A DNA stretch of 64,000 nucleotides from assembly GCA_018818835.1 (NCBI GenBank), contig JAHIRD010000019.1, positions 1 to 64,000 of the forward strand, read 5' to 3'. The DNA is from Pseudomonadota bacterium. Its GTDB lineage: Bacteria; Desulfobacterota; Desulfobacteria; Desulfobacterales; Desulfolunaceae. The notes under the pieces are model-generated. The model did not search any database. It worked only from the letters and a program-made list of their open reading frames with translations, and was not told where the DNA came from. How positions within the stretch are numbered: position 1 is the stretch's first letter; each line of letters begins with the position of its first letter. Positions 1 to 64,000 of the stretch are shown one piece after another. The translations under genes were made by a program, and so were the position numbers.

Positions 1-38
1 CAGCGTTCATTCTGAGCCAGGATCAAACTCTCCAATTA
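1..38 (-). rRNA. rrs: 16S ribosomal RNA, 5' end only
   Basis: On the minus strand this is the conserved first stretch of bacterial 16S rRNA, including the core AGAGTTTGATCCTGGCTCAG followed by AATGAACGCTG. Only about the first 38 bases lie in the window and the rest is beyond position 1. The exact 5' end was placed by comparison with the remembered start of the E. coli molecule and may be off by a few bases. Confidence 0.95.
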
Positions 39-123
39 AATTATTTCCTGACCCAAGTCCTACTTAAAAAACTCAGATCTTTCTTACGAATTGATCGAGA
101 ACTTTTCTCGCACTTACTGCCTA

Positions 124-136
124 GTTTTCAAAGACC
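124..136 (-). promoter_or_regulatory. boxA-like antitermination element in rrn leader
   Basis: The minus strand reads GGTCTTTGAAAAC here, inside the roughly 260-base leader between the rrn promoter and 16S. It resembles the boxA element that loads Nus factors on ribosomal RNA transcripts. The match is to a loose consensus, so this is a tentative assignment. I see no gene in the rest of the leader (39-300). Confidence 0.4.
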
Positions 137-300
137 AAATCTACTCAACTTCCCAGTCAAGCGAACCAGAGAACTATATATTTTCTCTCTGGCTTTGTCA
201 ATCGAAATAAAATTTATTTTTTTATTTTTTCGAGCTGGACTCCTTTGAACACAACCTTCTCGGTTTGTTTCGTGTTGTCCGACTCGCTGAAGACTTGAGG

Positions 301-329
301 GTTTTACACTTACCCCGATGGTCTGTCAA
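301..329 (-). promoter_or_regulatory. rrn operon promoter (sigma70 type)
   Basis: On the minus strand a perfect TTGACA (324-329) is followed after exactly 17 bases by TAAAAC (301-306), about 260 bases before the 16S start. The GC-rich stretch next to the -10 box fits a stringently controlled rRNA promoter. AT-rich sequence upstream (330-365) could act as an UP element. The segment 330-425 between the promoter and tyrS holds no other gene I can support. Confidence 0.7.
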
Positions 330-425
330 CTAAAATTATTAACATGATCAAAATAATTTTAAAACATGACCCAAATCATCCACTATGTCCACGTTAAGGA
401 AACATACATGCATGTTTTATGTGGG

Positions 426-1712
426 TCAACGTGGAATCAAAATCTTGTGATACCTCTTTTTACCTGCACGGAGAATGATCTCACCTTTTTCAAAATCATT
501 GGTCGTTATCATGTAATCAAAGGATGGCACCCGCTGTCCGTTCATGTAGGCTCCGCCCTGTTGTATCAGCTTCCTGGCGGCTCCTCCTGACTGGGCAAGC
601 CCCACCGTTGAAAACAATTTAAAGGCAGGTATCCCCTCGTTAAGGTCGTCCATGCTCAGGACAGAGCTGGGCACAGCATCACCGTCCCCTTCAACGGCCT
701 CACGGGGTATGCAGCTGGAAGGCAGAATATCAGATGGGATGACCCTGCCCCCAAACATGCTCCTGGCTGCGTTGAATGCCTCTTCAGCACGATGCTGCCC
801 ATGAGCCAGCATCGTGGTTTCAAATGCAAGAATCGCTTTGGCGTGATTCAAGTCCGCAGCCTGCAACCCTTTGACCCGTTCAATTTCATCCATGGGAAGA
901 AAGGTAAAAAGCCCAAGAAAACGAGCAACATCATTGTCATCCGTATTCACCCAGAACTGGTAGTATTCATAGGGTGAGGTTCTCTCCGGGTCCAGCCACA
1001 CTGCGCCACTGGCTGTTTTACCCATTTTTGCACCACTGCTGGTTGTAATCAGGGGAAAGGTAATCCCAAAGGCCATTTTCCTGTGAACCTTACGGGTCAG
1101 CTCTATCCCTGCAACAATATTACCCCACTGGTCACTGCCTCCCATCTGAAGGAGGCAGTTGTGGCTCTTGGCAAGCTTCATAAAATCATAGGCCTGAAGA
1201 AGCATGTAATTGAACTCGATAAAGCTCAATCCTTCTTCGGATTCAAGACGCATTCTATAACTTTCAGCTTTGATCATACGATTGACACTAAAATGGCGCC
1301 CGATATCCCTTAAAAATTCTATGTAACCCAGACCTGTCAACCAGTCGGCATTATCAACCATCTCGGCTTGACCATCTGTGAAATCAATAAAATGGGAAAG
1401 TTGTTTCCTGATCCCCTTTTTATTGTTCTCCACATCCTCATGGGTAATCAATTGACGCATTTCAGTTTTTCCGCTTGGATCACCGATCAAGCCTGTGCCC
1501 CCACCGACCAGAGCGATGGGTTTGTGCCCCCACCTCTGCATATGGGCAAGGGACATTATGGGAACCAGGCTCCCCACATGGAGACTTGATGCCGTGGGAT
1601 CGAATCCGATATAGCAGGATGCGTTTCCGGCATGAAGATACGTTCTCAGCTCTTCATCATGTGTCGTATTTTCAACAAATCCCCGTTCGGTGAGAATATC
1701 CAGTACATTCAT
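426..1712 (-). CDS. tyrS: tyrosyl-tRNA synthetase
   Basis: This cytoplasmic class I synthetase charges tRNA-Tyr with tyrosine using ATP. The 428-residue protein shows the HIGH-type motif as HVGS (about 45-48), the tyrosine-pocket segment GGSDQWGN (about 191-198) and the KMSKS-type loop as KMGKT (about 229-233). An S4-like RNA-binding domain sits at the C-terminus (after about residue 355). Length and order match the usual bacterial TyrRS. It lies just downstream of rny, with 11 bases between them, so the two are probably co-transcribed. The start is an ATG preceded by AAAAGGG. Confidence 0.97.
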   Translation of the reverse strand: MNVLDILTERGFVENTTHDEELRTYLHAGNASCYIGFDPTASSLHVGSLVPIMSLAHMQRWGHKPIALVGGGTGLIGDPSGKTEMRQLITHEDVENNKKGIRKQLSHFIDFTDGQAEMVDNADWLTGLGYIEFLRDIGRHFSVNRMIKAESYRMRLESEEGLSFIEFNYMLLQAYDFMKLAKSHNCLLQMGGSDQWGNIVAGIELTRKVHRKMAFGITFPLITTSSGAKMGKTASGAVWLDPERTSPYEYYQFWVNTDDNDVARFLGLFTFLPMDEIERVKGLQAADLNHAKAILAFETTMLAHGQHRAEEAFNAARSMFGGRVIPSDILPSSCIPREAVEGDGDAVPSSVLSMDDLNEGIPAFKLFSTVGLAQSGGAARKLIQQGGAYMNGQRVPSFDYMITTNDFEKGEIILRAGKKRYHKILIPR

Positions 1713-1723
1713 AACAAACCCTT

Positions 1724-3292
1724 TTATTTATTAGCATACCCGACAGCACGGGTCTCTCTGATGACAATCACTTTGATTTGACCGGGAAAGGTCAGTGTCT
1801 CTTCGATCTTTTTTGCAATATCACGGCTCAACATGACAGCGTCTTCATCTTTCACAATATTGCCCTCTACGATGACACGCAGTTCACGCCCGGCCTGAAT
1901 GGCGTATGAGTTTTCCACACCATCATAGGCGTTTGCAATGGCTTCGAGTTCTTCAAGGCGTTTGACATAATTTTCGAGAAGCTCTTTCCGCGCACCAGGA
2001 CGCGCGCCTGACAAGGAATCCGCTGCCTGAACAAGCTGGTCGTACACTGAAACAGGAGGAACATCCTCATGATGTGCGGCAATCCCTTGAACTATCTTGG
2101 GTGACTCACCATATTTTTTAGCGAGATTTGCACCAATGATGGCATGGGGGCCTTCAACTTCGTGATCCACGGCTTTACCGATATCGTGCAAAAGCCCCAT
2201 ACGTTTTGCAAGTTTCACGTTGAGCCCGAGTTCGGCTGCCATAATTCCGCATAGAAAACCAACTTCAACAGAATGTTGAAGAACATTCTGGGCATAACTT
2301 GTCCTGAATTTCAAACGACCGATGGTCATGATAAGTTCAGGGTCAATTCCATGGACACCCAGATCAAATGCTGCCTGGTCACCCGCCTCCTTGATGGTCT
2401 GGTCAACTTCCTTTTCAACGGCCCTTACAACTTCTTCAATGCGAGCCGGATGAATCCTGCCATCTGCTATGAGTTTTAGAAGTGATATCCTGGCCACTTC
2501 ACGCCTGACCGGGTTAAACCCTGAAAGAATAACCGCTTCCGGTGTATCATCTATAATAAGGTCAATGCCTGTTTCAGCTTCAAGAGCACGAATGTTTCGG
2601 CCTTCACGTCCGATAATCCGGCCTTTCATTTCATCGTTTGGCAGTGGAACCACCGAAACGGTACGTTCGGCAACAAAATCACCTGCATATCTCTGGATAG
2701 CCGTTGCAATGATTTTTTTGGACTCCTTATCTGCTGTTTCCTTGGCTTCCGTGGTCACACGCTTAATCATCTTGGCACCGTCATGACGGGCTTCATTTTC
2801 CATGGCCTTCAAAAGAAGGTCCTTGGCTTCATCCGTGGTCATTCCGGAAATCTTTTCCAGTTGTGATTTTTGTTCTTCAATCATCTGGTCATACTTATGC
2901 TTGTCCCGATCAACCGTCTCGGCTTCCTTTTGAATCTCTTTTTCCTTTTCAATAATGTCTTTTTCACGTTTTTCAAACAAATCGTGCTTTCTATCGAGTT
3001 TTTCTATTTTTTGATTCAATCGTTTGTCAAGTTTTTTCAGTTCACCTCTGGTTTCATTTGTTTCAGCATCAAAGGCACTCTTCATTTTAAAGAGTCTGTC
3101 TTTGGCTTCCACGCTGGCTTCTTTCAGAAGAGTTTCCGCCCTGCGTTTGGAATCTTCAATGATTTTTGCCGATTCTTCTTCTGCGGCTTTGGAAAGCTGC
3201 ATCATGGACCGGCCTTTTATAATGTATGCGATCAGGAAGCCCGTAATAAATGTGGCAATTCCCAAAACAAAGTTTAAATCTTTCATTCCCAT
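1724..3292 (-). CDS. rny: ribonuclease Y
   Basis: This is a membrane-anchored endoribonuclease that initiates mRNA decay. The 522 residues show one N-terminal membrane segment (about 6-26), a long charged coiled coil (about 30-200), a KH RNA-binding domain with [12 protein letters not shown] (225-236) and an HD phosphohydrolase domain with the metal-binding pair LLHDIGK (His369-Asp370). This is the complete RNase Y domain order and length. A Shine-Dalgarno-like AGGAGATGGG precedes the ATG. It sits between the 6S RNA gene and tyrS on the same strand. Confidence 0.96.
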
Positions 3293-3480
3293 CTCCTGTA
3301 TATACCCTATTTCAGGGAAACCCTTTTCCCCGCTTGTTAATCGTATGAACAGCCTTATATAACCAATGGCCCCTTATGAAATGGCAGGTCCCCCCCCTGA
3401 TGGGCGTTAACCTATCCATATATAAAAGCAATGTTAGAGGTTTGGATTTAATAGAAAAACGAGGGGTTTACGCAGGATAA

Positions 3481-3674
3481 AAGAAATTAATCCCCACCCA
3501 AGTGCCGTGTTGACAGGACTTTGAACCGTAGGTTCAAGGTGGGTACCGAGTGGTTTCTTTAGGCTTTTCTGTAAAAATCAGAACATGCTCACCAAAACCA
3601 GATTAGGTTCCCAATTTATTAGCATTGGGTCAAAGAAAATAAACAATCACGAACACGGCAGGGATTAATTTCTG
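3481..3674 (-). ncRNA. ssrS: 6S RNA
   Basis: The two ends can pair perfectly: AGAAATTAATCCC at the 5' end and GGGATTAATTTCT at the 3' end on the minus strand. Inside are the hallmark segments of 6S RNA, GGTGAGCATGTTCTG, GAAAAGCCTAAAG and CACCTTGAACCTACGGTTCA, in the same order as in E. coli SsrS. The middle would form the open bubble that mimics promoter DNA and traps sigma70 RNA polymerase. The position next to zapA is also the place where this gene is found in many proteobacteria. Ends are inferred from the terminal stem. Confidence 0.9.
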
Positions 3675-3719
3675 TTTTTCTCATTCACAGATGGCTATTC
3701 AGGAAATTCCGAAAAAAAC

Positions 3720-4052
3720 CTATTTTAGTGTATTTTGAATCTTGTTCACTATCACTGATGAACGCTCTTGCACGGTTTGAACTACCTTTTCATGCTTTTC
3801 CTTCAAATCAAAATAATCATTACAGATATTAAGTGTTGCCAACAGCAACTGGGCAAATCTATTGATATCATTTTTTGGTAATGAGCTGATATCACTAACA
3901 TTTTCAACTTTACCAATCAAATAATCAACAGCTTTCTCCGCATGTCTGTCTTCGGCATCAGCCTTTAATCTGTAATGCTCTCCAAATAGTTCAATGTCTA
4001 AAATACGTTCCAATAGATTTATTTCCAGTAAGTCCTGGATCATCCCTTTCAA
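3720..4052 (-). CDS. zapA: cell division protein ZapA
   Basis: ZapA binds and bundles FtsZ filaments at the division site. The 110-residue product has the ZapA globular core (IELFGEHYRLKADAED, with the usual pattern of a short beta strand then helices) and a C-terminal helix suited to coiled-coil dimerisation. The TTG start used here overlaps the stop of the upstream gene by four bases (TTGA). An ATG three codons downstream is the alternative start. The 6S RNA gene follows 45 bases downstream. Confidence 0.85.
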   Translation of the reverse strand: MKGMIQDLLEINLLERILDIELFGEHYRLKADAEDRHAEKAVDYLIGKVENVSDISSLPKNDINRFAQLLLATLNICNDYFDLKEKHEKVVQTVQERSSVIVNKIQNTLK

Positions 4053-4294
4053 GAAGAAACATCAGTAAAATCATTTAATTTTTTAAGTAAACCACCAATT
4101 TTATAACGAATCTTCTCTGTTTGTTCAGCATATTTTTTTTCAGCGTCGGAATTATCTTTCACGCCCTGCTCAAGTATTTCTATCCTGCTTTTAAGTCCTG
4201 TGTTTGCTGATTCAAGAGATTTGCAGAGTTCAATTAAAAACTCAACTTTTTCTTCTATATCATCAAATTGACTTAAAATTACATCGTTATTCAA
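4049..4294 (-). CDS. small coiled-coil protein, ZapB-like
   Basis: This 81-residue protein is almost entirely predicted coiled coil, with heptad-like spacing of Leu and Ile from about residue 10 to 75. That matches the size and character of ZapB-type division proteins, and it overlaps zapA by four bases. Role assignment is by size, coiled coil and linkage rather than by recognisable sequence identity. The start is TTG with GAGGTG upstream. A strong promoter sits immediately before it. Confidence 0.65.
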   Translation of the reverse strand: MNNDVILSQFDDIEEKVEFLIELCKSLESANTGLKSRIEILEQGVKDNSDAEKKYAEQTEKIRYKIGGLLKKLNDFTDVSS

Positions 4295-4322
4295 TTTAAC
4301 ACCTCTTTATACTTATGTGAGT

Positions 4323-4351
4323 ATATAAACTTTATTTTAAATCAAAGTCAA
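4323..4351 (-). promoter_or_regulatory. promoter for the zapB-like/zapA operon
   Basis: The minus strand carries TTGACT (4346-4351), a 17-base AT-rich spacer and TTATAT (4323-4328). It ends about 29 bases before the TTG start of the coiled-coil gene. It is well placed to transcribe the two division genes and possibly read on into 6S RNA. Confidence 0.65.
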
Positions 4352-4363
4352 GTTAATTCATAA

Positions 4364-5113
4364 TCATTTAGAGGGCATCAAAGCCTGGGCCTTATTCAAA
4401 TCATCACAGGTATTTACACCGATAACTTCGGCCTCTGAAGCACAGACACACATCCCGATCTTTTTTTGATCACGGTGTGCAATCTCAATAATATCGGTGA
4501 GATAAAGCTCGCCCTGTGCATTGTCATTTGTGATCCTATTCAAAGCATCTTTCAAAAAATCGGTTTCAATGCAATAAATCCCTGCGTTAATCAGCTGAAT
4601 CTTCTTTTCGGCATCAGTTGCATCGGCTTGCTCAACAATTTTTATGACCGAACCGTCAGGGCCAACAATAAGACGGCCATAGCCAGTAGGAACGTCAACT
4701 TTTACCCCGAGAACGGTCACGGCGGCATCCTCTTTGGCATGCTGCCCAAGTAGGTCATGAATCGTTTCGACTCTTATTAAAGGGACATCGCCACATAGAA
4801 TGATGACCGACGTCACATGGGAGGGGATTTCAGGCAAAGCGCACATAACCGCGTGACCTGTTCCTTTTTGCTCACGCTGAACAGCGAAACGTGTATTTGC
4901 AGATTTCAGCACCTCTTTTTCGACAAGCTCCCGCTGGTGCCCGACAACCACAACGACATTATCACCGGCCACTGTTTTTGCAACGTCAACCACAAACCCA
5001 ATCATAGGGCGCCCATTTAATTCATGGAGAACCTTTGCTTTATCGGATTTCATACGTGTGCCTTTTCCTGCAGCAAGAATAATGACAGCAACATTTTTTC
5101 TTGTAAATTCCAT
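4364..5113 (-). CDS. uridyltransferase-only GlmU-like nucleotidyltransferase
   Basis: The 249-residue protein matches only the N-terminal pyrophosphorylase domain of GlmU, which makes UDP-GlcNAc from GlcNAc-1-phosphate and UTP. It has the nucleotide-binding loop LAAGKGTRMKS near the N-terminus, EQKGTGHAV, the metal-site region CGDVPL, GYGRLI, NAGIY and GELYLTDII. It ends just after the GVNT segment, exactly where GlmU normally continues into the left-handed beta-helix acetyltransferase domain. That half is absent, so it cannot do both GlmU reactions. It could be a stand-alone UDP-sugar pyrophosphorylase. No start of a second domain is visible downstream. Confidence 0.85.
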   Translation of the reverse strand: MEFTRKNVAVIILAAGKGTRMKSDKAKVLHELNGRPMIGFVVDVAKTVAGDNVVVVVGHQRELVEKEVLKSANTRFAVQREQKGTGHAVMCALPEIPSHVTSVIILCGDVPLIRVETIHDLLGQHAKEDAAVTVLGVKVDVPTGYGRLIVGPDGSVIKIVEQADATDAEKKIQLINAGIYCIETDFLKDALNRITNDNAQGELYLTDIIEIAHRDQKKIGMCVCASEAEVIGVNTCDDLNKAQALMPSK

Positions 5114-5167
5114 GACAGCCCCTATAGATGGTGTTCATTTGAGTTTAAAATGGGTATGAACATACAT

Positions 5168-5204
5168 AAAAAAAGGGTAAACCTTTACGGGTTTACCCTT
5201 TTTT
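5168..5204. terminator. bidirectional intrinsic terminator after atpC
   Basis: A perfect 9-bp stem (GGGTAAACC with GGTTTACCC) and a 6-base loop is flanked by an A-run on the left and a T-run on the right. It therefore has a U-tract in both directions. On the minus strand it ends the ATP synthase operon 60 bases after the atpC stop and insulates the GlmU-like gene. Confidence 0.9.
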
Positions 5205-5266
5205 AATTAATAGTCGACCATAAAAGGTTAAGGCGTTTTTAAAAAACCTGGCCCTATGGTTGAAAT

Positions 5267-5680
5267 CTATTTGGTTTGAACCACGTTCAAGCGTGTAATG
5301 GCTCTGATCAGGGCAGCTTTTGCTCTGATCACATCGATTTCATTGTCAGACATACCTTTTCCAATACGTTCTTCAGCTCTTGACAAAGCTGCCTTTGCAC
5401 GATCGATATTAATATCGCGTCGCCTTTCAGCAGATTCGGCAAGAATCGTTACACGGTCAGGAAGTGCTTCTGCAAAACCGCCACTGACAAAAACGGCCCT
5501 TTCCGCACCCGAAGTGTCTTTATAGCGAATCATACCGGCTTTAAGAGTTGTCAGAAAGGGCGTATGCCCATCCAACACACCAAACTCGCCTTCACTTCCG
5601 GGAGACATAACGATCTGTGCCTCTTCGCTAACCACGGATTTTTCCGGGGTAACAACTTCCAATTTAATATTATCAGCCAT
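5267..5680 (-). CDS. atpC: ATP synthase F1 subunit epsilon
   Basis: This is the inhibitory and coupling subunit of F1. The 137 residues contain the N-terminal beta-sandwich (KLEVVTPEKSVVSEEAQIV, MSPGSEGEFGVLDGHTPFLT) and the C-terminal two-helix domain rich in Arg and Ala. It is the last gene of the atp operon, 20 bases after atpD, and is followed by a strong terminator. Confidence 0.96.
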   Translation of the reverse strand: MADNIKLEVVTPEKSVVSEEAQIVMSPGSEGEFGVLDGHTPFLTTLKAGMIRYKDTSGAERAVFVSGGFAEALPDRVTILAESAERRRDINIDRAKAALSRAEERIGKGMSDNEIDVIRAKAALIRAITRLNVVQTK

Positions 5681-5700
5681 AACGAATCTCCCTGATTAGC

Positions 5701-7137
<1,437 letters not shown>

Positions 7138-7178
7138 TTATTGTATATTAAGTTATAGATTTACAAGCCTGGAGCAAC

Positions 7179-8063
7179 CTAGCCTTTAAGAGCTTCAGCA
7201 CCACCGACGATATCCATCAGGTCTGCTGTAATTGCCGCTTGCCTTGTCTTGTTAAAAAGTCTCTGAAGATCGTTGATCATGTCTTTACACGCCTTGGTTG
7301 CATTTTCCATGGCGCTCATTCGTGCAGCATGCTCACTGGTCGATGTTTCCAAAAGGCCACTGTATATCTGGATAAACACATTCTTGGGAAGCATTTCACC
7401 CAGAAGAGCTGCGGGTGAGGGTTCACAAATGTGTTCGGCCAAGTACGGTTCACCGGAATCCTTTTCTTCCACCTCTATGGGGGGGATGGGAAGGATTTTC
7501 TTCACCTGTGGCAGCTGTTTTGACATGCTTACAAACTCTGAATAGATGATGTACACTTCATCGTATTCACCTGCAAGAAAAGCATTGATCATTTTTTGAC
7601 CTGGAATCGATGCGACACTGAAGTCGAATTTGGAACCCACGACCCCCAGATATTGATCAACGATGGTGAGTTTTTCTTTCTTGGCCCAATCACGACCTTT
7701 TTTACCATAATTGGTGATTGAAACCACTGCACCTTCTGCCTTCTTTTCCTCAATCAGTTCTTCCGTCTTGTCCATGAGGTTGAAGTTGAAGCCTCCACAT
7801 AATCCCCTGTCGGATGTACAAAGGATAATGTGAACCTTCTTAACTTCTTCTCGCGGTACCAGAAGCGGACTTGCATCCTCTCCTGCTTTCTGAGCAAGGC
7901 TGCCCAGAACTTCTGCGTATTTCGACGCATAAGGTCTGAAAGCGTCCATGGCCATCTGAGCACCGCGCAATCGGGAAGTCGCCACCATTTTCATGGCGCT
8001 GGTGATTTGTCTTGTCTTTTTAACACCAGATATTTTTAATTTTACTTCCTTTAACGTTGCCAT
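7179..8063 (-). CDS. atpG: ATP synthase F1 subunit gamma
   Basis: This is the rotating central stalk of F1. The 294 residues begin with the conserved ATLKEVKLKISGVKKTRQIT helix and contain SDRGLCGGFN. They end with the conserved C-terminal helix (ARMSAMENATKACKDMI, then NKTRQAAITADLMDIVGGAEA). Order and length are normal. Confidence 0.97.
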   Translation of the reverse strand: MATLKEVKLKISGVKKTRQITSAMKMVATSRLRGAQMAMDAFRPYASKYAEVLGSLAQKAGEDASPLLVPREEVKKVHIILCTSDRGLCGGFNFNLMDKTEELIEEKKAEGAVVSITNYGKKGRDWAKKEKLTIVDQYLGVVGSKFDFSVASIPGQKMINAFLAGEYDEVYIIYSEFVSMSKQLPQVKKILPIPPIEVEEKDSGEPYLAEHICEPSPAALLGEMLPKNVFIQIYSGLLETSTSEHAARMSAMENATKACKDMINDLQRLFNKTRQAAITADLMDIVGGAEALKG

Positions 8064-8112
8064 ATATTCTACCTTTACAACTTCTCATAAGTTAGTGAAA
8101 AAGTCCGGCCGC

Positions 8113-9627
8113 TTAGATGGTGTCCTTGAACTCGTCATCATACGCTTTAAGGGCCTCAACGATCATTTTTTCAATATCGCTTGTAATCTGTGCTTTTTCA
8201 GCAAGTTCGGGAAGTAGCTTCGGGAATCGGCCTTCGACAAAAGGATACAGACCCGCTTCATATTTAGTCACAAGGGTCGCAGGGTACTTGTCCAGATAGC
8301 CCTTGGTCCCAGCGAAAAGAATCAAAACCTGTTTTTCAACGGAAAGGGGCTTATACTGAGGTTGTTTAAGAATTTCAACCAGTCTCTGACCACGGGTCAA
8401 CTGGGCCTGTGTGGAGGCATCAAGATCGGAACCGAAAGCGGCAAAGGCTTCAAGTTCACGGAAAGATGCCATATCCAGTCGCAGTGTACCGGCAACCTGT
8501 TTCATGGCTTTAATCTGGGCAGCACCACCCACTCGGGAAACGGAAAGTCCTACGTCAATGGCAGGTCTCGTTCCGGAGAAAAACATGGCTTTGTCAAGAT
8601 AAATCTGACCATCGGTAATGGAAATAACGTTGGTAGGAATAAAGGCGGAAACGTCACCTTCCTGGGTTTCAATGATGGGCAGAGCGGTCAGTGAACCGGC
8701 GCCCAACTCATCGTTCAATTTTGCGGAACGTTCAAGGAGCCTGGAATGGTTGTAGAAAATATCACCGGGGAACGCTTCACGTCCTGGAGGACGTCTGAGG
8801 AGCAGAGAAACCTGACGATAAGCAACAGCCTGTTTGGAAAGATCATCGTAGACGATCAGGGCATGTTGACCTCTGTCTCTGTAATATTCGCCCATGGCAC
8901 AACCGGCATAGGGTGCAAGAAACTGAAGGGCTGCGGGGTCACTGGCGCAAGCCGCGACGACTGTGGTGTATTCCATGGCTCCGTGTTCTTCAAGAACAGC
9001 AACAACCTGGGCAACCGTTGATTTTTTCTGTCCGCAGGCAACATAGATACAGAAAACATCCGTATTTTTCTGAGCGAGAATCGCATCAATGGCGCAGGCT
9101 GTTTTACCAATCTGGCGGTCACCGATGATCAACTCACGCTGGCCTTTACCCACCGGAGTCATGGCGTCGACAGCTTTAAGTCCAGTATAGCAAGGTTCAT
9201 GAACGGATTTTCGTGCAATAACACCCGGAGCAACCATCTCAAGACGTGCCATTTGTTTCGTGTCAATGGGACCTTTACCATCAATGGGTTCACCCACGGT
9301 CGTCATAACACGTCCAAGAACCGCTTCGCCCACGGGAACTTCCGCGATACGTCCGGTACGTTTGACCAAGTCACCTTCTTTGATGCCCATATCATCACCC
9401 ATAAGGGCGATACCCACGTTGTCCTGTTCGAGGTTGAGAGCCAAGCCCATAACGCCGCCCGGAAATTCAACCAGTTCCATTGCCATAACCTTTTCAAGAC
9501 CATAAACCCTGGCAATACCGTCACCCACCGACAGAACAACACCGGTTTCACTCAATTCGACTTTTTTGTCAAAATTTTTAATCTGATCTTTGATTATTTG
9601 ACTTATTTCTTCTGCTTTAATTTCCAT
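8113..9627 (-). CDS. atpA: ATP synthase F1 subunit alpha
   Basis: This is the non-catalytic nucleotide-binding subunit. It has 504 residues with the P-loop GDRQIGKT, the [14 protein letters not shown] Walker B region and the [15 protein letters not shown] segment typical of alpha. The gene overlaps the stop of atpH by one base, so translation is likely coupled. Confidence 0.97.
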
Positions 9628-10178
9628 TAGACTTTCTCACCCCTTTTAAATGATTCTCGCATGTTTAGAATTTGAGTTCTGATACTGCCGTCAAGCACAA
9701 GGTCACCAATTTTCGTGACCACCCCACCGATCAATCCGGGATCCTGCTCTATATCAAGAACAACATCCTTACCGGTCAATTTTGACAGCGAGGCTTGGAT
9801 TTTCTTCACAGCATCTGCAGAAAGCTCAACAGCGGAAACGAGGCTTGCATGCGCAACGCCTTTCAGTTCATCGGCAAGTTTCTGATAATGCGCATCAATG
9901 CTGCCAAGAAAACCAAATCGCCCTTTATCAAAAACAAGGACAGTAAAAGACTTTATAACCTTAGACACTTTCAGCTTTTTGAGCACTTCCTGCAAAACCA
10001 TCCGTCGTTCTTCTTTGGCATATAAAGGGTTACAGATTGTCTCTTTCAGCTCAGTTTCATTATCCATCAAGGCAGCGAGCCCGCTCAATTCGGTACGGTA
10101 CTTGTCGGCTTTACCGTCTTCTTCGCCGATAAGCATCAGAGCTTTAGCATAACGCCTCGAAATCGCGATATCTCTCAT
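9627..10178 (-). CDS. atpH: ATP synthase F1 subunit delta
   Basis: This is the OSCP-type subunit linking F1 to the b stalk. The 183 residues have the N-terminal helical domain ([16 protein letters not shown]) and the C-terminal segment [25 protein letters not shown]-like, here ending [13 protein letters not shown]. The gene overlaps both neighbours by one base, so the atpF, atpH and atpA cistrons are tightly coupled. Confidence 0.96.
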
Positions 10179-10780
10179 TATGCCACCACCTTTTCAAGAT
10201 ATTCATCAACCAACCGATCCTGATCGTCAGATGAGATCGATTTTTTAACAAGCTCTTCCGCCTTTTCAAGTGCTTTGGTCATCATCTCGGCTTGAAGTTT
10301 CTGTTTTGCGACCTTAAACTCGGTTTCAATATTTCGCTTGGCCTGATCCGCCAGCTTTTCGGCTGAGGCAGCGGCTGCTTCAAGGATTCTCTTTTTTGCC
10401 GCTTCGCCCTGTTCCTTGTATTGAGTGATAATCTGACCTGCTTCATCTTCAAGGGTGGCTATTTTTTTCTCATATTCAGCCAATGTTTTTTCTGCTTCAT
10501 TTTTCTTGGCTTCAAGTTCTTCCAACTGGGTTTTGATCGCTACAATTCTTCCACTCAAGGCATCGGCAACCGGTTTCTTCAAAAGAAAAAACAAAGCACC
10601 CATGAGAACGGCAAAGTTCATGACCCTGATCCAGTCGTCCGTGGTCCAGTGCTTTGCTTCAACCACATGACCAGCACCGGACGATGCCAGGGCCACACCT
10701 GTGCTGAGAAGAACAAGCAGAACCATAATGACCAGCTGCGAGGCAATCAACTCCCTTGATTTCAAATCAGCTTTTTTCAT
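10178..10780 (-). CDS. atpF: ATP synthase Fo subunit b
   Basis: This is one of two b-type peripheral stalk subunits. The 200 residues include a hydrophobic N-terminal segment (about 10-32) that resembles a signal peptide and ends in ALASS, then a second short membrane segment (about 52-68, VMNFAVLMGALFFLLKKPV). A long charged coiled coil typical of the b stalk follows. Having a signal-like leader before the true anchor is unusual for E. coli-type AtpF. The assignment as b rather than b' is by gene order. Confidence 0.92.
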   Translation of the reverse strand: MKKADLKSRELIASQLVIMVLLVLLSTGVALASSGAGHVVEAKHWTTDDWIRVMNFAVLMGALFFLLKKPVADALSGRIVAIKTQLEELEAKKNEAEKTLAEYEKKIATLEDEAGQIITQYKEQGEAAKKRILEAAAASAEKLADQAKRNIETEFKVAKQKLQAEMMTKALEKAEELVKKSISSDDQDRLVDEYLEKVVA

Positions 10781-11316
10781 TACACGGCCCTCCCCAGAAT
10801 CTTCTCGAAAATGGCGCCGGAAAAAGCATCAATTTCTTTCTGAAGCTTTTTACGGACACTTTCGACATCCTTTGCAATTTTTTCACGTACTTCCGCCAAG
10901 TCAGCCTGAGCTTTCTCGTTGATTTCTCCAAGAATCTTCTTTTCTTCCTGTGAAGCCTGCTCAACGAGGGCATCCTTCAACGCCACTCCTTTGCTTCTCG
11001 CCTCCCTTATTCCGGAGTTGAACTCGTCTTCCTTTTCACTGACCAGGGATTGAGAGGATTGAATGCTTTGACCAAGCCCTTCAATCTTTTCTTTCCTCTG
11101 GGCCAGAATACCCCTAATGGGTTTGTATAAAACCACATTGAGGAGAACGACGAGCAGGATGAAATTGCCGATCTGGATAATGAACGACACGTCAGGAATA
11201 ACAGTTATGGCGCTTTCAGCAAAAGCCGCAGTTACTCCTGAAAAAAAAGCAAGCAGAAAAACCGCGGCGGATGTCATAGCGGCATAACCATTCCGGCGAA
11301 TACCAGAATTTTCCAT
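10780..11316 (-). CDS. atpF: ATP synthase Fo subunit b' (second b-type stalk)
   Basis: The 178-residue protein has a signal-like hydrophobic leader (about 13-33, ending AFAES), a membrane anchor (about 46-66) and a long Glu/Lys/Gln-rich coiled coil. Together with the next gene it would form a b-b' heterodimeric stalk, as in many non-enteric bacteria. It is the first gene of the atp cluster proper. No atpB or atpE gene (subunits a and c) lies nearby, so the Fo rotor and stator must be encoded elsewhere. Confidence 0.9.
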   Translation of the reverse strand: MENSGIRRNGYAAMTSAAVFLLAFFSGVTAAFAESAITVIPDVSFIIQIGNFILLVVLLNVVLYKPIRGILAQRKEKIEGLGQSIQSSQSLVSEKEDEFNSGIREARSKGVALKDALVEQASQEEKKILGEINEKAQADLAEVREKIAKDVESVRKKLQKEIDAFSGAIFEKILGRAV

Positions 11317-11420
11317 TTAATGACCTCCAACCTCTATAAAACATTATAAAAAATACAAGATACCCAAAAACCAATCCGTATACACAAACCTTGATTTAAC
11401 GTGCATTTTAGCAAAGAACC

Positions 11421-11449
11421 CTATAACAGCAATTCCATTTTTTTGTCAA
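11421..11449 (-). promoter_or_regulatory. atp operon promoter
   Basis: On the minus strand TTGACA (11444-11449), a 17-base spacer and TTATAG (11421-11426) form a near-consensus sigma70 promoter about 105 bases before the first atp start. The -35 box overlaps the stop codon of the bactofilin gene, so the atp genes probably have their own promoter even though the two genes are adjacent. Confidence 0.7.
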
Positions 11450-11886
11450 CCTGTTTTAATAAAACTTTTAAGATTGAATGGCTCATTATCCGCGGTGTTT
11501 GTATCCGATTCCCCTCTCTTATTTTTGGAGGAAATGGTCCGGGCCGTCATCTCACAATTCCCGTTAAAAATCACACCGGTATCAATGGATATGATGGGTG
11601 CCAGGATATCCCCCTCAATCCGCCCGGGAGGGTAGACTTCAATCCGTTCACTGGCTTTGATCTTTCCGATGACCTCACCGCGAATAATGGCGATACCCAC
11701 GTTGACATCCGCAGTAACCAAGGCTGTCTCCCCAATTATAACCGTTCCGCTTTCGCTGCGGATCTGCCCTTCAACCCTGCCGTCAATCTGTATGCGCCCT
11801 TTAAAATCCAAGTTTCCTTGAAACGATGAGTCCTTTCCAACGATGGTGCTCACCGAATCAATGATCTTTCCTTTTTTCATACACAA
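11446..11886 (-). CDS. bactofilin family protein
   Basis: Bactofilins are beta-helical cytoskeletal proteins that polymerise without nucleotide and scaffold cell-wall or polar machinery. The 146 residues show the repeated short beta pattern with Gly turns (STIVGKDSSFQGNLDFKGRI, QIDGRVEGQI, GEVIGKIKASERIEVYPPGR, IEGDILAP). A charged low-complexity tail follows after about residue 120. It sits between the atp operon and the rod-shape operon, which suits a shape-related role. Confidence 0.9.
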   Translation of the reverse strand: MCMKKGKIIDSVSTIVGKDSSFQGNLDFKGRIQIDGRVEGQIRSESGTVIIGETALVTADVNVGIAIIRGEVIGKIKASERIEVYPPGRIEGDILAPIISIDTGVIFNGNCEMTARTISSKNKRGESDTNTADNEPFNLKSFIKTG

Positions 11887-11948
11887 CTCCTTTATGTCTT
11901 GGCCTTCCCTGAAATGGCCTTCTTTTCGGGCCTCAAGAAAATATACTT

Positions 11949-12136
11949 AAGCCATCATTCTTTGATATACCGCCTCAAACGTCGACGGATGGCTATGGAA
12001 AAAGGTCCATAGGCAAGGCATAGTGTTTGGCCGGGCGTGAAGGCATACATAAGCGTATGTCGAACGTCCGGCCAAACACTATAACGCCGCATATGGATCT
12101 TTTTACGAAGCCATCATTCTTTGATATACCGCCTCA
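11949..12136. repeat. Long copy of dispersed palindromic repeat (family A), flanked by a 29-bp direct repeat
   Basis: The stretch 11981-12096 is identical over 116 bp to 48522-48637. Its core can fold into a hairpin: ATAGTGTTTGGCCGGGCGT pairs with a matching arm around a CATAC/GTATG tip. The right edge keeps a degraded terminal motif (CTTTTTACGAAGCCATCA) and the left terminal motif is missing. Flanking it, a 29-bp sequence starting AAGCCATCATTC occurs at 11949-11977 and again at 12108-12136. The second copy is the true 3' end of rodA. Confidence 0.85.
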
Positions 12137-13217
12137 TGCTAACCCCCATCAGCAACCCGATACCGATCAATGTGGTGACCACCGAGGACCCCCCGTAGCT
12201 GATCAGGGGCAGCGGGACGCCGACCACAGGCATTAAACCCATGACCATCCCTATATTAATAAAGGCTTCCCAGAAAATCATGGCTGTAATGCCTACGGAA
12301 AGTATCGTTCCAAACGAATCCCTGGATTTATGAGCAATATTCAGGCCCCAGATAAATAAAAACATATAAAGAAGAAGCACGACGATTGATCCCAGAAAAC
12401 CCCACTCTTCGGACAGAACGGATAAAATGAAATCCGTATGCTGCTCAGGAAGAAAGGACAACGTGTTCTGGGTTCCTTTCAGATAGCCTTTACCTACGAG
12501 CATTCCTGAACCTATGGCGATTTTGGACTGAATGATATGGTAACCCGCGCCCAATGGGTCTCTATCCGGATTAAGAAAAGTCAATATGCGTTGTTTCTGG
12601 TATCCCTTTAAAAAAAACCAGCCCACAAGGCCTGTTCCCATCCCCGCAAACACGATGTAAACAAGGGATTTCCGTTCGATTCCCACAAAAAGGGTCATGG
12701 ATGCTGCAATCAGGACCACAAGCAAGGCCGTACCCAGATCAGGCTGTTTGACAATCAGAACAAAGGGCACAAGGACCAAGGCGGCTGGCCGGATAAGATC
12801 CCGAATGGTAAAACCCCGGCGGCTGGCGTTTCGTGAAAAAAAACGGGCCATCATAATGATGGTGCCGATTTTAACAAGCTCAGAGGGCTGAATGGTCACG
12901 GGTCCCAATACCAGCCACCGCCTGGATCCCCCAACCACTTTACCGAACACAAGGACACAGACCAGAAGAGCGATGCAGCAAATGAATATTCCTGGGGCCC
13001 ATCGCTCCAGATCCTTGTAGTTGATCATGAATATAACCGTCATCAGAAAGAATCCTGCTCCGAACCAGACCATCTGCCTGTAATAGAGAGACTGTTGCGC
13101 GGATACTCCCCCTGCGGTCACAGCACTGTACAAGATGATCAAACCGATACTCCCGAGTAGAAGCGTGATCCCCATAAGACCCCAGTCAAAATTTTCCGCA
13201 AGTCTTCGATCAAACAT
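12114..13217 (-). CDS. rodA: rod-shape peptidoglycan polymerase RodA
   Basis: RodA is the SEDS-family glycosyltransferase of the elongasome and works with PBP2. The 367 residues contain about ten hydrophobic segments and SEDS motifs such as QPSELVKIG, KQPDLGTALL, DFILSVLSEEWGF and VVGVPLPLISYGGSS. Its start overlaps the stop of mrdA by one base. The last eight codons also occur as a duplicated fragment downstream of the inserted repeat (11949-11977). Confidence 0.96.
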   Translation of the reverse strand: MFDRRLAENFDWGLMGITLLLGSIGLIILYSAVTAGGVSAQQSLYYRQMVWFGAGFFLMTVIFMINYKDLERWAPGIFICCIALLVCVLVFGKVVGGSRRWLVLGPVTIQPSELVKIGTIIMMARFFSRNASRRGFTIRDLIRPAALVLVPFVLIVKQPDLGTALLVVLIAASMTLFVGIERKSLVYIVFAGMGTGLVGWFFLKGYQKQRILTFLNPDRDPLGAGYHIIQSKIAIGSGMLVGKGYLKGTQNTLSFLPEQHTDFILSVLSEEWGFLGSIVVLLLYMFLFIWGLNIAHKSRDSFGTILSVGITAMIFWEAFINIGMVMGLMPVVGVPLPLISYGGSSVVTTLIGIGLLMGVSMRRYIKE

Positions 13218-15040
13218 CAGTCAGGATTCCTTTCAAGATATTGTTTTATAAGGTCTCTTGCAATGGGTGCCGCAGTACTGGAGCCATGTTCACCATGTTC
13301 CACCATCACACTCACGGCAATCCGAGGTGCCTCGGACGGGGCATAAGCCACAAACCATGCATGGGGTTTATGGTGCTCCGGACCGTCTTCGATATCGCTA
13401 TCAGACTGCCGCTTGCTGATCACCTGAGCCGTTCCTGTCTTACCTGAAATATCAATCTGTTTCAACCGGATCCCATGTGCTGTCCCATGGTTGTCCTGAA
13501 CCGTTTCCCACAAACCTTTTTTAACCATATCAAGGTATTGTTTGCTCACAGGAAGCCTGCCTACAATTTCAGCATGGTTCTTTTCAATGATTTGACCGTC
13601 CGCTGATTCTATCTGCTTTAAAAGTTGCGGTTTGTATCGGGTGCCTCCGTTTGCGACTGCGGCCATAAATGTGACCATCTGAAGTGGTGTGGCCAGATTA
13701 TACCCCTGACCGATGGCAACGGATAGGGTTTCTCCACCGTGCCAGGGCTTATTCATTTTCTTTTTTTTCCATGAGGACGTGGGTACCAACCCTGACGATT
13801 CATTATCCAGACTGATCCCGGTCCGGCTGCCCAGGCCGCTTGCCGTGGCATAAAAAGCGATTTTATCCACGCCCAGCTTCTGGCCCACCTGATAAAAATA
13901 AACATCACAGGATTCTGAAATGGCTTTATAGATGTCCACGGTGCCATGCCCTCCGTTTTTCCAGCATCGGTAGACCCTATTTCCGTAACGATGGTATCCG
14001 TTGCAGGTGAAGGTAAGAGTCTCATCGATGACCCCCTCTTCAAGCCCGGCAATGGCCGTAACAATTTTATAGGTGGAGGCCGGGGGGTAAACAGCCTGAA
14101 CCGCTTTGTTTTCCATGGGCCTGTCAGGATTGTTGATCAATTCGTCCCATTTTTTATAAGAGAGCCCCGTGACAAAATCATTCTGATCAAAGGTCGGGCT
14201 GCTGGCCATGGCCAGGATATTCCCGTTTGTAGGGTCCATGGCCACGACGGCCCCCACCTTATCGACCAGCTGTTTTTCGGCCACCTTTTGGAGTTCCTCA
14301 TCCAAGGTCAGATAGATATTGGTTCCAGGTTTGACATCAACAGTCTTAAGAACCCGGATCACCCGGCCTGTGGCGTCCACCTCCACCTGGCGCCCACCCC
14401 GGGTCCCGTGAAGCATATCTTCGAATTCCCGCTCGATTCCGTATTTCCCGATAAAATCCCCACCTTCAGTGCCGGGATATTTACCGCTTTTCAATTCGTT
14501 CAAATTGATCTCGCCAAGATAACCTAGAACATGGGCTGCGCTCCCTTTGTTAATATAGTGCCGAAAGGGTTTGACATTGATCACCACACCGGGCAGATCA
14601 AACTTATGGACTTCTATGGCAGCCAAAATATCCCGGCCCACATCCTGTTTGAGCAAAACCGGCTTATAAGGAACAGATTTTTTTTGTTTTTCAAGTCGTT
14701 CAAGCATCTCCTCCTGGGACATGCCCATATATCCGGCAAGACGATTCAATGTCTCCTCAACAGGCTTGGCATCCCGGGGTATGATGCTCACATCAAATGA
14801 GGGACGGTTGTCCACGATAAGTTCTCCACGACTGTCAAATATCAAGCCCCGTGGAGGATCAATGCTCTGGATACGGATGCAATTACTTTCGGAAAGGCGT
14901 CTGTACTCCTCACCTTCAATAATCTGAAGGTAAAAAAGACGAATCAACAGAAGGGAAAATGCAGCCATGATCACGAACACGGCTCCGGCAAGCCGTTCTT
15001 TGTACCAATCGTTATCAGGTGCATTCAGGTAAGTACTCAT
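13217..15040 (-). CDS. mrdA: penicillin-binding protein 2 (elongasome transpeptidase)
   Basis: This is the class B PBP that cross-links peptidoglycan during cell elongation. It has an N-terminal membrane anchor, a pedestal/dimerisation region and a transpeptidase domain with the STYK active-site motif, the SCD (SxN-type) motif and SGKTGTAQV (KTG motif). An in-frame ATG at 15082 would add 14 residues but lacks a ribosome site. AAAGGAAA precedes the ATG at 15040, so I use that start (607 residues). It is coupled to rodA by a one-base overlap. Confidence 0.95.
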   Translation of the reverse strand: MSTYLNAPDNDWYKERLAGAVFVIMAAFSLLLIRLFYLQIIEGEEYRRLSESNCIRIQSIDPPRGLIFDSRGELIVDNRPSFDVSIIPRDAKPVEETLNRLAGYMGMSQEEMLERLEKQKKSVPYKPVLLKQDVGRDILAAIEVHKFDLPGVVINVKPFRHYINKGSAAHVLGYLGEINLNELKSGKYPGTEGGDFIGKYGIEREFEDMLHGTRGGRQVEVDATGRVIRVLKTVDVKPGTNIYLTLDEELQKVAEKQLVDKVGAVVAMDPTNGNILAMASSPTFDQNDFVTGLSYKKWDELINNPDRPMENKAVQAVYPPASTYKIVTAIAGLEEGVIDETLTFTCNGYHRYGNRVYRCWKNGGHGTVDIYKAISESCDVYFYQVGQKLGVDKIAFYATASGLGSRTGISLDNESSGLVPTSSWKKKKMNKPWHGGETLSVAIGQGYNLATPLQMVTFMAAVANGGTRYKPQLLKQIESADGQIIEKNHAEIVGRLPVSKQYLDMVKKGLWETVQDNHGTAHGIRLKQIDISGKTGTAQVISKRQSDSDIEDGPEHHKPHAWFVAYAPSEAPRIAVSVMVEHGEHGSSTAAPIARDLIKQYLERNPD

Positions 15041-15108
15041 GTCACTGTTTTCCTTTGAGCAAACATGCAGGCCATTTTCCATTAAAAAAACAGGGCCTGC
15101 TTAATGCC

Positions 15109-15147
15109 GATGAACTCGTAAAAAGTCGACGGATGGCTGACGCCATC
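15109..15147. repeat. Short copy of dispersed repeat family A
   Basis: This 39-bp element starts GATGAACTCGTAAAAAGTC, continues GACGGATGGC and jumps directly to the right terminus CGCCATC, so the whole palindromic core is missing. It lies between mreD and mrdA, and its right end overlaps the mreD stop codon. Confidence 0.75.
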
Positions 15148-15682
15148 AATACTGGAACTCGTCACGGTTCTTATCACTGCCCACATGCATCTTGAACCAC
15201 TGACCGACACCGTGGTGAATGGCTTTAATGAGCAGAAAAATGACAGGTCCTGTTAACAGTGCCCAAACAGCCTGGTAAAAAAGGATTTCCACTGGGGCAT
15301 AGGACAGGGCCAGTGTTGACCTGCCCAGGGAAACCGTCAGCAAAACGATCATATTTTCCAGAATCACCCCGGCTAAAATGGCCACTGGAAGCACGATACG
15401 GCTGTCCACATGGAGATACTGAATGATCGCCTTTGTGGCCGCATACATCCACACATAGGTGGTTAAATACATACCGAATGGACCACCTGAAAAGCAATCC
15501 ATCACGGCACCCAGTCCTATGAGTAAGGGGATGCCTTCAGCCAGGGGCCTGTAAAAACCCAGATACAGAATAAAGATCATCATAAGATCATAACTGCTGA
15601 CCACATGAAAAAAAAAGGGTAGAACCACGGTCTGGATAAGAATGAGGCAAAGGATAAAGAGGGTATAGATAAAAAAAGTCAT
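15146..15682 (-). CDS. mreD: rod shape-determining protein MreD
   Basis: This is a small integral membrane protein of the elongasome. The 178 residues have about five hydrophobic segments and the polar GLGAVMDCFSGGPFGMYL-type segment typical of MreD. It lies 3 bases after mreC and before mrdA. The last bases of the gene overlap a short family A repeat, so its extreme C-terminus may be shaped by that insertion. Confidence 0.9.
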   Translation of the reverse strand: MTFFIYTLFILCLILIQTVVLPFFFHVVSSYDLMMIFILYLGFYRPLAEGIPLLIGLGAVMDCFSGGPFGMYLTTYVWMYAATKAIIQYLHVDSRIVLPVAILAGVILENMIVLLTVSLGRSTLALSYAPVEILFYQAVWALLTGPVIFLLIKAIHHGVGQWFKMHVGSDKNRDEFQY

Positions 15683-15685
15683 GGT

Positions 15686-16513
15686 TCACATGGGCTCCCT
15701 GTTGGGTGCAAGAACCACAAGAACTTCTTCGAGTTTTTCAAAATCAACAAAGGGAGTCACCTTCACTTCTTGAAATATTCCTGAATTTCTTCTGACAACC
15801 TCGGAGACCTCTCCCAGGAGAAGTCCCTTGGGATATACCCCGTCCAGGCCCGAGGACACGATAATATCCCGAGCTTTCACATCTTCTTTCCTCAGAGCAT
15901 ACTGGAACAGACAGGTATTTTCGGATTCACCCTTGATAACACCCCGGGCTCGTGTTCTCTGTACCAGTCCGTCCACAGCACTGTTCCGATCAATGATCAA
16001 CAGCACCTTGGCATATCTGTCCGCCACGTCTATCACCTGGCCCGCAATGCCTTCGGGCACCACCACGGGCAGCCCTTTTTCAACCCCGTCCAGCAGCCCT
16101 TTGTCAATCATAATAGTCTTGAACCAGGCCGAAGAATCTTTACTGATCACCTCGGCTGCAAGCACGTCACTGTTGGTTTGATTTTTAAACTTCAGAAATT
16201 CACGAAGACGGGAATTGAAAAGTTCCATTTCCCGATAGCGGTTTTTCTTTTCATTGGAAAGGTTCAGAGCAATTTTCAGTTCACGGTTTTCTTTGGAAAC
16301 GTTCACCAGCGCAAAATAATCTTCCCAGACCCCTTTGACAAAGCGAATGGAGTGTGCCACTGCCTTTTGAAACGGAGCCACAATGGGGATGATCACTTTT
16401 TCCATCCCCGAAGGAGCTGACACGCCCCGTTTGCTGGTTACGCTGAGTATTGTCATGTTGAAAAACAAAAGCATTATCCCCACGACAACAATCACCATTT
16501 TTTTGGAAAGCAT
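15686..16513 (-). CDS. mreC: rod shape-determining protein MreC
   Basis: MreC is an inner-membrane-anchored periplasmic scaffold for PBP2 and MreD. The 275 residues have one N-terminal membrane helix (about 6-26), a periplasmic coiled coil (about 70-115) and the MreC beta-barrel core with VISKDSSAWFKTIMIDKG, GLPVVVPEGIAGQV and GLDGVYPKGLLLGEV. It is 3 bases from both mreB and mreD. Confidence 0.95.
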   Translation of the reverse strand: MLSKKMVIVVVGIMLLFFNMTILSVTSKRGVSAPSGMEKVIIPIVAPFQKAVAHSIRFVKGVWEDYFALVNVSKENRELKIALNLSNEKKNRYREMELFNSRLREFLKFKNQTNSDVLAAEVISKDSSAWFKTIMIDKGLLDGVEKGLPVVVPEGIAGQVIDVADRYAKVLLIIDRNSAVDGLVQRTRARGVIKGESENTCLFQYALRKEDVKARDIIVSSGLDGVYPKGLLLGEVSEVVRRNSGIFQEVKVTPFVDFEKLEEVLVVLAPNREPM

Positions 16514-16516
16514 GTA

Positions 16517-17566
<1,050 letters not shown>

Positions 17567-17893
17567 TCATTTCCGCACCCAGATTAATGTGATGGGTCAC
17601 CTGTTCGAGTTATAACCAAACCGGCAGTCAATTGTCCTGCCCTATTGTCCAGTCCATATCCATGTTGTTTGTATTGAAATCCCGGCTGTGGGATGACGAT
17701 CTTACTTATCCTGATATAAAAACAAACCCGCAGGAATAGGGAACCCGTCCTTGGGGGCCTGTTATGTTTTCTTTTTAACATTGATTGCCGGTAATAAACT
17801 GTATTCAATCACACACACCGCTATCAAAATTACCTTATCATTACAAGAACAAAATACGCCCATGCCCAACAAGACATGCGGATTTCAATGGAA

Positions 17894-18976
17894 TCAGAGA
17901 CGTGAAACATCCAGATGTTCCATTAGGGCATCATGGACCAGGGGTCGGAACGATTTAATTCTGACATTTTCCCGTGAAGGATAAACCCTGTTACTCAGTA
18001 AAATCATGGTCAGATTTTTCTCAGGATCCATCCAGAATGATGTGCCGGTAAATCCAAGATGCCCCACACTGTTACGGGGAAAATACCGGCCGCTACTGGA
18101 ACCTTCATGGGAAGGCATGTCAAACCCCGGTGTCCGCCTTGTATGGTTCCACTCCTTTAAAAAAAGACCCAGTACCTTGGGATCAAAAATCGTCGGGTTT
18201 GTTTCGGCCCTGTCTTTTTTCAGGTATTGCCACAACAAGGAATCAATACCAGCGGCTGTGCCGAAAAGACCGGCATGACCACCTTCTCCCCCCATGGCCC
18301 AGGCATTATCGTCATGGACCTCTCCCCTGATCAGTTTTTTTCTCCAGGGGCAGTGTTCCGTCGGTGCAATGTCTCGCTTACGGTCGCGGGATTCATCCAT
18401 CCTTATATAAAAAAGATCATCTATTCCCAAGGGGGCAAATACCTTTTTTTCAACAAACACACTCAGGGGCATGCCAGCCAGATATTCAACGACCCAGGCC
18501 AGAATCATATATCCGATATCGCTGTAGCGAACAAATGAACCCGGGGGATCTATTAACGGTTCCTTAATCAGTAGTTCCTTGAGTTTCATTTTCCGTTCAT
18601 CGGGGCTGTATTCCATAAGGATCCGATAGTACGGTTGATAGTCCCCAAGGCCCGACGTATGGCAGAGAAGCTGCCCCACAGTAACCATCCCCTTTTCACC
18701 CCAGGCGCATCCCGGAATCAGGCTGGATAAATCTGAGGCCAAATCCAGTTTTCCCTCTTGCATGAGCAGCATCATCGCCGGTGCCGTCGCGAGGGGCTTG
18801 GTCAATGAGGCCAGATCAAATACCGTGGTTGGCTTGACAACACTACCCTTGGAATCATCCATGGCGCCAAAGGCCTCTTCATAGACACATTGACCGTTTA
18901 TGGATGCCCTCAGAACCGCCCCGGGAAATACATGCTCTGCAACGGCATCCCTCATCAAATCATCCACCTGAGCCAT
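17894..18976 (-). CDS. serine beta-lactamase/esterase-type hydrolase
   Basis: This 360-residue member of the class C beta-lactamase-like superfamily has the nucleophile motif SLTK (Ser57-Lys60), the YxN-type motif as YSD in FVRYSDIGYM, and the third motif region HLGFTGTSFW. No signal peptide is visible, so it is probably cytoplasmic. It follows ldcA by 3 bases. That linkage suggests a role in peptidoglycan recycling, for example on anhydro-muropeptides, but the substrate cannot be read from the sequence. Confidence 0.85.
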   Translation of the reverse strand: MAQVDDLMRDAVAEHVFPGAVLRASINGQCVYEEAFGAMDDSKGSVVKPTTVFDLASLTKPLATAPAMMLLMQEGKLDLASDLSSLIPGCAWGEKGMVTVGQLLCHTSGLGDYQPYYRILMEYSPDERKMKLKELLIKEPLIDPPGSFVRYSDIGYMILAWVVEYLAGMPLSVFVEKKVFAPLGIDDLFYIRMDESRDRKRDIAPTEHCPWRKKLIRGEVHDDNAWAMGGEGGHAGLFGTAAGIDSLLWQYLKKDRAETNPTIFDPKVLGLFLKEWNHTRRTPGFDMPSHEGSSSGRYFPRNSVGHLGFTGTSFWMDPEKNLTMILLSNRVYPSRENVRIKSFRPLVHDALMEHLDVSRL

Positions 18977-18979
18977 AAA

Positions 18980-19873
18980 TCAGAACACCACCGAAAGAGA
19001 ATCCGTATGAAGCCGTGCGTCCACCCCTATGGGGAACACGCAGTTGGAGGCCCCATGCCCGAAACTGAAATCCATGACCAGAGGAATCTTCAGGTCACCA
19101 AACACATCCAGGAAAATATCCGCCAGATGGTCCGGGTCACCACATTTTTCAAATGATCCCAAGACCACCCCGTTCAGCCCGTCAAAAAGGCCCGCATATT
19201 TCATCTGCACGAGCATCCTGTCAATCTTGTAAGCTGCTTCCCCCACATCTTCCAGCATCAGAATCGTTCCGCTCAAATCAGGCTGGTATGATGTGCCGGT
19301 CAGATGGCAGAGGGTGGCCAGATTTCCGCCCATCAGAATACCCCGTGCCTGTCCGGGAATCAGAACTCGTCCAAAAGGCGCTTCGATATTTTTGGGTGTA
19401 CCCGTGAGCAACACATGTTCCAAGGCATCAAGACTTTGCTGGTCTGACCGGCCCAGAGAGCAAACAACAGGTCCATGATAACAGACCAGACCCCAGGCCT
19501 GATAGAGGTGGCTCAACAGAGCCGTGGCATCACTGAAGCCCACAAATAGTTTTGGGTTTTCCCGAACAAGGTCACCGTTTATGTGGTCAAGAATTCTCAT
19601 GGATCCGTAGCCGCCCCTTGCGCAGAGAATGGCTTTAACCCTTGGATTTTCGAACAAATCATTGATCACGGAAACTCTGTGCCCATCGCTGCCTGCAAGG
19701 AAGGCTTTTTTCTTATAAAGGCCTTCGGGAACAAACAGCTCAAAGCCCATGCCCCTCAAAAGAGCCAATCCTTGGTCAAAATCATCCGGATCAAAGGCGC
19801 TGGAAGGAGCTGCAATACCGATACAATCGCCTTTTTTCATTTTTGGAGGATATATGGATTCATATCTTGACAT
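18980..19873 (-). CDS. ldcA: LD-carboxypeptidase (S66 family)
   Basis: S66 enzymes remove the terminal D-alanine from tetrapeptides during murein recycling. The 297 residues show the N-terminal [10 protein letters not shown], the nucleophile region [12 protein letters not shown] (Ser91), GFSDATALL, and the C-terminal [14 protein letters not shown] with the catalytic His. No signal peptide is present, matching a cytoplasmic recycling enzyme. It forms a two-gene unit with the beta-lactamase-like gene. Confidence 0.9.
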
Positions 19874-19914
19874 GTCTGTCCTGAAATGTTAATTACCGTT
19901 TGTTTTTGTTCTTG

Positions 19915-19992
<78 letters not shown>

Positions 19993-20360
19993 GAATTAAA
20001 CTTTTTTTGCAAAGATTCAGGCACTCGCATGAATCTTTTTTTATTTGAACCCTCTATCCACCTCGATGACACCTATGATTTCGTACCACTTAAAAAATCT
20101 TCGAAAAAACATAATTCCTTGAATCGATTTTCATTTCCATGAAAAAACGGCCAGGTGCGGGCGTATTGGACGTGCCGTCCCAAGAAAGGTTTTTTCGAAA
20201 TAGGCACAGGCGTACTTAATTTTTTATTTTAACACAGGCCAATCGTCCGTGTCCATGGTCTTTTGCAGGAAGGTCAGCATAAAGGGGATTTGGTGGAAAT
20301 GGGTAGATCGATGTGCAAACATGGCAGCCAAAGCAAATAACACAAAACATATTTGTTTTT

Positions 20361-20396
20361 CTTCGTATTCTTCAGTGAGCTACACGAACGGGTGGT
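20361..20396. repeat. Dispersed repeat family B, copy 1
   Basis: This 36-bp sequence, starting CTTCGT and ending CGAACGGGTGGT, matches 28696-28731 at 30 of 36 positions, with a fully identical centre TTCAGTGAGC. Both copies are intergenic. Its function is unknown. Confidence 0.6.
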
Positions 20397-20529
20397 TTAA
20401 AAAAAGAAAAAACAAGTTTACCAAGAGCCTGACGTTCATGAAGAAAAGGAAGCATCTCCAGCCTAAGCTTCATGGTGAATAAAAAAGTTAAGTTTCCAGG
20501 CTTTGCCAGGAAACGAAATAATAAAACGG

Positions 20530-20696
20530 TTTAACCACAAGAGCACGAAGAAGGGCAAAAGATTATCCCTGCCGGGGCCAACCCCAGCCTTCGCTGGGGC
20601 AGGCTCTTTTAAAAAGGTTGCCAAACATTCATTTTGGGATGAATCAAGAATGACCGCAGATGAACTCTGTGGCCCTCTGTGTTCTCTGTGGTTAAT
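20530..20696. repeat. Inverted-repeat element with TTAACCACA ends
   Basis: The element begins TTAACCACAAGAGCACGAAG and ends CTCTGTGTTCTCTGTGGTTAA, so its ends are inverted repeats of each other. The interior holds a GC-rich hairpin (CCCCAGC, 4-base loop, GCTGGGG) at about 20581-20598. No coding sequence is seen. It resembles a small non-autonomous palindromic element downstream of the receiver-protein gene. Confidence 0.55.
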
Positions 20697-20776
20697 AAAA
20701 ACTATATCTGGGATCTCTCCTTGTCTTGGCCCTGGGCCTCCTCCCAATCCTTTTTTTCGTTGCAGAGCCCGTTTCC

Positions 20777-21232
20777 TTAATGGGTCTGCCCCTTCAGGAT
20801 ATCCCGGGGAGACTGGAGGGACTTCTCAAGCATGGCCATGTTTATTTTTTCCTGATGTTTTTTATACTTCATGAAGGCTTCTTCGGCTTTTTCAATCAGA
20901 ACATCCACATCGGCGGGTTTCATCAAATAATCAAAGGCTCCGGTTTTCAGGCCTTCAATGGCGGATTCAACTGTGGCGTGTCCTGTCAGCATAATCACCT
21001 CAATCAGGGGATGACGTTTTTTAATTTCCCTGAAAGTCTCATGCCCGTCCATCTGGGGCATTTTGACATCAAGAATGACCACATGAACCGCTTCTTCACT
21101 TAACTTTTTTATTGCCTCGGGACCGCTTGAGGCCGTCACGGCATGGTACCCTTTTTTTTCCAGAAGTTTCCTGGTGGTCTCAAGGTAGCGTTCTTCATCA
21201 TCCACCAGCATGATTATCAATTCTTTTTTCAT
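20777..21232 (-). CDS. single-domain response regulator (receiver protein)
   Basis: The 151 residues form a CheY-like receiver domain with acidic pair Asp11-Asp12, phosphoacceptor Asp55 in VVILDVKMPQMDG, the LTGHATVESA switch segment and conserved Lys in LMKPAD. It has no DNA-binding or enzymatic output domain, only a charged helical tail of about 30 residues. No kinase gene is adjacent, so its partner is unknown. A good ribosome site (AGAGGAGAG) precedes the ATG. Confidence 0.9.
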   Translation of the reverse strand: MKKELIIMLVDDEERYLETTRKLLEKKGYHAVTASSGPEAIKKLSEEAVHVVILDVKMPQMDGHETFREIKKRHPLIEVIMLTGHATVESAIEGLKTGAFDYLMKPADVDVLIEKAEEAFMKYKKHQEKINMAMLEKSLQSPRDILKGQTH

Positions 21233-21662
21233 GATACTCTCCTCTTAAAAAACCTTAACATGTCATCCAGGGTTCCAGAAACGAATATCTTTGGGAATTG
21301 CAACCATTGAGCCAAAGGTCAACTGGCCAAGCGACAAAATGCAACATACCTATATTTATATGTTTTTAACCATTAGCCCAATACAGATACAGCCACGGGG
21401 CCTCATGGTTATTGTCGGTCTGCTTTACATCATGTAAAAAAAATGAATTGACTGATTTTTTTGCCAAAACGACGGCTGGTGGTAGAATTATCATCCTGCG
21501 ATGGCGATCCAAAATAGTCGTACGCGTACGAGAACGAGTACGAATAATTCGGAAGTACGTCGCCAACCACAACAGCTGGAGGCGACTCATAAAACTGCAC
21601 GCCTCAGCTTGGCGATGGGAGGCAAAAGCCATAACCCTTTGGGGCCTAAGCCTCCTTAACCA
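21233..21662. other. Gene-free spacer with GTACGAGTACG-type repeat
   Basis: This spacer contains a short run of related hexamers (CGTACGCGTACGAGAACG, then AGTACGA) at about 21519-21545, including the perfect palindrome CGTACGCGTACG. ORFs crossing it on both strands owe their Arg/Val alternation to this repeat and look spurious. I see no gene here. Confidence 0.55.
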
Positions 21663-22235
21663 TCATTTGCTACCTTCGGAGATAGAATCGACATCCAGGG
21701 GAAAGGTATAGCCGGCGTCCCGATAAATGCTCTGGATGCGTAGCATATCATTCACTTTATTGTCCGTGGGGATCACTTCACCCAACCAGCGAGTGACTTT
21801 ATTTTCATTATCAAGATACCAGCAGATGATTGAGACATCCGCTTCTTTGGCAATATGCCAGAATCCGGTCTTGATTGTTCTCACACCTTTTCTCGTCCCT
21901 TCAGGAACAATGGCCAGGAGGAATTCATCCCGCTCTTTGAACAGATCCACCATCTGCCCCACGACACCCTTGGCGACGTTCCGATCCACGGGGATCCCCC
22001 CCATCATCCGCAAAAAACCTGCCATGGGCCCACGAAACCATTCTTTTTTGATCATGATATGGCCCGTTCGTTTGATGATTTTAAAGCCGGTAAATGCCCT
22101 GACTGTATCCATGTTCGTGGTGTGGGGAAAACCAATGAGCACATGTCTCTTTAAAAAATAATCGGGAATGGGTTCAAACCGCCAACCCATTATCGTATAC
22201 AAGAATCTTCCAAACAGACTCAATAGTGTTTTCAT
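21663..22235 (-). CDS. PlsC-like 1-acylglycerol-3-phosphate acyltransferase family protein
   Basis: The protein has the acyltransferase motifs HTTNMD (HX4D catalytic pair), GIPVDR and VPEGTRKG in the expected order. It probably transfers an acyl chain to a glycerol-phosphate-type lipid at the inner membrane. A further in-frame ATG at 22271 lacks a ribosome site, whereas GGGAG precedes the ATG at 22235, so I use that start (190 residues). This is close to the short bacterial members of the family. It is downstream of gene remnants (22377-22723). The exact substrate cannot be told. Confidence 0.85.
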   Translation of the reverse strand: MKTLLSLFGRFLYTIMGWRFEPIPDYFLKRHVLIGFPHTTNMDTVRAFTGFKIIKRTGHIMIKKEWFRGPMAGFLRMMGGIPVDRNVAKGVVGQMVDLFKERDEFLLAIVPEGTRKGVRTIKTGFWHIAKEADVSIICWYLDNENKVTRWLGEVIPTDNKVNDMLRIQSIYRDAGYTFPLDVDSISEGSK

Positions 22236-22376
22236 AAAACCGTCTCCCGTGGGTACCTGATCCTGATTCATACGGCGTTTTCTGCGTAAAAAAGCAGAAC
22301 GCCCCTAACAGGGCGGTTCTCCCCCATCCCCTAACCACGTGGAAAAACACGGAACGCCAAAATATTCAATTCATCC

Positions 22377-22580
22377 TTAATTTTCACGTTCCGGCGGTTC
22401 AACTGCCCTTCGTGAAATAAATGTCATCGTTTTATATCCCTTATAAAAATAAAATTCAATGCCAGAGAAAAATTCTTCGCCCTCCCCAACCCCATGGGCC
22501 CAAACACCCCTTAAATGATACATCTCCATGTCTTTATGGCCAGGCACTCGCGCATCAAAGTCCGTATTCCGCCCGTTCAA
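22377..22580 (-). pseudogene. Small orphan reading frame, possible gene remnant
   Basis: A 67-codon frame opens with TTG and encodes a protein with the stretch GVWAHGVGEGEEFFSGIEF, which vaguely recalls the end of a PilZ domain. It overlaps the remnant above it in a different frame and lacks a good start. It could be the tail of a decayed gene or a real short gene. I do not recognise it with confidence. Confidence 0.3.
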
Positions 22581-22723
22581 TCAATCCCAGCTGCATATCC
22601 CTGTTGATGGTGACAAACACAATGATTTTCATGACGGATTCAAACTCCTTGACATCCATATCAACAAAACGTTTTGCCAATTCCACGTGAGTCTCCGGTG
22701 ATGTATACCATTTTACCTTTCAT
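22555..22723 (-). pseudogene. Remnant of a short-chain dehydrogenase/reductase gene
   Basis: A good ribosome site (AAAGGAG) and ATG at 22723 open a frame that reads MKGKMVYITGDSRGIGKT, the typical N-terminal NAD(P)-binding start of SDR enzymes, but it stops after 20 codons. In another frame (22686 down to 22555) the sequence reads FVDMDVKEFESVMKI, which resembles the mid-region of SDRs that precedes the catalytic Ser/Tyr segment. The catalytic YxxxK is missing. This looks like an SDR gene reduced by internal deletion and frameshift. It follows the activase gene directly. Confidence 0.6.
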
Positions 22724-22738
22724 AAATTTTAAGCTCCT

Positions 22739-23659
22739 TTAAGCACATTTTATTCCAGCGTCCCTGACCTGTTGTTTCAGACGAGTCAGAAGGTCCTTGT
22801 CCATCCAAGTTCCAAGGACTGCATCACCCTTCACAGGGTTCCCCATTCCAAGTTTGGCTAACTTGTCCTGCCAAAGGGGGTTGTATTCCAGAAGAAAGAG
22901 TTCAGGGATCCCCACGCTGTGTAAAAATGAAACAAGGCCTGCAATATTTTCTTCCGTGGCCGTGATTCCCGGAACAAGGGGTGTCCTGACACGAAGCTCC
23001 ACGGCCTTGTTTTGGGATAAGGCCCACAGTTTCCTGATATTATCCAGAATCAGATGGTTGCTGATCCCACAGTATTTTTTATGGAGAGAGGGGTCCACGA
23101 ATTTGATATCCACATAGACCGTGTCTGTATAGGGAAGAACCATTTTCTCAAAGCGATTAAAATCAAAATGGCCCGAGGTTTCCACCAGGGTATGGACGCC
23201 TTTTTTTTTCAAGGCCTGCAACAAATCGGACAAAAAGTCCATGTAAAGAGCCGGCTCCCCCCCGGATATGGTGACACCGCCCCTTGATGTCTGATAAAAA
23301 ACAAGATCTTTAAAAACCTGTTCACAGATCATGGAGATATCCGCTTCCTGCCCCACTTTTGAAAGGGCTTCGGATGGGCAGCTTTCCACACAGGCATAAC
23401 ACAGGCTGCACAGGTCCCTATCAATAAAAAACAGGTTCTTTTTATCGATAGCACCCAGTTTACAGGTTTCCCGGCAGGTTCCGCAATCCAGGCATACCGT
23501 GGGATCAAATGACAATTCCGGACCTGGTTTTTTACTTTCCGGATTATGGCACCACAAACAATCCAGGGGACAGCCTTTCATAAAGATCACAGACCGTATA
23601 CCGGGTCCGTCGTCCAGTGCATTGCCTTTGATGTCAAGAAACAAGGGTTTCGTGTTCAT
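22739..23659 (-). CDS. glycyl-radical enzyme activating protein (radical SAM)
   Basis: Activases of this type use S-adenosylmethionine and a 4Fe-4S cluster to create the glycyl radical on a partner enzyme. The 306 residues show the radical SAM motif C30-x3-C34-x2-C37, two ferredoxin-type 4Fe-4S cysteine sets between about 54 and 98 (CLDCGTCRETC, CSLCYACVESC) and the SAM-binding SGGEPALY. The partner enzyme, a pyruvate formate-lyase-like protein with a glycyl-radical loop, is not in the window. The start overlaps the TetR-type gene by four bases. Confidence 0.93.
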   Translation of the reverse strand: MNTKPLFLDIKGNALDDGPGIRSVIFMKGCPLDCLWCHNPESKKPGPELSFDPTVCLDCGTCRETCKLGAIDKKNLFFIDRDLCSLCYACVESCPSEALSKVGQEADISMICEQVFKDLVFYQTSRGGVTISGGEPALYMDFLSDLLQALKKKGVHTLVETSGHFDFNRFEKMVLPYTDTVYVDIKFVDPSLHKKYCGISNHLILDNIRKLWALSQNKAVELRVRTPLVPGITATEENIAGLVSFLHSVGIPELFLLEYNPLWQDKLAKLGMGNPVKGDAVLGTWMDKDLLTRLKQQVRDAGIKCA

Positions 23660-24318
23660 GGCTCTGTCCTATTCTCTCTGGTTATATAAGGTGCGATGAG
23701 ATCATCTGTCATGCGTTTGAGGGCCTGGTCAGCCTGGTCACTGACTTCCTGCATGACCCGGCTGTTGTACAAAGATACAATGCCGTGAAGTTGGCTCCAT
23801 AATTTCAAAAGGAGATAGGGTATGTCCGTATCCGGAAACTGCCCGGATGATCGGGTCACATCGCTGAGAAGCCCAAGCCCCAATTCAGCGAGCTTCAGGG
23901 CTGTGGTTTTTTCCTGATAAGCCGCAGGTTCCAGGGGGGTGCCCAGGTAATCCGTGTACTTGGGGACGTCAAGGTTGAACATGATGTTGTAATAATTCTT
24001 GTTTGTGATCCCGAATCGGACATACTCGCGGCACAAGGCCGCAAATTTTTCCGAAGGATCATCATAGACCGTTCCTGTTTCAATGGCCTTTTCATACATG
24101 ATCTCAAAACCCCGGGTGAGTACCATGATATAGATTTCTTCCTTGTTGGAAAAATAATTATAAATGGTTTTTGCCGCAATTCCGATCCGTGAGGCCAATT
24201 TACGCATACTCAGATGATCAAACCCGTCTTTTGCGATGATTTCAAGGGCCGTTTCAAGGATGCTGATTTTCACTGCCTCAATTTCTTTTGGACTTCGCTT
24301 TATTTTTGGCACAGTCAA
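23656..24318 (-). CDS. TetR family transcriptional regulator
   Basis: This 220-residue repressor-type protein has an N-terminal helix-turn-helix (ILETALEIIAKDGFDHLSMR, then IGIAAKTIYNYFSNKEE) and a variable all-helical ligand domain. It starts with TTG preceded by AGGGGAATAC. It is co-transcribed with the activase through a four-base overlap, so it probably controls that gene and itself. A palindromic operator candidate lies upstream (24352-24370). The ligand is unknown. Confidence 0.92.
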   Translation of the reverse strand: MTVPKIKRSPKEIEAVKISILETALEIIAKDGFDHLSMRKLASRIGIAAKTIYNYFSNKEEIYIMVLTRGFEIMYEKAIETGTVYDDPSEKFAALCREYVRFGITNKNYYNIMFNLDVPKYTDYLGTPLEPAAYQEKTTALKLAELGLGLLSDVTRSSGQFPDTDIPYLLLKLWSQLHGIVSLYNSRVMQEVSDQADQALKRMTDDLIAPYITRENRTEP

Positions 24319-24351
24319 GTATTCCCCTGATATAAAAACAAATTTAAAAAA

Positions 24352-24370
24352 GTAACGGCGTTACCGTAAC
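24352..24370. promoter_or_regulatory. Candidate TetR operator (overlapping palindromes)
   Basis: Two interleaved palindromes lie here: GTAACGGCGTTAC (24352-24364) and GTTACCGTAAC (24360-24370). They are 34 bases upstream of the TetR start, in the position expected for an autoregulatory operator. The remaining sequence to the HD-GYP gene (24371-24668) is AT-rich and shows no gene. Confidence 0.55.
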
Positions 24371-24668
24371 TTTGTTTTCGCGTCATGTCAAGCCATTTGC
24401 ATCACCAAAAACATATAATAATAAAAATGGCCCCAATAGGTTAGGGACAAGCCTGTGGGAGTTTATTCCGGACAGGCATGAAAAACGTTAAAAAACATTT
24501 ATATTGATTTTTAATCCCCAATTTTCTATCTGTTTGAATATCACATGGGGGCATAATCATTTTTTTATAGACTTTGTTTCGAGCGGCTCTTTCAACACTA
24601 AAATGTGACAAAGGGTTTTAACCCATTCCCCAATGGGCCGCCAACGAACATAAATTAAGGATTTCTGC

Positions 24669-26003
24669 ATGGTCAAAACCATTGATAGAACCATGAATAT
24701 CAGAACATTTCACCAAAAAATTGCAGGACGGATGGCAGGGGCAGGGCTGATTCTGGCCCTGGTTAGCGGCGGGTTTTCCGGATGGTATCAGAACAGAATT
24801 CTTATGAATGAGATATCCCAGAAAGCCGTGCTTGTCATGGGTCAGCTTGACAAGCACGTGGCCCAGGTGACCCAGACCCCGATGTGGCAGGAAAAAAGTA
24901 GGCTTGAACAGGATTTGAATGCATTTTTCATGGATTCTGAATGGTCCGAAAACCTGGGACAGTTCAGATCCGTAGATATCTATAATAATAATTTTGAACG
25001 AATCGCCTCGGTGATCGACCCCCAGTCCCCCCCTTCTGAAGATCTCAATAACCAAAAAGCGAGTGCCTCTCTGGCCCTGAAGGCAAATATGACCCGCCAG
25101 CAGGACACCTGCACATTCCAAGGGGTGCGTTACATCATCACAGCCACACCCATCCAGGTGACCGGAATCGGTACCATGGCCTATGTGGAAACAATTTTCA
25201 GTGTGTCGCCCAAGGTCCTTTCCCAGGCCCGTATGGCAGCGTATTGGTCAGCTGCCGGAGTCTTTATCATGATTCTGTTGACCACGGTTATACTGTTTCC
25301 CGTAATTATGTCCCTCACCCACAGAATGGGCAATCTGGCCCTCAATCTTTTGCATTCCAACATGGAAACCCTGGAAATGCTGGGCAGTGCCATTTCCAAG
25401 AGGGACAGCGATACCGAAACCCATAACTACCGGGTCACCCTTTACGCCGTCAGCCTTGCAGAAACCGTGGGGCTTGAACCCTTGAAAATCCAGGGTCTGA
25501 TCAAGGGGGCCTTTCTCCATGATGTGGGTAAAATAGGTGTCCAGGACACCATTCTGCACAAACCGGGGCGCCTGGACAGCGAGGAATTTGAGACCATCAA
25601 AAACCAGACCCGTTTCGGCCTTGACATGGTCAACCGATCCCAGTGGCTTGACGACGCCAACCAGGTGGTGGCTTACCATCATGAGCGGTACGACGGCAGC
25701 GGGTATTTTGCCGGTCTGGTGGGAGATGAAATCCCCATGGTGGCCCGGATATTCACCATCGCCAATGTCTTTGACGCCCTCACATCCAAGCGTCCATACA
25801 AAGAGCCCTTATCCCTGGACCAGACCATGGAAATCCTGCACAAGGATAAAGGCACCCATTTTGATCCGGAACTGGTGGATGCTTTCAGTGGCATCGCCCC
25901 GGCCCTCTATCAAAATTTCTCCTGCCGGGATGATCATTCACTGCAGAATCTTCTTTCCGTGATCCGTGAACGATACTTTCGTGACCACACAGTGATTCAT
26001 TGA
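24669..26003 (+). CDS. membrane-bound HD-GYP cyclic-di-GMP phosphodiesterase
   Basis: The 444 residues have a membrane helix (about 21-39), a periplasmic sensor region of about 150 residues, a second membrane helix (about 192-214) and a cytoplasmic HD-GYP domain. The catalytic features are HDVGKIG (His284-Asp285), the paired histidines and GYP-type loop in HHERYDGSGY (337-346), and RIFTIANVFDALTSKRPYK. It should degrade cyclic-di-GMP in response to a periplasmic signal. AAGGA lies 8 bases before the ATG used. It is a single-gene unit divergent from the TetR operon. Confidence 0.92.
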   Translation: MVKTIDRTMNIRTFHQKIAGRMAGAGLILALVSGGFSGWYQNRILMNEISQKAVLVMGQLDKHVAQVTQTPMWQEKSRLEQDLNAFFMDSEWSENLGQFRSVDIYNNNFERIASVIDPQSPPSEDLNNQKASASLALKANMTRQQDTCTFQGVRYIITATPIQVTGIGTMAYVETIFSVSPKVLSQARMAAYWSAAGVFIMILLTTVILFPVIMSLTHRMGNLALNLLHSNMETLEMLGSAISKRDSDTETHNYRVTLYAVSLAETVGLEPLKIQGLIKGAFLHDVGKIGVQDTILHKPGRLDSEEFETIKNQTRFGLDMVNRSQWLDDANQVVAYHHERYDGSGYFAGLVGDEIPMVARIFTIANVFDALTSKRPYKEPLSLDQTMEILHKDKGTHFDPELVDAFSGIAPALYQNFSCRDDHSLQNLLSVIRERYFRDHTVIH

Positions 26004-26310
26004 AAAGGCCGGATTAGTTGGCGTTAAACGTATAGACACGCTATTGCTATTTACGGATGGAAGCGTAAACACACATTCAAACATAGGCAGGGGACCTATC
26101 TTTGCGCCAATGAACCCGGTCCGACTCTGGATTCATTGAAACCCAATGAATACTTAAGGCGATTCGAGCATACATCGTCAACCCGATTGGACCGGGACAT
26201 AAGATGTCCGTTTTGGCCTATTTAAAGTCATATATGCCTCTTGTCCACAGTTATCAAACCCGTTACATTGAATTTTAATGAACCAATCACCTATTAAGAA
26301 GGAGGACCCC

Positions 26311-28581
26311 ATGGAAACATGGCATAAAACAGGATGTGTCTTGTGTGCACAAAACTGCGGTTTGGAAATCCTGGTCAAAGACAATACCATGATCAAGGTC
26401 CGCCCGGACAAGGAAAATCCGCGAAGTGAAGGCTATGCCTGTCGTAAAGGCTTAAACGTCATCTATCACCAGTATCCCAAAGGACGCCTCACTGAACCCT
26501 TGAAAAAGGTGAACAACACCTTTGTTCCCATTTCATGGGATCAGGCCCTTGACGAAATTGCCGAAAAACTAAAAGCAACCATAGATGAGCACGGCCCCAG
26601 GTCTCTGGCCTACCTGGGCTCCAGCGCCCAGGGCGGTCATTTTGAAGCGGCATTTGGTGTCAGCCTGCTCCGGAGCCTGGGGTCACAATACATGTACAGC
26701 TCAGGGGGCCAGGAGTTCAGCGGATCCTGGTGGCTTCAAGGACGCATGTTCGGAAAACAGTACAACATCACCGGACCGGATGACCATGAAACCGAGATGC
26801 TCGTGGCATGGGGCTGGAACGGAATGCAGAGCCACCAGATACCCCAGGCCCGGAAAATACTGAAAAAGATCAGTCAGGATCCGGAGCGACTTCTGGTGGC
26901 GATTGACCCCAGACGTAGCGAAACCGCAGCCATTGCCAACATACATCTGGCCATCAGGCCCGGAACCGACGCCCTTTTGATGAAAGCCATGATCGCCCTT
27001 ATCCTGGCCCAAGGATGGGAGGACACAGCTTATATTGAGGCCCATGTCGAAGGGTTTGAAACCATCCGTCCCTGGTTTGAAAACATGGATGTCCGTTCTG
27101 CCATTGAGGTCTGCGAACTTTCCTATGAAACCGTCCATGAATTATGTCGACTGATGACCACCAGACGCTGGAGTGTGCACCCGGACCTGGGCATCTACAT
27201 GGGACGACACAGCACCCTCAATTCATATTTCATGAATATTTTAGGCGCCATTTGCGGCATTTTCGGTAAACGGGGCGGGAACATCATCCCTGGCATGGTC
27301 ATGCCTATGGGGTTTCATGCGGACGAGCGCAACCCCAAAACCTGGCGGACCGTGACTACAAACATGCCGCCGGCTGCCGCTGGATCGTTTCCGCCAAGTG
27401 TGCTTCCTGAAGAAATCCTGAGCGATCATCCCGAGAGGCTTCGGGCCATCATTGTCAGTGCATGCAACCCCTTGCGGGCCTGGCCGGACACCCAGGCCCT
27501 GGAAAAAGCCTTTTCCAGCCTTGACCTCCTGGTGGTCCATGACATTGTCATGAGTGAGACGGCACGTTTGGCTGATTATGTTCTGCCCTGCCGAACCTTT
27601 TATGAGTCCTGGGACGGGACATTTTTCCCCATGACCTATCCCAATGTCTACTTTCAAATGAGACGCCCTGTTGTTCAGCCCCCGGAACAATGCCTGGAAT
27701 CGTCCCAGATCTTTACACGGCTGGCCCTTAAGCTGGGCCTGGTCCCGGAAATCCCCGCTGGGGTATTGGAAGCCGTAGCCCAGGACCGAATGACCTTTGG
27801 CGCCAAACTCATGGAGTGGATCGGAACCCATCCCGAGCACCTGCCCAAAATGACATTCATTCTTGCCGAAACACTGGGTAAACACTGGAACAGTGCCGCC
27901 CTTGCAGCCCTGTGGGGCATGATGATGACCGCACCCAAAGCCTTTAGAAAAAATGCCGCTCGGATCGGTTTTGAGACTGGGTTTGACATGGGTGACAGAA
28001 TTTTCCAAGCCATTCTTGATTCTCCCCAGGGGCTATGGGTCGGAACGGCTGATGTGGCAAACAACCTGGATGCGGTTCGAACCCCTTCGGGTAAAATTGA
28101 GCTTCTTGTTCCGGAAATGGAAGACTTGGCCAAACGCATTGATGCCCAAAGCGAAACTGAAGGCCTCTGCATGCCCGATAACTTTCCTTTTGTCTTGAAT
28201 GCGGGCCGTCACATGGACACCAACATCAACACCCTCATGCGCAATCCCGAATGGAACAAGGGAAAACGTGCCTGTACCGTTGCGATCAACCCAACGGATG
28301 CACAAAAACTTAGCCTTGACAATGGCGACTCTGTTCGGGTAACAACCGAAGCCGGAAGTGCAGTGGGTGAAATCGAGGTCTCAGACCAGGTTCGAATCGG
28401 GTCGGTCCTTATTCCCCACGGCTTTGGCTTGATCTACGATGGAAACGTATACGGCATCAATGTCAACCACTTGACTAAAAATACCCATCGGGACTTCATA
28501 GGCACCCCCATACACCGGTTTGTGCCCTGTGGATTGGAAAAGGTCATGAAGAAAAACATGCCTCCGGCGGCCAGCTTTTAG
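26311..28581 (+). CDS. molybdopterin-dependent oxidoreductase (DMSO reductase superfamily)
   Basis: This large catalytic subunit carries a bis-molybdopterin (Mo or W) cofactor and one 4Fe-4S cluster. The cluster motif is near the N-terminus as CVLCAQNC with a fourth Cys in YACRKGL. The ISWDQALDEIAEKL segment, the IDPRRSETA loop, DYVLPCRTFYESWDG and a C-terminal Molydop_binding domain (NPTDAQKLSLDNGDSVRV) follow. No twin-arginine leader is present, so it is likely cytoplasmic. GGAGG precedes the ATG at 26311, giving 756 residues. No in-frame TGA (selenocysteine) is seen. The substrate is unknown, and no electron-transfer subunit is adjacent. Confidence 0.9.
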   Translation: METWHKTGCVLCAQNCGLEILVKDNTMIKVRPDKENPRSEGYACRKGLNVIYHQYPKGRLTEPLKKVNNTFVPISWDQALDEIAEKLKATIDEHGPRSLAYLGSSAQGGHFEAAFGVSLLRSLGSQYMYSSGGQEFSGSWWLQGRMFGKQYNITGPDDHETEMLVAWGWNGMQSHQIPQARKILKKISQDPERLLVAIDPRRSETAAIANIHLAIRPGTDALLMKAMIALILAQGWEDTAYIEAHVEGFETIRPWFENMDVRSAIEVCELSYETVHELCRLMTTRRWSVHPDLGIYMGRHSTLNSYFMNILGAICGIFGKRGGNIIPGMVMPMGFHADERNPKTWRTVTTNMPPAAAGSFPPSVLPEEILSDHPERLRAIIVSACNPLRAWPDTQALEKAFSSLDLLVVHDIVMSETARLADYVLPCRTFYESWDGTFFPMTYPNVYFQMRRPVVQPPEQCLESSQIFTRLALKLGLVPEIPAGVLEAVAQDRMTFGAKLMEWIGTHPEHLPKMTFILAETLGKHWNSAALAALWGMMMTAPKAFRKNAARIGFETGFDMGDRIFQAILDSPQGLWVGTADVANNLDAVRTPSGKIELLVPEMEDLAKRIDAQSETEGLCMPDNFPFVLNAGRHMDTNINTLMRNPEWNKGKRACTVAINPTDAQKLSLDNGDSVRVTTEAGSAVGEIEVSDQVRIGSVLIPHGFGLIYDGNVYGINVNHLTKNTHRDFIGTPIHRFVPCGLEKVMKKNMPPAASF

Positions 28582-28695
28582 AAAGCTGGGCAAATGGGTT
28601 GAGTCATTATTCTTGTCCCAGGCCAGAGTTAGGGCGCGAGTATATTAGGGTGATTTTTATATTTTTTTTTGGTTGTGGCTGTGCCGCGCTGTGCT

Positions 28696-28731
28696 CTTCG
28701 TGTGATTCAGTGAGCCTCTCGAACGGGTGGT
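28696..28731. repeat. Dispersed repeat family B, copy 2
   Basis: This copy pairs with 20361-20396 (30 of 36 positions identical). It lies in the 190-base gap between the molybdopterin oxidoreductase and the FmdE-type gene. A perfect hairpin overlapping the preceding stop codon (CCAGCTTT/AAAGCTGG, about 28571-28589) lacks a T-run, so it is not a clear terminator. Confidence 0.6.
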
Positions 28732-28771
28732 GGATAAAATACCGAAATGACATATTCGGAAAGGATTTAAA

Positions 28772-30361
28772 ATGAAGATACGCGGCATGGCAATCGATGA
28801 CTATCTGGCAAAGGTTAAACAGTTTCACGGGCATCTGGCTCCGGGCATGGTTTGTGGGGGTTTCATGGTGGAGTTGGCTTACCGTAATTTACCTGAAGAG
28901 GGTTTTTACGATGTCATTGCCGAAACACGGGCCTGCCTACCCGATGCCATCCAGATACTGACCCCCTGCACCATCGGAAACGGCTGGCTTCAGATTATCG
29001 ACACCGGCCGGTTTGCACTCATGTTTTACGATAAATACACCGGCCAGGGAGTTCGTGTGGCCATGGATCCCTCACGATTGAAAAACTGGCCCGAAGCCCA
29101 TACCTGGGCCATGAAACTCAAACCAAAAAAGGAACAGGACAAAAAAAGACTCTTTGAAGAAATCATAGAGGCCGGTCCGAAACTATATAAGGTTGAGCGA
29201 ATCCAGGTCGATCGTGACAAATTCCCGAAAAAAGGAAAAATTTTCATCTGTGATTCCTGCCGGGAAAGTTACAGAGGATCCGAGGCCGGTCGTTGCGAGG
29301 CCTGCCAGGGCAAGGTCCCTTTTTCACAAGCCCGTGAGAATTCTTCGGGTTTGACGCCCATTTCTGTGGATAATGCTTCGGGGAAAACAGCTCTGCACGA
29401 TATGACCCGGATCCAGGCCTGTGTCAGCAAAGGCCCTGCGCTCAACAAGGGTGACACCATCAAACCAGGTGATATCAATCTACTGAAGTCCATGGGTAAG
29501 GAGCATATCTACGTGGAGGGGGACGGGCCATCCGACAAAACCCATATCCATGAAAACGATGCGGCCCTTGCCTTTGCCAAGGCCATGAAAGGTGACGGAA
29601 TCTCCTTTGATCCGAGCCCCCATGAAGGGAAGATTGATTTTACAGCTGACAGAGATGGAGTCCTTTGTATTGACACACAGCGCTTAATTCGATTTAACCG
29701 GCACCAGGGTGTCATGTGTGCAACAAAGCATTCATTCATACCCGTCACAAAAAAAATGACCGTGGCAGGAACCCGGGCCATTCCCCTTTATCTCCCGAAA
29801 ACCCTGTTCGAATCGGCCATGAAAGTCCTTGAAGACGGACCGCTCCTCTGGGTTGAGCCCTACAGGTTAAAACACATGGGCATCCTTGTAACCGGAACCG
29901 AGGTGGCCCAGGGCCTTGTCCAGGATGGCTTCACACCGATTCTGGACAATTGTGCACGTCATTTCAAGCTCCAGGTCGTTGATCGGGTCATTGTTCCGGA
30001 TGACCGAAACAAAATCGCCTGTGCCGCCCAGGATCTGATCACACGGGGAGCCGAGGTCCTTGTGGTCACCGGCGGGCTGTCCGTGGACCCCGACGATGTC
30101 ACCCGGGCTGCTCTTCTGGACGCCGGCATGGTAAACGAGATCTACGGCTCACCGGTCCTCCCCGGAGCCATGACTCTGATTGGCCAGATCGGGACCTGCA
30201 GGGTTATCGGAGTTCCGGCAGGGGCTCTTTATTTCAACCGAACCGCCTTTGATCTCATTTTCCCGAGACTTTTGGCCGACATGCCTCTGACACAAGCCGA
30301 TGTCGCCTTATTGGCCGAAGGCGGTTTTCTGGATTCCCAGAGACGGGAAAAGCTCCCATGA
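28772..30361 (+). CDS. FmdE-zinc ribbon-MogA-type fusion protein
   Basis: Three parts are visible in 529 residues. Residues 1-150 are an FmdE-type domain (FHGHLAPGMVCGG, LTPCTIGNGWLQIID, GQGVRVAMDP). Residues 156-180 form a zinc ribbon (C160, C163, C175, C178). Residues about 369-510 form a MogA/MoeA-type molybdopterin-binding domain (GILVTGTEVAQG, VVTGGLSVDPDDVTRAALLDAG). FmdE is known as an accessory subunit of formylmethanofuran dehydrogenase operons, and MogA/MoeA handle Mo insertion. Next to a molybdopterin oxidoreductase, a role in metal-cofactor delivery to that enzyme is a reasonable inference. AAAGGA precedes the ATG. Confidence 0.88.
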   Translation: MKIRGMAIDDYLAKVKQFHGHLAPGMVCGGFMVELAYRNLPEEGFYDVIAETRACLPDAIQILTPCTIGNGWLQIIDTGRFALMFYDKYTGQGVRVAMDPSRLKNWPEAHTWAMKLKPKKEQDKKRLFEEIIEAGPKLYKVERIQVDRDKFPKKGKIFICDSCRESYRGSEAGRCEACQGKVPFSQARENSSGLTPISVDNASGKTALHDMTRIQACVSKGPALNKGDTIKPGDINLLKSMGKEHIYVEGDGPSDKTHIHENDAALAFAKAMKGDGISFDPSPHEGKIDFTADRDGVLCIDTQRLIRFNRHQGVMCATKHSFIPVTKKMTVAGTRAIPLYLPKTLFESAMKVLEDGPLLWVEPYRLKHMGILVTGTEVAQGLVQDGFTPILDNCARHFKLQVVDRVIVPDDRNKIACAAQDLITRGAEVLVVTGGLSVDPDDVTRAALLDAGMVNEIYGSPVLPGAMTLIGQIGTCRVIGVPAGALYFNRTAFDLIFPRLLADMPLTQADVALLAEGGFLDSQRREKLP

Positions 30362-30541
30362 TCAATACGTCCAATATTGGACCGGACCTTTAAGATTCTT
30401 TATCGAAACAGTCTTAAAGGCTCCGCATGTATTTTGGGGTTCATTGCGTGTCATTTATTGACAATAAAGTTACAAATGAGTTATCAATTCAAACCGTTTA
30501 ACGTTTGTGCCTATAAATGACCTAACTCATGAGGATATGTG

Positions 30542-31426
30542 ATGAAAAAATCAGCACTGGTATTTCTTTGTCTTTTCCTGGCTGTCTTGACACCCCTTGC
30601 TTATGCCGAAGACCCACAGCCCACAGAAATGACCCTGGCTGAATTTGAAGCAACACTGAATTACCAGCACGGAGACATTGACCTTCCCGATGGAATCGCC
30701 ACATTAAAATTACCCGAATCATTCCGTTATCTGGACCCTGAAGACACCGAACGGGTTCTGGTCATGGCCTGGGGAAACCCTGAAGGTGACGGCACCCTGG
30801 GCATGCTTTTCCCCTCGGACATCAGTCCCCTTACTGAAGATGGCTGGGGAGTGATTATCACCTATGAGGAAGACGGCTATGTTTCGGATAAAGATGCCGA
30901 CAGCATTGATTACGAAGATTTGCTCAAAGAGATGAAGGACGGCGTGGCCGAGGCCAATAAGGAACGGGAAAAGCTGGGCTATGAATCCATGGAATTTGTA
31001 GGATGGGCGGCCAAGCCCTATTACGATAAGGAGTCGCACAAACTTTACTGGGCCAAAGAGTTGAGCTTCGGAGAAAACCCCGTCCACACCCTTAATTACA
31101 ATGTCCGCATTCTCGGCAGAAAAGGCGTCCTTGTTCTCAATGCTGTGGCCGGAATAAACCAGGTTTCAGCCATTGCAAACGACATGAACCAGGTCATTGC
31201 CTTCACAGACTTCAACCCGGGCCATCGGTATTCCGAATACAATTCAAAAACTGACAAGGCCGCGGCCTATGGCCTGGCTGCCCTGGTTGCCGGCGGCATC
31301 GGGGCCAAAACCGGATTGTTCGCCAAACTCATCGGCCTGCTCATCGCAGCCAAGAAATTTGTCATTGTCGGCTTTATTGCCCTGGTGGGAATTCTGTCTC
31401 GGATATTCAAACGTAAAGAGCCCTGA
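30542..31426 (+). CDS. DUF2167 membrane protein
   Basis: The protein has a signal peptide (about 1-21, ending AYAED), a periplasmic domain of about 220 residues with the DUF2167-type pattern (GDIDLPDGIATLKLPESFRY, WGVIITYEEDGYVSDKDA, LNYNVRILGRKGVLVLN) and two C-terminal hydrophobic stretches (about 243-288) ending RIFKRKEP. This is the usual architecture of this uncharacterised family. I choose the ATG at 30542 over the preceding GTG because GAGGA lies about 8 bases upstream. No functional link to neighbours is evident. Confidence 0.85.
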   Translation: MKKSALVFLCLFLAVLTPLAYAEDPQPTEMTLAEFEATLNYQHGDIDLPDGIATLKLPESFRYLDPEDTERVLVMAWGNPEGDGTLGMLFPSDISPLTEDGWGVIITYEEDGYVSDKDADSIDYEDLLKEMKDGVAEANKEREKLGYESMEFVGWAAKPYYDKESHKLYWAKELSFGENPVHTLNYNVRILGRKGVLVLNAVAGINQVSAIANDMNQVIAFTDFNPGHRYSEYNSKTDKAAAYGLAALVAGGIGAKTGLFAKLIGLLIAAKKFVIVGFIALVGILSRIFKRKEP

Positions 31427-31513
31427 TAGCGTCGCATTTAAATGTCACCGAAGGGAACGTTGCATCATCCTAATTATGGTGTTTGATCTATACCCATGAG
31501 GTATCTTTTGTGT

Positions 31514-31547
31514 GAACAAGGGCACCCACGGGGGGATTGCCCCTACC
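31514..31547. repeat. Dispersed repeat family C, copy 1
   Basis: Read on the minus strand this is GTAGGGGC, a variable centre, then TGCCCTTGTTC. The same frame is found at 43646-43676, and an inverted, more diverged copy at 43579-43602. It lies between DUF2167 and the convergent regulator gene. Confidence 0.5.
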
Positions 31548-31576
31548 AGTTTCGGGCGATTTCAAGATTTAAACGA

Positions 31577-32458
31577 TTATATCAGTGCCGACTGATCCGG
31601 GGGAATGTAAGGAAACCGTTTGACGATCATGTCCAGAAGAAACCGGTCGATTTCTTCATAGGAGTATTTTTCGTCAAAGGTCATGCGCAGGGACATCATT
31701 TCAATGATCCCCACCATGGTATAGGAAAAAAGCTCCGGCTCGATGTCTCGAAATATTCCGGCATTGATAAGGGATCGCACTTCTTCAATCAAGGGTTTTG
31801 TCATATCCTCGTATGCTTTTTTAACCATATTCCCGGCCCAGACATCCCGGCTGGTCTCTGAACGAAGGCAATTAATAATTTCACTGTATTTTTGGTAATT
31901 TGCATAAAACACATGGGCCCTGATAAACATGCGGTTCAGGGGGTCTTTTTCATGCATGATGGCGTCCCTGAACCGAGTATTGATGTCCTCAAGCACATCG
32001 GTGACCACCGCTTCGAAAAGTTCCTGTTTGTTTTTAAAATAAATATAAAATGCACCTGTGGAGATTCCCAAGGCATGGGTAATATCATTGATGGTGGTTG
32101 TCCGGTAGCCTTTTTGGGAAATAATAGAAACCCCACCCCGGATGATCTGTTTCTTCCGAAGCAGCCTGGATGACCTTAATGGAGAATCCTCGCCATCCGT
32201 CCGAGGATCGATGAACGATTCCTTGCCGGACATTTCTCCGTTTGCAATCATTTTCTTGATAAAGCGCCCGGGCAGGTTTTTTTTCATTTTTGAGATAAAG
32301 TTGAGGCGAGCCACGTGACTTTCATTATAATAGCCCATGGTCTTACCCGTTTTATCCGGGGCATGCAGCAAGCCACTGCGGAGATAATAGTGAATGGTGG
32401 TTCTGGGCACTCCCGTTCGTGTGATCAGGTCACTTATTCTCATTGATGATTTTTTCAC
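31577..32458 (-). CDS. MerR-TetR fusion transcriptional regulator
   Basis: The protein joins two DNA-binding modules. An N-terminal MerR-type winged helix (MRISDLITRTGVPRTTIHYY, GLLHAPDKTGKTMGYYNESH) is followed about 60 residues later by a complete TetR helix-turn-helix (GGVSIISQKGYRTTTINDIT, ALGISTGAFYIYFKNKQELF) with its helical ligand domain. I place the start at GTG 32458, preceded by AGGGG. A longer frame to 32518 would run through a promoter-like sequence. It is divergent from the RND locus, which it most likely regulates. Confidence 0.85.
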   Translation of the reverse strand: MKKSSMRISDLITRTGVPRTTIHYYLRSGLLHAPDKTGKTMGYYNESHVARLNFISKMKKNLPGRFIKKMIANGEMSGKESFIDPRTDGEDSPLRSSRLLRKKQIIRGGVSIISQKGYRTTTINDITHALGISTGAFYIYFKNKQELFEAVVTDVLEDINTRFRDAIMHEKDPLNRMFIRAHVFYANYQKYSEIINCLRSETSRDVWAGNMVKKAYEDMTKPLIEEVRSLINAGIFRDIEPELFSYTMVGIIEMMSLRMTFDEKYSYEEIDRFLLDMIVKRFPYIPPDQSALI

Positions 32459-32488
32459 TTTTCTGTCCCCTGTCATAGCTGTATACTT

Positions 32489-32518
32489 TTTATATATCCT
32501 ATTCAAATATTCCGTCAA
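32489..32518 (-). promoter_or_regulatory. Candidate promoter of the MerR-TetR gene
   Basis: On the minus strand TTGACG (32513-32518) is followed after 18 bases by TATAAA (32489-32494), about 30 bases before the GTG start at 32458. It sits in the shared spacer with the divergent RND gene, so regulator binding here could affect both directions. Confidence 0.5.
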
Positions 32519-32738
32519 GCAGATATCTCAGAAAGAGCACGATGGCATCAAAACCTATAGCTACTTAATATAACAGGATTTTAAATATTAATGGGTGGCC
32601 ATATATTATTTGACATTTGTTTAAAACAAAGATATCCATTCCCAGAGATATGAATATGTCTTCACATCCGAAATCCGGATAGAGCACCACCAGTTAGGAT
32701 TTCCTTATCAATTTTTTTTCATCCCAGGATGGCTCCTC

Positions 32739-35108
32739 GTGAATTCTTTAATAGATCGTATTGTTCGTTATTACAAATATATAGCTATTATTATAATCAT
32801 CTGTACCCTTCCCTTTGGCTATTTTTACACAAAACAGCGTTATTTCAACCATGTGAACATGTTTTTTGAAAAAGATGATCCGGCCATCGTGTTTTACAAA
32901 CAGTTCCAGGAGCAGTTCGGCAATGACGAGATTGCTGCCATTGTATTCAAAGCCGATGATATTTTCACCCAAAAAAACATACGCATTATCCAGGGCATTT
33001 CCCGGGCGGCCAAATCCATGGATGGCGTGGAGACCGTGATGAGCCTGACCGAGGAGGAAATTCCAAAGGGTAATGGTGACACGGTGGATTTTCTCAAACT
33101 TGTACCCGATGATATGGAACTTAACGATGCCAATCTGGAAACCATCCGGAAAGAATGTATGGCTCATCCTTTGGTTGTGGGCAATCTTATCTCAAAGGAC
33201 GGCACCACCACAGCCATCATGATTGAACTTGCCCCCATCGCGTCCAACGAACTCAAAAAAGACATTCTCAACACCCTGCGTGACAAGGCTGAACAAGTGG
33301 CAGGAAACAACGCGACCCTCTATTATTCGGGGGGGCCCTACCTTGAGGTGGAGATCGAAGGACTCACCACGTCGGATAATACACGATTCACGCCCATCAC
33401 TTTTTTCATCATTATCTTCGTGGTGTACATGATGCTCAGAAATTTCACCCTGTCCATTCTTGGCCAGATCAATGTCTCGGTGACAGTTATCTGGGGCATC
33501 GGCTTTCTGATCATGTGCGGGGAAAGCATCAATACGGTCACCGTGATTATCGCCCCGGTCCTTTTGGCCATCTCCATTGCAGACTCCATACATATCCTGT
33601 CATATTATAAGGAGTGCTACCGAAAAAATGGCGGCCACCACAAAGAAGCTGTGGCTGAAGCTGCCAAAACCCTCTGGTTTCCCTGCCTGTTCACCAGCAT
33701 GACCACGGGCATCGGTTATCTTTCCTTTGTGACCACCACGGTCAGGCCCGTGAAAATTGTTGGAATTTTTACATCCATTGGCGTGATGACCGCCTTTATC
33801 ATGACCATTGTTTTTCTTCCCACCCTGATGATGGTTTTCAGGAAACGCATCGAAAAAGGCCTTGATCTAAAAAAGCAGCACACACCTATTTTCAAAAAGG
33901 ACTATTTTATGTCAGTCCTCGTTTTTTTAGGCGAGAACGTTACCCGGCACTACAAAATCATCAGTGTCTTTTTTTTGCTTATTACCATCATAACCTCCCT
34001 GGGCATTCTCAAGCTCCGATTCGAAACAGACTTTGTCAGCTATCTGAAAGATGACAATAAAATCAAGCAGGATATCCGATTTATTGAAGACAACATCCGG
34101 GGAACCGTGCCCGTGGAAGTTGTTTTTGAGGCCACATCGCCCCAGTTTGATTTCACCCATCCTGAAAGCCTCAAGCTTATCGAAAAAATCCAGATCGATG
34201 TCATGGACGAGATGAGTGGACGATTCACCACCTCTTTTTCCGTGGCCGATTATATCAAGGAAATCAACCGGGCCTTCAACGAAGGGAATAAGGCCTTTGA
34301 TATCATCCCGGACAACCCGGAGGATGTGGTGGATTATTTTGAGATAGGAGACGAGAGTATCCTCAAGCGGCTCATCTCTCCGGACAGGATGAAAACCCGC
34401 ATCTCCTTTGCCTCCTGTTTCGGTTCCACCACTGAGTCCAAGTCCTTTACCCATTACATGGACAACCATGTAAAGCCCCTTCTGGGGGATCGTATGACAT
34501 ATACATTCACAGGCCTTTCCGCCCTTTATATCACCATGGACAAAAACCTGAAAATCAGCCAGGCTCGAAGTTTCGGTTCGGCATTCGTTTTGATATTCAT
34601 CATGATGTTTTTTCTATGCAAAAATGTGAAACTCACGGTGATCAGCATGATCCCCAACCTCTTCCCCATCTTCGTGACCCTGGGCATCATGGGCTGGCTT
34701 GATATCCCCCTTGATGGATCCACCATCATGATTGCAAGTGTAACCATAGGTATTGCTGTGGACGATACCATTCATTTCATCACCTGGTTCCGAAGAAACT
34801 CCCTGGCTGGAATGGATACACAATCAGCTGTCATAAAAACGTTCAAGGACACGGGAAAACCCATTGTCATGACATCCATTATTCTATGCATTGCCTACTG
34901 TGTACTGATAACAGGATCGGTGAAGCCCATCATTGCCTTTGGAGCTTTGGCCGGATTGGCCATGTTTTTCGCTCTTCTCGGGGATCTGTTCATCCTCCCG
35001 TCTCTGATACTGGTATTCAAACCAGCCATCCGTTCCCCCCGGTCTACCATAAGACCTGTGGAGGCTGTTTCCAATGAAAAAAAACTCCTTTTTGAAACAA
35101 TGGATTAG
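32739..35108 (+). CDS. RND superfamily transporter (MMPL/HAE-3 type)
   Basis: The 789 residues have the two-fold RND layout. There is an N-terminal membrane helix (about 12-30), a periplasmic domain, a cluster of helices around residues 220-370, a second lone helix (about 410-430), a second periplasmic domain and a final helix cluster (about 610-770). The paired motifs ADSIHIL and VDDTIHF, each in a helix, match the proton-relay region of SSD-type exporters. Proteins of this class export lipids or hydrophobic molecules. The GTG start lacks an obvious ribosome site. It leads a likely four-gene operon. Confidence 0.9.
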   Translation: MNSLIDRIVRYYKYIAIIIIICTLPFGYFYTKQRYFNHVNMFFEKDDPAIVFYKQFQEQFGNDEIAAIVFKADDIFTQKNIRIIQGISRAAKSMDGVETVMSLTEEEIPKGNGDTVDFLKLVPDDMELNDANLETIRKECMAHPLVVGNLISKDGTTTAIMIELAPIASNELKKDILNTLRDKAEQVAGNNATLYYSGGPYLEVEIEGLTTSDNTRFTPITFFIIIFVVYMMLRNFTLSILGQINVSVTVIWGIGFLIMCGESINTVTVIIAPVLLAISIADSIHILSYYKECYRKNGGHHKEAVAEAAKTLWFPCLFTSMTTGIGYLSFVTTTVRPVKIVGIFTSIGVMTAFIMTIVFLPTLMMVFRKRIEKGLDLKKQHTPIFKKDYFMSVLVFLGENVTRHYKIISVFFLLITIITSLGILKLRFETDFVSYLKDDNKIKQDIRFIEDNIRGTVPVEVVFEATSPQFDFTHPESLKLIEKIQIDVMDEMSGRFTTSFSVADYIKEINRAFNEGNKAFDIIPDNPEDVVDYFEIGDESILKRLISPDRMKTRISFASCFGSTTESKSFTHYMDNHVKPLLGDRMTYTFTGLSALYITMDKNLKISQARSFGSAFVLIFIMMFFLCKNVKLTVISMIPNLFPIFVTLGIMGWLDIPLDGSTIMIASVTIGIAVDDTIHFITWFRRNSLAGMDTQSAVIKTFKDTGKPIVMTSIILCIAYCVLITGSVKPIIAFGALAGLAMFFALLGDLFILPSLILVFKPAIRSPRSTIRPVEAVSNEKKLLFETMD

Positions 35109-35394
35109 GAATAATCGATCATAATACTCATCAATCACATCATGCTTGTGATACTGTATACGAACTGCATACCATCTTCATCCATCAGTTCGAGGAAATT
35201 TCCTGGGTTTCCAACCCCTTGCATTTTTTCTCATTTCCATCATACATGTTTGTAATTACAGATTAATAATTACATAAACCGAAAGATAGCATTTGACATT
35301 TAAAGGAAACGAAGGTATCCATTCTACACATGAAGACATATTCATAAGTCACACACAATCACTGCATCACCGAAACAATCACATAGGATTTCAA

Positions 35395-36816
35395 ATGATT
35401 GCATCGTCTGCGAAAAGGACATTTTGTTGTTATCTGGGCCTGATCTTTCTCTGCCTGACCGTTTCCGTTTCAACTGTTTCCGGAGATGAACCCGAATTGA
35501 CCAAGGAAGGTTTCCTGGAGTTTGAAAATCTCTTCCAGGTTGAGCACAGGGATTCCACATTTGATGAAGCCAATAAAAAAAACGAGCTCAGGGGACATTT
35601 AAAACTTCGATACGGAACAGATGCCCTTCACGTGTTCATGGCACCGGATATCTATCTTTCCTCGTCTTTTTTCAGGGACGATAAAAAGATTTATCCCTAC
35701 AGTTCGGACTCCAATGTATCCCGAAATCTCAAGATATCCGGAGAATCGGCTGAACTTTCCCTGAACGAATTTTATGTCCATTACAGCACAGACCGGCTCC
35801 GGATCCGGCTGGGCAACCAGATTTATGGTTGGGGCACAGGGGATGTTTTCAATCCCACCTCCTATTTCAACCCCTATGACATGCGTGAATCCTTTTACAA
35901 AGACGACGATGAATACAAGGAAGGTGTCTTTTCCCTTTCCGGCATGCTGTTCATGGGATCCTCAAACCTGGAACTGGTGATGGTGCCATTCCATACACCA
36001 CCAAACCTGGCTAAAAACGGCAGCTACTGGCATGTTAAAATTGACAACTACCCTATGCCTATTATCCTTGATGATCCCCAGGAACTTGATCCTGAACTTT
36101 CCAATGCAGCATTCGGGGCACGGCTGACATCCACCATACTCAATACGGATCTCTCAGTCAGTGTGTTCCATGGGCCGGACACGGACCTCTTGTATGTTCC
36201 TGTCCGGACTCTGATACAAGAAGGTTCACCGGTTTCCGTCGAGGTAGAGGCCCGGAGTAACACCATCACCTACTTTGGCATGGATTTTTCTAAAGCAATC
36301 GACACCTTTGTCATACAAGGTGAAGCTGCGTTCTCCCCAAATAAACCGACCACGGTGGACCAGTCAGGTGTCGCTGATGATGACTTTGTCCTTCCCTTTG
36401 AAGTGGATACAGCGCCTTATTTGTCCTATACTCTGGGTTGCAATTATTTTATCCCTCTCTACAAACTCCTTGAAGATCACGAAGGAGATACGGTCCTGAC
36501 CCTGGAGTGGTTTCAGAGTTTTTTTTTAAAGGACGGATATTCGCCCCCCATGATCACGGATCTTTTCATCATGCGCCTTGAAGACAGCTATTTTGATAAC
36601 CATCTCTCATTGTCCATTTCGGGGGTGTATGATACCAAACAAAAGGGATACACCCTTTGGCCCAAGATCGGATACGATTTTCTCAATGGATTTTCCACAA
36701 ACCTATCCTACATCCACATTGAGGGAGAAAGTGATTCGAGAAACAATACTGCCTCGATATTTTACTATTTCAGAAACAACGACAGCCTTATATGGAAGGT
36801 ACGTTATGCGTTTTAG
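35395..36816 (+). CDS. outer-membrane beta-barrel protein (DUF1302-like)
   Basis: A signal peptide (about 1-28) is followed by a sequence of alternating polar and hydrophobic residues ending in Phe (VRYAF), as outer-membrane barrels do. Segments such as LRIRLGNQIYGWGTGDVFNPT and YFNPYDMRESF recall DUF1302-type barrels. An upstream in-frame ATG (35293) would bury the signal peptide after 34 residues, so I use 35395 (473 residues). Its place between the RND exporter and the LolA-like gene suggests it is the outer-membrane end of the same export path. Confidence 0.78.
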   Translation: MIASSAKRTFCCYLGLIFLCLTVSVSTVSGDEPELTKEGFLEFENLFQVEHRDSTFDEANKKNELRGHLKLRYGTDALHVFMAPDIYLSSSFFRDDKKIYPYSSDSNVSRNLKISGESAELSLNEFYVHYSTDRLRIRLGNQIYGWGTGDVFNPTSYFNPYDMRESFYKDDDEYKEGVFSLSGMLFMGSSNLELVMVPFHTPPNLAKNGSYWHVKIDNYPMPIILDDPQELDPELSNAAFGARLTSTILNTDLSVSVFHGPDTDLLYVPVRTLIQEGSPVSVEVEARSNTITYFGMDFSKAIDTFVIQGEAAFSPNKPTTVDQSGVADDDFVLPFEVDTAPYLSYTLGCNYFIPLYKLLEDHEGDTVLTLEWFQSFFLKDGYSPPMITDLFIMRLEDSYFDNHLSLSISGVYDTKQKGYTLWPKIGYDFLNGFSTNLSYIHIEGESDSRNNTASIFYYFRNNDSLIWKVRYAF

Positions 36817-36899
36817 CATTAACCGGAATATACGATTTCAGTGGTATAAGGATTTATATTCAACCGTTATTTCATAATTATAAAGATTAAGGAGCCATT

Positions 36900-37640
36900 A
36901 TGAAAAAAAACATCCTATTCATCATTTTCTTGATTCTCTTCAGCACCCAGACAGTTCTTGCACTCACCGCCAGGGAGATCGTTGAAAAAAGTGACAATCT
37001 CCCCCAGTCGACCACAACAATGAGCGACATGAAAATGAGCATACACTCAGGTGGAAGTATCATTGATAAAGAATTCAACCTGGAAGCCGTGGAAACTGCA
37101 AAAAACGACAGTAAAACCTTAATCACATTCACCAAGCCCTCCAAATTAAAACTACTGACCCACTCCCATCCGGACAAGGAAGACGACCAGTGGCTGATGA
37201 TGTCTTCGGGAAAAGTCAAACGAATCACCGCATCGGGCAAGGAAAAATCCTTTGTCAATTCTCATTTCTCTTATGAAGACCTCTCTTCCCGAAAAATCAA
37301 TGATTACACCTACACCCAACTATCGGACGAGACAACCCTGACTTTTCCCTGTTACCGCATTGAAGGCACCCCTACAACAAAAGACAATGTCTACGACAAA
37401 GTCATTTTATATGTACGCCAGAAGGATTTTTTTGTTGTGAGGATCGACTTTTTCAAAAAAGGTAAATATTTAAAACGTCTTGAAAATCATGACATTCGAG
37501 TGGTTGACGGCATCCTTACCCCCTTTGATGTCCGCATGATCGAAACCGATGATAAGGAATGGACAGGCCTTCATATTGCGTCTATCACTTACAATCAGGA
37601 AATCAGCAGTTCCAAGTTCAATAAAGAGGCTTTAAGATAA
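36900..37640 (+). CDS. LolA-like outer-membrane lipoprotein-sorting protein
   Basis: The 246 residues have a signal peptide (about 1-21) and the beta-rich fold of the outer-membrane lipoprotein-sorting family that is related to LolA (ITFTKPSKLKLLTHSHPDKEDD-like region, VKRITASGKEKSFVNSHFSYEDL). Proteins of this kind are often encoded beside RND exporters and may shuttle lipid through the periplasm. A good ribosome site (AAGGAG) precedes the ATG. Its partners are the RND transporter and the barrel protein upstream. Confidence 0.82.
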   Translation: MKKNILFIIFLILFSTQTVLALTAREIVEKSDNLPQSTTTMSDMKMSIHSGGSIIDKEFNLEAVETAKNDSKTLITFTKPSKLKLLTHSHPDKEDDQWLMMSSGKVKRITASGKEKSFVNSHFSYEDLSSRKINDYTYTQLSDETTLTFPCYRIEGTPTTKDNVYDKVILYVRQKDFFVVRIDFFKKGKYLKRLENHDIRVVDGILTPFDVRMIETDDKEWTGLHIASITYNQEISSSKFNKEALR

Positions 37641-37663
37641 ACCTGTCCGATACAAGCCATGAT

Positions 37664-37703
37664 CTTTGGCCGGATGTGAAGGACATAAAAACATCCGGTC
37701 AAA
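37664..37703. repeat. Core-only relative of repeat family A
   Basis: TTTGGCCGGATGTGAAGGAC and a matching right arm (ACATCCGGTCAAACA) form an imperfect palindrome like the core of family A (TTTGGCCGGGCGTGAAGGC and its complement arm), but without the terminal GATGAACTCG/CGCCATC motifs. It lies just after the LolA-like gene. It might also work as a stem that slows or ends transcription. Confidence 0.5.
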
Positions 37704-37862
37704 CATAAAGAAAGGAGGTCTTTTTTTACACGACCTTCACCATTTAATGACAACATAAACATCTGTCACCCATAAAAACCTTGTTAAAAGGCACAAAAAA
37801 CTATAAATAAAATTCTTCTTGGAAAGGTATGCTCTTAAGGAAAGTAAATAGGGAGGAATGGC

Positions 37863-38789
37863 GTGCGTATTCTTGAAATGGCCTACGAATTGCTGGTTAT
37901 CTCAGTGGGTGTCTTATTGTACGGGTTATCCATGATTCCCGGATATTTACTGATACAATGGGGGCATGGGCTGGGCTTGCCCTGGGTTGTTTTCACTTAC
38001 CCGACCGCCTTTTACCTGTTCATCATCACCCTGATCCTCCTGGCCGGAACCGTCAAACGGCTCTGCCTGCCCCCACTCAAACCCGGGACATACAAATTCA
38101 ACAAAGACAAACATGTCTTTACCTGGTTTTTGAGCAGGACCATCACAGAATACGTTCTCATGCCCTTTAACCGGGTCATTTTCACCAACGATCTTTTGCG
38201 GTATACCTGCCTGAGACTCTTCGGCGTTAAATTGGATTACAGTTCCGGGATTTCCAGTTCCTTTATCAGCGACCTCGAACTCTTGTCATTCGGGAAAAAC
38301 TGTATGATCGGGGGATGGGCCATCCTCTATGGACACATTGAACCTGAACCGGGGACGGTCATCCTTGCACCCATATCCATCGGGGACAATACCCTGATCG
38401 GAGCCAGAGCCAACATCACGTGCGGAAGCAGTATCGGCAACAACACCATCATCGGATTCGGTGTTGTCATGGGCGTGAACTGTAAAATCGGAAACAGATG
38501 TAATGTGGGCTACATCACCCATATGGGCCACCAGATTTTAATCGAGGACGATGTCAAGGTGGGCAAATACTGCAACCTGGGCAACGGTGTCAAAATCCGA
38601 ACCGGCATCAAGCTGCCCGACTATTCCATGGTCCCGGATTTTACCACCATTGCGACCCAGGACTTGGCCGAGACCTTCCGTTCTGTCAGAATATCCGAAA
38701 TCCAAGGACCCGGAATGGCGACTCAACACCCTCCCCGTCGGCCCCAGGTCTTTATCCGGTCCGGCTCAAGTTCCTCCAGTAATACATAA
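37863..38789 (+). CDS. membrane-linked left-handed beta-helix acyltransferase
   Basis: The 308 residues begin with two or three hydrophobic segments (about 10-65), then an amphipathic region, then hexapeptide repeats (about 140-245) such as IGDNTLIGARANI, IGNNTIIGFGVVMGVNCKIG and VKVGKYCNLGNGVKI. This is the fold of transferases moving acetyl or longer acyl groups. The GTG start is fixed by GGGAGG a few bases upstream. Its last 67 bases overlap the 3' end of the convergent hydrolase gene. The acceptor is unknown, though linkage suggests an envelope lipid or glycan. Confidence 0.82.
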   Translation: MRILEMAYELLVISVGVLLYGLSMIPGYLLIQWGHGLGLPWVVFTYPTAFYLFIITLILLAGTVKRLCLPPLKPGTYKFNKDKHVFTWFLSRTITEYVLMPFNRVIFTNDLLRYTCLRLFGVKLDYSSGISSSFISDLELLSFGKNCMIGGWAILYGHIEPEPGTVILAPISIGDNTLIGARANITCGSSIGNNTIIGFGVVMGVNCKIGNRCNVGYITHMGHQILIEDDVKVGKYCNLGNGVKIRTGIKLPDYSMVPDFTTIATQDLAETFRSVRISEIQGPGMATQHPPRRPQVFIRSGSSSSSNT

Positions 38790-39607
38790 GCAAGCTTTTC
38801 ACTATGTGTTTCAAGGTTACTCCCCATGACCTCAAGGCGGGCCATGGGGAGTCCTTCAACCATTTTTTCAAGATCTCCAAGGCCATGGAGTTTATCGGTC
38901 CGGGCTCCCACAAGGACCACCTCCGATGTCACATGACCGAGCCTGTTCCAGACCGAATAACCTGAAAGTGCCTGGGCGTTGGCCTTCAATCGGTAGGGTT
39001 CCGCCGCCAAAAGAGTCCCCTTATATTTTTCCGCCTGTTCCGGTTCCTTGTGTTTATCCACCTTAAAGCGTGTCAGATAAAAAATAATGGCATGCTTGAT
39101 CAGGGAATAGGCTGCAGGTGGGAAAAAGCGGATGAGCATCCGGGCCCAAAAGGGAAAGTCCACCTGTGAGATGGGTGATACAAGAATTGATTTTTCGGGA
39201 ATCCGCCCGTTTCCCCGGTTCAGGTATTCCAGAATGATCGTTGAGCCAAGGGAGCTGCCGGCAAGAACAAAGGGAGTGTCTCCCGGAAGAACCTGTAAGA
39301 GCACCTCCTCCAAATCCTTTCGCATGCGCTCCAAGGTAAATTCGGGCAATGGGCCCTTTGGAATACAAGCGCTGTATTTCTCACGGGTTTCAAGATAAAT
39401 CACGCGCATCCGGGGTGTCAAAACCTTTAACACATCAATCCATCCTGAGATCAACGACACCCATCCCGGTACAAAGACCACTGCCGGAGCGTCCTGGGAG
39501 CCCTTATCCGGGCTGAAATCATAGAGATTAAGCGCAACGCCATCCGAGACCATCACATGGTTTCTGACTAACCGGACACCACCACCAGAAAGGATTTCTT
39601 CTACCAT
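38723..39607 (-). CDS. alpha/beta hydrolase
   Basis: The 294 residues show an oxyanion segment FVPGWVSLISGW, the nucleophile elbow GSSLG (Ser119) and a late Asp and His (VGARTDKLHG, ETHSEKLAY) that could complete a catalytic triad. No signal peptide is visible. It runs toward the acyltransferase gene and overlaps its end by 67 bases, so both C-termini are coded on opposite strands of the same DNA. It may be a lipase or esterase acting with the acyltransferase, but this is inference. Confidence 0.85.
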   Translation of the reverse strand: MVEEILSGGGVRLVRNHVMVSDGVALNLYDFSPDKGSQDAPAVVFVPGWVSLISGWIDVLKVLTPRMRVIYLETREKYSACIPKGPLPEFTLERMRKDLEEVLLQVLPGDTPFVLAGSSLGSTIILEYLNRGNGRIPEKSILVSPISQVDFPFWARMLIRFFPPAAYSLIKHAIIFYLTRFKVDKHKEPEQAEKYKGTLLAAEPYRLKANAQALSGYSVWNRLGHVTSEVVLVGARTDKLHGLGDLEKMVEGLPMARLEVMGSNLETHSEKLAYVLLEELEPDRIKTWGRRGGC

Positions 39608-39767
39608 CGGTCATATTTCCCCTTGATTATTATCAGAAGCAATCGCCAAGGATCACTGGGGCGAAGAGAGAGCGTCCAGTGCATCCGTTTGTTGGAATTT
39701 AGTTCTTTTGATTTCGATTATCCCAACGTTACATTGAATATCACTGGCTCCATATTCTTACAAGCGT

Positions 39768-39820
39768 GATGAACTCGTAAAAAGTCGACGGATGGCTATG
39801 GACCTTTTTACGACGCCATC
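39768..39820. repeat. Short copy of dispersed repeat family A
   Basis: This 53-bp element has both terminal motifs (GATGAACTCGTAAAAAGTC on the left and CTTTTTACGACGCCATC on the right, near-inverted repeats) and the constant GACGGATGGCTATGG, but the hairpin core is deleted. It ends 66 bases upstream of the M14 peptidase start. Confidence 0.75.
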
Positions 39821-39886
39821 ACTCTTGACATTTTTAAAAAAATATACTCATGTTAAGAGCATCTATCTCAAACGGAGGATTTTTTT

Positions 39887-41413
39887 ATCAAAAAAACGGT
39901 TCATATCATTCTGGTCTTTGTTCTTATCTTTGGATTATTATTTACTAAAAGCACCGAGGCAGGTCCTTTTTCCAATCGCAATCCCTATGAGATCCTTATA
40001 AGCACCCGAAGCGACCTTGATAAACTGACAGGCCTGGGCCTTGATATTTCAGGGGTCCGGGGCCAGGTTGTCACGGCCTATCTGGCGCCGGATGAATACA
40101 AAAGCGTGGTTGCCCTTGCCTATGTCTGTGTCCCTGTTCCGGTTCATCCCAGAACGCCCCCAAGCAAAGCACGATCAAAGGGGCTGTCTTATCCCAGTTA
40201 CGAAACACTGACGGCCCTTCTCGAACAGATCAGCGAAGATTACCCGGACATCTGCCATCTTGAAAGCGCGGGCCAGTCGGTTCAAGGGCGGGAACTCTGG
40301 TGGGTCCGACTTTCGGATCATGCCTCTGTCAAGGAAGCCGAACCGTCCGTGACCCTCATCGGCAGCATGCATGGTGATGAGCCCGTGGGGCTTGCCCTCT
40401 GCCTTGAAATGATCCGTGATCTCACGGAAAACTACGGCACAGACAACCGGACCACACTCCTTTTAAACCAGACGGAAATCAGGATCATGCCCCTGATGAA
40501 TCCGGATGGCTACGAGGCCCAGGACAGGTACAATGCCCATGGGGCAGACCTCAACCGGAATTTTCCCGATGCCAGCATCACTGTCTCGGACGCCTTCAAT
40601 ACCCTGGCAGAGCTTGAACCGGAAACCCAGGTGCTCATGGCCTGGACCCTTGATGACAGCTCAACCCTGTCTGCCAATTTTCACACCGGATCACTTCTGG
40701 TCAACTACCCCTTGGACTACACCCTGGCCCTGAGCCCGGATGACGCCCTTTTCCAGAGCATTTCTCTGGCCTATGCCATGAACAATACAGACATGTATGA
40801 CCATAGTTTTTACGAAAATGGCATTGTCCGGGGCGCTGTCTGGTATGAAATTTATGGCAGCCTCCAGGACTGGGCTTATCTGGGACTTGGAGAAAATCAT
40901 GTGACCGTGGAGGTAAGCACGGATAAAAGCCCGGATGCCGATCTGCTCTTAAATCTCTGGGACTCCAACCGTGAGTCCATTCTCGCTTTTATGGAGACCG
41001 TTCATACCGGCATCGGCGGACAGATCCGTGATTATGACAGTAACGAGCCCCTCAAAGCCTGGGTCAGCATCAGTGACAATGATCATCTGGTTTTTTCCCA
41101 TGCCCAAACAGGTTATTTCCAGCGAATGCTTCTGCCCGGCACCTACGATATCACCGTGGGGGCCCCGGGTTATCATTCAAGGACCTTTGAGGGTCAGACC
41201 GTTTCAGAGAATATGACCACGCGACTTGACCTGACCCTTGAGATAGCTCCGGCTGAAGACCTGAACGGGGACTTCCCGTCCAACTGGCCCGTAAAAAATC
41301 CGGGAAGCATCGGTGACTCCCCGCCTTCGAACCAGACCGACGATGATCCTGTTGATCCGATTTCATCGTCAGATACAAGCGATACCGGATGTTTTATAGG
41401 AATTCTCCGATGA
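39887..41413 (+). CDS. M14 zinc carboxypeptidase, exported, with non-canonical start
   Basis: The peptidase has HGDE zinc ligands (about His162, Glu165), MNPDGY, the substrate-binding ADLNRNFP, NFHTGS (zinc His about 266) and the catalytic Glu in TVEVSTDK (about 342). A regulatory beta domain follows (GGQIRDYDSNEPLKAWVSI). Reading back in frame from the first usual start (GTG 40106) gives 73 more residues, including a clear signal peptide (VHIILVFVLIFGLLF) and an N-terminal prodomain-like region. The only start that GGAGG (39874-39878) can serve is ATC at 39887. An in-frame stop at 39854 closes the frame upstream, with no ATG, GTG or TTG between. Confidence 0.8.
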   Translation: MKKTVHIILVFVLIFGLLFTKSTEAGPFSNRNPYEILISTRSDLDKLTGLGLDISGVRGQVVTAYLAPDEYKSVVALAYVCVPVPVHPRTPPSKARSKGLSYPSYETLTALLEQISEDYPDICHLESAGQSVQGRELWWVRLSDHASVKEAEPSVTLIGSMHGDEPVGLALCLEMIRDLTENYGTDNRTTLLLNQTEIRIMPLMNPDGYEAQDRYNAHGADLNRNFPDASITVSDAFNTLAELEPETQVLMAWTLDDSSTLSANFHTGSLLVNYPLDYTLALSPDDALFQSISLAYAMNNTDMYDHSFYENGIVRGAVWYEIYGSLQDWAYLGLGENHVTVEVSTDKSPDADLLLNLWDSNRESILAFMETVHTGIGGQIRDYDSNEPLKAWVSISDNDHLVFSHAQTGYFQRMLLPGTYDITVGAPGYHSRTFEGQTVSENMTTRLDLTLEIAPAEDLNGDFPSNWPVKNPGSIGDSPPSNQTDDDPVDPISSSDTSDTGCFIGILR

Positions 41414-41569
41414 GGTTCAGTCTTAAAAAACAAAGGATTCAATGCATTTTTACAACGAACCATATTTCCAATTTATTTTTTTTGTGTTAAAGATAATAAA
41501 AAATTTACGATCAAAACCATGTGATACGAGCATAGAAACGAATAACGATCCGTACTTGAGGATAAGACC

Positions 41570-41770
41570 ATGCTGACCTTTATATGCATTTTTCTTTGCA
41601 TTTATTTCACCCCGTCCATTATTGCCGTCATCAACCGACATCCCCATTTATCCCAGATTGCCATTACCAATTTTTTTCTGGGCTGGTCCATTGTGTTCTG
41701 GGTATTTTCCTTTCGCATGGCCATGGGTTGGGATAAAATTGTTAAAACTCCTGAAAACCAAAACAACTAA
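41570..41770 (+). CDS. small membrane protein, superinfection immunity family
   Basis: The 66-residue protein has two hydrophobic helices and the family pattern CIYFTPSIIAVINRHPH, then ITNFFLGWSIVFWVFSFRMA. It matches the superinfection immunity protein family named after the phage T4 Imm protein. Most chromosomal members are uncharacterised and need not act against phage. GAGGAT precedes the ATG. The YceD gene follows 17 bases later. Confidence 0.8.
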   Translation: MLTFICIFLCIYFTPSIIAVINRHPHLSQIAITNFFLGWSIVFWVFSFRMAMGWDKIVKTPENQNN

Positions 41771-41787
41771 GACGAGCAGGGGGTCTT

Positions 41788-42336
41788 ATGAAAATCTCGG
41801 TTTCCCACATTCCACCGGATGGCCTTGTTCAAGAGTACTCTGCCAAGGCTGAACTCTTCCCCATTCTTGATGACCTTATCATCCAGGGTGATTATGTGTT
41901 CTCATCCCCGGTTCAAGCCCACCTCACGGCCATGGTTCTTGCCAATGAGGTGGTGGATGTCAATGGTCAGATCACGACCACCCTGCGCATGGACTGTGGA
42001 CGATGCCTGGAACCATTCGAGCATACCCTCATACGAAAATTCAAAATGGGATTCGTGAAATCATCGGGCACAGACACGGCCCCTGACGAAGATGAGCTGG
42101 ACATTGAAATCCGGGAAGAAGACATTGCAACCGAATATTATTTGGGGGATGTCATAGACCTCAAAAACATGATTCAAGAGCAGGTGGTCATGGGTCTTCC
42201 CCAGCACCCCCTGTGTTCGGACAACTGCAAGGGACTTTGTCAGAGTTGCGGAAACAACCTCAATCTTTCCCCATGCTCATGCAGCCCAACAATAGGCCAC
42301 CCGGCCTTTGCGGTGTTAAAAGGATTAAAGACCTGA
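41788..42336 (+). CDS. yceD: YceD/DUF177 family protein (23S rRNA accumulation)
   Basis: The 182 residues show the DUF177 metal-site-like cysteine pattern DCGRCLEPF near residue 73 and the C-terminal HPLCSDNCKGLCQSCGNNLN. YceD proteins influence 23S rRNA or large-subunit levels and usually precede rpmF. Here no rpmF follows; the next genes are MauE-like and rhodanese-like. An imperfect hairpin just after the stop (42336-42363, AGAGG/CCTCT arms) has no T-run. Confidence 0.88.
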   Translation: MKISVSHIPPDGLVQEYSAKAELFPILDDLIIQGDYVFSSPVQAHLTAMVLANEVVDVNGQITTTLRMDCGRCLEPFEHTLIRKFKMGFVKSSGTDTAPDEDELDIEIREEDIATEYYLGDVIDLKNMIQEQVVMGLPQHPLCSDNCKGLCQSCGNNLNLSPCSCSPTIGHPAFAVLKGLKT

Positions 42337-42483
42337 GAGGCAAACACGGCCTGTTTTCCTCTTAGACCCATCTCATCACTTTAATCAATGCAGATATGTG
42401 GCGTGATCGTCATTATCAATTGGCATTCCCTTTTCTTTTCTTTTAATATTCACGAAACATTTAACACTACAGACAGAAACATC

Positions 42484-42960
42484 ATGAAACTCAATGTTTT
42501 TTTACACTGGCTTGACAGGATCATACGCTTGGTTCTGGGGACTCTTTTCATCATTGCAGGAATCCTGAAACTCAAAGATCCGGAATCCTTTAGCGTGGTT
42601 CTAAGCGCCTTTGGAGTTGTTCCGGGATATCTGATTGATCCCCTTGCCATCGGGCTTCCCATTCTCGAAGTCCTGGTGGGCTTCGGCATGATTTGGGATA
42701 GACCCCCTGCCCTACATGCCATGGCCCTGCTTCTTTTTATGTTCATGGCCATCCTTGCTTACGCCATGCACCTTGGCCTTGATATAGACTGCGGATGCTA
42801 TGGCCCAAAAGACCCTGAAGCCAAAGCATTTGGCAGCCTTCGCACCTCATTCCACCGTGATTTGCTCATGTCCGTCGGCATTCTTTTTCTTTATGCCCGG
42901 CGTATCCATGCCTATTTTATATTTCGTCAGTCCCATAATCCCAAGGAGGAAATGTTATGA
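42484..42960 (+). CDS. MauE/DoxX-type membrane protein
   Basis: The 158 residues have four hydrophobic helices and the motif LDIDCGCYGPKDPEA. This is typical of the MauE/DoxX superfamily, where the Cys pair is thought to be part of thiol or electron transfer. An upstream in-frame ATG (42388) would add 32 residues before the first helix and is less likely. Its stop overlaps the start of the rhodanese gene by four bases, so the two products are probably made together. Confidence 0.85.
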   Translation: MKLNVFLHWLDRIIRLVLGTLFIIAGILKLKDPESFSVVLSAFGVVPGYLIDPLAIGLPILEVLVGFGMIWDRPPALHAMALLLFMFMAILAYAMHLGLDIDCGCYGPKDPEAKAFGSLRTSFHRDLLMSVGILFLYARRIHAYFIFRQSHNPKEEML

Positions 42961-43481
42961 CCCGGTTCAACTCTATGATGACAGCATGTTTCATGATCAT
43001 GGTTCTCTGCCTGCCTGCCACAGCTGATATGAACCTGTTCCAGAAAGAAGTGGAAACGGAAAAAATTGCCGTAAAACTGGTCCGGGATGTGGCCAAGGGC
43101 AATTATGGCCTTGTCACCACCGATGAACTCAAACATCTCATGGATGCAAAAACAGATATGGTCATCGTGGACACCATGCCATATGAAGGCAGCTACAAGG
43201 CCAACCATGTGCCAGGGGCTGTCCAGTTCCTCTTTCCCATTCCGGACATGGACACCTTTGGCAGTAAGGAGACCGACGGAAAAACCCAGGCCGATTTTGA
43301 AAAACTCCTGGGGCCTGATAAAAACAAACTCATCGTGGTTTACTGTGGATTTGTCAAATGCACCCGAAGCCACAACGGCGCCGTCTGGGCCAAAAAACTG
43401 GGGTATACCAACGTGAAACGCTATTGCGGTGGAATTTATGCGTGGAAAGGTGCGGGATTTGCCGTCGAAGAGGTCAAATAG
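42957..43481 (+). CDS. exported rhodanese-like protein
   Basis: The 174 residues have a signal peptide (about 1-23) and a rhodanese domain with the active-site loop CGFVKCTRS (catalytic Cys130) and the VIVDTMPYEGSYKANHVPGA segment. Rhodaneses carry or transfer sulfane sulfur. With the membrane MauE-type partner this suggests a periplasmic sulfur or thiol-redox pair, which would fit a sulfate-reducing organism. The exact reaction is unknown. Confidence 0.88.
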   Translation: MTRFNSMMTACFMIMVLCLPATADMNLFQKEVETEKIAVKLVRDVAKGNYGLVTTDELKHLMDAKTDMVIVDTMPYEGSYKANHVPGAVQFLFPIPDMDTFGSKETDGKTQADFEKLLGPDKNKLIVVYCGFVKCTRSHNGAVWAKKLGYTNVKRYCGGIYAWKGAGFAVEEVK

Positions 43482-43578
43482 TTTGATTACAAAATGATCA
43501 ACACCCTTGAAGTACCTTTCTTTGAACACGGTGCAGACGATGATTGTTATGTGGATGCGGCCAGATAGCCACATTATT

Positions 43579-43602
43579 GGGCACAAGGCATTGTGCACCT
43601 AC
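43579..43602. repeat. Dispersed repeat family C, copy 2 (inverted)
   Basis: The reverse strand reads GTAGGTGCACAATGCCTTGTG-type sequence, a diverged inverted copy of 43646-43676. Each copy can fold as a short hairpin (here GCACAA/TTGTGC). The spacer 43482-43883 holds these repeats and no gene that I can support. Confidence 0.5.
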
Positions 43603-43645
43603 GATGGTCTCAAGCATTGAATATTACACGTAGTAATGTCCTCCC

Positions 43646-43676
43646 GTAGGGGCACGATGCGTCGTGCCCTTGTTCG
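43646..43676. repeat. Dispersed repeat family C, copy 3
   Basis: GTAGGGGCACGATGCGTCGT, continuing GCCCTTGTTCG, contains a perfect hairpin GGGCACGA/TCGTGCCC with a 4-base loop. It forms an inverted pair with 43579-43602 about 45 bases away. Confidence 0.55.
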
Positions 43677-43883
43677 AATAACATACACCATCTAAAAATG
43701 ATCACCGGCTTGCGATTCAGATTCATTTTATCGTTCATGTCATTAATATTAGATCGTTCAGGGGTGCTTTAATCTCTTCAGCACCGTTCCTTGCAGCACC
43801 AAATGGTCCGGTGGTTATGAAATCGAATAAAACATGGGCATCCGAAAGGCATGGTGTTTCAGTTCAACATGACGTTATCATAT

Positions 43884-44360
43884 TCAATTATCATTCTTAC
43901 CGAATTCCAAAAACCTGTGTGATAATGCCTTGTGAATCTTTTCCTTGACCAGATGTTCAGGCTTCAGGGAATCGGGAAGGACTGAGGGCTTGTCCAAATT
44001 CAGTAAATTTCGGGAGTAATCCCTGTATTTCTTATCCAGCCGTTCAGTCTCGTTTTCCGGTTTGTCACAATCACAATCATCCGACTGGCGTCGCAACTCG
44101 TCTTCCAACCTCGAAAGAACCATAGCCAACAATTCTTCATCCTTGAAATAATTGAAGTTAACACCTTCGTCCCAGGCGGCATCCACATAGTCACGCCAAT
44201 CAAAGTCCTTGACACGTTCCCATTTTTTATTCAGACATTTCACATAGGCCTCGGGCATCAAGTCAGGTCCAAGGGGATCTTCATCTTCGCCGATAATGGC
44301 ATTGTAAAACCGCATACCGTTAGGGAATGGCATGGGATGCCTGAAAGAAAAACAAGGCAC
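43884..44360 (-). CDS. Hypothetical acidic protein
   Basis: This 158-residue frame has no domain I recognise. It is rich in Asp and Glu, contains a short Cys pair (DCDCD, about residue 97), and is likely soluble and helical. Two internal ATG codons (about residues 10 and 16) are possible starts. None has a clear ribosome site, so the true N-terminus is uncertain. Its codon pattern and lack of overlap with other genes favour a real gene. It is downstream of the response regulator on the same strand, 67 bases away. Confidence 0.55.
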   Translation of the reverse strand: MPCFSFRHPMPFPNGMRFYNAIIGEDEDPLGPDLMPEAYVKCLNKKWERVKDFDWRDYVDAAWDEGVNFNYFKDEELLAMVLSRLEDELRRQSDDCDCDKPENETERLDKKYRDYSRNLLNLDKPSVLPDSLKPEHLVKEKIHKALSHRFLEFGKNDN

Positions 44361-44427
44361 TACACAGAATAAGAACTATGGGAAAATTACCGTGGCGGAT
44401 GATTTTATTTTTCAACGACGACCCCAA

Positions 44428-45165
44428 TTAATCAGAAACCTTATTCAATAAATCGTTCATATCATTTCTCCGATACCTATACCCCACCCCGTGCACGGTG
44501 GTGATAATTTTAGGATTTGCCGGATCGTCTTCTATTTTTTTCCGAAGCTGGGCCACATGCTGGTCCAGGGTCCGGGTGGTGCCGTAATAATCAATGCCCC
44601 AGATGTCATTCAGCAGGCGATCACGGCTCAACACCTCGTCAGGATGATCGTAAAACAGGCGCAACAATTTCACTTCACGGTCGGACAAGGGCAGGGTTTC
44701 CCCATTCTTTTCCAGGGTGTAGTTCCGTGCATGGATGGTTCTCCCACCGATGCAAAAACTGTCTGATTGATTTTGCACCTTATCGGCAGGGGCTGGCCGG
44801 CACCGTCTCAGAACAGCTGCGATCCGTGCCAGAAGTTCATGGACCCCGAAGGGTTTGGTGATGTAGTCGTCGGCCCCAAGCCTGAGACCAAGGACCTTGT
44901 CGATTTCTTCACCCTTGGCTGTGAGCATGATGATGGGCATGTCCTCGGTTCTGGCCCGGATAATCCGGCAGAGATCAAACCCGCTTTTCCCCGGCATCAT
45001 CACATCCAGAATCACCAGTTGAAAATCATGGGTCTCAAACATGGATAGTGCCTCGTTGCCGTCCCGTGCTGCCGTGACCTGGTAGCCCTCACTTTCAAGG
45101 GTATCGATAAGACCTGTCCGGATGTTGACATCATCTTCAGCCACTAAAATGTGTATGGGGTTCAT
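44428..45165 (-). CDS. OmpR-family response regulator
   Basis: The 245 residues have a receiver domain (Asp11-Asp12, phosphoacceptor Asp54 in VILDVMMPGKSG, LTAKGEEIDKV, TKPFG) and a C-terminal winged-helix DNA-binding domain (LPLSDREVKLLRLFYDHPDE, TRTLDQHVAQLRKKIE, TVHGVGYRYRR). The start overlaps the kinase gene by four bases, so it is the cognate partner of that kinase. Confidence 0.95.
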   Translation of the reverse strand: MNPIHILVAEDDVNIRTGLIDTLESEGYQVTAARDGNEALSMFETHDFQLVILDVMMPGKSGFDLCRIIRARTEDMPIIMLTAKGEEIDKVLGLRLGADDYITKPFGVHELLARIAAVLRRCRPAPADKVQNQSDSFCIGGRTIHARNYTLEKNGETLPLSDREVKLLRLFYDHPDEVLSRDRLLNDIWGIDYYGTTRTLDQHVAQLRKKIEDDPANPKIITTVHGVGYRYRRNDMNDLLNKVSD

Positions 45166-46952
45166 GCTCGTTTTATCCTTGCCCGGAAACAGCTGCCCCG
45201 GCTTTGTTCAGAGTGATACGAAAGATCGCCCCCCAGATCCCTAAGGATCCTGCGGGCGATGCTCAGACCCAGGCCTGACCCTGCCTGTCCGGCGGTGAGA
45301 CTGTTGTCCACCCGGTGAAATTTTTTAAAAATTCGTGTGCGGTGGTCTTCGGGAATGCCCGGCCCCCGGTCCCTGATCAACAGCTCTAAGTATGGAGAGT
45401 CCTTTTCATCCTGGACCTCAAAGGCCAGAAAGCCTCCTGAGGCAGCATATTTCACTGCATTATCCATGAGATTCAGCACCACCTGCTCCAATGCATCCCG
45501 GTCTGTTTCAAGGGGCAGATATTTTTCAGGTAGGACAAGATGGACCGATATCCCGGCTTCCTTAAGCCGGAGGCTGTGGGCATCGGTGATTTCCCTGAGA
45601 AAGGATCCTAAATCAAAGGATGACTTATGGTAGTTTTTCTTGCCTTCCTCCAGCTTTCCGAAATCCAGCACATTGTTCACCAGCCGTGTCAGACGCTGAC
45701 TTTCAGACACAATCACCGACAGATAATGGCTTATTTTTTCAGGGGCCTTGACCCGTCCGTCCCGGAGAAGTTCTGCGTACATGCGGATACTGGTCAAGGG
45801 CGTTTTCAATTCGTGGGAAACGCTGGACACAAAGGATGTTTTTTCCATGGCATCGTTCATGCTCCGGCGACTGTCCCGAATCAAAAGGGCCCCGCCCAGA
45901 ATCATGGCCCCGGTAAACATGAACACAAGAATCCCCGTAACATAAATCAGACCCATTCCCCCATGAAAGGCCCCTTCCGATTGATAAAAAACGATCCTGT
46001 AATGGGGCAGAAGGCCGGATAGGGGCACGCTGATCACAGGTTTTTGTCCCGCATCAATGGGGAAGGCCCCGGACTGGTGAAGGAGCTTTCCATCCCCGGC
46101 AAGAAGTCCATAGGCCGCACCCGTGTCAGTCAGAACCGGAAGCTGGGTAATTAAACGAGACAAAAGTGCCATGAATTCCAATTCGATTCCGTAAACCGGT
46201 CCTTTCTCTGTGGCCTGGACCCAACCCAGGATAAACAGCTGATTTTCAGAAAACCAGGGAATCCAGCCGGATCGAACTCTGAATGGGGCAGCCTGATTTG
46301 TCTCACTTTGAGGGGAATATGTTGCCTCTTGCTCTGGGCGGGCCAGATCCAGTAAGTCCTTTCGCGCGGATTTCATGCGCATGACCTCAGGTCTATAGGA
46401 GCTTGATTTGGATAGGCTTGGGACTCCGGATGAGGTCCACTCATCCCTGCTCACCTCTTCCCCGAAACCCCAGGCCAGGCGCCCGGAAAACAAGGCGTCA
46501 TATCGACTGATAAACCGTCTTTCCTCGGCCGTTGATTCAAGGTTGGCCATGGGATAATCAAGTTTCCCCTCTTGCCATACAAACACATTTCTGATCAGAG
46601 GGTTTGATTTTTCCCAGGATAACAACGTCCCTTTCAGCTGTTTCGGATCAATCCCGACCAGGGACCGGGTCAGGGCATCTTCCACATCGGACACAGTGAA
46701 TTCCAAACTTTCGGTCATGGCCTGGGCCCGGTCAGCCAGGACAGAAAGGGACTGGACCTTGAGCCTTTCCTTTTCATGGTACAAAAGCCGTAACCCCGCA
46801 GCCCCAAGAAACACCGTGGGGAGAATCAGCAAAAGCCAATAGATGATGATGGTGCGCCGGGTGTTGTATGCCATGAACGTCCCTTTCCAAGCCATGTCTG
46901 TGGCCTTTTGGAGATTGTCCGAAGCCTTTGATAGCCTTTTGGCAATCTCCAC
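45162..46952 (-). CDS. membrane sensor histidine kinase
   Basis: The 596 residues include a membrane helix near residue 35-55, a periplasmic sensor domain of about 280 residues with no family I recognise, a second membrane helix (about 330-355), a HisKA dimerisation domain with phospho-acceptor His in SSVSHELKTPLTS (about 378) and a HATPase domain (NLMDNAVKYA, RDRGPGIPEDH, GSGLGLSIARRIL). The GTG start has AAGG nearby, and an ATG at residue 27 is an alternative. It starts 5 bases after the VWA gene, so a sensor, regulator and VWA protein are likely one operon. Confidence 0.93.
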   Translation of the reverse strand: MEIAKRLSKASDNLQKATDMAWKGTFMAYNTRRTIIIYWLLLILPTVFLGAAGLRLLYHEKERLKVQSLSVLADRAQAMTESLEFTVSDVEDALTRSLVGIDPKQLKGTLLSWEKSNPLIRNVFVWQEGKLDYPMANLESTAEERRFISRYDALFSGRLAWGFGEEVSRDEWTSSGVPSLSKSSSYRPEVMRMKSARKDLLDLARPEQEATYSPQSETNQAAPFRVRSGWIPWFSENQLFILGWVQATEKGPVYGIELEFMALLSRLITQLPVLTDTGAAYGLLAGDGKLLHQSGAFPIDAGQKPVISVPLSGLLPHYRIVFYQSEGAFHGGMGLIYVTGILVFMFTGAMILGGALLIRDSRRSMNDAMEKTSFVSSVSHELKTPLTSIRMYAELLRDGRVKAPEKISHYLSVIVSESQRLTRLVNNVLDFGKLEEGKKNYHKSSFDLGSFLREITDAHSLRLKEAGISVHLVLPEKYLPLETDRDALEQVVLNLMDNAVKYAASGGFLAFEVQDEKDSPYLELLIRDRGPGIPEDHRTRIFKKFHRVDNSLTAGQAGSGLGLSIARRILRDLGGDLSYHSEQSRGSCFRARIKRA

Positions 46953-46957
46953 AGGCC

Positions 46958-48316
46958 TTACTTTTCGTACTGTTGATTTTTCATCTGATAACTTTCCGTT
47001 CGAAGCACCTTTCTGCTCTTCTTGCTCATGCCTTCCTTTTCGATGAGATCCGCTTTCTTTTCCAATGCATCGGCTTCTTCCATCATCTTCTCATCATCAT
47101 AGACACTACCCAGGCTTTTCAACTGTGCCGCCGATGTTTTCAATGTCTCAACCGCTTCTTTTTTCTGCCCCTTGTCTGACAAGATGATGGCTTTTTCCTG
47201 GGCCAGGGCGTTGAGATTCAGCTGGTATTCACGAACCACACTGACATTGGTCGATTGTTTTACAGTGTCTTCATCCCGGCTGAATATGGCGACCTTCATG
47301 CCCTCGTTCTGCTCCCGTTTTTTCGTAAACGGATTTTCATAGTACACTCTGGCCCGTGCAATTTCCATTTTTTTCCCATTTTTTGTTTCAGGCAGACGCA
47401 CTTCCACCAGGGCATATTTCTCCTGATTGCCATACAGCTGGTTCATGAACAGTTCCACCTGCCGCCCTGTAATCCGACCTTCACGACCGATGATGGAAAG
47501 GGGTGTGACATACTCGGGCACTTCGATAATCAGTTTTACCTGTTTGGCCACCACGTTTAGGACACTGCCAAGCTCTGCGGTGAAAATCCCGGGCAGGTCC
47601 CCGCTTTTTTCAACAAAATAGATATTCCCGTCGCTTTTCTGAGACAGACGGGCCATCAGATCTTCATTGTAATCCGTACCCACGCCCACGGTGGTCACTG
47701 AGATATTTTCCTTGATCAGTGAAGCCCCGAGCCGCCCCAGGTCTTCCGGAGTCTGGGGTCCAACATTGGCCAATCCGTCAGAAAGCAGAATAATGCGGTG
47801 AACAAAATTTCCCGATAGATGTTTCCGGATCTCTGCGGCACCCTGGCTGACTCCGCCAAAAAGAGCTGTGCTGCCCCCTGGTTCAATCATCCGAATTTTT
47901 GAAATAATAAATTCAATGTTTTCCACAGACTGGGCAGGAATAATTGTATTCACATTTTCATCATAGACCACAAGTGAAAAAATATCCTGGGGCCCCAGGT
48001 GCCGAACCGCTTCGATGGCCGCTTCCCGTGCCTTTTCAATTTTATCCCCGCCCATGGAACCGGACCGATCCAGGACCAGGGACAGATTCACGGCAGGCCG
48101 TGTCTTGGTAACGGGTGCCGGAGGGGCGTCCAGGGTCACCTTGATCACCACGGTCTGGGAATCTCCTGCCGGAAGAACATCCCGGTCCGTTTCAACACGG
48201 CAGGCCACCTTGGTCATGCCCGTTTGGGAAAACCCGGGGGTGGACACAATAAGAAGTCCCAAGATCACCAGGACCAGACCCCTGACACGTTTATTTTTTA
48301 AAATGATTGTGGCCAT
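46958..48316 (-). CDS. exported von Willebrand factor A domain protein
   Basis: The 452 residues have a signal peptide (about 1-31) and a VWA domain with a perfect MIDAS motif DRSGSMG (83-89), the GGSTALFGGV Thr and the LLSDGLANVG Asp, so it should bind a divalent metal and a partner protein. A helical C-terminal region follows (about 350-450). It is the first gene of the unit with the kinase and regulator. A VWA protein could be the sensed or controlled envelope component, but this is inference. Confidence 0.88.
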   Translation of the reverse strand: MATIILKNKRVRGLVLVILGLLIVSTPGFSQTGMTKVACRVETDRDVLPAGDSQTVVIKVTLDAPPAPVTKTRPAVNLSLVLDRSGSMGGDKIEKAREAAIEAVRHLGPQDIFSLVVYDENVNTIIPAQSVENIEFIISKIRMIEPGGSTALFGGVSQGAAEIRKHLSGNFVHRIILLSDGLANVGPQTPEDLGRLGASLIKENISVTTVGVGTDYNEDLMARLSQKSDGNIYFVEKSGDLPGIFTAELGSVLNVVAKQVKLIIEVPEYVTPLSIIGREGRITGRQVELFMNQLYGNQEKYALVEVRLPETKNGKKMEIARARVYYENPFTKKREQNEGMKVAIFSRDEDTVKQSTNVSVVREYQLNLNALAQEKAIILSDKGQKKEAVETLKTSAAQLKSLGSVYDDEKMMEEADALEKKADLIEKEGMSKKSRKVLRTESYQMKNQQYEK

Positions 48317-48506
48317 GATTTTTTCCTTTCCTTCAATGAGTTATCGTTTTTTGGGTTCATGTGCAAGTCTTTGAATCCAGGATAACCCTGATCAGGAAAA
48401 AAGATGTCAGCCTCGGGTAAAAAAGATGTAAAAAAGATGTAAAGTTTTAGTGGACGGCAGTGGACAATGTGGACAGAGTGGACCCAGTCCACCCACAACA
48501 ACCTTT

Positions 48507-48656
48507 ATGAACTCGTAAAAAGTCGACGGATGGCTATGGAAAAAGGTCCATAGGCAAGGCATAGTGTTTGGCCGGGCGTGAAGGCATACATAAGCGTATG
48601 TCGAACGTCCGGCCAAACACTATAACGCCGCATATGGGACTTTTTACGACGCCATC
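48507..48656. repeat. Full-length copy of dispersed repeat family A
   Basis: This is the most complete copy: left end ATGAACTCGTAAAAAGTC, constant GACGGATGGCTATGG, a hairpin core, and right end GACTTTTTACGACGCCATC, which is a near inverted repeat of the left end. Positions 48522-48637 are identical to 11981-12096. The small ORF on its plus strand also occurs in the other copy and is a by-product. The rest of the spacer 48317-48737 holds only this element and a terminator. Confidence 0.88.
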
Positions 48657-48667
48657 AACCTTGGCCC

Positions 48668-48699
48668 AAAACAAAAAGGGCGGGTATAACACCCGCCCA
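48668..48699 (-). terminator. Intrinsic terminator after the chalcone-isomerase-like gene
   Basis: On the minus strand a GC-rich stem (GGGCGGGT/ACCCGCCC, 5-base loop) is followed by TTTTTGTTTTG. It lies about 38 bases after the stop of the gene at 48738 and isolates it from the VWA operon. Confidence 0.85.
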
Positions 48700-48737
48700 A
48701 AGGCAATGAAGTTACATAATTTTCTGAGGTTTAAGGA

Positions 48738-49304
48738 TTATTTTCCCAGCATACCCGCTCTCAAATCCTCGTCTCCGGTAAAGGTGTCGCCCTCTAACAA
48801 CCAGACAGCGAAAAGGATATTTTTGAATTTAGGGTTGGTGATTTTATCGATCACCTTATCGTTAATCGAGACGCTCAAACCGTCACCGGGCAGATAGACA
48901 TATGTCCAGACATCATTTTTCTTGGCATCGGTTGTGAGGGCTTTGAATTTATCAATGTCAGCCTTCATGGCATCAAAATCAGCTCCGGCAGCATATTTAA
49001 AACCACCCTCCCACACTTCAAGAATTTTTTCCTTGGGCCCGTTTCTTTTCCATGTCATGGTGATGGCCATGGGTTCATCTGCACCAATAATTTTTTGGGA
49101 GTCCGAGCTTTTGGCTTTGAGGTACAAGGAGCCCACATACACTTTAAACCCCCATTTTTTGCGTATTCCCGAACCGTTGAGGATGAGTTCACCCTGGCCT
49201 GAATCAAGGGTGTCGGGTATGGTTAAGCCTCCAATGTCCAGAGCTGTTGCCGATGTTGCTGTCAGTAAGAGAATCAGTGTCACGATACGTAATTTCTTTA
49301 ACAT
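48738..49304 (-). CDS. exported chalcone isomerase-like protein
   Basis: The 188 residues have a signal peptide (about 1-21) and the bacterial chalcone-isomerase-like pattern ILNGSGIRKKWGFKVYVGSLYL, then MTMTWKRNGPKEKILEVW-like helices. Bacterial members have this fold but usually lack the plant catalytic residues, and their role is unknown, possibly lipid binding. GAGGAGG precedes the ATG. It is downstream of the chemoreceptor, 42 bases away, and ends at a terminator. Confidence 0.88.
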   Translation of the reverse strand: MLKKLRIVTLILLLTATSATALDIGGLTIPDTLDSGQGELILNGSGIRKKWGFKVYVGSLYLKAKSSDSQKIIGADEPMAITMTWKRNGPKEKILEVWEGGFKYAAGADFDAMKADIDKFKALTTDAKKNDVWTYVYLPGDGLSVSINDKVIDKITNPKFKNILFAVWLLEGDTFTGDEDLRAGMLGK

Positions 49305-49346
49305 TCCGCCTCCTCGTTCAATGATGTGTCACAACCAGTTTTGGGC

Positions 49347-51641
49347 TTAAATTTCAAATTGCCCGACCATTTTCTTCAATTTTTCTGCAAAGCCTGCCAG
49401 TTCTTCAGCGCTGATATTAAGCCGGGAGCCGATGACGGACATTTCACCAGCCTCCTGATTAATCCCTGCAATGTCTTTTGTAATTTCTTCTGAAACCGTT
49501 GAACACTGTGAAACATTTTCATTGACCTCCTGGATACCCAATGAGGCATGGGCAATATTACCCCCTATCTGCTGGGTCACCTGGGAGTGATCCGTAATTG
49601 TCTGTGCGATGTTTGATATAATCTCGTTAATGTCATCAATGATTGTTGTTATCAGCCCGATACCCTTGATGGTGCTGGCGGTTGTGCTCTGGATACCGGT
49701 AATCCGGGTTTTTATTTCCTTGGTGGCCTTGGCTGTCTGTTGGGCAAGTTCTTTGATTTCATTGGCCACCACGGCAAATCCTCTGCCAGCGTCACCGGCC
49801 CTGGCAGCTTCTATGGTTGCATTCAATGCAAGCAGATTGGTCTGTTCTGAAATTTTCGTTATGGTTTCCGTGACAATACCGATATCTTTGGCTGCATGGC
49901 TAAGCTGTTCCATATCGTATGATGCGGATTTGGCCTGGGCAACCGCTTTATCGGTGATCGTCTTTGCCTGCTCTGAATTTACGGCTATGTCATTGATTGT
50001 TATCGTGTTTTCTTCGGTTGCCATTGACACGGTTCTTAAATTGACGGCTGTTTCTTCCATGGCCGCAGCCACAGAACTCAAATTTGCGTTCATTTCCTCT
50101 GCTGCACTTGCCACGGCCTGGGACTTTTGAGCTGTATCTTCAACCCCCTTGGCCATTTGATCGGAAATGGTTTTTAAATTTTCTGATGACGAGGACAATA
50201 CATTGACATCGTTTGAGATATCCCTGAACATCCCCCCAAGATTGGTCACAATATCATTGAGCGCCCGGGCAAGAACACCAATTTCATCGTCCTGATCAAT
50301 ACCAAGCCGTTCCGTAAAATTCCCATTTGACATTTTCTTGGAAAAAATTGCAGCCCGAATAATGGGACTGGTGATTTGCCGTGTAATAAACAATGACAGT
50401 GAAAAACCCAGGATAATGGATAAAAGACCGATGACCAGGGCAAGGTCCGAGCGCCTATTGGCCTGGGTATTAACCTGTTTTGTTCTGGCTGACGAAAGAT
50501 TTCGTGCATCATTGTAAAGCTCATCCACATGGTCTTCAATATTTCCGACCTCTTTCGTCATGATCGCATACAGGTCACGTATTCGCTCATCTTCGGCGGC
50601 CAGTTCATCAAACGCTTTTTTGTATAAATCTAAAGACCGTCTGGTCTGATCGATGTATTCCTCGCCCATGGTGGACGTGCCCAAAGCAGCTGACAAGACA
50701 GCTATGGCGTCGTGTACTTTTTTGATATATGTTTCACCGCCCAAAAGCAGATAGTCTTTTTCGCTGCTTCTGATTTTCAAGGTATAGGCTTTTGAATTGG
50801 GCATATAACTTATGCTGAGGAAATCATTGACCTCCTCAATGATTTCACGCATGGCTTTCAGATATTTTTCTTTCAATTCCAAGGTCTTAGAGGCAACCAT
50901 TTTTTCCATGTTTTCCTTATAATATATGACGTTCTCCTTCAAGGCTTCTTTGAAAACACCGACGTCCGCATCCGAATTGTCAATGACCTGATCGTATTCC
51001 CCCACGAGTTTTTCTAATTTTTCCTGGAATTTAACATTCTTTGTCGCCATAAATTCATTTTGCATCAGAACGATTTTGAGCATATGGACATAAAGATCTT
51101 CAACATCCACATAAGACATTTCCTTGACAAATCGGTCTGCAGCCGCTTTAAAGTCCCCCCTTAACCCGGAGTCAATGTCCAGCCCCCTTTTTTCGTACCC
51201 GGCTACAAGGTTCCTGAAGCTCGCATCGTATGACTCGACATGGGTGGCGATTTCAGAGGCAAGCTCAGCGGTCTGATCATTTTTTGCACCCTGTGCCATG
51301 GAGACGATGATCCGGACTTTTTCGGTTAGGGAACGGATGTCTTTATCAAGCTGGGTCAGGTACGTCTTATCAAGGGTAGAAATAAAATTCTTTTCATCAA
51401 TGCGGCATTGTTTCATAAGGGTTTTGATATCTGCAGACTCGTCTGCGATGGCCACTGTCCCTTCCATCAAATCCTTGAAATTCCTTGTGGTTGATTTGAC
51501 CGTGGCATGGTAGATTCCCATAACACCCACAACCAGAAAAAGAACAATTCCAAAGCCGCCCACAAGCTTCGTAACAATCTTTAGATTGTTAAACCTCTTC
51601 AAAACAGGACCGATCCTTTGACTGATCTGTGTGAATTTCAT
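49347..51641 (-). CDS. methyl-accepting chemotaxis protein
   Basis: The 764 residues have an N-terminal membrane helix (about 24-43), a long all-helical periplasmic sensor of about 370 residues, a second helix, a HAMP domain and the cytoplasmic signalling hairpin with the conserved tip [20 protein letters not shown] and methylation-type helices. The sensor's size and helical nature recall HBM-type receptors. I prefer the ATG at 51641 (AGGA about 8 bases upstream) over the TTG five codons earlier. No other chemotaxis genes are adjacent. Confidence 0.93.
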
Positions 51642-52008
51642 TTTAATTCCTGTCAATACCTTCTCTCCTTCTATTCAAAGGGGTATGACCATTTATTTTT
51701 TATAGGACAAGACTCCATATCAAATAAAGATGGGCACCCATATTTTGTGAAGGATTTTTGATAAGCGTTTTTCCATGACGTCAAGATCAACGGTGAAAAC
51801 CTGAATCAAAACATACGATAATGTGCCACGTTAGCGCATGTAAAAACAACGCCAACTATTTGAATATAATGGATCCGGTTCGAAATGAAATGCGATTGTT
51901 GTTTTCAATCAGATAGTTAATGCAATTATAATAGCATATTTTATTCTTTTTGCCACCATTTGTTCTGAAAAGTGAAAAAATTGCGCCATAGAAATACGAA
52001 ACCTCTGG

Positions 52009-52044
52009 GTGTTCATTCCCGGATGGATCAGGGGGAATGAACAC
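52009..52044. promoter_or_regulatory. Strong hairpin downstream of the M64 gene
   Basis: A perfect 12-bp stem (GTGTTCATTCCC with GGGAATGAACAC) and 12-base loop lies 45 bases after the M64 peptidase stop. No T-run follows on either strand, so it may be a Rho-assisted or RNA-stability element rather than a standard terminator. The rest of the spacer 51642-52088 shows no gene. Confidence 0.55.
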
Positions 52045-52088
52045 GCCAGATCACTCATTCAGAGATAAAGGAAAGCGTTTTCATAACA

Positions 52089-54194
52089 TTACCACCAGCC
52101 CGCACTATGGTAATGATGGTTATGAATCCAATTGGGGTAGATGGAATTCAGCTGCAGGGACGTCTGATGTGATCGCAAAAGGCCGAACCAGTTGGTGTTG
52201 TAAATAAAGAGATCTTCCCAGCCTGCCCCACCGTTAAAATTGGCAACAAGGAGTTTGTCACCCTTGCCCAGGTTCCAGCTGTTGACCCAGTCGGCCTGCC
52301 AGCTGCCGGAAAGACCTTCTCCCTTTGAAAGCAGGACACCAAGATATTCCGTTGCCCAGTCATGGGCGTTGTATACGTAAAGATCATCTTTGTCGTCGCC
52401 ATTAATATCGGCCACAAAAAACTGATCATTCGGCTCCAGACCGTCCCATCCCGGGACGGTATCATCATACCGATGTGTATTGGCAAGGCCTCCTCCAGTG
52501 GATCGTAACATTTCAAGATATTCCTTGGACCAGTCATGCCCGTTGAAAACATAGAGGTCATCTTTTCCGTCGTGATTGAAATCCCCAACAAAAAACTGAT
52601 CCCTTTTCTTCATATCATCCCAGCCAGGAAGTTCTTCGTCGTATCGCCGGACGTAACTGAGCTGAGAACCTGAAGATGACAACATCTCTAAATATCCCAT
52701 GGACCAGTCCTGGCCGTTAAACACGTAAAGATCTTTTTTCGTGTCATTATTAAAATCCGCCACAAAAAACTGATCGTTTTTTTTCATGTCACCCCAACCG
52801 GGCAGCACTCTGTCGTAGCGTCTGACATAGGAGAGATTTGTGCCTGACGATGACAGCATCTCCAGGTACCCCATGGACCAATCGTCCATATTGACAACAT
52901 AGATATCGTCTTTCCCATCGCCATTAAAATCCGCCACAAAAAACCTGTCATGACTCTTCATGGCACCCCAACCGGGCAGATCCCTATCAAATCGGCGGAT
53001 ACATTCAAACCCCGTGCCCGTGGATCTTAGGAGAGCAAAATAGGGCATGGACCAATCCGAATAATTAAACACAAAGAGGTCATCCATCGTGTCATTGTTA
53101 AAATCTCCCACAAAAAACATATCCCCTGATTTGAAATCATCCCACAAAGGGATTTCCCCGGTGGCCACCCATTCCGGTTCAAGCTCACTGCCATTGGACA
53201 AATACAGAGACAGGCTGTTGGCATTGTGTAGAACAAGATCATCCTTGCCATCACCATTGAAATCTCCGGCATAGGAATTTTTATAGGTATAATCATGAAA
53301 AGGGTCCAGAACCGTCTGGAGCCGGTTATAACAGACCGAACAGAATGCCGGTGCATTGCTGTTCATCCTGTCATTGCAGGATGACCGATAAAGGTCAAAT
53401 CTATAGCGGGTTGTCCCCAGGGTCGCACCTTCAAAAATGCCGATGTCCTGGGAATTGTCCGTGACATCTGCACAGGTGGTGGTGACCGGTGTATTGGGAT
53501 TTATAAAACTCTTCCATTTCACCTTATTCCTGTCGGTCTCAATGGTCAGGTTGGCGTTATTCGGTTCCGATCCCGTGTAATGGGTGTTTCCACCGGTATA
53601 TTCATCACCGAGATTCCCCACCATATGTCCCATTTCATGGGCCACGGTGGTCCAGTTCGAACTGGTGGTCACGGCAAAACTGTCTCCCCGCCGGCACCCC
53701 CCGCCTCCGGGCTCATTGAGAATGATAAAAACAAAATCCCGTTGGGGGACAAGGGAGTTCAGGACGTTATTGATCAATGAGCCGGAATTGGGGCCGGGTT
53801 CCATCCAGCACCGGTCCCAAATGCCGCTGTAACGGTAGCCAAACGCCGTATTCCTGGCCGTGGTGACATTCCCGTTGATATCCACCTGGGTGACCCCCGA
53901 ATCCGTTGAATTGGCATTCACCCGATATATATTGAAGGCATTCAAGGTTTCCATGAAAACATCGTCACTGAAAACCCCGTTAAAAATAAAATTATTGACC
54001 AAGGTGTTGTATGTGTTTTGATCAGCAGCCTGGAATCCGTCTCCGATAATAACAAGGTTCTTCTTAGACCCATTACTCCCGCTTCTCAGAATTTCAGTCA
54101 CGGTCTGTGCAAAAGCGCCGTTGCAAAAAAGAGAGGCGACAAGCAAGGTTGCCGCAACGATATACACTATTTGAAATCGCGATATATATTTCAT
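52089..54194 (-). CDS. exported M64 metallopeptidase with FG-GAP/VCBS repeats
   Basis: After a signal peptide (about 1-29) comes an IgA-peptidase M64-type domain with the metzincin-like motif HEMGHMVGNLGDE (186-198) and a Cys-rich region around 267-289 (SSCNDRM, FCSVCY). From about residue 305 to 690 there are about six repeats of 58 residues. The best-kept ones read FVADFNGDGKDD, a DWSMGYLEML segment and an LPGWGDMKKNDQF segment. DFNGDGKDD is a calcium-binding FG-GAP/VCBS signature, so the repeats probably form a beta-propeller that needs calcium. The start overlaps the lipoprotein gene by four bases. Confidence 0.88.
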   Translation of the reverse strand: MKYISRFQIVYIVAATLLVASLFCNGAFAQTVTEILRSGSNGSKKNLVIIGDGFQAADQNTYNTLVNNFIFNGVFSDDVFMETLNAFNIYRVNANSTDSGVTQVDINGNVTTARNTAFGYRYSGIWDRCWMEPGPNSGSLINNVLNSLVPQRDFVFIILNEPGGGGCRRGDSFAVTTSSNWTTVAHEMGHMVGNLGDEYTGGNTHYTGSEPNNANLTIETDRNKVKWKSFINPNTPVTTTCADVTDNSQDIGIFEGATLGTTRYRFDLYRSSCNDRMNSNAPAFCSVCYNRLQTVLDPFHDYTYKNSYAGDFNGDGKDDLVLHNANSLSLYLSNGSELEPEWVATGEIPLWDDFKSGDMFFVGDFNNDTMDDLFVFNYSDWSMPYFALLRSTGTGFECIRRFDRDLPGWGAMKSHDRFFVADFNGDGKDDIYVVNMDDWSMGYLEMLSSSGTNLSYVRRYDRVLPGWGDMKKNDQFFVADFNNDTKKDLYVFNGQDWSMGYLEMLSSSGSQLSYVRRYDEELPGWDDMKKRDQFFVGDFNHDGKDDLYVFNGHDWSKEYLEMLRSTGGGLANTHRYDDTVPGWDGLEPNDQFFVADINGDDKDDLYVYNAHDWATEYLGVLLSKGEGLSGSWQADWVNSWNLGKGDKLLVANFNGGAGWEDLFIYNTNWFGLLRSHQTSLQLNSIYPNWIHNHHYHSAGWW

Positions 54195-55240
54195 CGTGTG
54201 ACCCTCCCTGCCTGTGTTTTGTCAAAACTTTTGATGAGTTCCTCGCTGTTGATCACAGCAATTCGTTTCAGTTGTTTTTCAATTTTTCCAAACATCGAGG
54301 GGCTGATTTTGTCAGGCATACCCGAATCTTCCTCTAGAAAATAAAAATCCAACGCTGCTTTTGAAAGATTTTCTCTTTTCAGAAACGTATCGGGTATAGA
54401 TATGGAAAAAAACCCGTGCTTGGCCCGTGATGTATAACTGCCCGGTTGTTCATCAATGGACCGGACAAGCAGAGGGTCCTGCATGGAACCCACAGTCACG
54501 ATGTCCGTGCCCAGGAACGCCACATAAAAGAATTGACCATTATACGTATCCGATTCAATCAGACGGCCTTCGATGTCCGAGAATTGCTCAATTCGTATGG
54601 TGTTTTCCATGTCAATATATAGATTCAAACGGGCATAATGGTAACCTTCTGCTTCTTTTTTCCTGGGAATCTTTCGTTTTGTCTGTTCCATGGCCGGGCT
54701 CTTTTTCGGATGAACTTTACTGTTTTGTTCACCATCTGAAAATTTTTCAGGCTGCCTCTCATCCGGCTTGTCTTTCACGACAATTTTTTCCTGGGGATCA
54801 AGGGGCCTGGTTTTATCTTTGGTTGGCAGGGATTTTGATTTGGGTGTCTTATTCTCATCTGCTTTTTTGTCACCTGTTTTCCCTGGAATCTTTATTTCCA
54901 TATTCTTTGCCTGAAAATAATATTTCAGATCATGGGGAATTAACTGGGACAAGGCCTCATTGACGGGCATATCCGAGATATCAACCGAGACCGTTCGGTC
55001 CTTTGACAATTGGGGGACCACGACATCAAGTTCATGTTGCTCGTTCAATTCCTTGATAATTTTAAAAAGGGATGCCTTCTCAGCTTTAATCGTCAGGAGA
55101 CCCGTTTTCAGGTCAAGGTTGATCCGGGGGGGTGTGACACCCGGTGGTGCGGGTGTGCTGCGGGACTTGCACCCAGCTATAACAACAAGCATCAGAACAA
55201 AAAACCAGAGTAAAAAACTGTGGGTATAACGTTTTTCCAT
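54191..55240 (-). CDS. lipoprotein with STN-like domain, partner of M64 peptidase
   Basis: The 349 residues have a lipobox VVIAGC (Cys about 24), an N-terminal domain with the pattern of secretin/TonB short N-terminal (STN) domains (KASLFKIIKELNEQHELDVV, DISDMPVNEALSQLIPHDLKY), a Lys/Pro/Asp-rich linker (about 118-200) and a C-terminal domain of unknown type (about 200-345). AGGAGGT precedes the ATG. It is translationally coupled to the peptidase, which suggests that it handles its export, anchoring or control. I do not recognise a named family. Confidence 0.7.
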   Translation of the reverse strand: MEKRYTHSFLLWFFVLMLVVIAGCKSRSTPAPPGVTPPRINLDLKTGLLTIKAEKASLFKIIKELNEQHELDVVVPQLSKDRTVSVDISDMPVNEALSQLIPHDLKYYFQAKNMEIKIPGKTGDKKADENKTPKSKSLPTKDKTRPLDPQEKIVVKDKPDERQPEKFSDGEQNSKVHPKKSPAMEQTKRKIPRKKEAEGYHYARLNLYIDMENTIRIEQFSDIEGRLIESDTYNGQFFYVAFLGTDIVTVGSMQDPLLVRSIDEQPGSYTSRAKHGFFSISIPDTFLKRENLSKAALDFYFLEEDSGMPDKISPSMFGKIEKQLKRIAVINSEELIKSFDKTQAGRVTR

Positions 55241-55479
55241 GGGGGACCTCCTGTACGTATATGTACTTCATTTCAATGGTTAAGGGCTACACTGTCCTAC
55301 CGTTTATTTATGGTATTTATTCAGGGGGATATATACGTCCTGTCCCCATCATCACCATGAAGCACATGAAAAAATTGCCTTGGGCGACCAGACCCCTGAC
55401 TTCCCTGGGGAAAACTTCCCCGCCTTGGCGAGGACACGCTTAAAAATCCGGACAAATGGGTCGTGTGTTTATGGCTGTG

Positions 55480-56913
55480 TCATGGATCACCGATGAAGCC
55501 TAAATGCAGATCAATATAATCCGGAAGGGCAGGCCGTTTGACAACAAAGGGACAGGGTGCAAAATGGATCATGATGGTCTGTCGTCTCGGATCATAGACC
55601 AGGGATTGGAGTGTGGCATTATATTCTGTTCGGAATACGTTGTTCTGCCCCCCATTGCGTTCCCCCTGGGATAGAATTTCAATAAGTTCACCCTCAGTGA
55701 CAATCCCGTCATCATCCATGGCCAGCATCATGGATTCGATGGTGCCAAGGCGGTATTGGCTGGACTCTCTATGATTTTCAGGCTGATCCTGCAGTTGAAA
55801 CGAATTGGTAGCCGCAAGAACGGGCCCCTCAAACAACTCATAGTTCCAAACAGCCGGGGGATCCACATCGGCATGGGTCACCACACCCACGGGATCTGTT
55901 CTGAGAATGCTGTCGTATTCGCGAATGCTGCTTCCCATATATGAATTTTCAACAATTCTGACATCATGGGTATCTGCCAATGTGATAAGATTTCCGTGGG
56001 CATATGATTTGCCGTCCTGAATATACAAAGATGCATCATCCACAGCGTCAAAATTTTCAAGACAATGCCGCATCACGGCATTAACCGACGTTTTCCCATA
56101 TGATTCATTGTAATTTTCCCTGTATCTACTTATATTTTCCCCCACAAACAATCCATCCTGATTGACGCCTTTTTCCGAAACCAGAAGACATCCCAGAAAA
56201 CCAATGGATATCACATCTTTTTTTGAACCCTGATTCTTAAAGTAGTGGACCGCATGCATGCTTGATATTTTGCCGGTATGTCCGTCCCAAGAAAAGCCCT
56301 GGCTGAAATCCGTGTTTTTCCCCACAAGGGGCCCGCCATCCAAAAACGGATTATTGTCCGGCCTGAGACGGTCCCATACAGACAGGGAGGTGCAGCCATT
56401 ATTTGAGAATACATCGGTAAAAAAATTAATCAGAAAAATCTCTTTTAAGGACAACTGGTTCTCAGGAAAACAACAATAAAACACATTGTCATTGTCCACA
56501 TGACCGTGTTCATATGAATTCATAACCGATGCCATGCCTTCAATTTCAGCCCCATACAAATAAAACTCATCCGAGGAATCATCGAATTTTTCCATAAGAT
56601 CAGAGGTTCGACCCATAAAATCATTGTATTTCAAACCATCAAGCCTTAAAGCGGCCACACTATAACGGATATAGCTTGAGATGGATTTTTCATAATCCCC
56701 CCTATAATAGGCCTTTAAAACGGCTTCAGCATATTTTTTGCCCATGGTGAAGTGGGCCTGATAGTCGTCTTCATGGTCAAAATCCAGAACCACCTCATAA
56801 TAGTCCCCGCATCGGCCATCCGGTTTGATTTTTTTTATGGTTACGGACGGCTCAGCAGGGCAACAGAACGCTGTGATAAGGATGTATAATAATGTGGTTA
56901 GTACTGTTTTCAT
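55480..56913 (-). CDS. exported C45-type Ntn-hydrolase (acyltransferase/amidase-like)
   Basis: Ntn hydrolases of the AAT/C45 type self-cleave before a Cys that then serves as nucleophile. The 477 residues have a signal peptide (about 1-22), a pro-region and the motif NNGCTSLSVWD with the candidate nucleophile Cys174, followed by GGPLVGKNTDFSQGF. This is the expected N-terminal segment of the mature beta chain. The substrate is unknown; relatives act on acyl-amino compounds or peptides. It lies upstream of the M64/lipoprotein pair on the same strand, with a gap of 239 bases. Confidence 0.78.
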   Translation of the reverse strand: MKTVLTTLLYILITAFCCPAEPSVTIKKIKPDGRCGDYYEVVLDFDHEDDYQAHFTMGKKYAEAVLKAYYRGDYEKSISSYIRYSVAALRLDGLKYNDFMGRTSDLMEKFDDSSDEFYLYGAEIEGMASVMNSYEHGHVDNDNVFYCCFPENQLSLKEIFLINFFTDVFSNNGCTSLSVWDRLRPDNNPFLDGGPLVGKNTDFSQGFSWDGHTGKISSMHAVHYFKNQGSKKDVISIGFLGCLLVSEKGVNQDGLFVGENISRYRENYNESYGKTSVNAVMRHCLENFDAVDDASLYIQDGKSYAHGNLITLADTHDVRIVENSYMGSSIREYDSILRTDPVGVVTHADVDPPAVWNYELFEGPVLAATNSFQLQDQPENHRESSQYRLGTIESMMLAMDDDGIVTEGELIEILSQGERNGGQNNVFRTEYNATLQSLVYDPRRQTIMIHFAPCPFVVKRPALPDYIDLHLGFIGDP

Positions 56914-57151
56914 AGGGCACCTATGATGGATTTTAGACTAATAGATTCATTGGAAATTCAAAGAAGACTATGTTGATTAATTTTTTTAGATAACATATTG
57001 ACTGAAATAATTAAATCAAAAAATGATTCCTTGCATTGATTTTAAGGCAGGTTGTATCGTTTAAAGGACCGAGTTCCCAAAGCCTGGGAGTGGAGCCAAA
57101 AACAGTTTAACCATGGAGGGCATAATGATATCTTTTTTCTAAGGCGATTTT

Positions 57152-57865
57152 TTATACCTTTGTAAGGAGCGCTTCGTCATGGGCGAATATGTTCTTACGT
57201 ACACGACTGAACATGGCAATGAGCGCCTCGACAGTCAGCTTCTTTTTTTCTTCTCCGGCAACATCAATGACCACCTCTCCGCTATCCATCATTAAAAGGC
57301 GGTTGCCATAGTCAATGGCATGTTGCATGTTGTGAGTGACCATCAGTGTGGTCAGATTGTACTGTGTGACAAAATCCCGGGTAAGCCCAAGGACAATACC
57401 TGCGTTCCGAGGGTCCAGGGCGGCCGTATGTTCATCCAGAACCACACAGATAAAAAAAAGAAGGACGGACACCTCGTTTGAAACCATGCCTTTCATTAAC
57501 AAGACCGCCTTGCTGAGCAGTGTCTCCTGCCTCATAAGGGCAAGGTTGGCGCGATTTCCGAGGATCCGGATATTCACCGAATAGAGCATGGTCATGGTCA
57601 AGATACCCGCCAGGAGATGGGGTACCTTCAATTTATTGTGTATGACGGCCGTAACCGCTCCGGCTGTAACCCCACCTGCAAAGGCAAGGCAGAGTGCAAA
57701 CCAAAGATTCATGCCACTGACCATGGCCATGGCCATGATCACGGCCCCAAGGGGAAAGGATCCGTCCACGGTCAGGTCCGGGAAATCCAAAATCCTGAAG
57801 GTGAAAAACACGCCCAGTGCCATGATCCCGTAAATGAGTCCTTCAACAAAAAGGCCCTCAATCAT
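57152..57865 (-). pseudogene. In-frame ABC permease/ATPase chimera (decayed importer)
   Basis: Residues 1 to about 140 are the N-terminal half of an inner-membrane permease (FVEGLIYGIMALGVFFTFRI, LDFPDLTVDGSFPLGAV). With no break the frame passes into the C-terminal half of an ABC ATPase (VLDEHTAALDPRNAGIVLGL, LMVTHNMQHAIDYGNRLL). The Walker A motif, the ABC signature and the rest of the permease are missing. The junction, at about residue 142, must come from one deletion that happened to keep the frame. It is unlikely to function as an importer. Confidence 0.85.
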
Positions 57866-58326
57866 CGCTCGATCAGCTTTCCGTCTTTAATTTGGGTGTT
57901 GGCTTTTTCAATAACATCGTCAGGAAATGTCAGACCCAACGTTTTGGCCACATCCAGATTGATCAAAAGGTCCATGTCCGAAGGATCGGTCATAAATACC
58001 GTGGGAATAGACGACGGGGCTTTGCCTTTGAGCACATCCACCACCAGCCCACCGGTTCTTCGGCCCATTTTATAATAATCAAAGCCCCAGGCCGCAAGGA
58101 CCGGAATGGTTTTTGCCGAACTCGGGTCAGCAGACATGACCGGTATCTTATAGGCCATGGCCACCTCAGACACAGAATTCAATGCCGAGACCACGGTGTT
58201 GTCGTTACTGATATAAATGCCGTCAACCCGGCGGGCAATGGCCTGGACCGCCTGTTTCACTTCCGATGAATTACTGACCGTTGTTTCGACAAATTCAATG
58301 CCCAGTTCAGCACAGGCCCACAGTTG
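57862..58326 (-). pseudogene. C-terminal fragment of ABC substrate-binding protein
   Basis: The frame encodes the second lobe of a TrpX/ABC_sub_bind-type protein (ELGIEFVETTVSNSSEV, VDGIYISNDNTVVSALNSV, GFDYYKMGRRTGGLVVDVLK, DVAKTLGLTFPDDVIEKA). The signal peptide and first lobe are absent. An annotation might start at the GTG at 58260, but the homologous reading continues upstream to about 58326, where similarity stops. It overlaps the chimera below by four bases, as in an intact binding protein-permease-ATPase operon. Confidence 0.8.
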
Positions 58327-58373
58327 AAAAGAAACGTTTTGTTTTCATAAGAGCCTCATGCACCTTTTCATGC

Positions 58374-58914
58374 CTATTTTTGATTCAATGTCTCCACAAG
58401 AGGAATCCCATTGACTCCCGAAGGGATATAAACAGTCGTATGGTTTGGCGAGGAAGCCATCTTTAATTGTGCATTGATGGCTTCATGCTGTAAATAATTT
58501 TGTGTTAATGTCGAATTAATGATTTTCTGGGCTTCGGCTATACCCCTGGCCTCTTCAACCCTGATTTCAGCATCCTTTTTTGCGATTTCACGTTGGGTTT
58601 CCTTTTCGTCCAGCAGCTGTTTTGCAGCCAACTTCTTTTCAACCGCCTCCGTGACTATGGCTGGATAATCGATATTCCCGACAACGCCGGATATGACGAC
58701 AAAAGGCGTATTGGATAAATAGTCCATCAATTCTGCCACCACAGCATCTGAAATATCTTTTCGCCGTTTCTTGACCTGACGGCTTTCAAGGGTCTGTACG
58801 TTTTTCCTCACCATCGCCCGTAGCGGTTCCTTGATATAACGTTGATAGAACTGAGCACCGGCATATCCCTCAACAACCTCTTTTATATTCCCGGGCTTTA
58901 TTTTAATGGAAGAT
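58374..58914 (-). pseudogene. SPFH/band 7 (prohibitin-like) protein, 5' truncated
   Basis: The frame carries the C-terminal half of a prohibitin-like SPFH protein: GYAGAQFYQRYIKEPLRAMV, then DAEIRVEEARGIAEAQKIIN in a long helical region and a C-terminal YIPSGVNGIPLVETL. The membrane anchor and the first half of the SPFH domain are missing. The homologous reading goes back past the ATG at 58814 to a stop near 58917, with no proper start. It is the third truncated gene in a row here. Confidence 0.75.
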
Positions 58915-58955
58915 CGTTAGCAGCTTAAATATCACGAAGGGGTGTCTTTTAAGTT

Positions 58956-59726
58956 TTATTTCTTGTCATCTTCAAGTAAATCAGGGTAGAGTTCCTCGGC
59001 ACAGTCAGGACAAATACCATGACTAAATTCCACCTCTAAATGGTCTTGTATATAACTCTCAATTTGAGTCCAGTACCCTTTATCATCTCTGATCTTTTTA
59101 CAGTTGGCACAAATGGGTAGAATGCCTCTTAATGTTTTGATTTCTTCTATGGCTTTATGTAGTTTGGATACGAGTTCTTTCATATCCTCTTCTTTTTTTT
59201 TACGTTCTGTGATGTCATAGAAAATGCCCGTCCAGAGAACATCACCGTTTGCAAGTGGCCGAGGAAGCGATTCGAAATGAATCCAAAGAATTTCCCCTCC
59301 GATATACAAACGCCCCTCCCACTGAAAGGGAATCTTCTTGACATTGGCTTCTTCGTTCTTGCGGTTGTATTCTTCTTTGTCATCCGTATGAACCAGGTCA
59401 AGGACCATACCGGGGTTGGCTTCAAAATCCTGCCGATCTATCTTCAGAATTTCACAGGCGCGGTCATTAAACAACTCTAAATGAAACGGAGCGGTATCCG
59501 AACTGGTCCATGCATTATCTTGTCGTCGCTCTTTGGGGAATACCCGAATACGATATATCCCTGCAGGATGATGGTTGATCATTTCCAGATACAATTCACG
59601 TTCAAGTTGAAATAATTTCTCCGCGGCCATGAGCGTGGATACCGATTGCTCCAGGTCCTGTATTCTCTGCTTTAAAAAGACATTCTCTTCAATCAATTCA
59701 TTATTTGTCCTATTGGGATCAGTCAT
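58956..59726 (-). CDS. PAS-domain protein with C-terminal Cys-rich domain
   Basis: From the ATG at 59726 (AAAGGGG upstream) the product has 256 residues: a short coiled coil, a PAS domain (PFHLELFNDRACEILKIDRQ, WEGRLYIGGEILWIHFESLP, GIFYDITERKKKEED) and a C-terminal domain LPICANCKKIRDDKGYWTQI, ending FSHGICPDC. The two CxxC pairs (CANC, CPDC) suggest a metal-binding fold. There is no kinase, cyclase or other output domain. This C-terminal module often ends PAS proteins of the group. A longer frame to 59834 is less likely. Confidence 0.85.
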   Translation of the reverse strand: MTDPNRTNNELIEENVFLKQRIQDLEQSVSTLMAAEKLFQLERELYLEMINHHPAGIYRIRVFPKERRQDNAWTSSDTAPFHLELFNDRACEILKIDRQDFEANPGMVLDLVHTDDKEEYNRKNEEANVKKIPFQWEGRLYIGGEILWIHFESLPRPLANGDVLWTGIFYDITERKKKEEDMKELVSKLHKAIEEIKTLRGILPICANCKKIRDDKGYWTQIESYIQDHLEVEFSHGICPDCAEELYPDLLEDDKK

Positions 59727-60106
59727 CCGGCGTCCCCTTTCGCGATAAACGATATGGTTTGAAAACAAAAAATGCTGAGAGGACAAGGACAAATGGTTTC
59801 GTATCAACTGCCTCTTAAACAAGTCTGCATCCACAGGTGCTGAGTTTTATTTTGTGCTGAAATAAGAAGGATTTTTTTCAATGCTGATACACGGGCAGAG
59901 TCTCATGTAAAAACAGATTCCATGTGGCGCCTCCCAAAAAACGACCTTTATTAAGATTCTTATTATAGGCCATGAATTCGGTCATGCCAAGAGATTCTTT
60001 TTGCGCTTAATGGCCGGGCATTGGGGAGAGAAAACCGAGTCGGCAATTCCGGAATTAACATGAAAATGGGTTAAACTTACCTTAATAAATACAGTCCCAC
60101 ACCTCA

Positions 60107-63100
60107 TCACAAAACAAACCGTGCGCGACTTCCCCGGTGTCCGGGAACGACTTCAAGGCGTGTGGGAATGCGTTCCTTGAGTTCGGGAACATGGCTGATG
60201 ATGCCTACCAGGCGGCCGCTGACCTGGAGGTCGGCAAAGGCTCTGAAGGCCAGGTCCAGGGTTTCCGGGTCCAGGCTGCCAAAGCCTTCATCCACGAAGA
60301 TCGTGTCCAGCTTGATACCGCCGGCATAGGTCTGGACCACATCGGCCAGGCCCAGGGCCAGGGACAAGGAGGCCAAAAAGCTTTCACCGCCGGACAGGGT
60401 GGAAACCGGACGGCTGGTACCGGTATGGGCATCCACCACCCGGAGGTCCAGGCCCCCGGCACTTCGCCGGTCCGTTCGATCCTGCTCCCGGGCAAGATCA
60501 AACCGGTTCCGGCTCATGGATTTCAAATGACGTCCGGCAGAAAAAAGAACATCGTCAAACAGAGCGGCCAGAACATAGCGTTGAAAGGTCATGCCGCTGG
60601 TATTGGCTCCCCTGGCATTGGCCACATCGGCAATACTTCCCGTGCTGGCATATTGGCCTTCAAGGTGCGATGAACGAACAGCCAGATCATTCAAATCTGA
60701 AAGAACCTTTTTTTTGCCTGCCAAAACCGTTTCCATGCGGGCCTTTTCACTGGCGGCTTTTTCCATAAGGATCTTAATGTTTTGGACCTTCGCCTGAAGA
60801 GCAGGCATGTCCGGCATCACCAGATCCCTTGCCGCCTCAGTGGCACGGGCCAGGCGTTCCTGGGCTGAGGTTCGTCTTTCACCGTAATCTTTGATGGCCT
60901 GCTCCAGGGCGGGAATCGTGTTCTTTAAAAGAGCAGCGGCCTTAAAGTCTTCCTGACCCTTAAACCCGGCGTCCTGAAGACGACGGTCAAAGGCTGTGGC
61001 CGCCTGTTGCCACAGGTGTTCCGCCTGGGTGTGGGTAGCCTGTGCACCGGAAAGGGCCTGATCTTTGGCGGATAACCGACTCAGGGAGGTTTCCCGATCA
61101 AGACGAGCTTTTTCCAAGGCGGCCTCGGCTTTGCGGATCAGCGTCTCCAAATCAGACACCCGGCCATCAACCTGGGCAGGATCCTGACAGGCTTCGGGGA
61201 TGCGCGCTTTTCGTTCATCCATGGTCGCCTGACAGCGGACCATATCCCCGGATGCCTGCTCCAGAACCTGGACGGATTTGGCCAGAAAGGCCTGTTCTTC
61301 AGTTTGCTTGCCTGTCCATGTGTCCAGGTCTTTGGCCATGCCGGGAATGCCAGCCTTTTTTTTCTGTGCATCCCTGAGCATGGCCTGGACCCGGATCAGA
61401 TCCTTAGCAAACGTTTCGGGGTTTTCACGGCTAAGGGGCCCCAGATCCTCTTCAAGGGACCGTTGGCGGGCAAGGCCACTTACCCAGTCTTCACTGGCCC
61501 GGGAAGCCTGACCACGTTTTTCCGCACAATCGCGTTCCAGTTTCTTCAGATTTGCCCGTTTGTCCTTCAGGACATTTTCATCGGGCAATGACGAGGATGG
61601 CAATGCTTTTGCCGGATGATCAAGGGAACCGCACACAGGGCAGGGCTTACCCGGCTCCAACCGGGAGGCAAGAAGGGCGGCCTGACCCGAATGGTACAGA
61701 GATTCCAGCTGCTCCAGGGCTTGTTTTTCCCGTGTCAGGGATTTTTCACTCTGGTCCAGATGGTCCTGGGCCTCATGTTTGTTTTTTTCAGCCTGGGCCA
61801 CAACCCGGATCAATTTATCAAGGGCAAGTAACCGTTCTTTGTTCTTGGTCAGTTGCTCATACCGCAGGGAAAGCGAATCAAGGCCAGCCGCCTGTTCTTT
61901 GGCTTTTTCAAGATCCTGGTTTTTTTCACGGATCGTTTCGGCCAGACGGTCCAGGGCCTTTATCTGGGCCTGGTGGGATTGCTGAATACTCTCCATCCGG
62001 GCCTGGGCATCTTGATACTTTTTTTGTGCATCAACAAACCCATCAAGCTGTTCCCTTATTTTTGCAAGGTCAGTAAGCTGCCTCCGGGCCTGGGTAATGT
62101 CAGGTTCCCTTTCTTTTTCCTTTTCAAAGACCAGCTGGGCCGTCTCTTTTACTTTCAGGGCGGCATCTTTCTCTATTTTGGCCTGGGACAGATGTTTCCC
62201 AGCGTCTTTCAGTTCCTGAAGCCTTGCGTTAAGCATGTGCTCCGCATCGTTTAAACTCCGGGCATTCAGGGCCCGTTCCAGATCTTTTTTTTGAGCACAT
62301 ACTGCCTCTTCACCCGCCAAACAAACGGCCATGGCCTGGCCTGCTTTTTGTTCTTCCAGCAGCAAGGCCTGATGAATCCGTCCCAGGTCCAGGTCCTCCT
62401 GGGCTTTTGCCTCTTGGGCCCTTAAGGTTTCCAGTGTGGACACCTGCTCTTTGGCTTTGAGCTTTAGGTCCCCTATCTGGGTTTCAAGACTCGCCGTATC
62501 CTCTGCCTCCTCACTTTCCAGAAGCAGATTTTTGCGGCGCTGGACATCCTCGTAGTTCTGCTTGATGGTCTTTGCCGCTTCTTTCAGGGCCTCTTCAATA
62601 TCCCGGTATTGTCCGGTCTGGAACAGGGTTTCCAGAATTTTCTGACGATCCGTGGAATTGGCAAGGAGGAACTGGCGGAACTGTCCCTGGGGCAGCACCA
62701 CCACCTGCCTGAACTGATGGACATCAAACCCCGTGATCCGGATGATTTCCTCGGTGACCCTGCTCCATTTGTCCGCAAGCACCGTGGGTGCATCTCCGTG
62801 AATCTGCCATAAGGTGGCCTGGGATAGCTGGCGGGTGGTTCCCTCCCCTCTCTTTTTGGGTCGGTCCTGTTCAGGACTGCGACTCACACGAAAGGTGCTT
62901 TCCCCTATACAAAAATCAAAGCTCACCTGTGTTTCTTCATGGGGCAGTGAAAAATCGCTCCGGATGGTCTTAGCGTCTTTTTCCCCCCCGGATGTTTCTC
63001 CGTACAAGGCAAAGCACATGGCATCCAGAATACTGCTTTTCCCGGCACCGGTGGGGCCATGGATCAGAAAAAAATTCCGGTCTCCCAGACAGGTAAAATC

Positions 63101-63160
63101 CAGCGCCTGTACTTCGGCATAGGGCCCAAAGGCGCTCAAGGAAAGTGTTAAGGGTCTCAT
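60107..63160 (-). CDS. sbcC: nuclease complex subunit SbcC
   Basis: SbcC is the SMC-like ATPase partner of the SbcD nuclease, which opens hairpins and trims DNA ends. The 1017 residues have Walker A (GPTGAGKSS, 35-43), two long coiled-coil arms, the zinc hook PGKPCPVCGSLDHPA (about 505), the ABC signature LSGGESFLASLSLALGLADV and Walker B/D-loop FVDEGFGSLD (about 957). It overlaps sbcD by four bases. The spacer upstream of the PAS gene (59835-60106) shows no gene. Confidence 0.96.
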   Translation of the reverse strand: MRPLTLSLSAFGPYAEVQALDFTCLGDRNFFLIHGPTGAGKSSILDAMCFALYGETSGGEKDAKTIRSDFSLPHEETQVSFDFCIGESTFRVSRSPEQDRPKKRGEGTTRQLSQATLWQIHGDAPTVLADKWSRVTEEIIRITGFDVHQFRQVVVLPQGQFRQFLLANSTDRQKILETLFQTGQYRDIEEALKEAAKTIKQNYEDVQRRKNLLLESEEAEDTASLETQIGDLKLKAKEQVSTLETLRAQEAKAQEDLDLGRIHQALLLEEQKAGQAMAVCLAGEEAVCAQKKDLERALNARSLNDAEHMLNARLQELKDAGKHLSQAKIEKDAALKVKETAQLVFEKEKEREPDITQARRQLTDLAKIREQLDGFVDAQKKYQDAQARMESIQQSHQAQIKALDRLAETIREKNQDLEKAKEQAAGLDSLSLRYEQLTKNKERLLALDKLIRVVAQAEKNKHEAQDHLDQSEKSLTREKQALEQLESLYHSGQAALLASRLEPGKPCPVCGSLDHPAKALPSSSLPDENVLKDKRANLKKLERDCAEKRGQASRASEDWVSGLARQRSLEEDLGPLSRENPETFAKDLIRVQAMLRDAQKKKAGIPGMAKDLDTWTGKQTEEQAFLAKSVQVLEQASGDMVRCQATMDERKARIPEACQDPAQVDGRVSDLETLIRKAEAALEKARLDRETSLSRLSAKDQALSGAQATHTQAEHLWQQAATAFDRRLQDAGFKGQEDFKAAALLKNTIPALEQAIKDYGERRTSAQERLARATEAARDLVMPDMPALQAKVQNIKILMEKAASEKARMETVLAGKKKVLSDLNDLAVRSSHLEGQYASTGSIADVANARGANTSGMTFQRYVLAALFDDVLFSAGRHLKSMSRNRFDLAREQDRTDRRSAGGLDLRVVDAHTGTSRPVSTLSGGESFLASLSLALGLADVVQTYAGGIKLDTIFVDEGFGSLDPETLDLAFRAFADLQVSGRLVGIISHVPELKERIPTRLEVVPGHRGSRARFVL

Positions 63161-64000
63161 ACGCCCGCCTCTCTGTTTTTCAGGTAAAGGGCATTGACAA
63201 TGTCTGTGTAACTCGTCTCCATGGAAGGGCTTAGGCTCTGCCCCGTGACCTCCTTATAAAAAGCTGCAAACAATTCCTTGTCTCCCATCTTCCGGTGGTC
63301 TCCTTTGTGGCCGGACAAAGCACCATCTCTGATCAAATGGGGTCGTTCAATATGAAGGAGGTTAGGGTAAATCTGCCGAAGACGCCCCAGGGCGTCAAGA
63401 ATCGGTGTCGTATCCCATAAAGACACCTGGATATAATCGTCCGGATTTTCATCAGGCCCTGGCCCTTTCAGAATCTCATCCATGAAACCCTCAATTATAC
63501 GCAACCTGCGCCGGGGGACCAGGGGAATGGGTTTCACCTCACAGTGTCCTTTTGCGCCCAGAGTTACAAGATTGACGGATTTTTCATACCGACTTTCGGA
63601 AAATGAATAGGGCATCAGGCTGCCCGAATAACGGATACAGTCGTTACCGGCTTTCTGACTCCGATGGAGATGACCCAGGGCCACATAATCGAAACACGCG
63701 AACAAATCCGAATCAACAGCAGCGCTGCCGCCCACGGCAAGGGGACGTTCGGATTCACTTTCCTCGGACCCGGCCACAAAGGCATGGGCCACGAGGATGG
63801 ACCTTTGTTTTTTATTCATGTCCTTTTGGATACGGGCAATGCGCTCAGCCATGGCACGTTGGTGGTCCATAAGGTCCTGATCGTCCAGAACCTCCCGGAC
63901 TACGGAGGGTTCGGCAAAGGGAAGGGCATAGATTGACACAGGTCCGTGCTCATCCCCAAGATCAGTCACCCAGACAGATGTGCTTGCAGGACCCCGAACA
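63157..64000 (-). CDS. sbcD: exonuclease SbcD, C-terminal part (runs off window)
   Basis: The frame has no true start in the window; it continues in frame to position 64000 (VRGPASTSVWV upstream of the first GTG). It shows the later metallophosphoesterase motifs (ILVAHAFVAGSEESES, FDYVALGHLHRSQ with its metal-binding His pair) and the capping domain. The N-terminal catalytic residues are outside the window. It pairs with sbcC through a four-base overlap. Confidence 0.93.
   Translation of the reverse strand, partial: VRGPASTSVWVTDLGDEHGPVSIYALPFAEPSVVREVLDDQDLMDHQRAMAERIARIQKDMNKKQRSILVAHAFVAGSEESESERPLAVGGSAAVDSDLFACFDYVALGHLHRSQKAGNDCIRYSGSLMPYSFSESRYEKSVNLVTLGAKGHCEVKPIPLVPRRRLRIIEGFMDEILKGPGPDENPDDYIQVSLWDTTPILDALGRLRQIYPNLLHIERPHLIRDGALSGHKGDHRKMGDKELFAAFYKEVTGQSLSPSMETSYTDIVNALYLKNREAGV

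Follow-up and report, generated by a model that had tools for sequence, protein, structure and literature searches.

The locus analysed here lies in a window of 64,000 nucleotides (the whole stretch of DNA under study) and comprises a gene for a MerR-TetR fusion regulator and, divergent from it, genes for an RND pump, an outer-membrane barrel, a LolA-like periplasmic carrier and a membrane-linked hexapeptide acyltransferase, together with two pairs of candidate control elements (Table 1). The five ORFs, their strands and their order agree with an earlier note on this DNA, which had proposed an undescribed envelope lipid-export system, and the divergent MerR-TetR fusion that it described is real. 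The host genome measures 6.75 Mb in 334 contigs and is 98% complete. A PF01553 acyltransferase gene is located at 21666-22304, about 10 kb away.

Table 1. Features of the locus, in window coordinates
Feature	Position	Strand	Remarks
MerR-TetR fusion regulator	31577..32518	-	313 aa from TTG; a later ATG may be the real start
Control box 1, copy A, ahead of RND gene	32610..32639	+	pattern TTGACATTTN5AAACNAAGNTATCCAT
Control box 2, copy A	32650..32665	+	ATGAAN6TTCAT, one mismatch
RND pump, MMPL / HAE3-like	32739..35108	+	789 aa, GTG start
Control box 1, copy B, ahead of barrel gene	35293..35322	+	same pattern as copy A
Control box 2, copy B	35330..35345	+	ATGAAN6TTCAT, exact
DUF1302 outer-membrane barrel	35395..36816	+	ATG start; signal peptide by eye
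LolA-like periplasmic carrier, PF17131	36900..37640	+	by eye, signal peptide without lipobox cysteine
13-bp hairpin, T-run further on	37665..37703	+	in the carrier/hexapeptide gap; possible unit end
Membrane-linked hexapeptide acyltransferase	37863..38789	+	probably outside the system

In a family scan that covered eight proteins, all five gene products of the locus exceeded the curated cut-offs of their families (MerR_1 and TetR_N, MMPL, DUF1302, PF17131 LolA_like and Hexapep, respectively). Packing is not tight, with gaps of 286 bp between the RND and barrel genes, 83 bp between the barrel and carrier genes, and 222 bp between the carrier and hexapeptide genes. The listed start of the barrel, a TTG at 35293, falls within a control element; translation likely starts at the ATG at 35395, which goes with the predicted signal peptide.

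The pump matches MMPL at 3.3e-39, and its best NCBIfam model is HAE3 TIGR00921, with 201.6 bits, under the cut-off of 351.9. Residues D282 and D675-D676 are invariant in an alignment of seven sequences, and we take these to be the positions where RND pumps have their proton relay. By profile, the solved relatives of the pump are MmpL4, MmpL5, HpnN and AcrB-type pumps. RND matches in plasmid records are ~25% identical or less among the matches listed (20 of 66). The barrel scores 30.5 bits against a DUF1302 cut-off of 23.2. Its AlphaFold2 model (pLDDT 85.8) is mainly beta, with strands throughout, and the best solved structures found with Foldseek are AlgE and general porins (TM 0.4-0.55); searching solved structures by sequence, with the aligned barrels as query, gave no credible relative (best E 0.13). 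The carrier matches PF17131 at 1.4e-42, with PDB entries 9tp6, 4z48, 3bk5 and 3buu as solved relatives. No membrane-fusion protein or TolC-type family was found among the eight proteins scanned. The set differs from HAE1 tripartite efflux of the AcrAB-TolC type in lacking, among these eight, a membrane-fusion protein and a TolC-type channel; its own barrel has a model that resembles porins and AlgE.

We found that pump, barrel and carrier form a conserved module. Among the best 80 of 581 RND relatives, all from named genomes, the complete trio stands on one strand within ≤6 kb at 23 RND genes, the carrier alone accompanies 4, and 53 have neither; restricting the count to the 34 loci that are flanked on both sides by 4 kb or more gives 11 trios, 3 carriers alone and 20 with neither. 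In this survey, L131 was scored as having no trio, although the second RND of that locus has one. Trio hosts come from several phyla, and gene order differs among loci. Pairwise identities are correlated among the three proteins (r 0.91-0.93 for 25 trios, with 0 of 2000 permutations as high, and 0.88 and 0.91 for 19 trios after close relatives were dropped), although common ancestry by itself would also push these values up. Four of the 23 named trios (L111, L114, L121 and L169) were omitted from this co-divergence test, and L092 was omitted from the carrier alignment. At the family level, a close pump is present at 1e-120 in 7 of 8 genomes, six of which have all three genes together; in G146, pump and carrier are present and no barrel was recognised between them. 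Since the nearest other RNDs, 38-43% identical, occur without barrel and carrier (L076 and L078-L083; L077 is a cut locus), the pump can evolve apart from its partners. Among the genes flanking the trio, TetR_N is the most frequent family, with 12 of the 115 neighbours scanned with Pfam (of 182 listed, and with the fusion of the related genome G017 included), and the runner-up family has 3.

The distribution of the hexapeptide acyltransferase is different. At 1e-15, 2 of 8 genomes of the family encode this protein, as do 2 of 146 in the order and 2 of 395 in the phylum, where the second match is 29% identical. In G017, its gene is on contig C15 and the trio on C8. The 222-bp gap ahead of it carries the 13-bp hairpin (z -4.4), and no box 1 was found ahead of the gene. 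On its distribution across genomes we reject it as a conserved member; it probably does not belong to the system and is likely a chance neighbour or a lineage-specific addition. Scattering of the genes in relatives, which the earlier note had raised as an argument against a system, is thus seen for the acyltransferase, whereas the trio stays together in six of the seven family genomes with the pump and co-diverges. Likewise, of the trans-envelope set proposed in that note, the inner-membrane pump, periplasmic carrier and outer-membrane barrel are supported, and the acyltransferase as a modifying enzyme is not.

The regulator matches MerR_1 at 6.9e-14 (52.2 bits, cut-off 21.6) and TetR_N at 1.6e-15, and both of its helix-turn-helix regions are retained in a 28-row alignment. 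Its AlphaFold2 model (pLDDT 83.9) has a MerR-like winged head and a full TetR fold, joined by a linker at residues 96-111 with a pLDDT of <50. It therefore combines the winged helix-turn-helix of MerR proteins, seen as helices and strands in the model, with the TetR_N domain and all-helical ligand domain of the TetR family. Members of the MerR family have a long C-terminal dimerisation helix and a MerR effector domain; this type of C-terminus is absent from the model, in which a helix at 84-96 is followed by the linker and then by the TetR half. When the TetR half was compared with solved structures (Foldseek, with no control TetR alongside), many of the best matches were regulators of acyl-CoA type, among them FadR, SaFadR with lauroyl-CoA, KstR2 and AibR. 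To our knowledge, the TetR acyl-CoA sensors FadR, KstR2 and AibR have no MerR head, and a literature search, largely outside subscription journals, returned no paper naming a MerR-TetR fusion regulator. A profile of the fusion family matched 19 of 395 phylum genomes at 1e-35, with G190 and G287 matching over the TetR half alone. In the tree, the window regulator pairs with its G017 counterpart (100/100) within a larger group of 15 rows (98/99), of which 9 have catabolic neighbours; the G017 protein is the nearest relative of the window regulator and likewise faces the transporter. In the window's own genome, three paralogs share a catabolic cluster on C184, where a FadL-type gene is also found, and another is on C87.

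Members of the fusion family mostly lie close to genes of acyl-CoA catabolism. An acyl-CoA catabolic gene lies within 5 kb of 18 of 28 other fusion regulators versus 143 of 1037 control ORFs, where the queries (thiolase, ChsH2-like, enoyl-CoA hydratase, acyl-CoA dehydrogenase, amidohydrolase, CoA ligase and CoA transferase) were taken partly from the fusion loci themselves and the controls were all ORFs of >250 aa in named RND loci, overlapping ones too, minus those matching the catabolic queries. A Pfam tally of 109 of the 202 fusion neighbours listed yielded 14 thiolase C-terminal domains, 11 acyl-CoA dehydrogenases, 10 AMP-binding proteins (CoA ligase), 6 enoyl-CoA hydratases and 6 amidohydrolases. 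Near the trio, genes for Amidohydro_2, enoyl-CoA hydratase and SDR proteins are convergent to that of G017, and catabolic genes are nearby in 2 (G017 and L094) of eight close loci, namely the window, G017, G082, G119, G146, G148, G149 and L094. A non-SDR catabolic family occurs within 7 kb in 3 of 27 trio loci (L046, L094 and L117), and 12 catabolic query proteins gave no match to the window ORFs at 1e-8. Few trio loci, and not the window, have such genes, so it is chiefly the regulator family that supplies the catabolic link.

When the regulator-RND gaps of the window and G017 were aligned, one strongly conserved block of 30 bp appeared, which we call box 1. Its pattern was written from its three copies, so their matches are by construction, and what informs is their number and places. 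With ≤3 mismatches, box 1 occurs twice in the window versus 0 expected in shuffles, and across the 6.75 Mb of the own genome the sole matches are these two sites, before the pump and before the barrel. There is one box 1 in G017, before the pump, with the barrel and carrier genes close behind. We found none in six other family genomes, and the reversed pattern, used as a control, gave 0 matches. It resembles a promoter in layout, the -35 TTGACA and the -10-like TATCCA being separated by a 17-bp spacer whose arms read TTTG and CAAA. At 7 to 12 bases after each box 1 stands ATGAA-N6-TTCAT (box 2), a palindrome of TetR-operator size that is exact in two cases and has one mismatch at the window pump. 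Box 2 by itself is unspecific, with 11 window matches at ≤1 mismatch versus 4.95 expected, and, judged simply as palindromes, the stretches after box 1 are of ordinary strength (equalled by 1285, 846 and 164 of 5000 shuffles). The pump and barrel promoters do have in common, in inverted form, a 16-nt word at box 2, a coincidence that none of 3000 shuffles and none of 3000 stretches drawn at random from the window reproduced. The arrangement of box 1 and box 2 before pump and barrel is a new observation here.

In both genomes with box 1, the fusion regulator faces the pump. In the boxless pump genomes G082, G119, G146, G148 and G149, the carrier gene is followed downstream by one for a TetR-only protein, next to which none of the five showed a MerR-type fusion. 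Box 1 and the fusion regulator are present or absent together, with two genomes having both and five having neither. Given the number and places of box 1, we read the pump gene and the barrel-carrier pair as one regulon, with the acyltransferase outside it unless reached by read-through.

These observations bear on the possibility that the locus provides broad efflux of drugs or toxic hydrophobes and is unconnected with metabolism. The module is widespread, its neighbours are varied and TetR genes are by far the most recurrent in the tally, all of which would suit such a role. However, the eight proteins scanned include neither of the partner families of classical efflux, the TetR half resembles acyl-CoA sensors, and box 1 is restricted to the pump and barrel promoters, such that we consider this explanation improbable.

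A described cousin of the trio is AmeABCD of Castellaniella defragrans. It consists of the HAE3 RND AmeD, the DUF1302 protein AmeA, the DUF1329 protein AmeB and the YCF48-like AmeC; when it is deleted, tolerance to monoterpenes falls and more Nile Red accumulates, and the HAE3 family is called mainly uncharacterised (PMC6394551). The window likewise combines an HAE3-like RND with a barrel of DUF1302 type and a periplasmic protein of the LolA superfamily, and the structures that the source gives for the AmeB superfamily (4Z48, 3BK5 and 3BUU; PMC6394551) are matches of the window carrier too. It differs from AmeABCD in the absence of AmeC, in its PF17131 carrier and in its MerR-TetR regulator. 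No YCF48-like AmeC was found among the proteins scanned, and the own genome contains one weak match (contig C306). DUF1302 is matched by 23 of 24 aligned barrels, and 18 of 24 aligned carriers match DUF1329 too; the window carrier gives PF17131 as its single match at 0.001. Furthermore, 15 RNDs that the order has in DUF1329 cassettes group into a single clade (100/100) with the window RND outside it, with long branches at the join (L093 was omitted from this tree). The tree places the window RND outside the AmeD lineage, as represented by the DUF1329-cassette RNDs and not by the published AmeD. The window trio parallels the AmeABCD hydrophobe exporter, from which it differs by a putatively distinct RND lineage and by the lack of AmeC.

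At other loci, fusion regulators do occur alongside Ame-type genes, albeit seldom, as seen from two loci of G087 and from the DUF1329 genes of the order. In G087, L181 has a fusion regulator convergent at the far end of a catabolic run that begins with DUF1302 and DUF1329 genes, and at L056 another diverges from a YCF48-like gene and from the beginning of an RND-like gene, truncated by the contig edge (34 bits to the window pump and 30 to the L182 pump; no Pfam match). At L182, genes for thiolase, CoA ligase and ChsH2-like proteins are succeeded by an entire DUF1302-DUF1329-YCF48-MMPL cassette. Among 26 DUF1329 ORFs order-wide, for which there was no control set, a YCF48-like gene and an RND lie within 9 kb of 17, a DUF1302 relative accompanies 19, at least one catabolic family accompanies 13, and a fusion regulator is in the fetched stretch of 1. 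These ORFs represent 25 of 28 DUF1329 places (G078 C135, G042 C35 and the first G027 C95 are excluded), the short second ORF of L196 making 26.

The G087 catabolic run, with its DUF1302 and DUF1329 genes and fusion regulator, raises the alternative that the system takes up a hydrophobic growth substrate, in which case barrel and carrier would import a greasy acid and the regulator would induce them upon acyl-CoA formation. The FadL-type gene in the fusion-linked cluster C184 of the own genome is consistent with uptake, as is the requirement for the P. putida DUF1302/DUF1329 genes PP_0765 and PP_0766, plus PP_2018 and PP_2019, on Tween20 (PMC10866462). Against this, the AmeABCD data are read as export (PMC6394551), and the window has no catabolic gene of the tested kinds. 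The RND pumps that we know of all move substrates outward, which also counts against uptake. On balance, we regard import as unlikely.

The envelope-lipid reading of the earlier note would have the trio deliver to the outer membrane a modified lipid that the hexapeptide enzyme acylates, in the manner proposed for ApeLMN. ApeM (RND), ApeL (LolA-like) and ApeN (LolB-like) are proposed to carry out aryl polyene lipid placement in E. coli (PMC8253772), and this pairing of an RND with a LolA-like carrier for the proposed lipid transfer to the outer membrane speaks for the reading. So do the position of the acyltransferase gene, on the same strand as the carrier gene and 222 bp beyond it, the PF01553 gene some 10 kb off, and the presence of HpnN, a hopanoid transporter, among the solved relatives of the pump. 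However, ApeLMN has a LolB-like DUF3261 protein, has no barrel and sits in a biosynthetic cluster; DUF3261 had no match among the eight proteins scanned, and neither an aryl polyene cluster nor a lipid-synthesis cluster was found by eye among the window ORFs. HpnN, in turn, is described as acting without outer-membrane partners (PMC6394551). In addition, the hexapeptide gene occurs in few family genomes and is unlinked in the other one that has it, a hairpin precedes it where box 1 is missing, and the regulator family accompanies catabolism. We found no positive evidence that the cargo is an envelope lipid; what the regulator family suggests instead is acyl-CoA catabolism. We hold this reading to be rather doubtful. 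The designation "undescribed system", in its strong sense, is not upheld either, because AmeABCD (PMC6394551) and ApeLMN (PMC8253772) are described cousins. A further system close to it, compared by description only, is the PG1175-PG1181 operon of Porphyromonas gingivalis, which differs in having ABC ATPases and in being induced by iron deficiency.

Altogether, the explanation that we favor, and to which we give about an even chance of being right, is that the locus is a dedicated acyl-responsive regulon for one three-part transporter that moves hydrophobes outward. The RND pump, driven by protons, would extract a hydrophobic compound, either an amphipathic one of acyl type or another, from the inner membrane, the LolA-like carrier would ferry it across the periplasm, and the DUF1302 barrel would hand it over to the outer membrane or let it through. 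The MerR-TetR protein would act on two promoters, that of the pump and that of the barrel and carrier, each marked by boxes 1 and 2; its TetR half would most likely sense an acyl-CoA or a related intermediate, such that both promoters are released or activated together. Our confidence in this regulon is lowered by the finding that catabolic genes are near only two of the eight close loci. The locus nonetheless constitutes a compact candidate regulon, with one regulator, two marked promoters and three parts, that can be tested as a unit. It connects a transporter trio with a family of regulators that, at other loci, are associated with acyl-CoA breakdown, and HAE3-type pumps with LolA-like and DUF1302 partners recur across several phyla.

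How the regulator might work on the boxes is a more tentative matter. One possibility, which we put forward as speculative, is that the MerR head binds box 1 in the -35/-10 spacer and twists the promoter open, and that the TetR head sits on box 2 until freed by an acyl-CoA-type ligand. If so, the protein would be a one-protein switch joining MerR-style activation with TetR-style derepression, and, as part of the same speculation, the 28 other fusions would apply this logic to acyl-CoA catabolic and hydrophobe-transport operons in Desulfobacterales. Should both heads bind, this would be an unusual kind of bacterial switch, and one that can be tested on a short DNA fragment. We note that one operator for the entire fusion family was not found among the divergent gaps compared. 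Palindrome counts in 11 divergent gaps of the family are over those of simple shuffles in most, not all, and one set of four fusion loci has little in common. Another four, which are catabolic fusion loci from one subclade, have a different common block with repeated TTTTCTRTAGA words.

In the divergent gaps of four loci (L048, L052, L053 and L054), the common conserved block includes TTGAC and repeated TTTTCTRTAGA words. This block precedes four catabolic operons, all from one subclade of the MerR-TetR fusion regulators, and is a candidate operator whose sequence is unlike that of the window element. The composite control element of the window occurs before both pump and barrel, and its box 1 has no further site in the own genome. 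Elsewhere in this genome, three fusion regulators lie inside 20 kb (L047), surrounded by thiolase, CoA transferase, acyl-CoA dehydrogenase and FadL-type genes.

Control element copies and loci
Feature	Location
Composite control element, copy before pump	window 32610-32665
Composite control element, copy before barrel	window 35293-35345
Three fusion regulators	L047 (G000:C184:1-19990)
DUF1329 gene	L201 (G000:C229) 6871-8277
Pump and carrier	L209 (G146) 7003-10487
2299-aa ORF and RND gene	L083 (G000:C156) 2385-11754
Recurring RAGAWIE word	L051 ~12507-14620

In family genome G146, pump and carrier are adjacent and followed by a TetR-only gene; in contrast to other family genomes, no barrel gene was recognised between them. 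The own genome also carries a DUF1329 gene beside a DUF1302-like neighbour, with no YCF48-like or RND relative found within 9 kb.

In L083, also from the own genome, a 2299-aa ORF that by eye resembles a polyketide or fatty-acid synthase is directly followed by an RND gene (38% identity to the window pump), possibly an export pairing; genes further on resemble those in L082 (G013). Finally, the word RAGAWIE, which recurs throughout the translated frames of L051, looks like a CRISPR array translated in frame.
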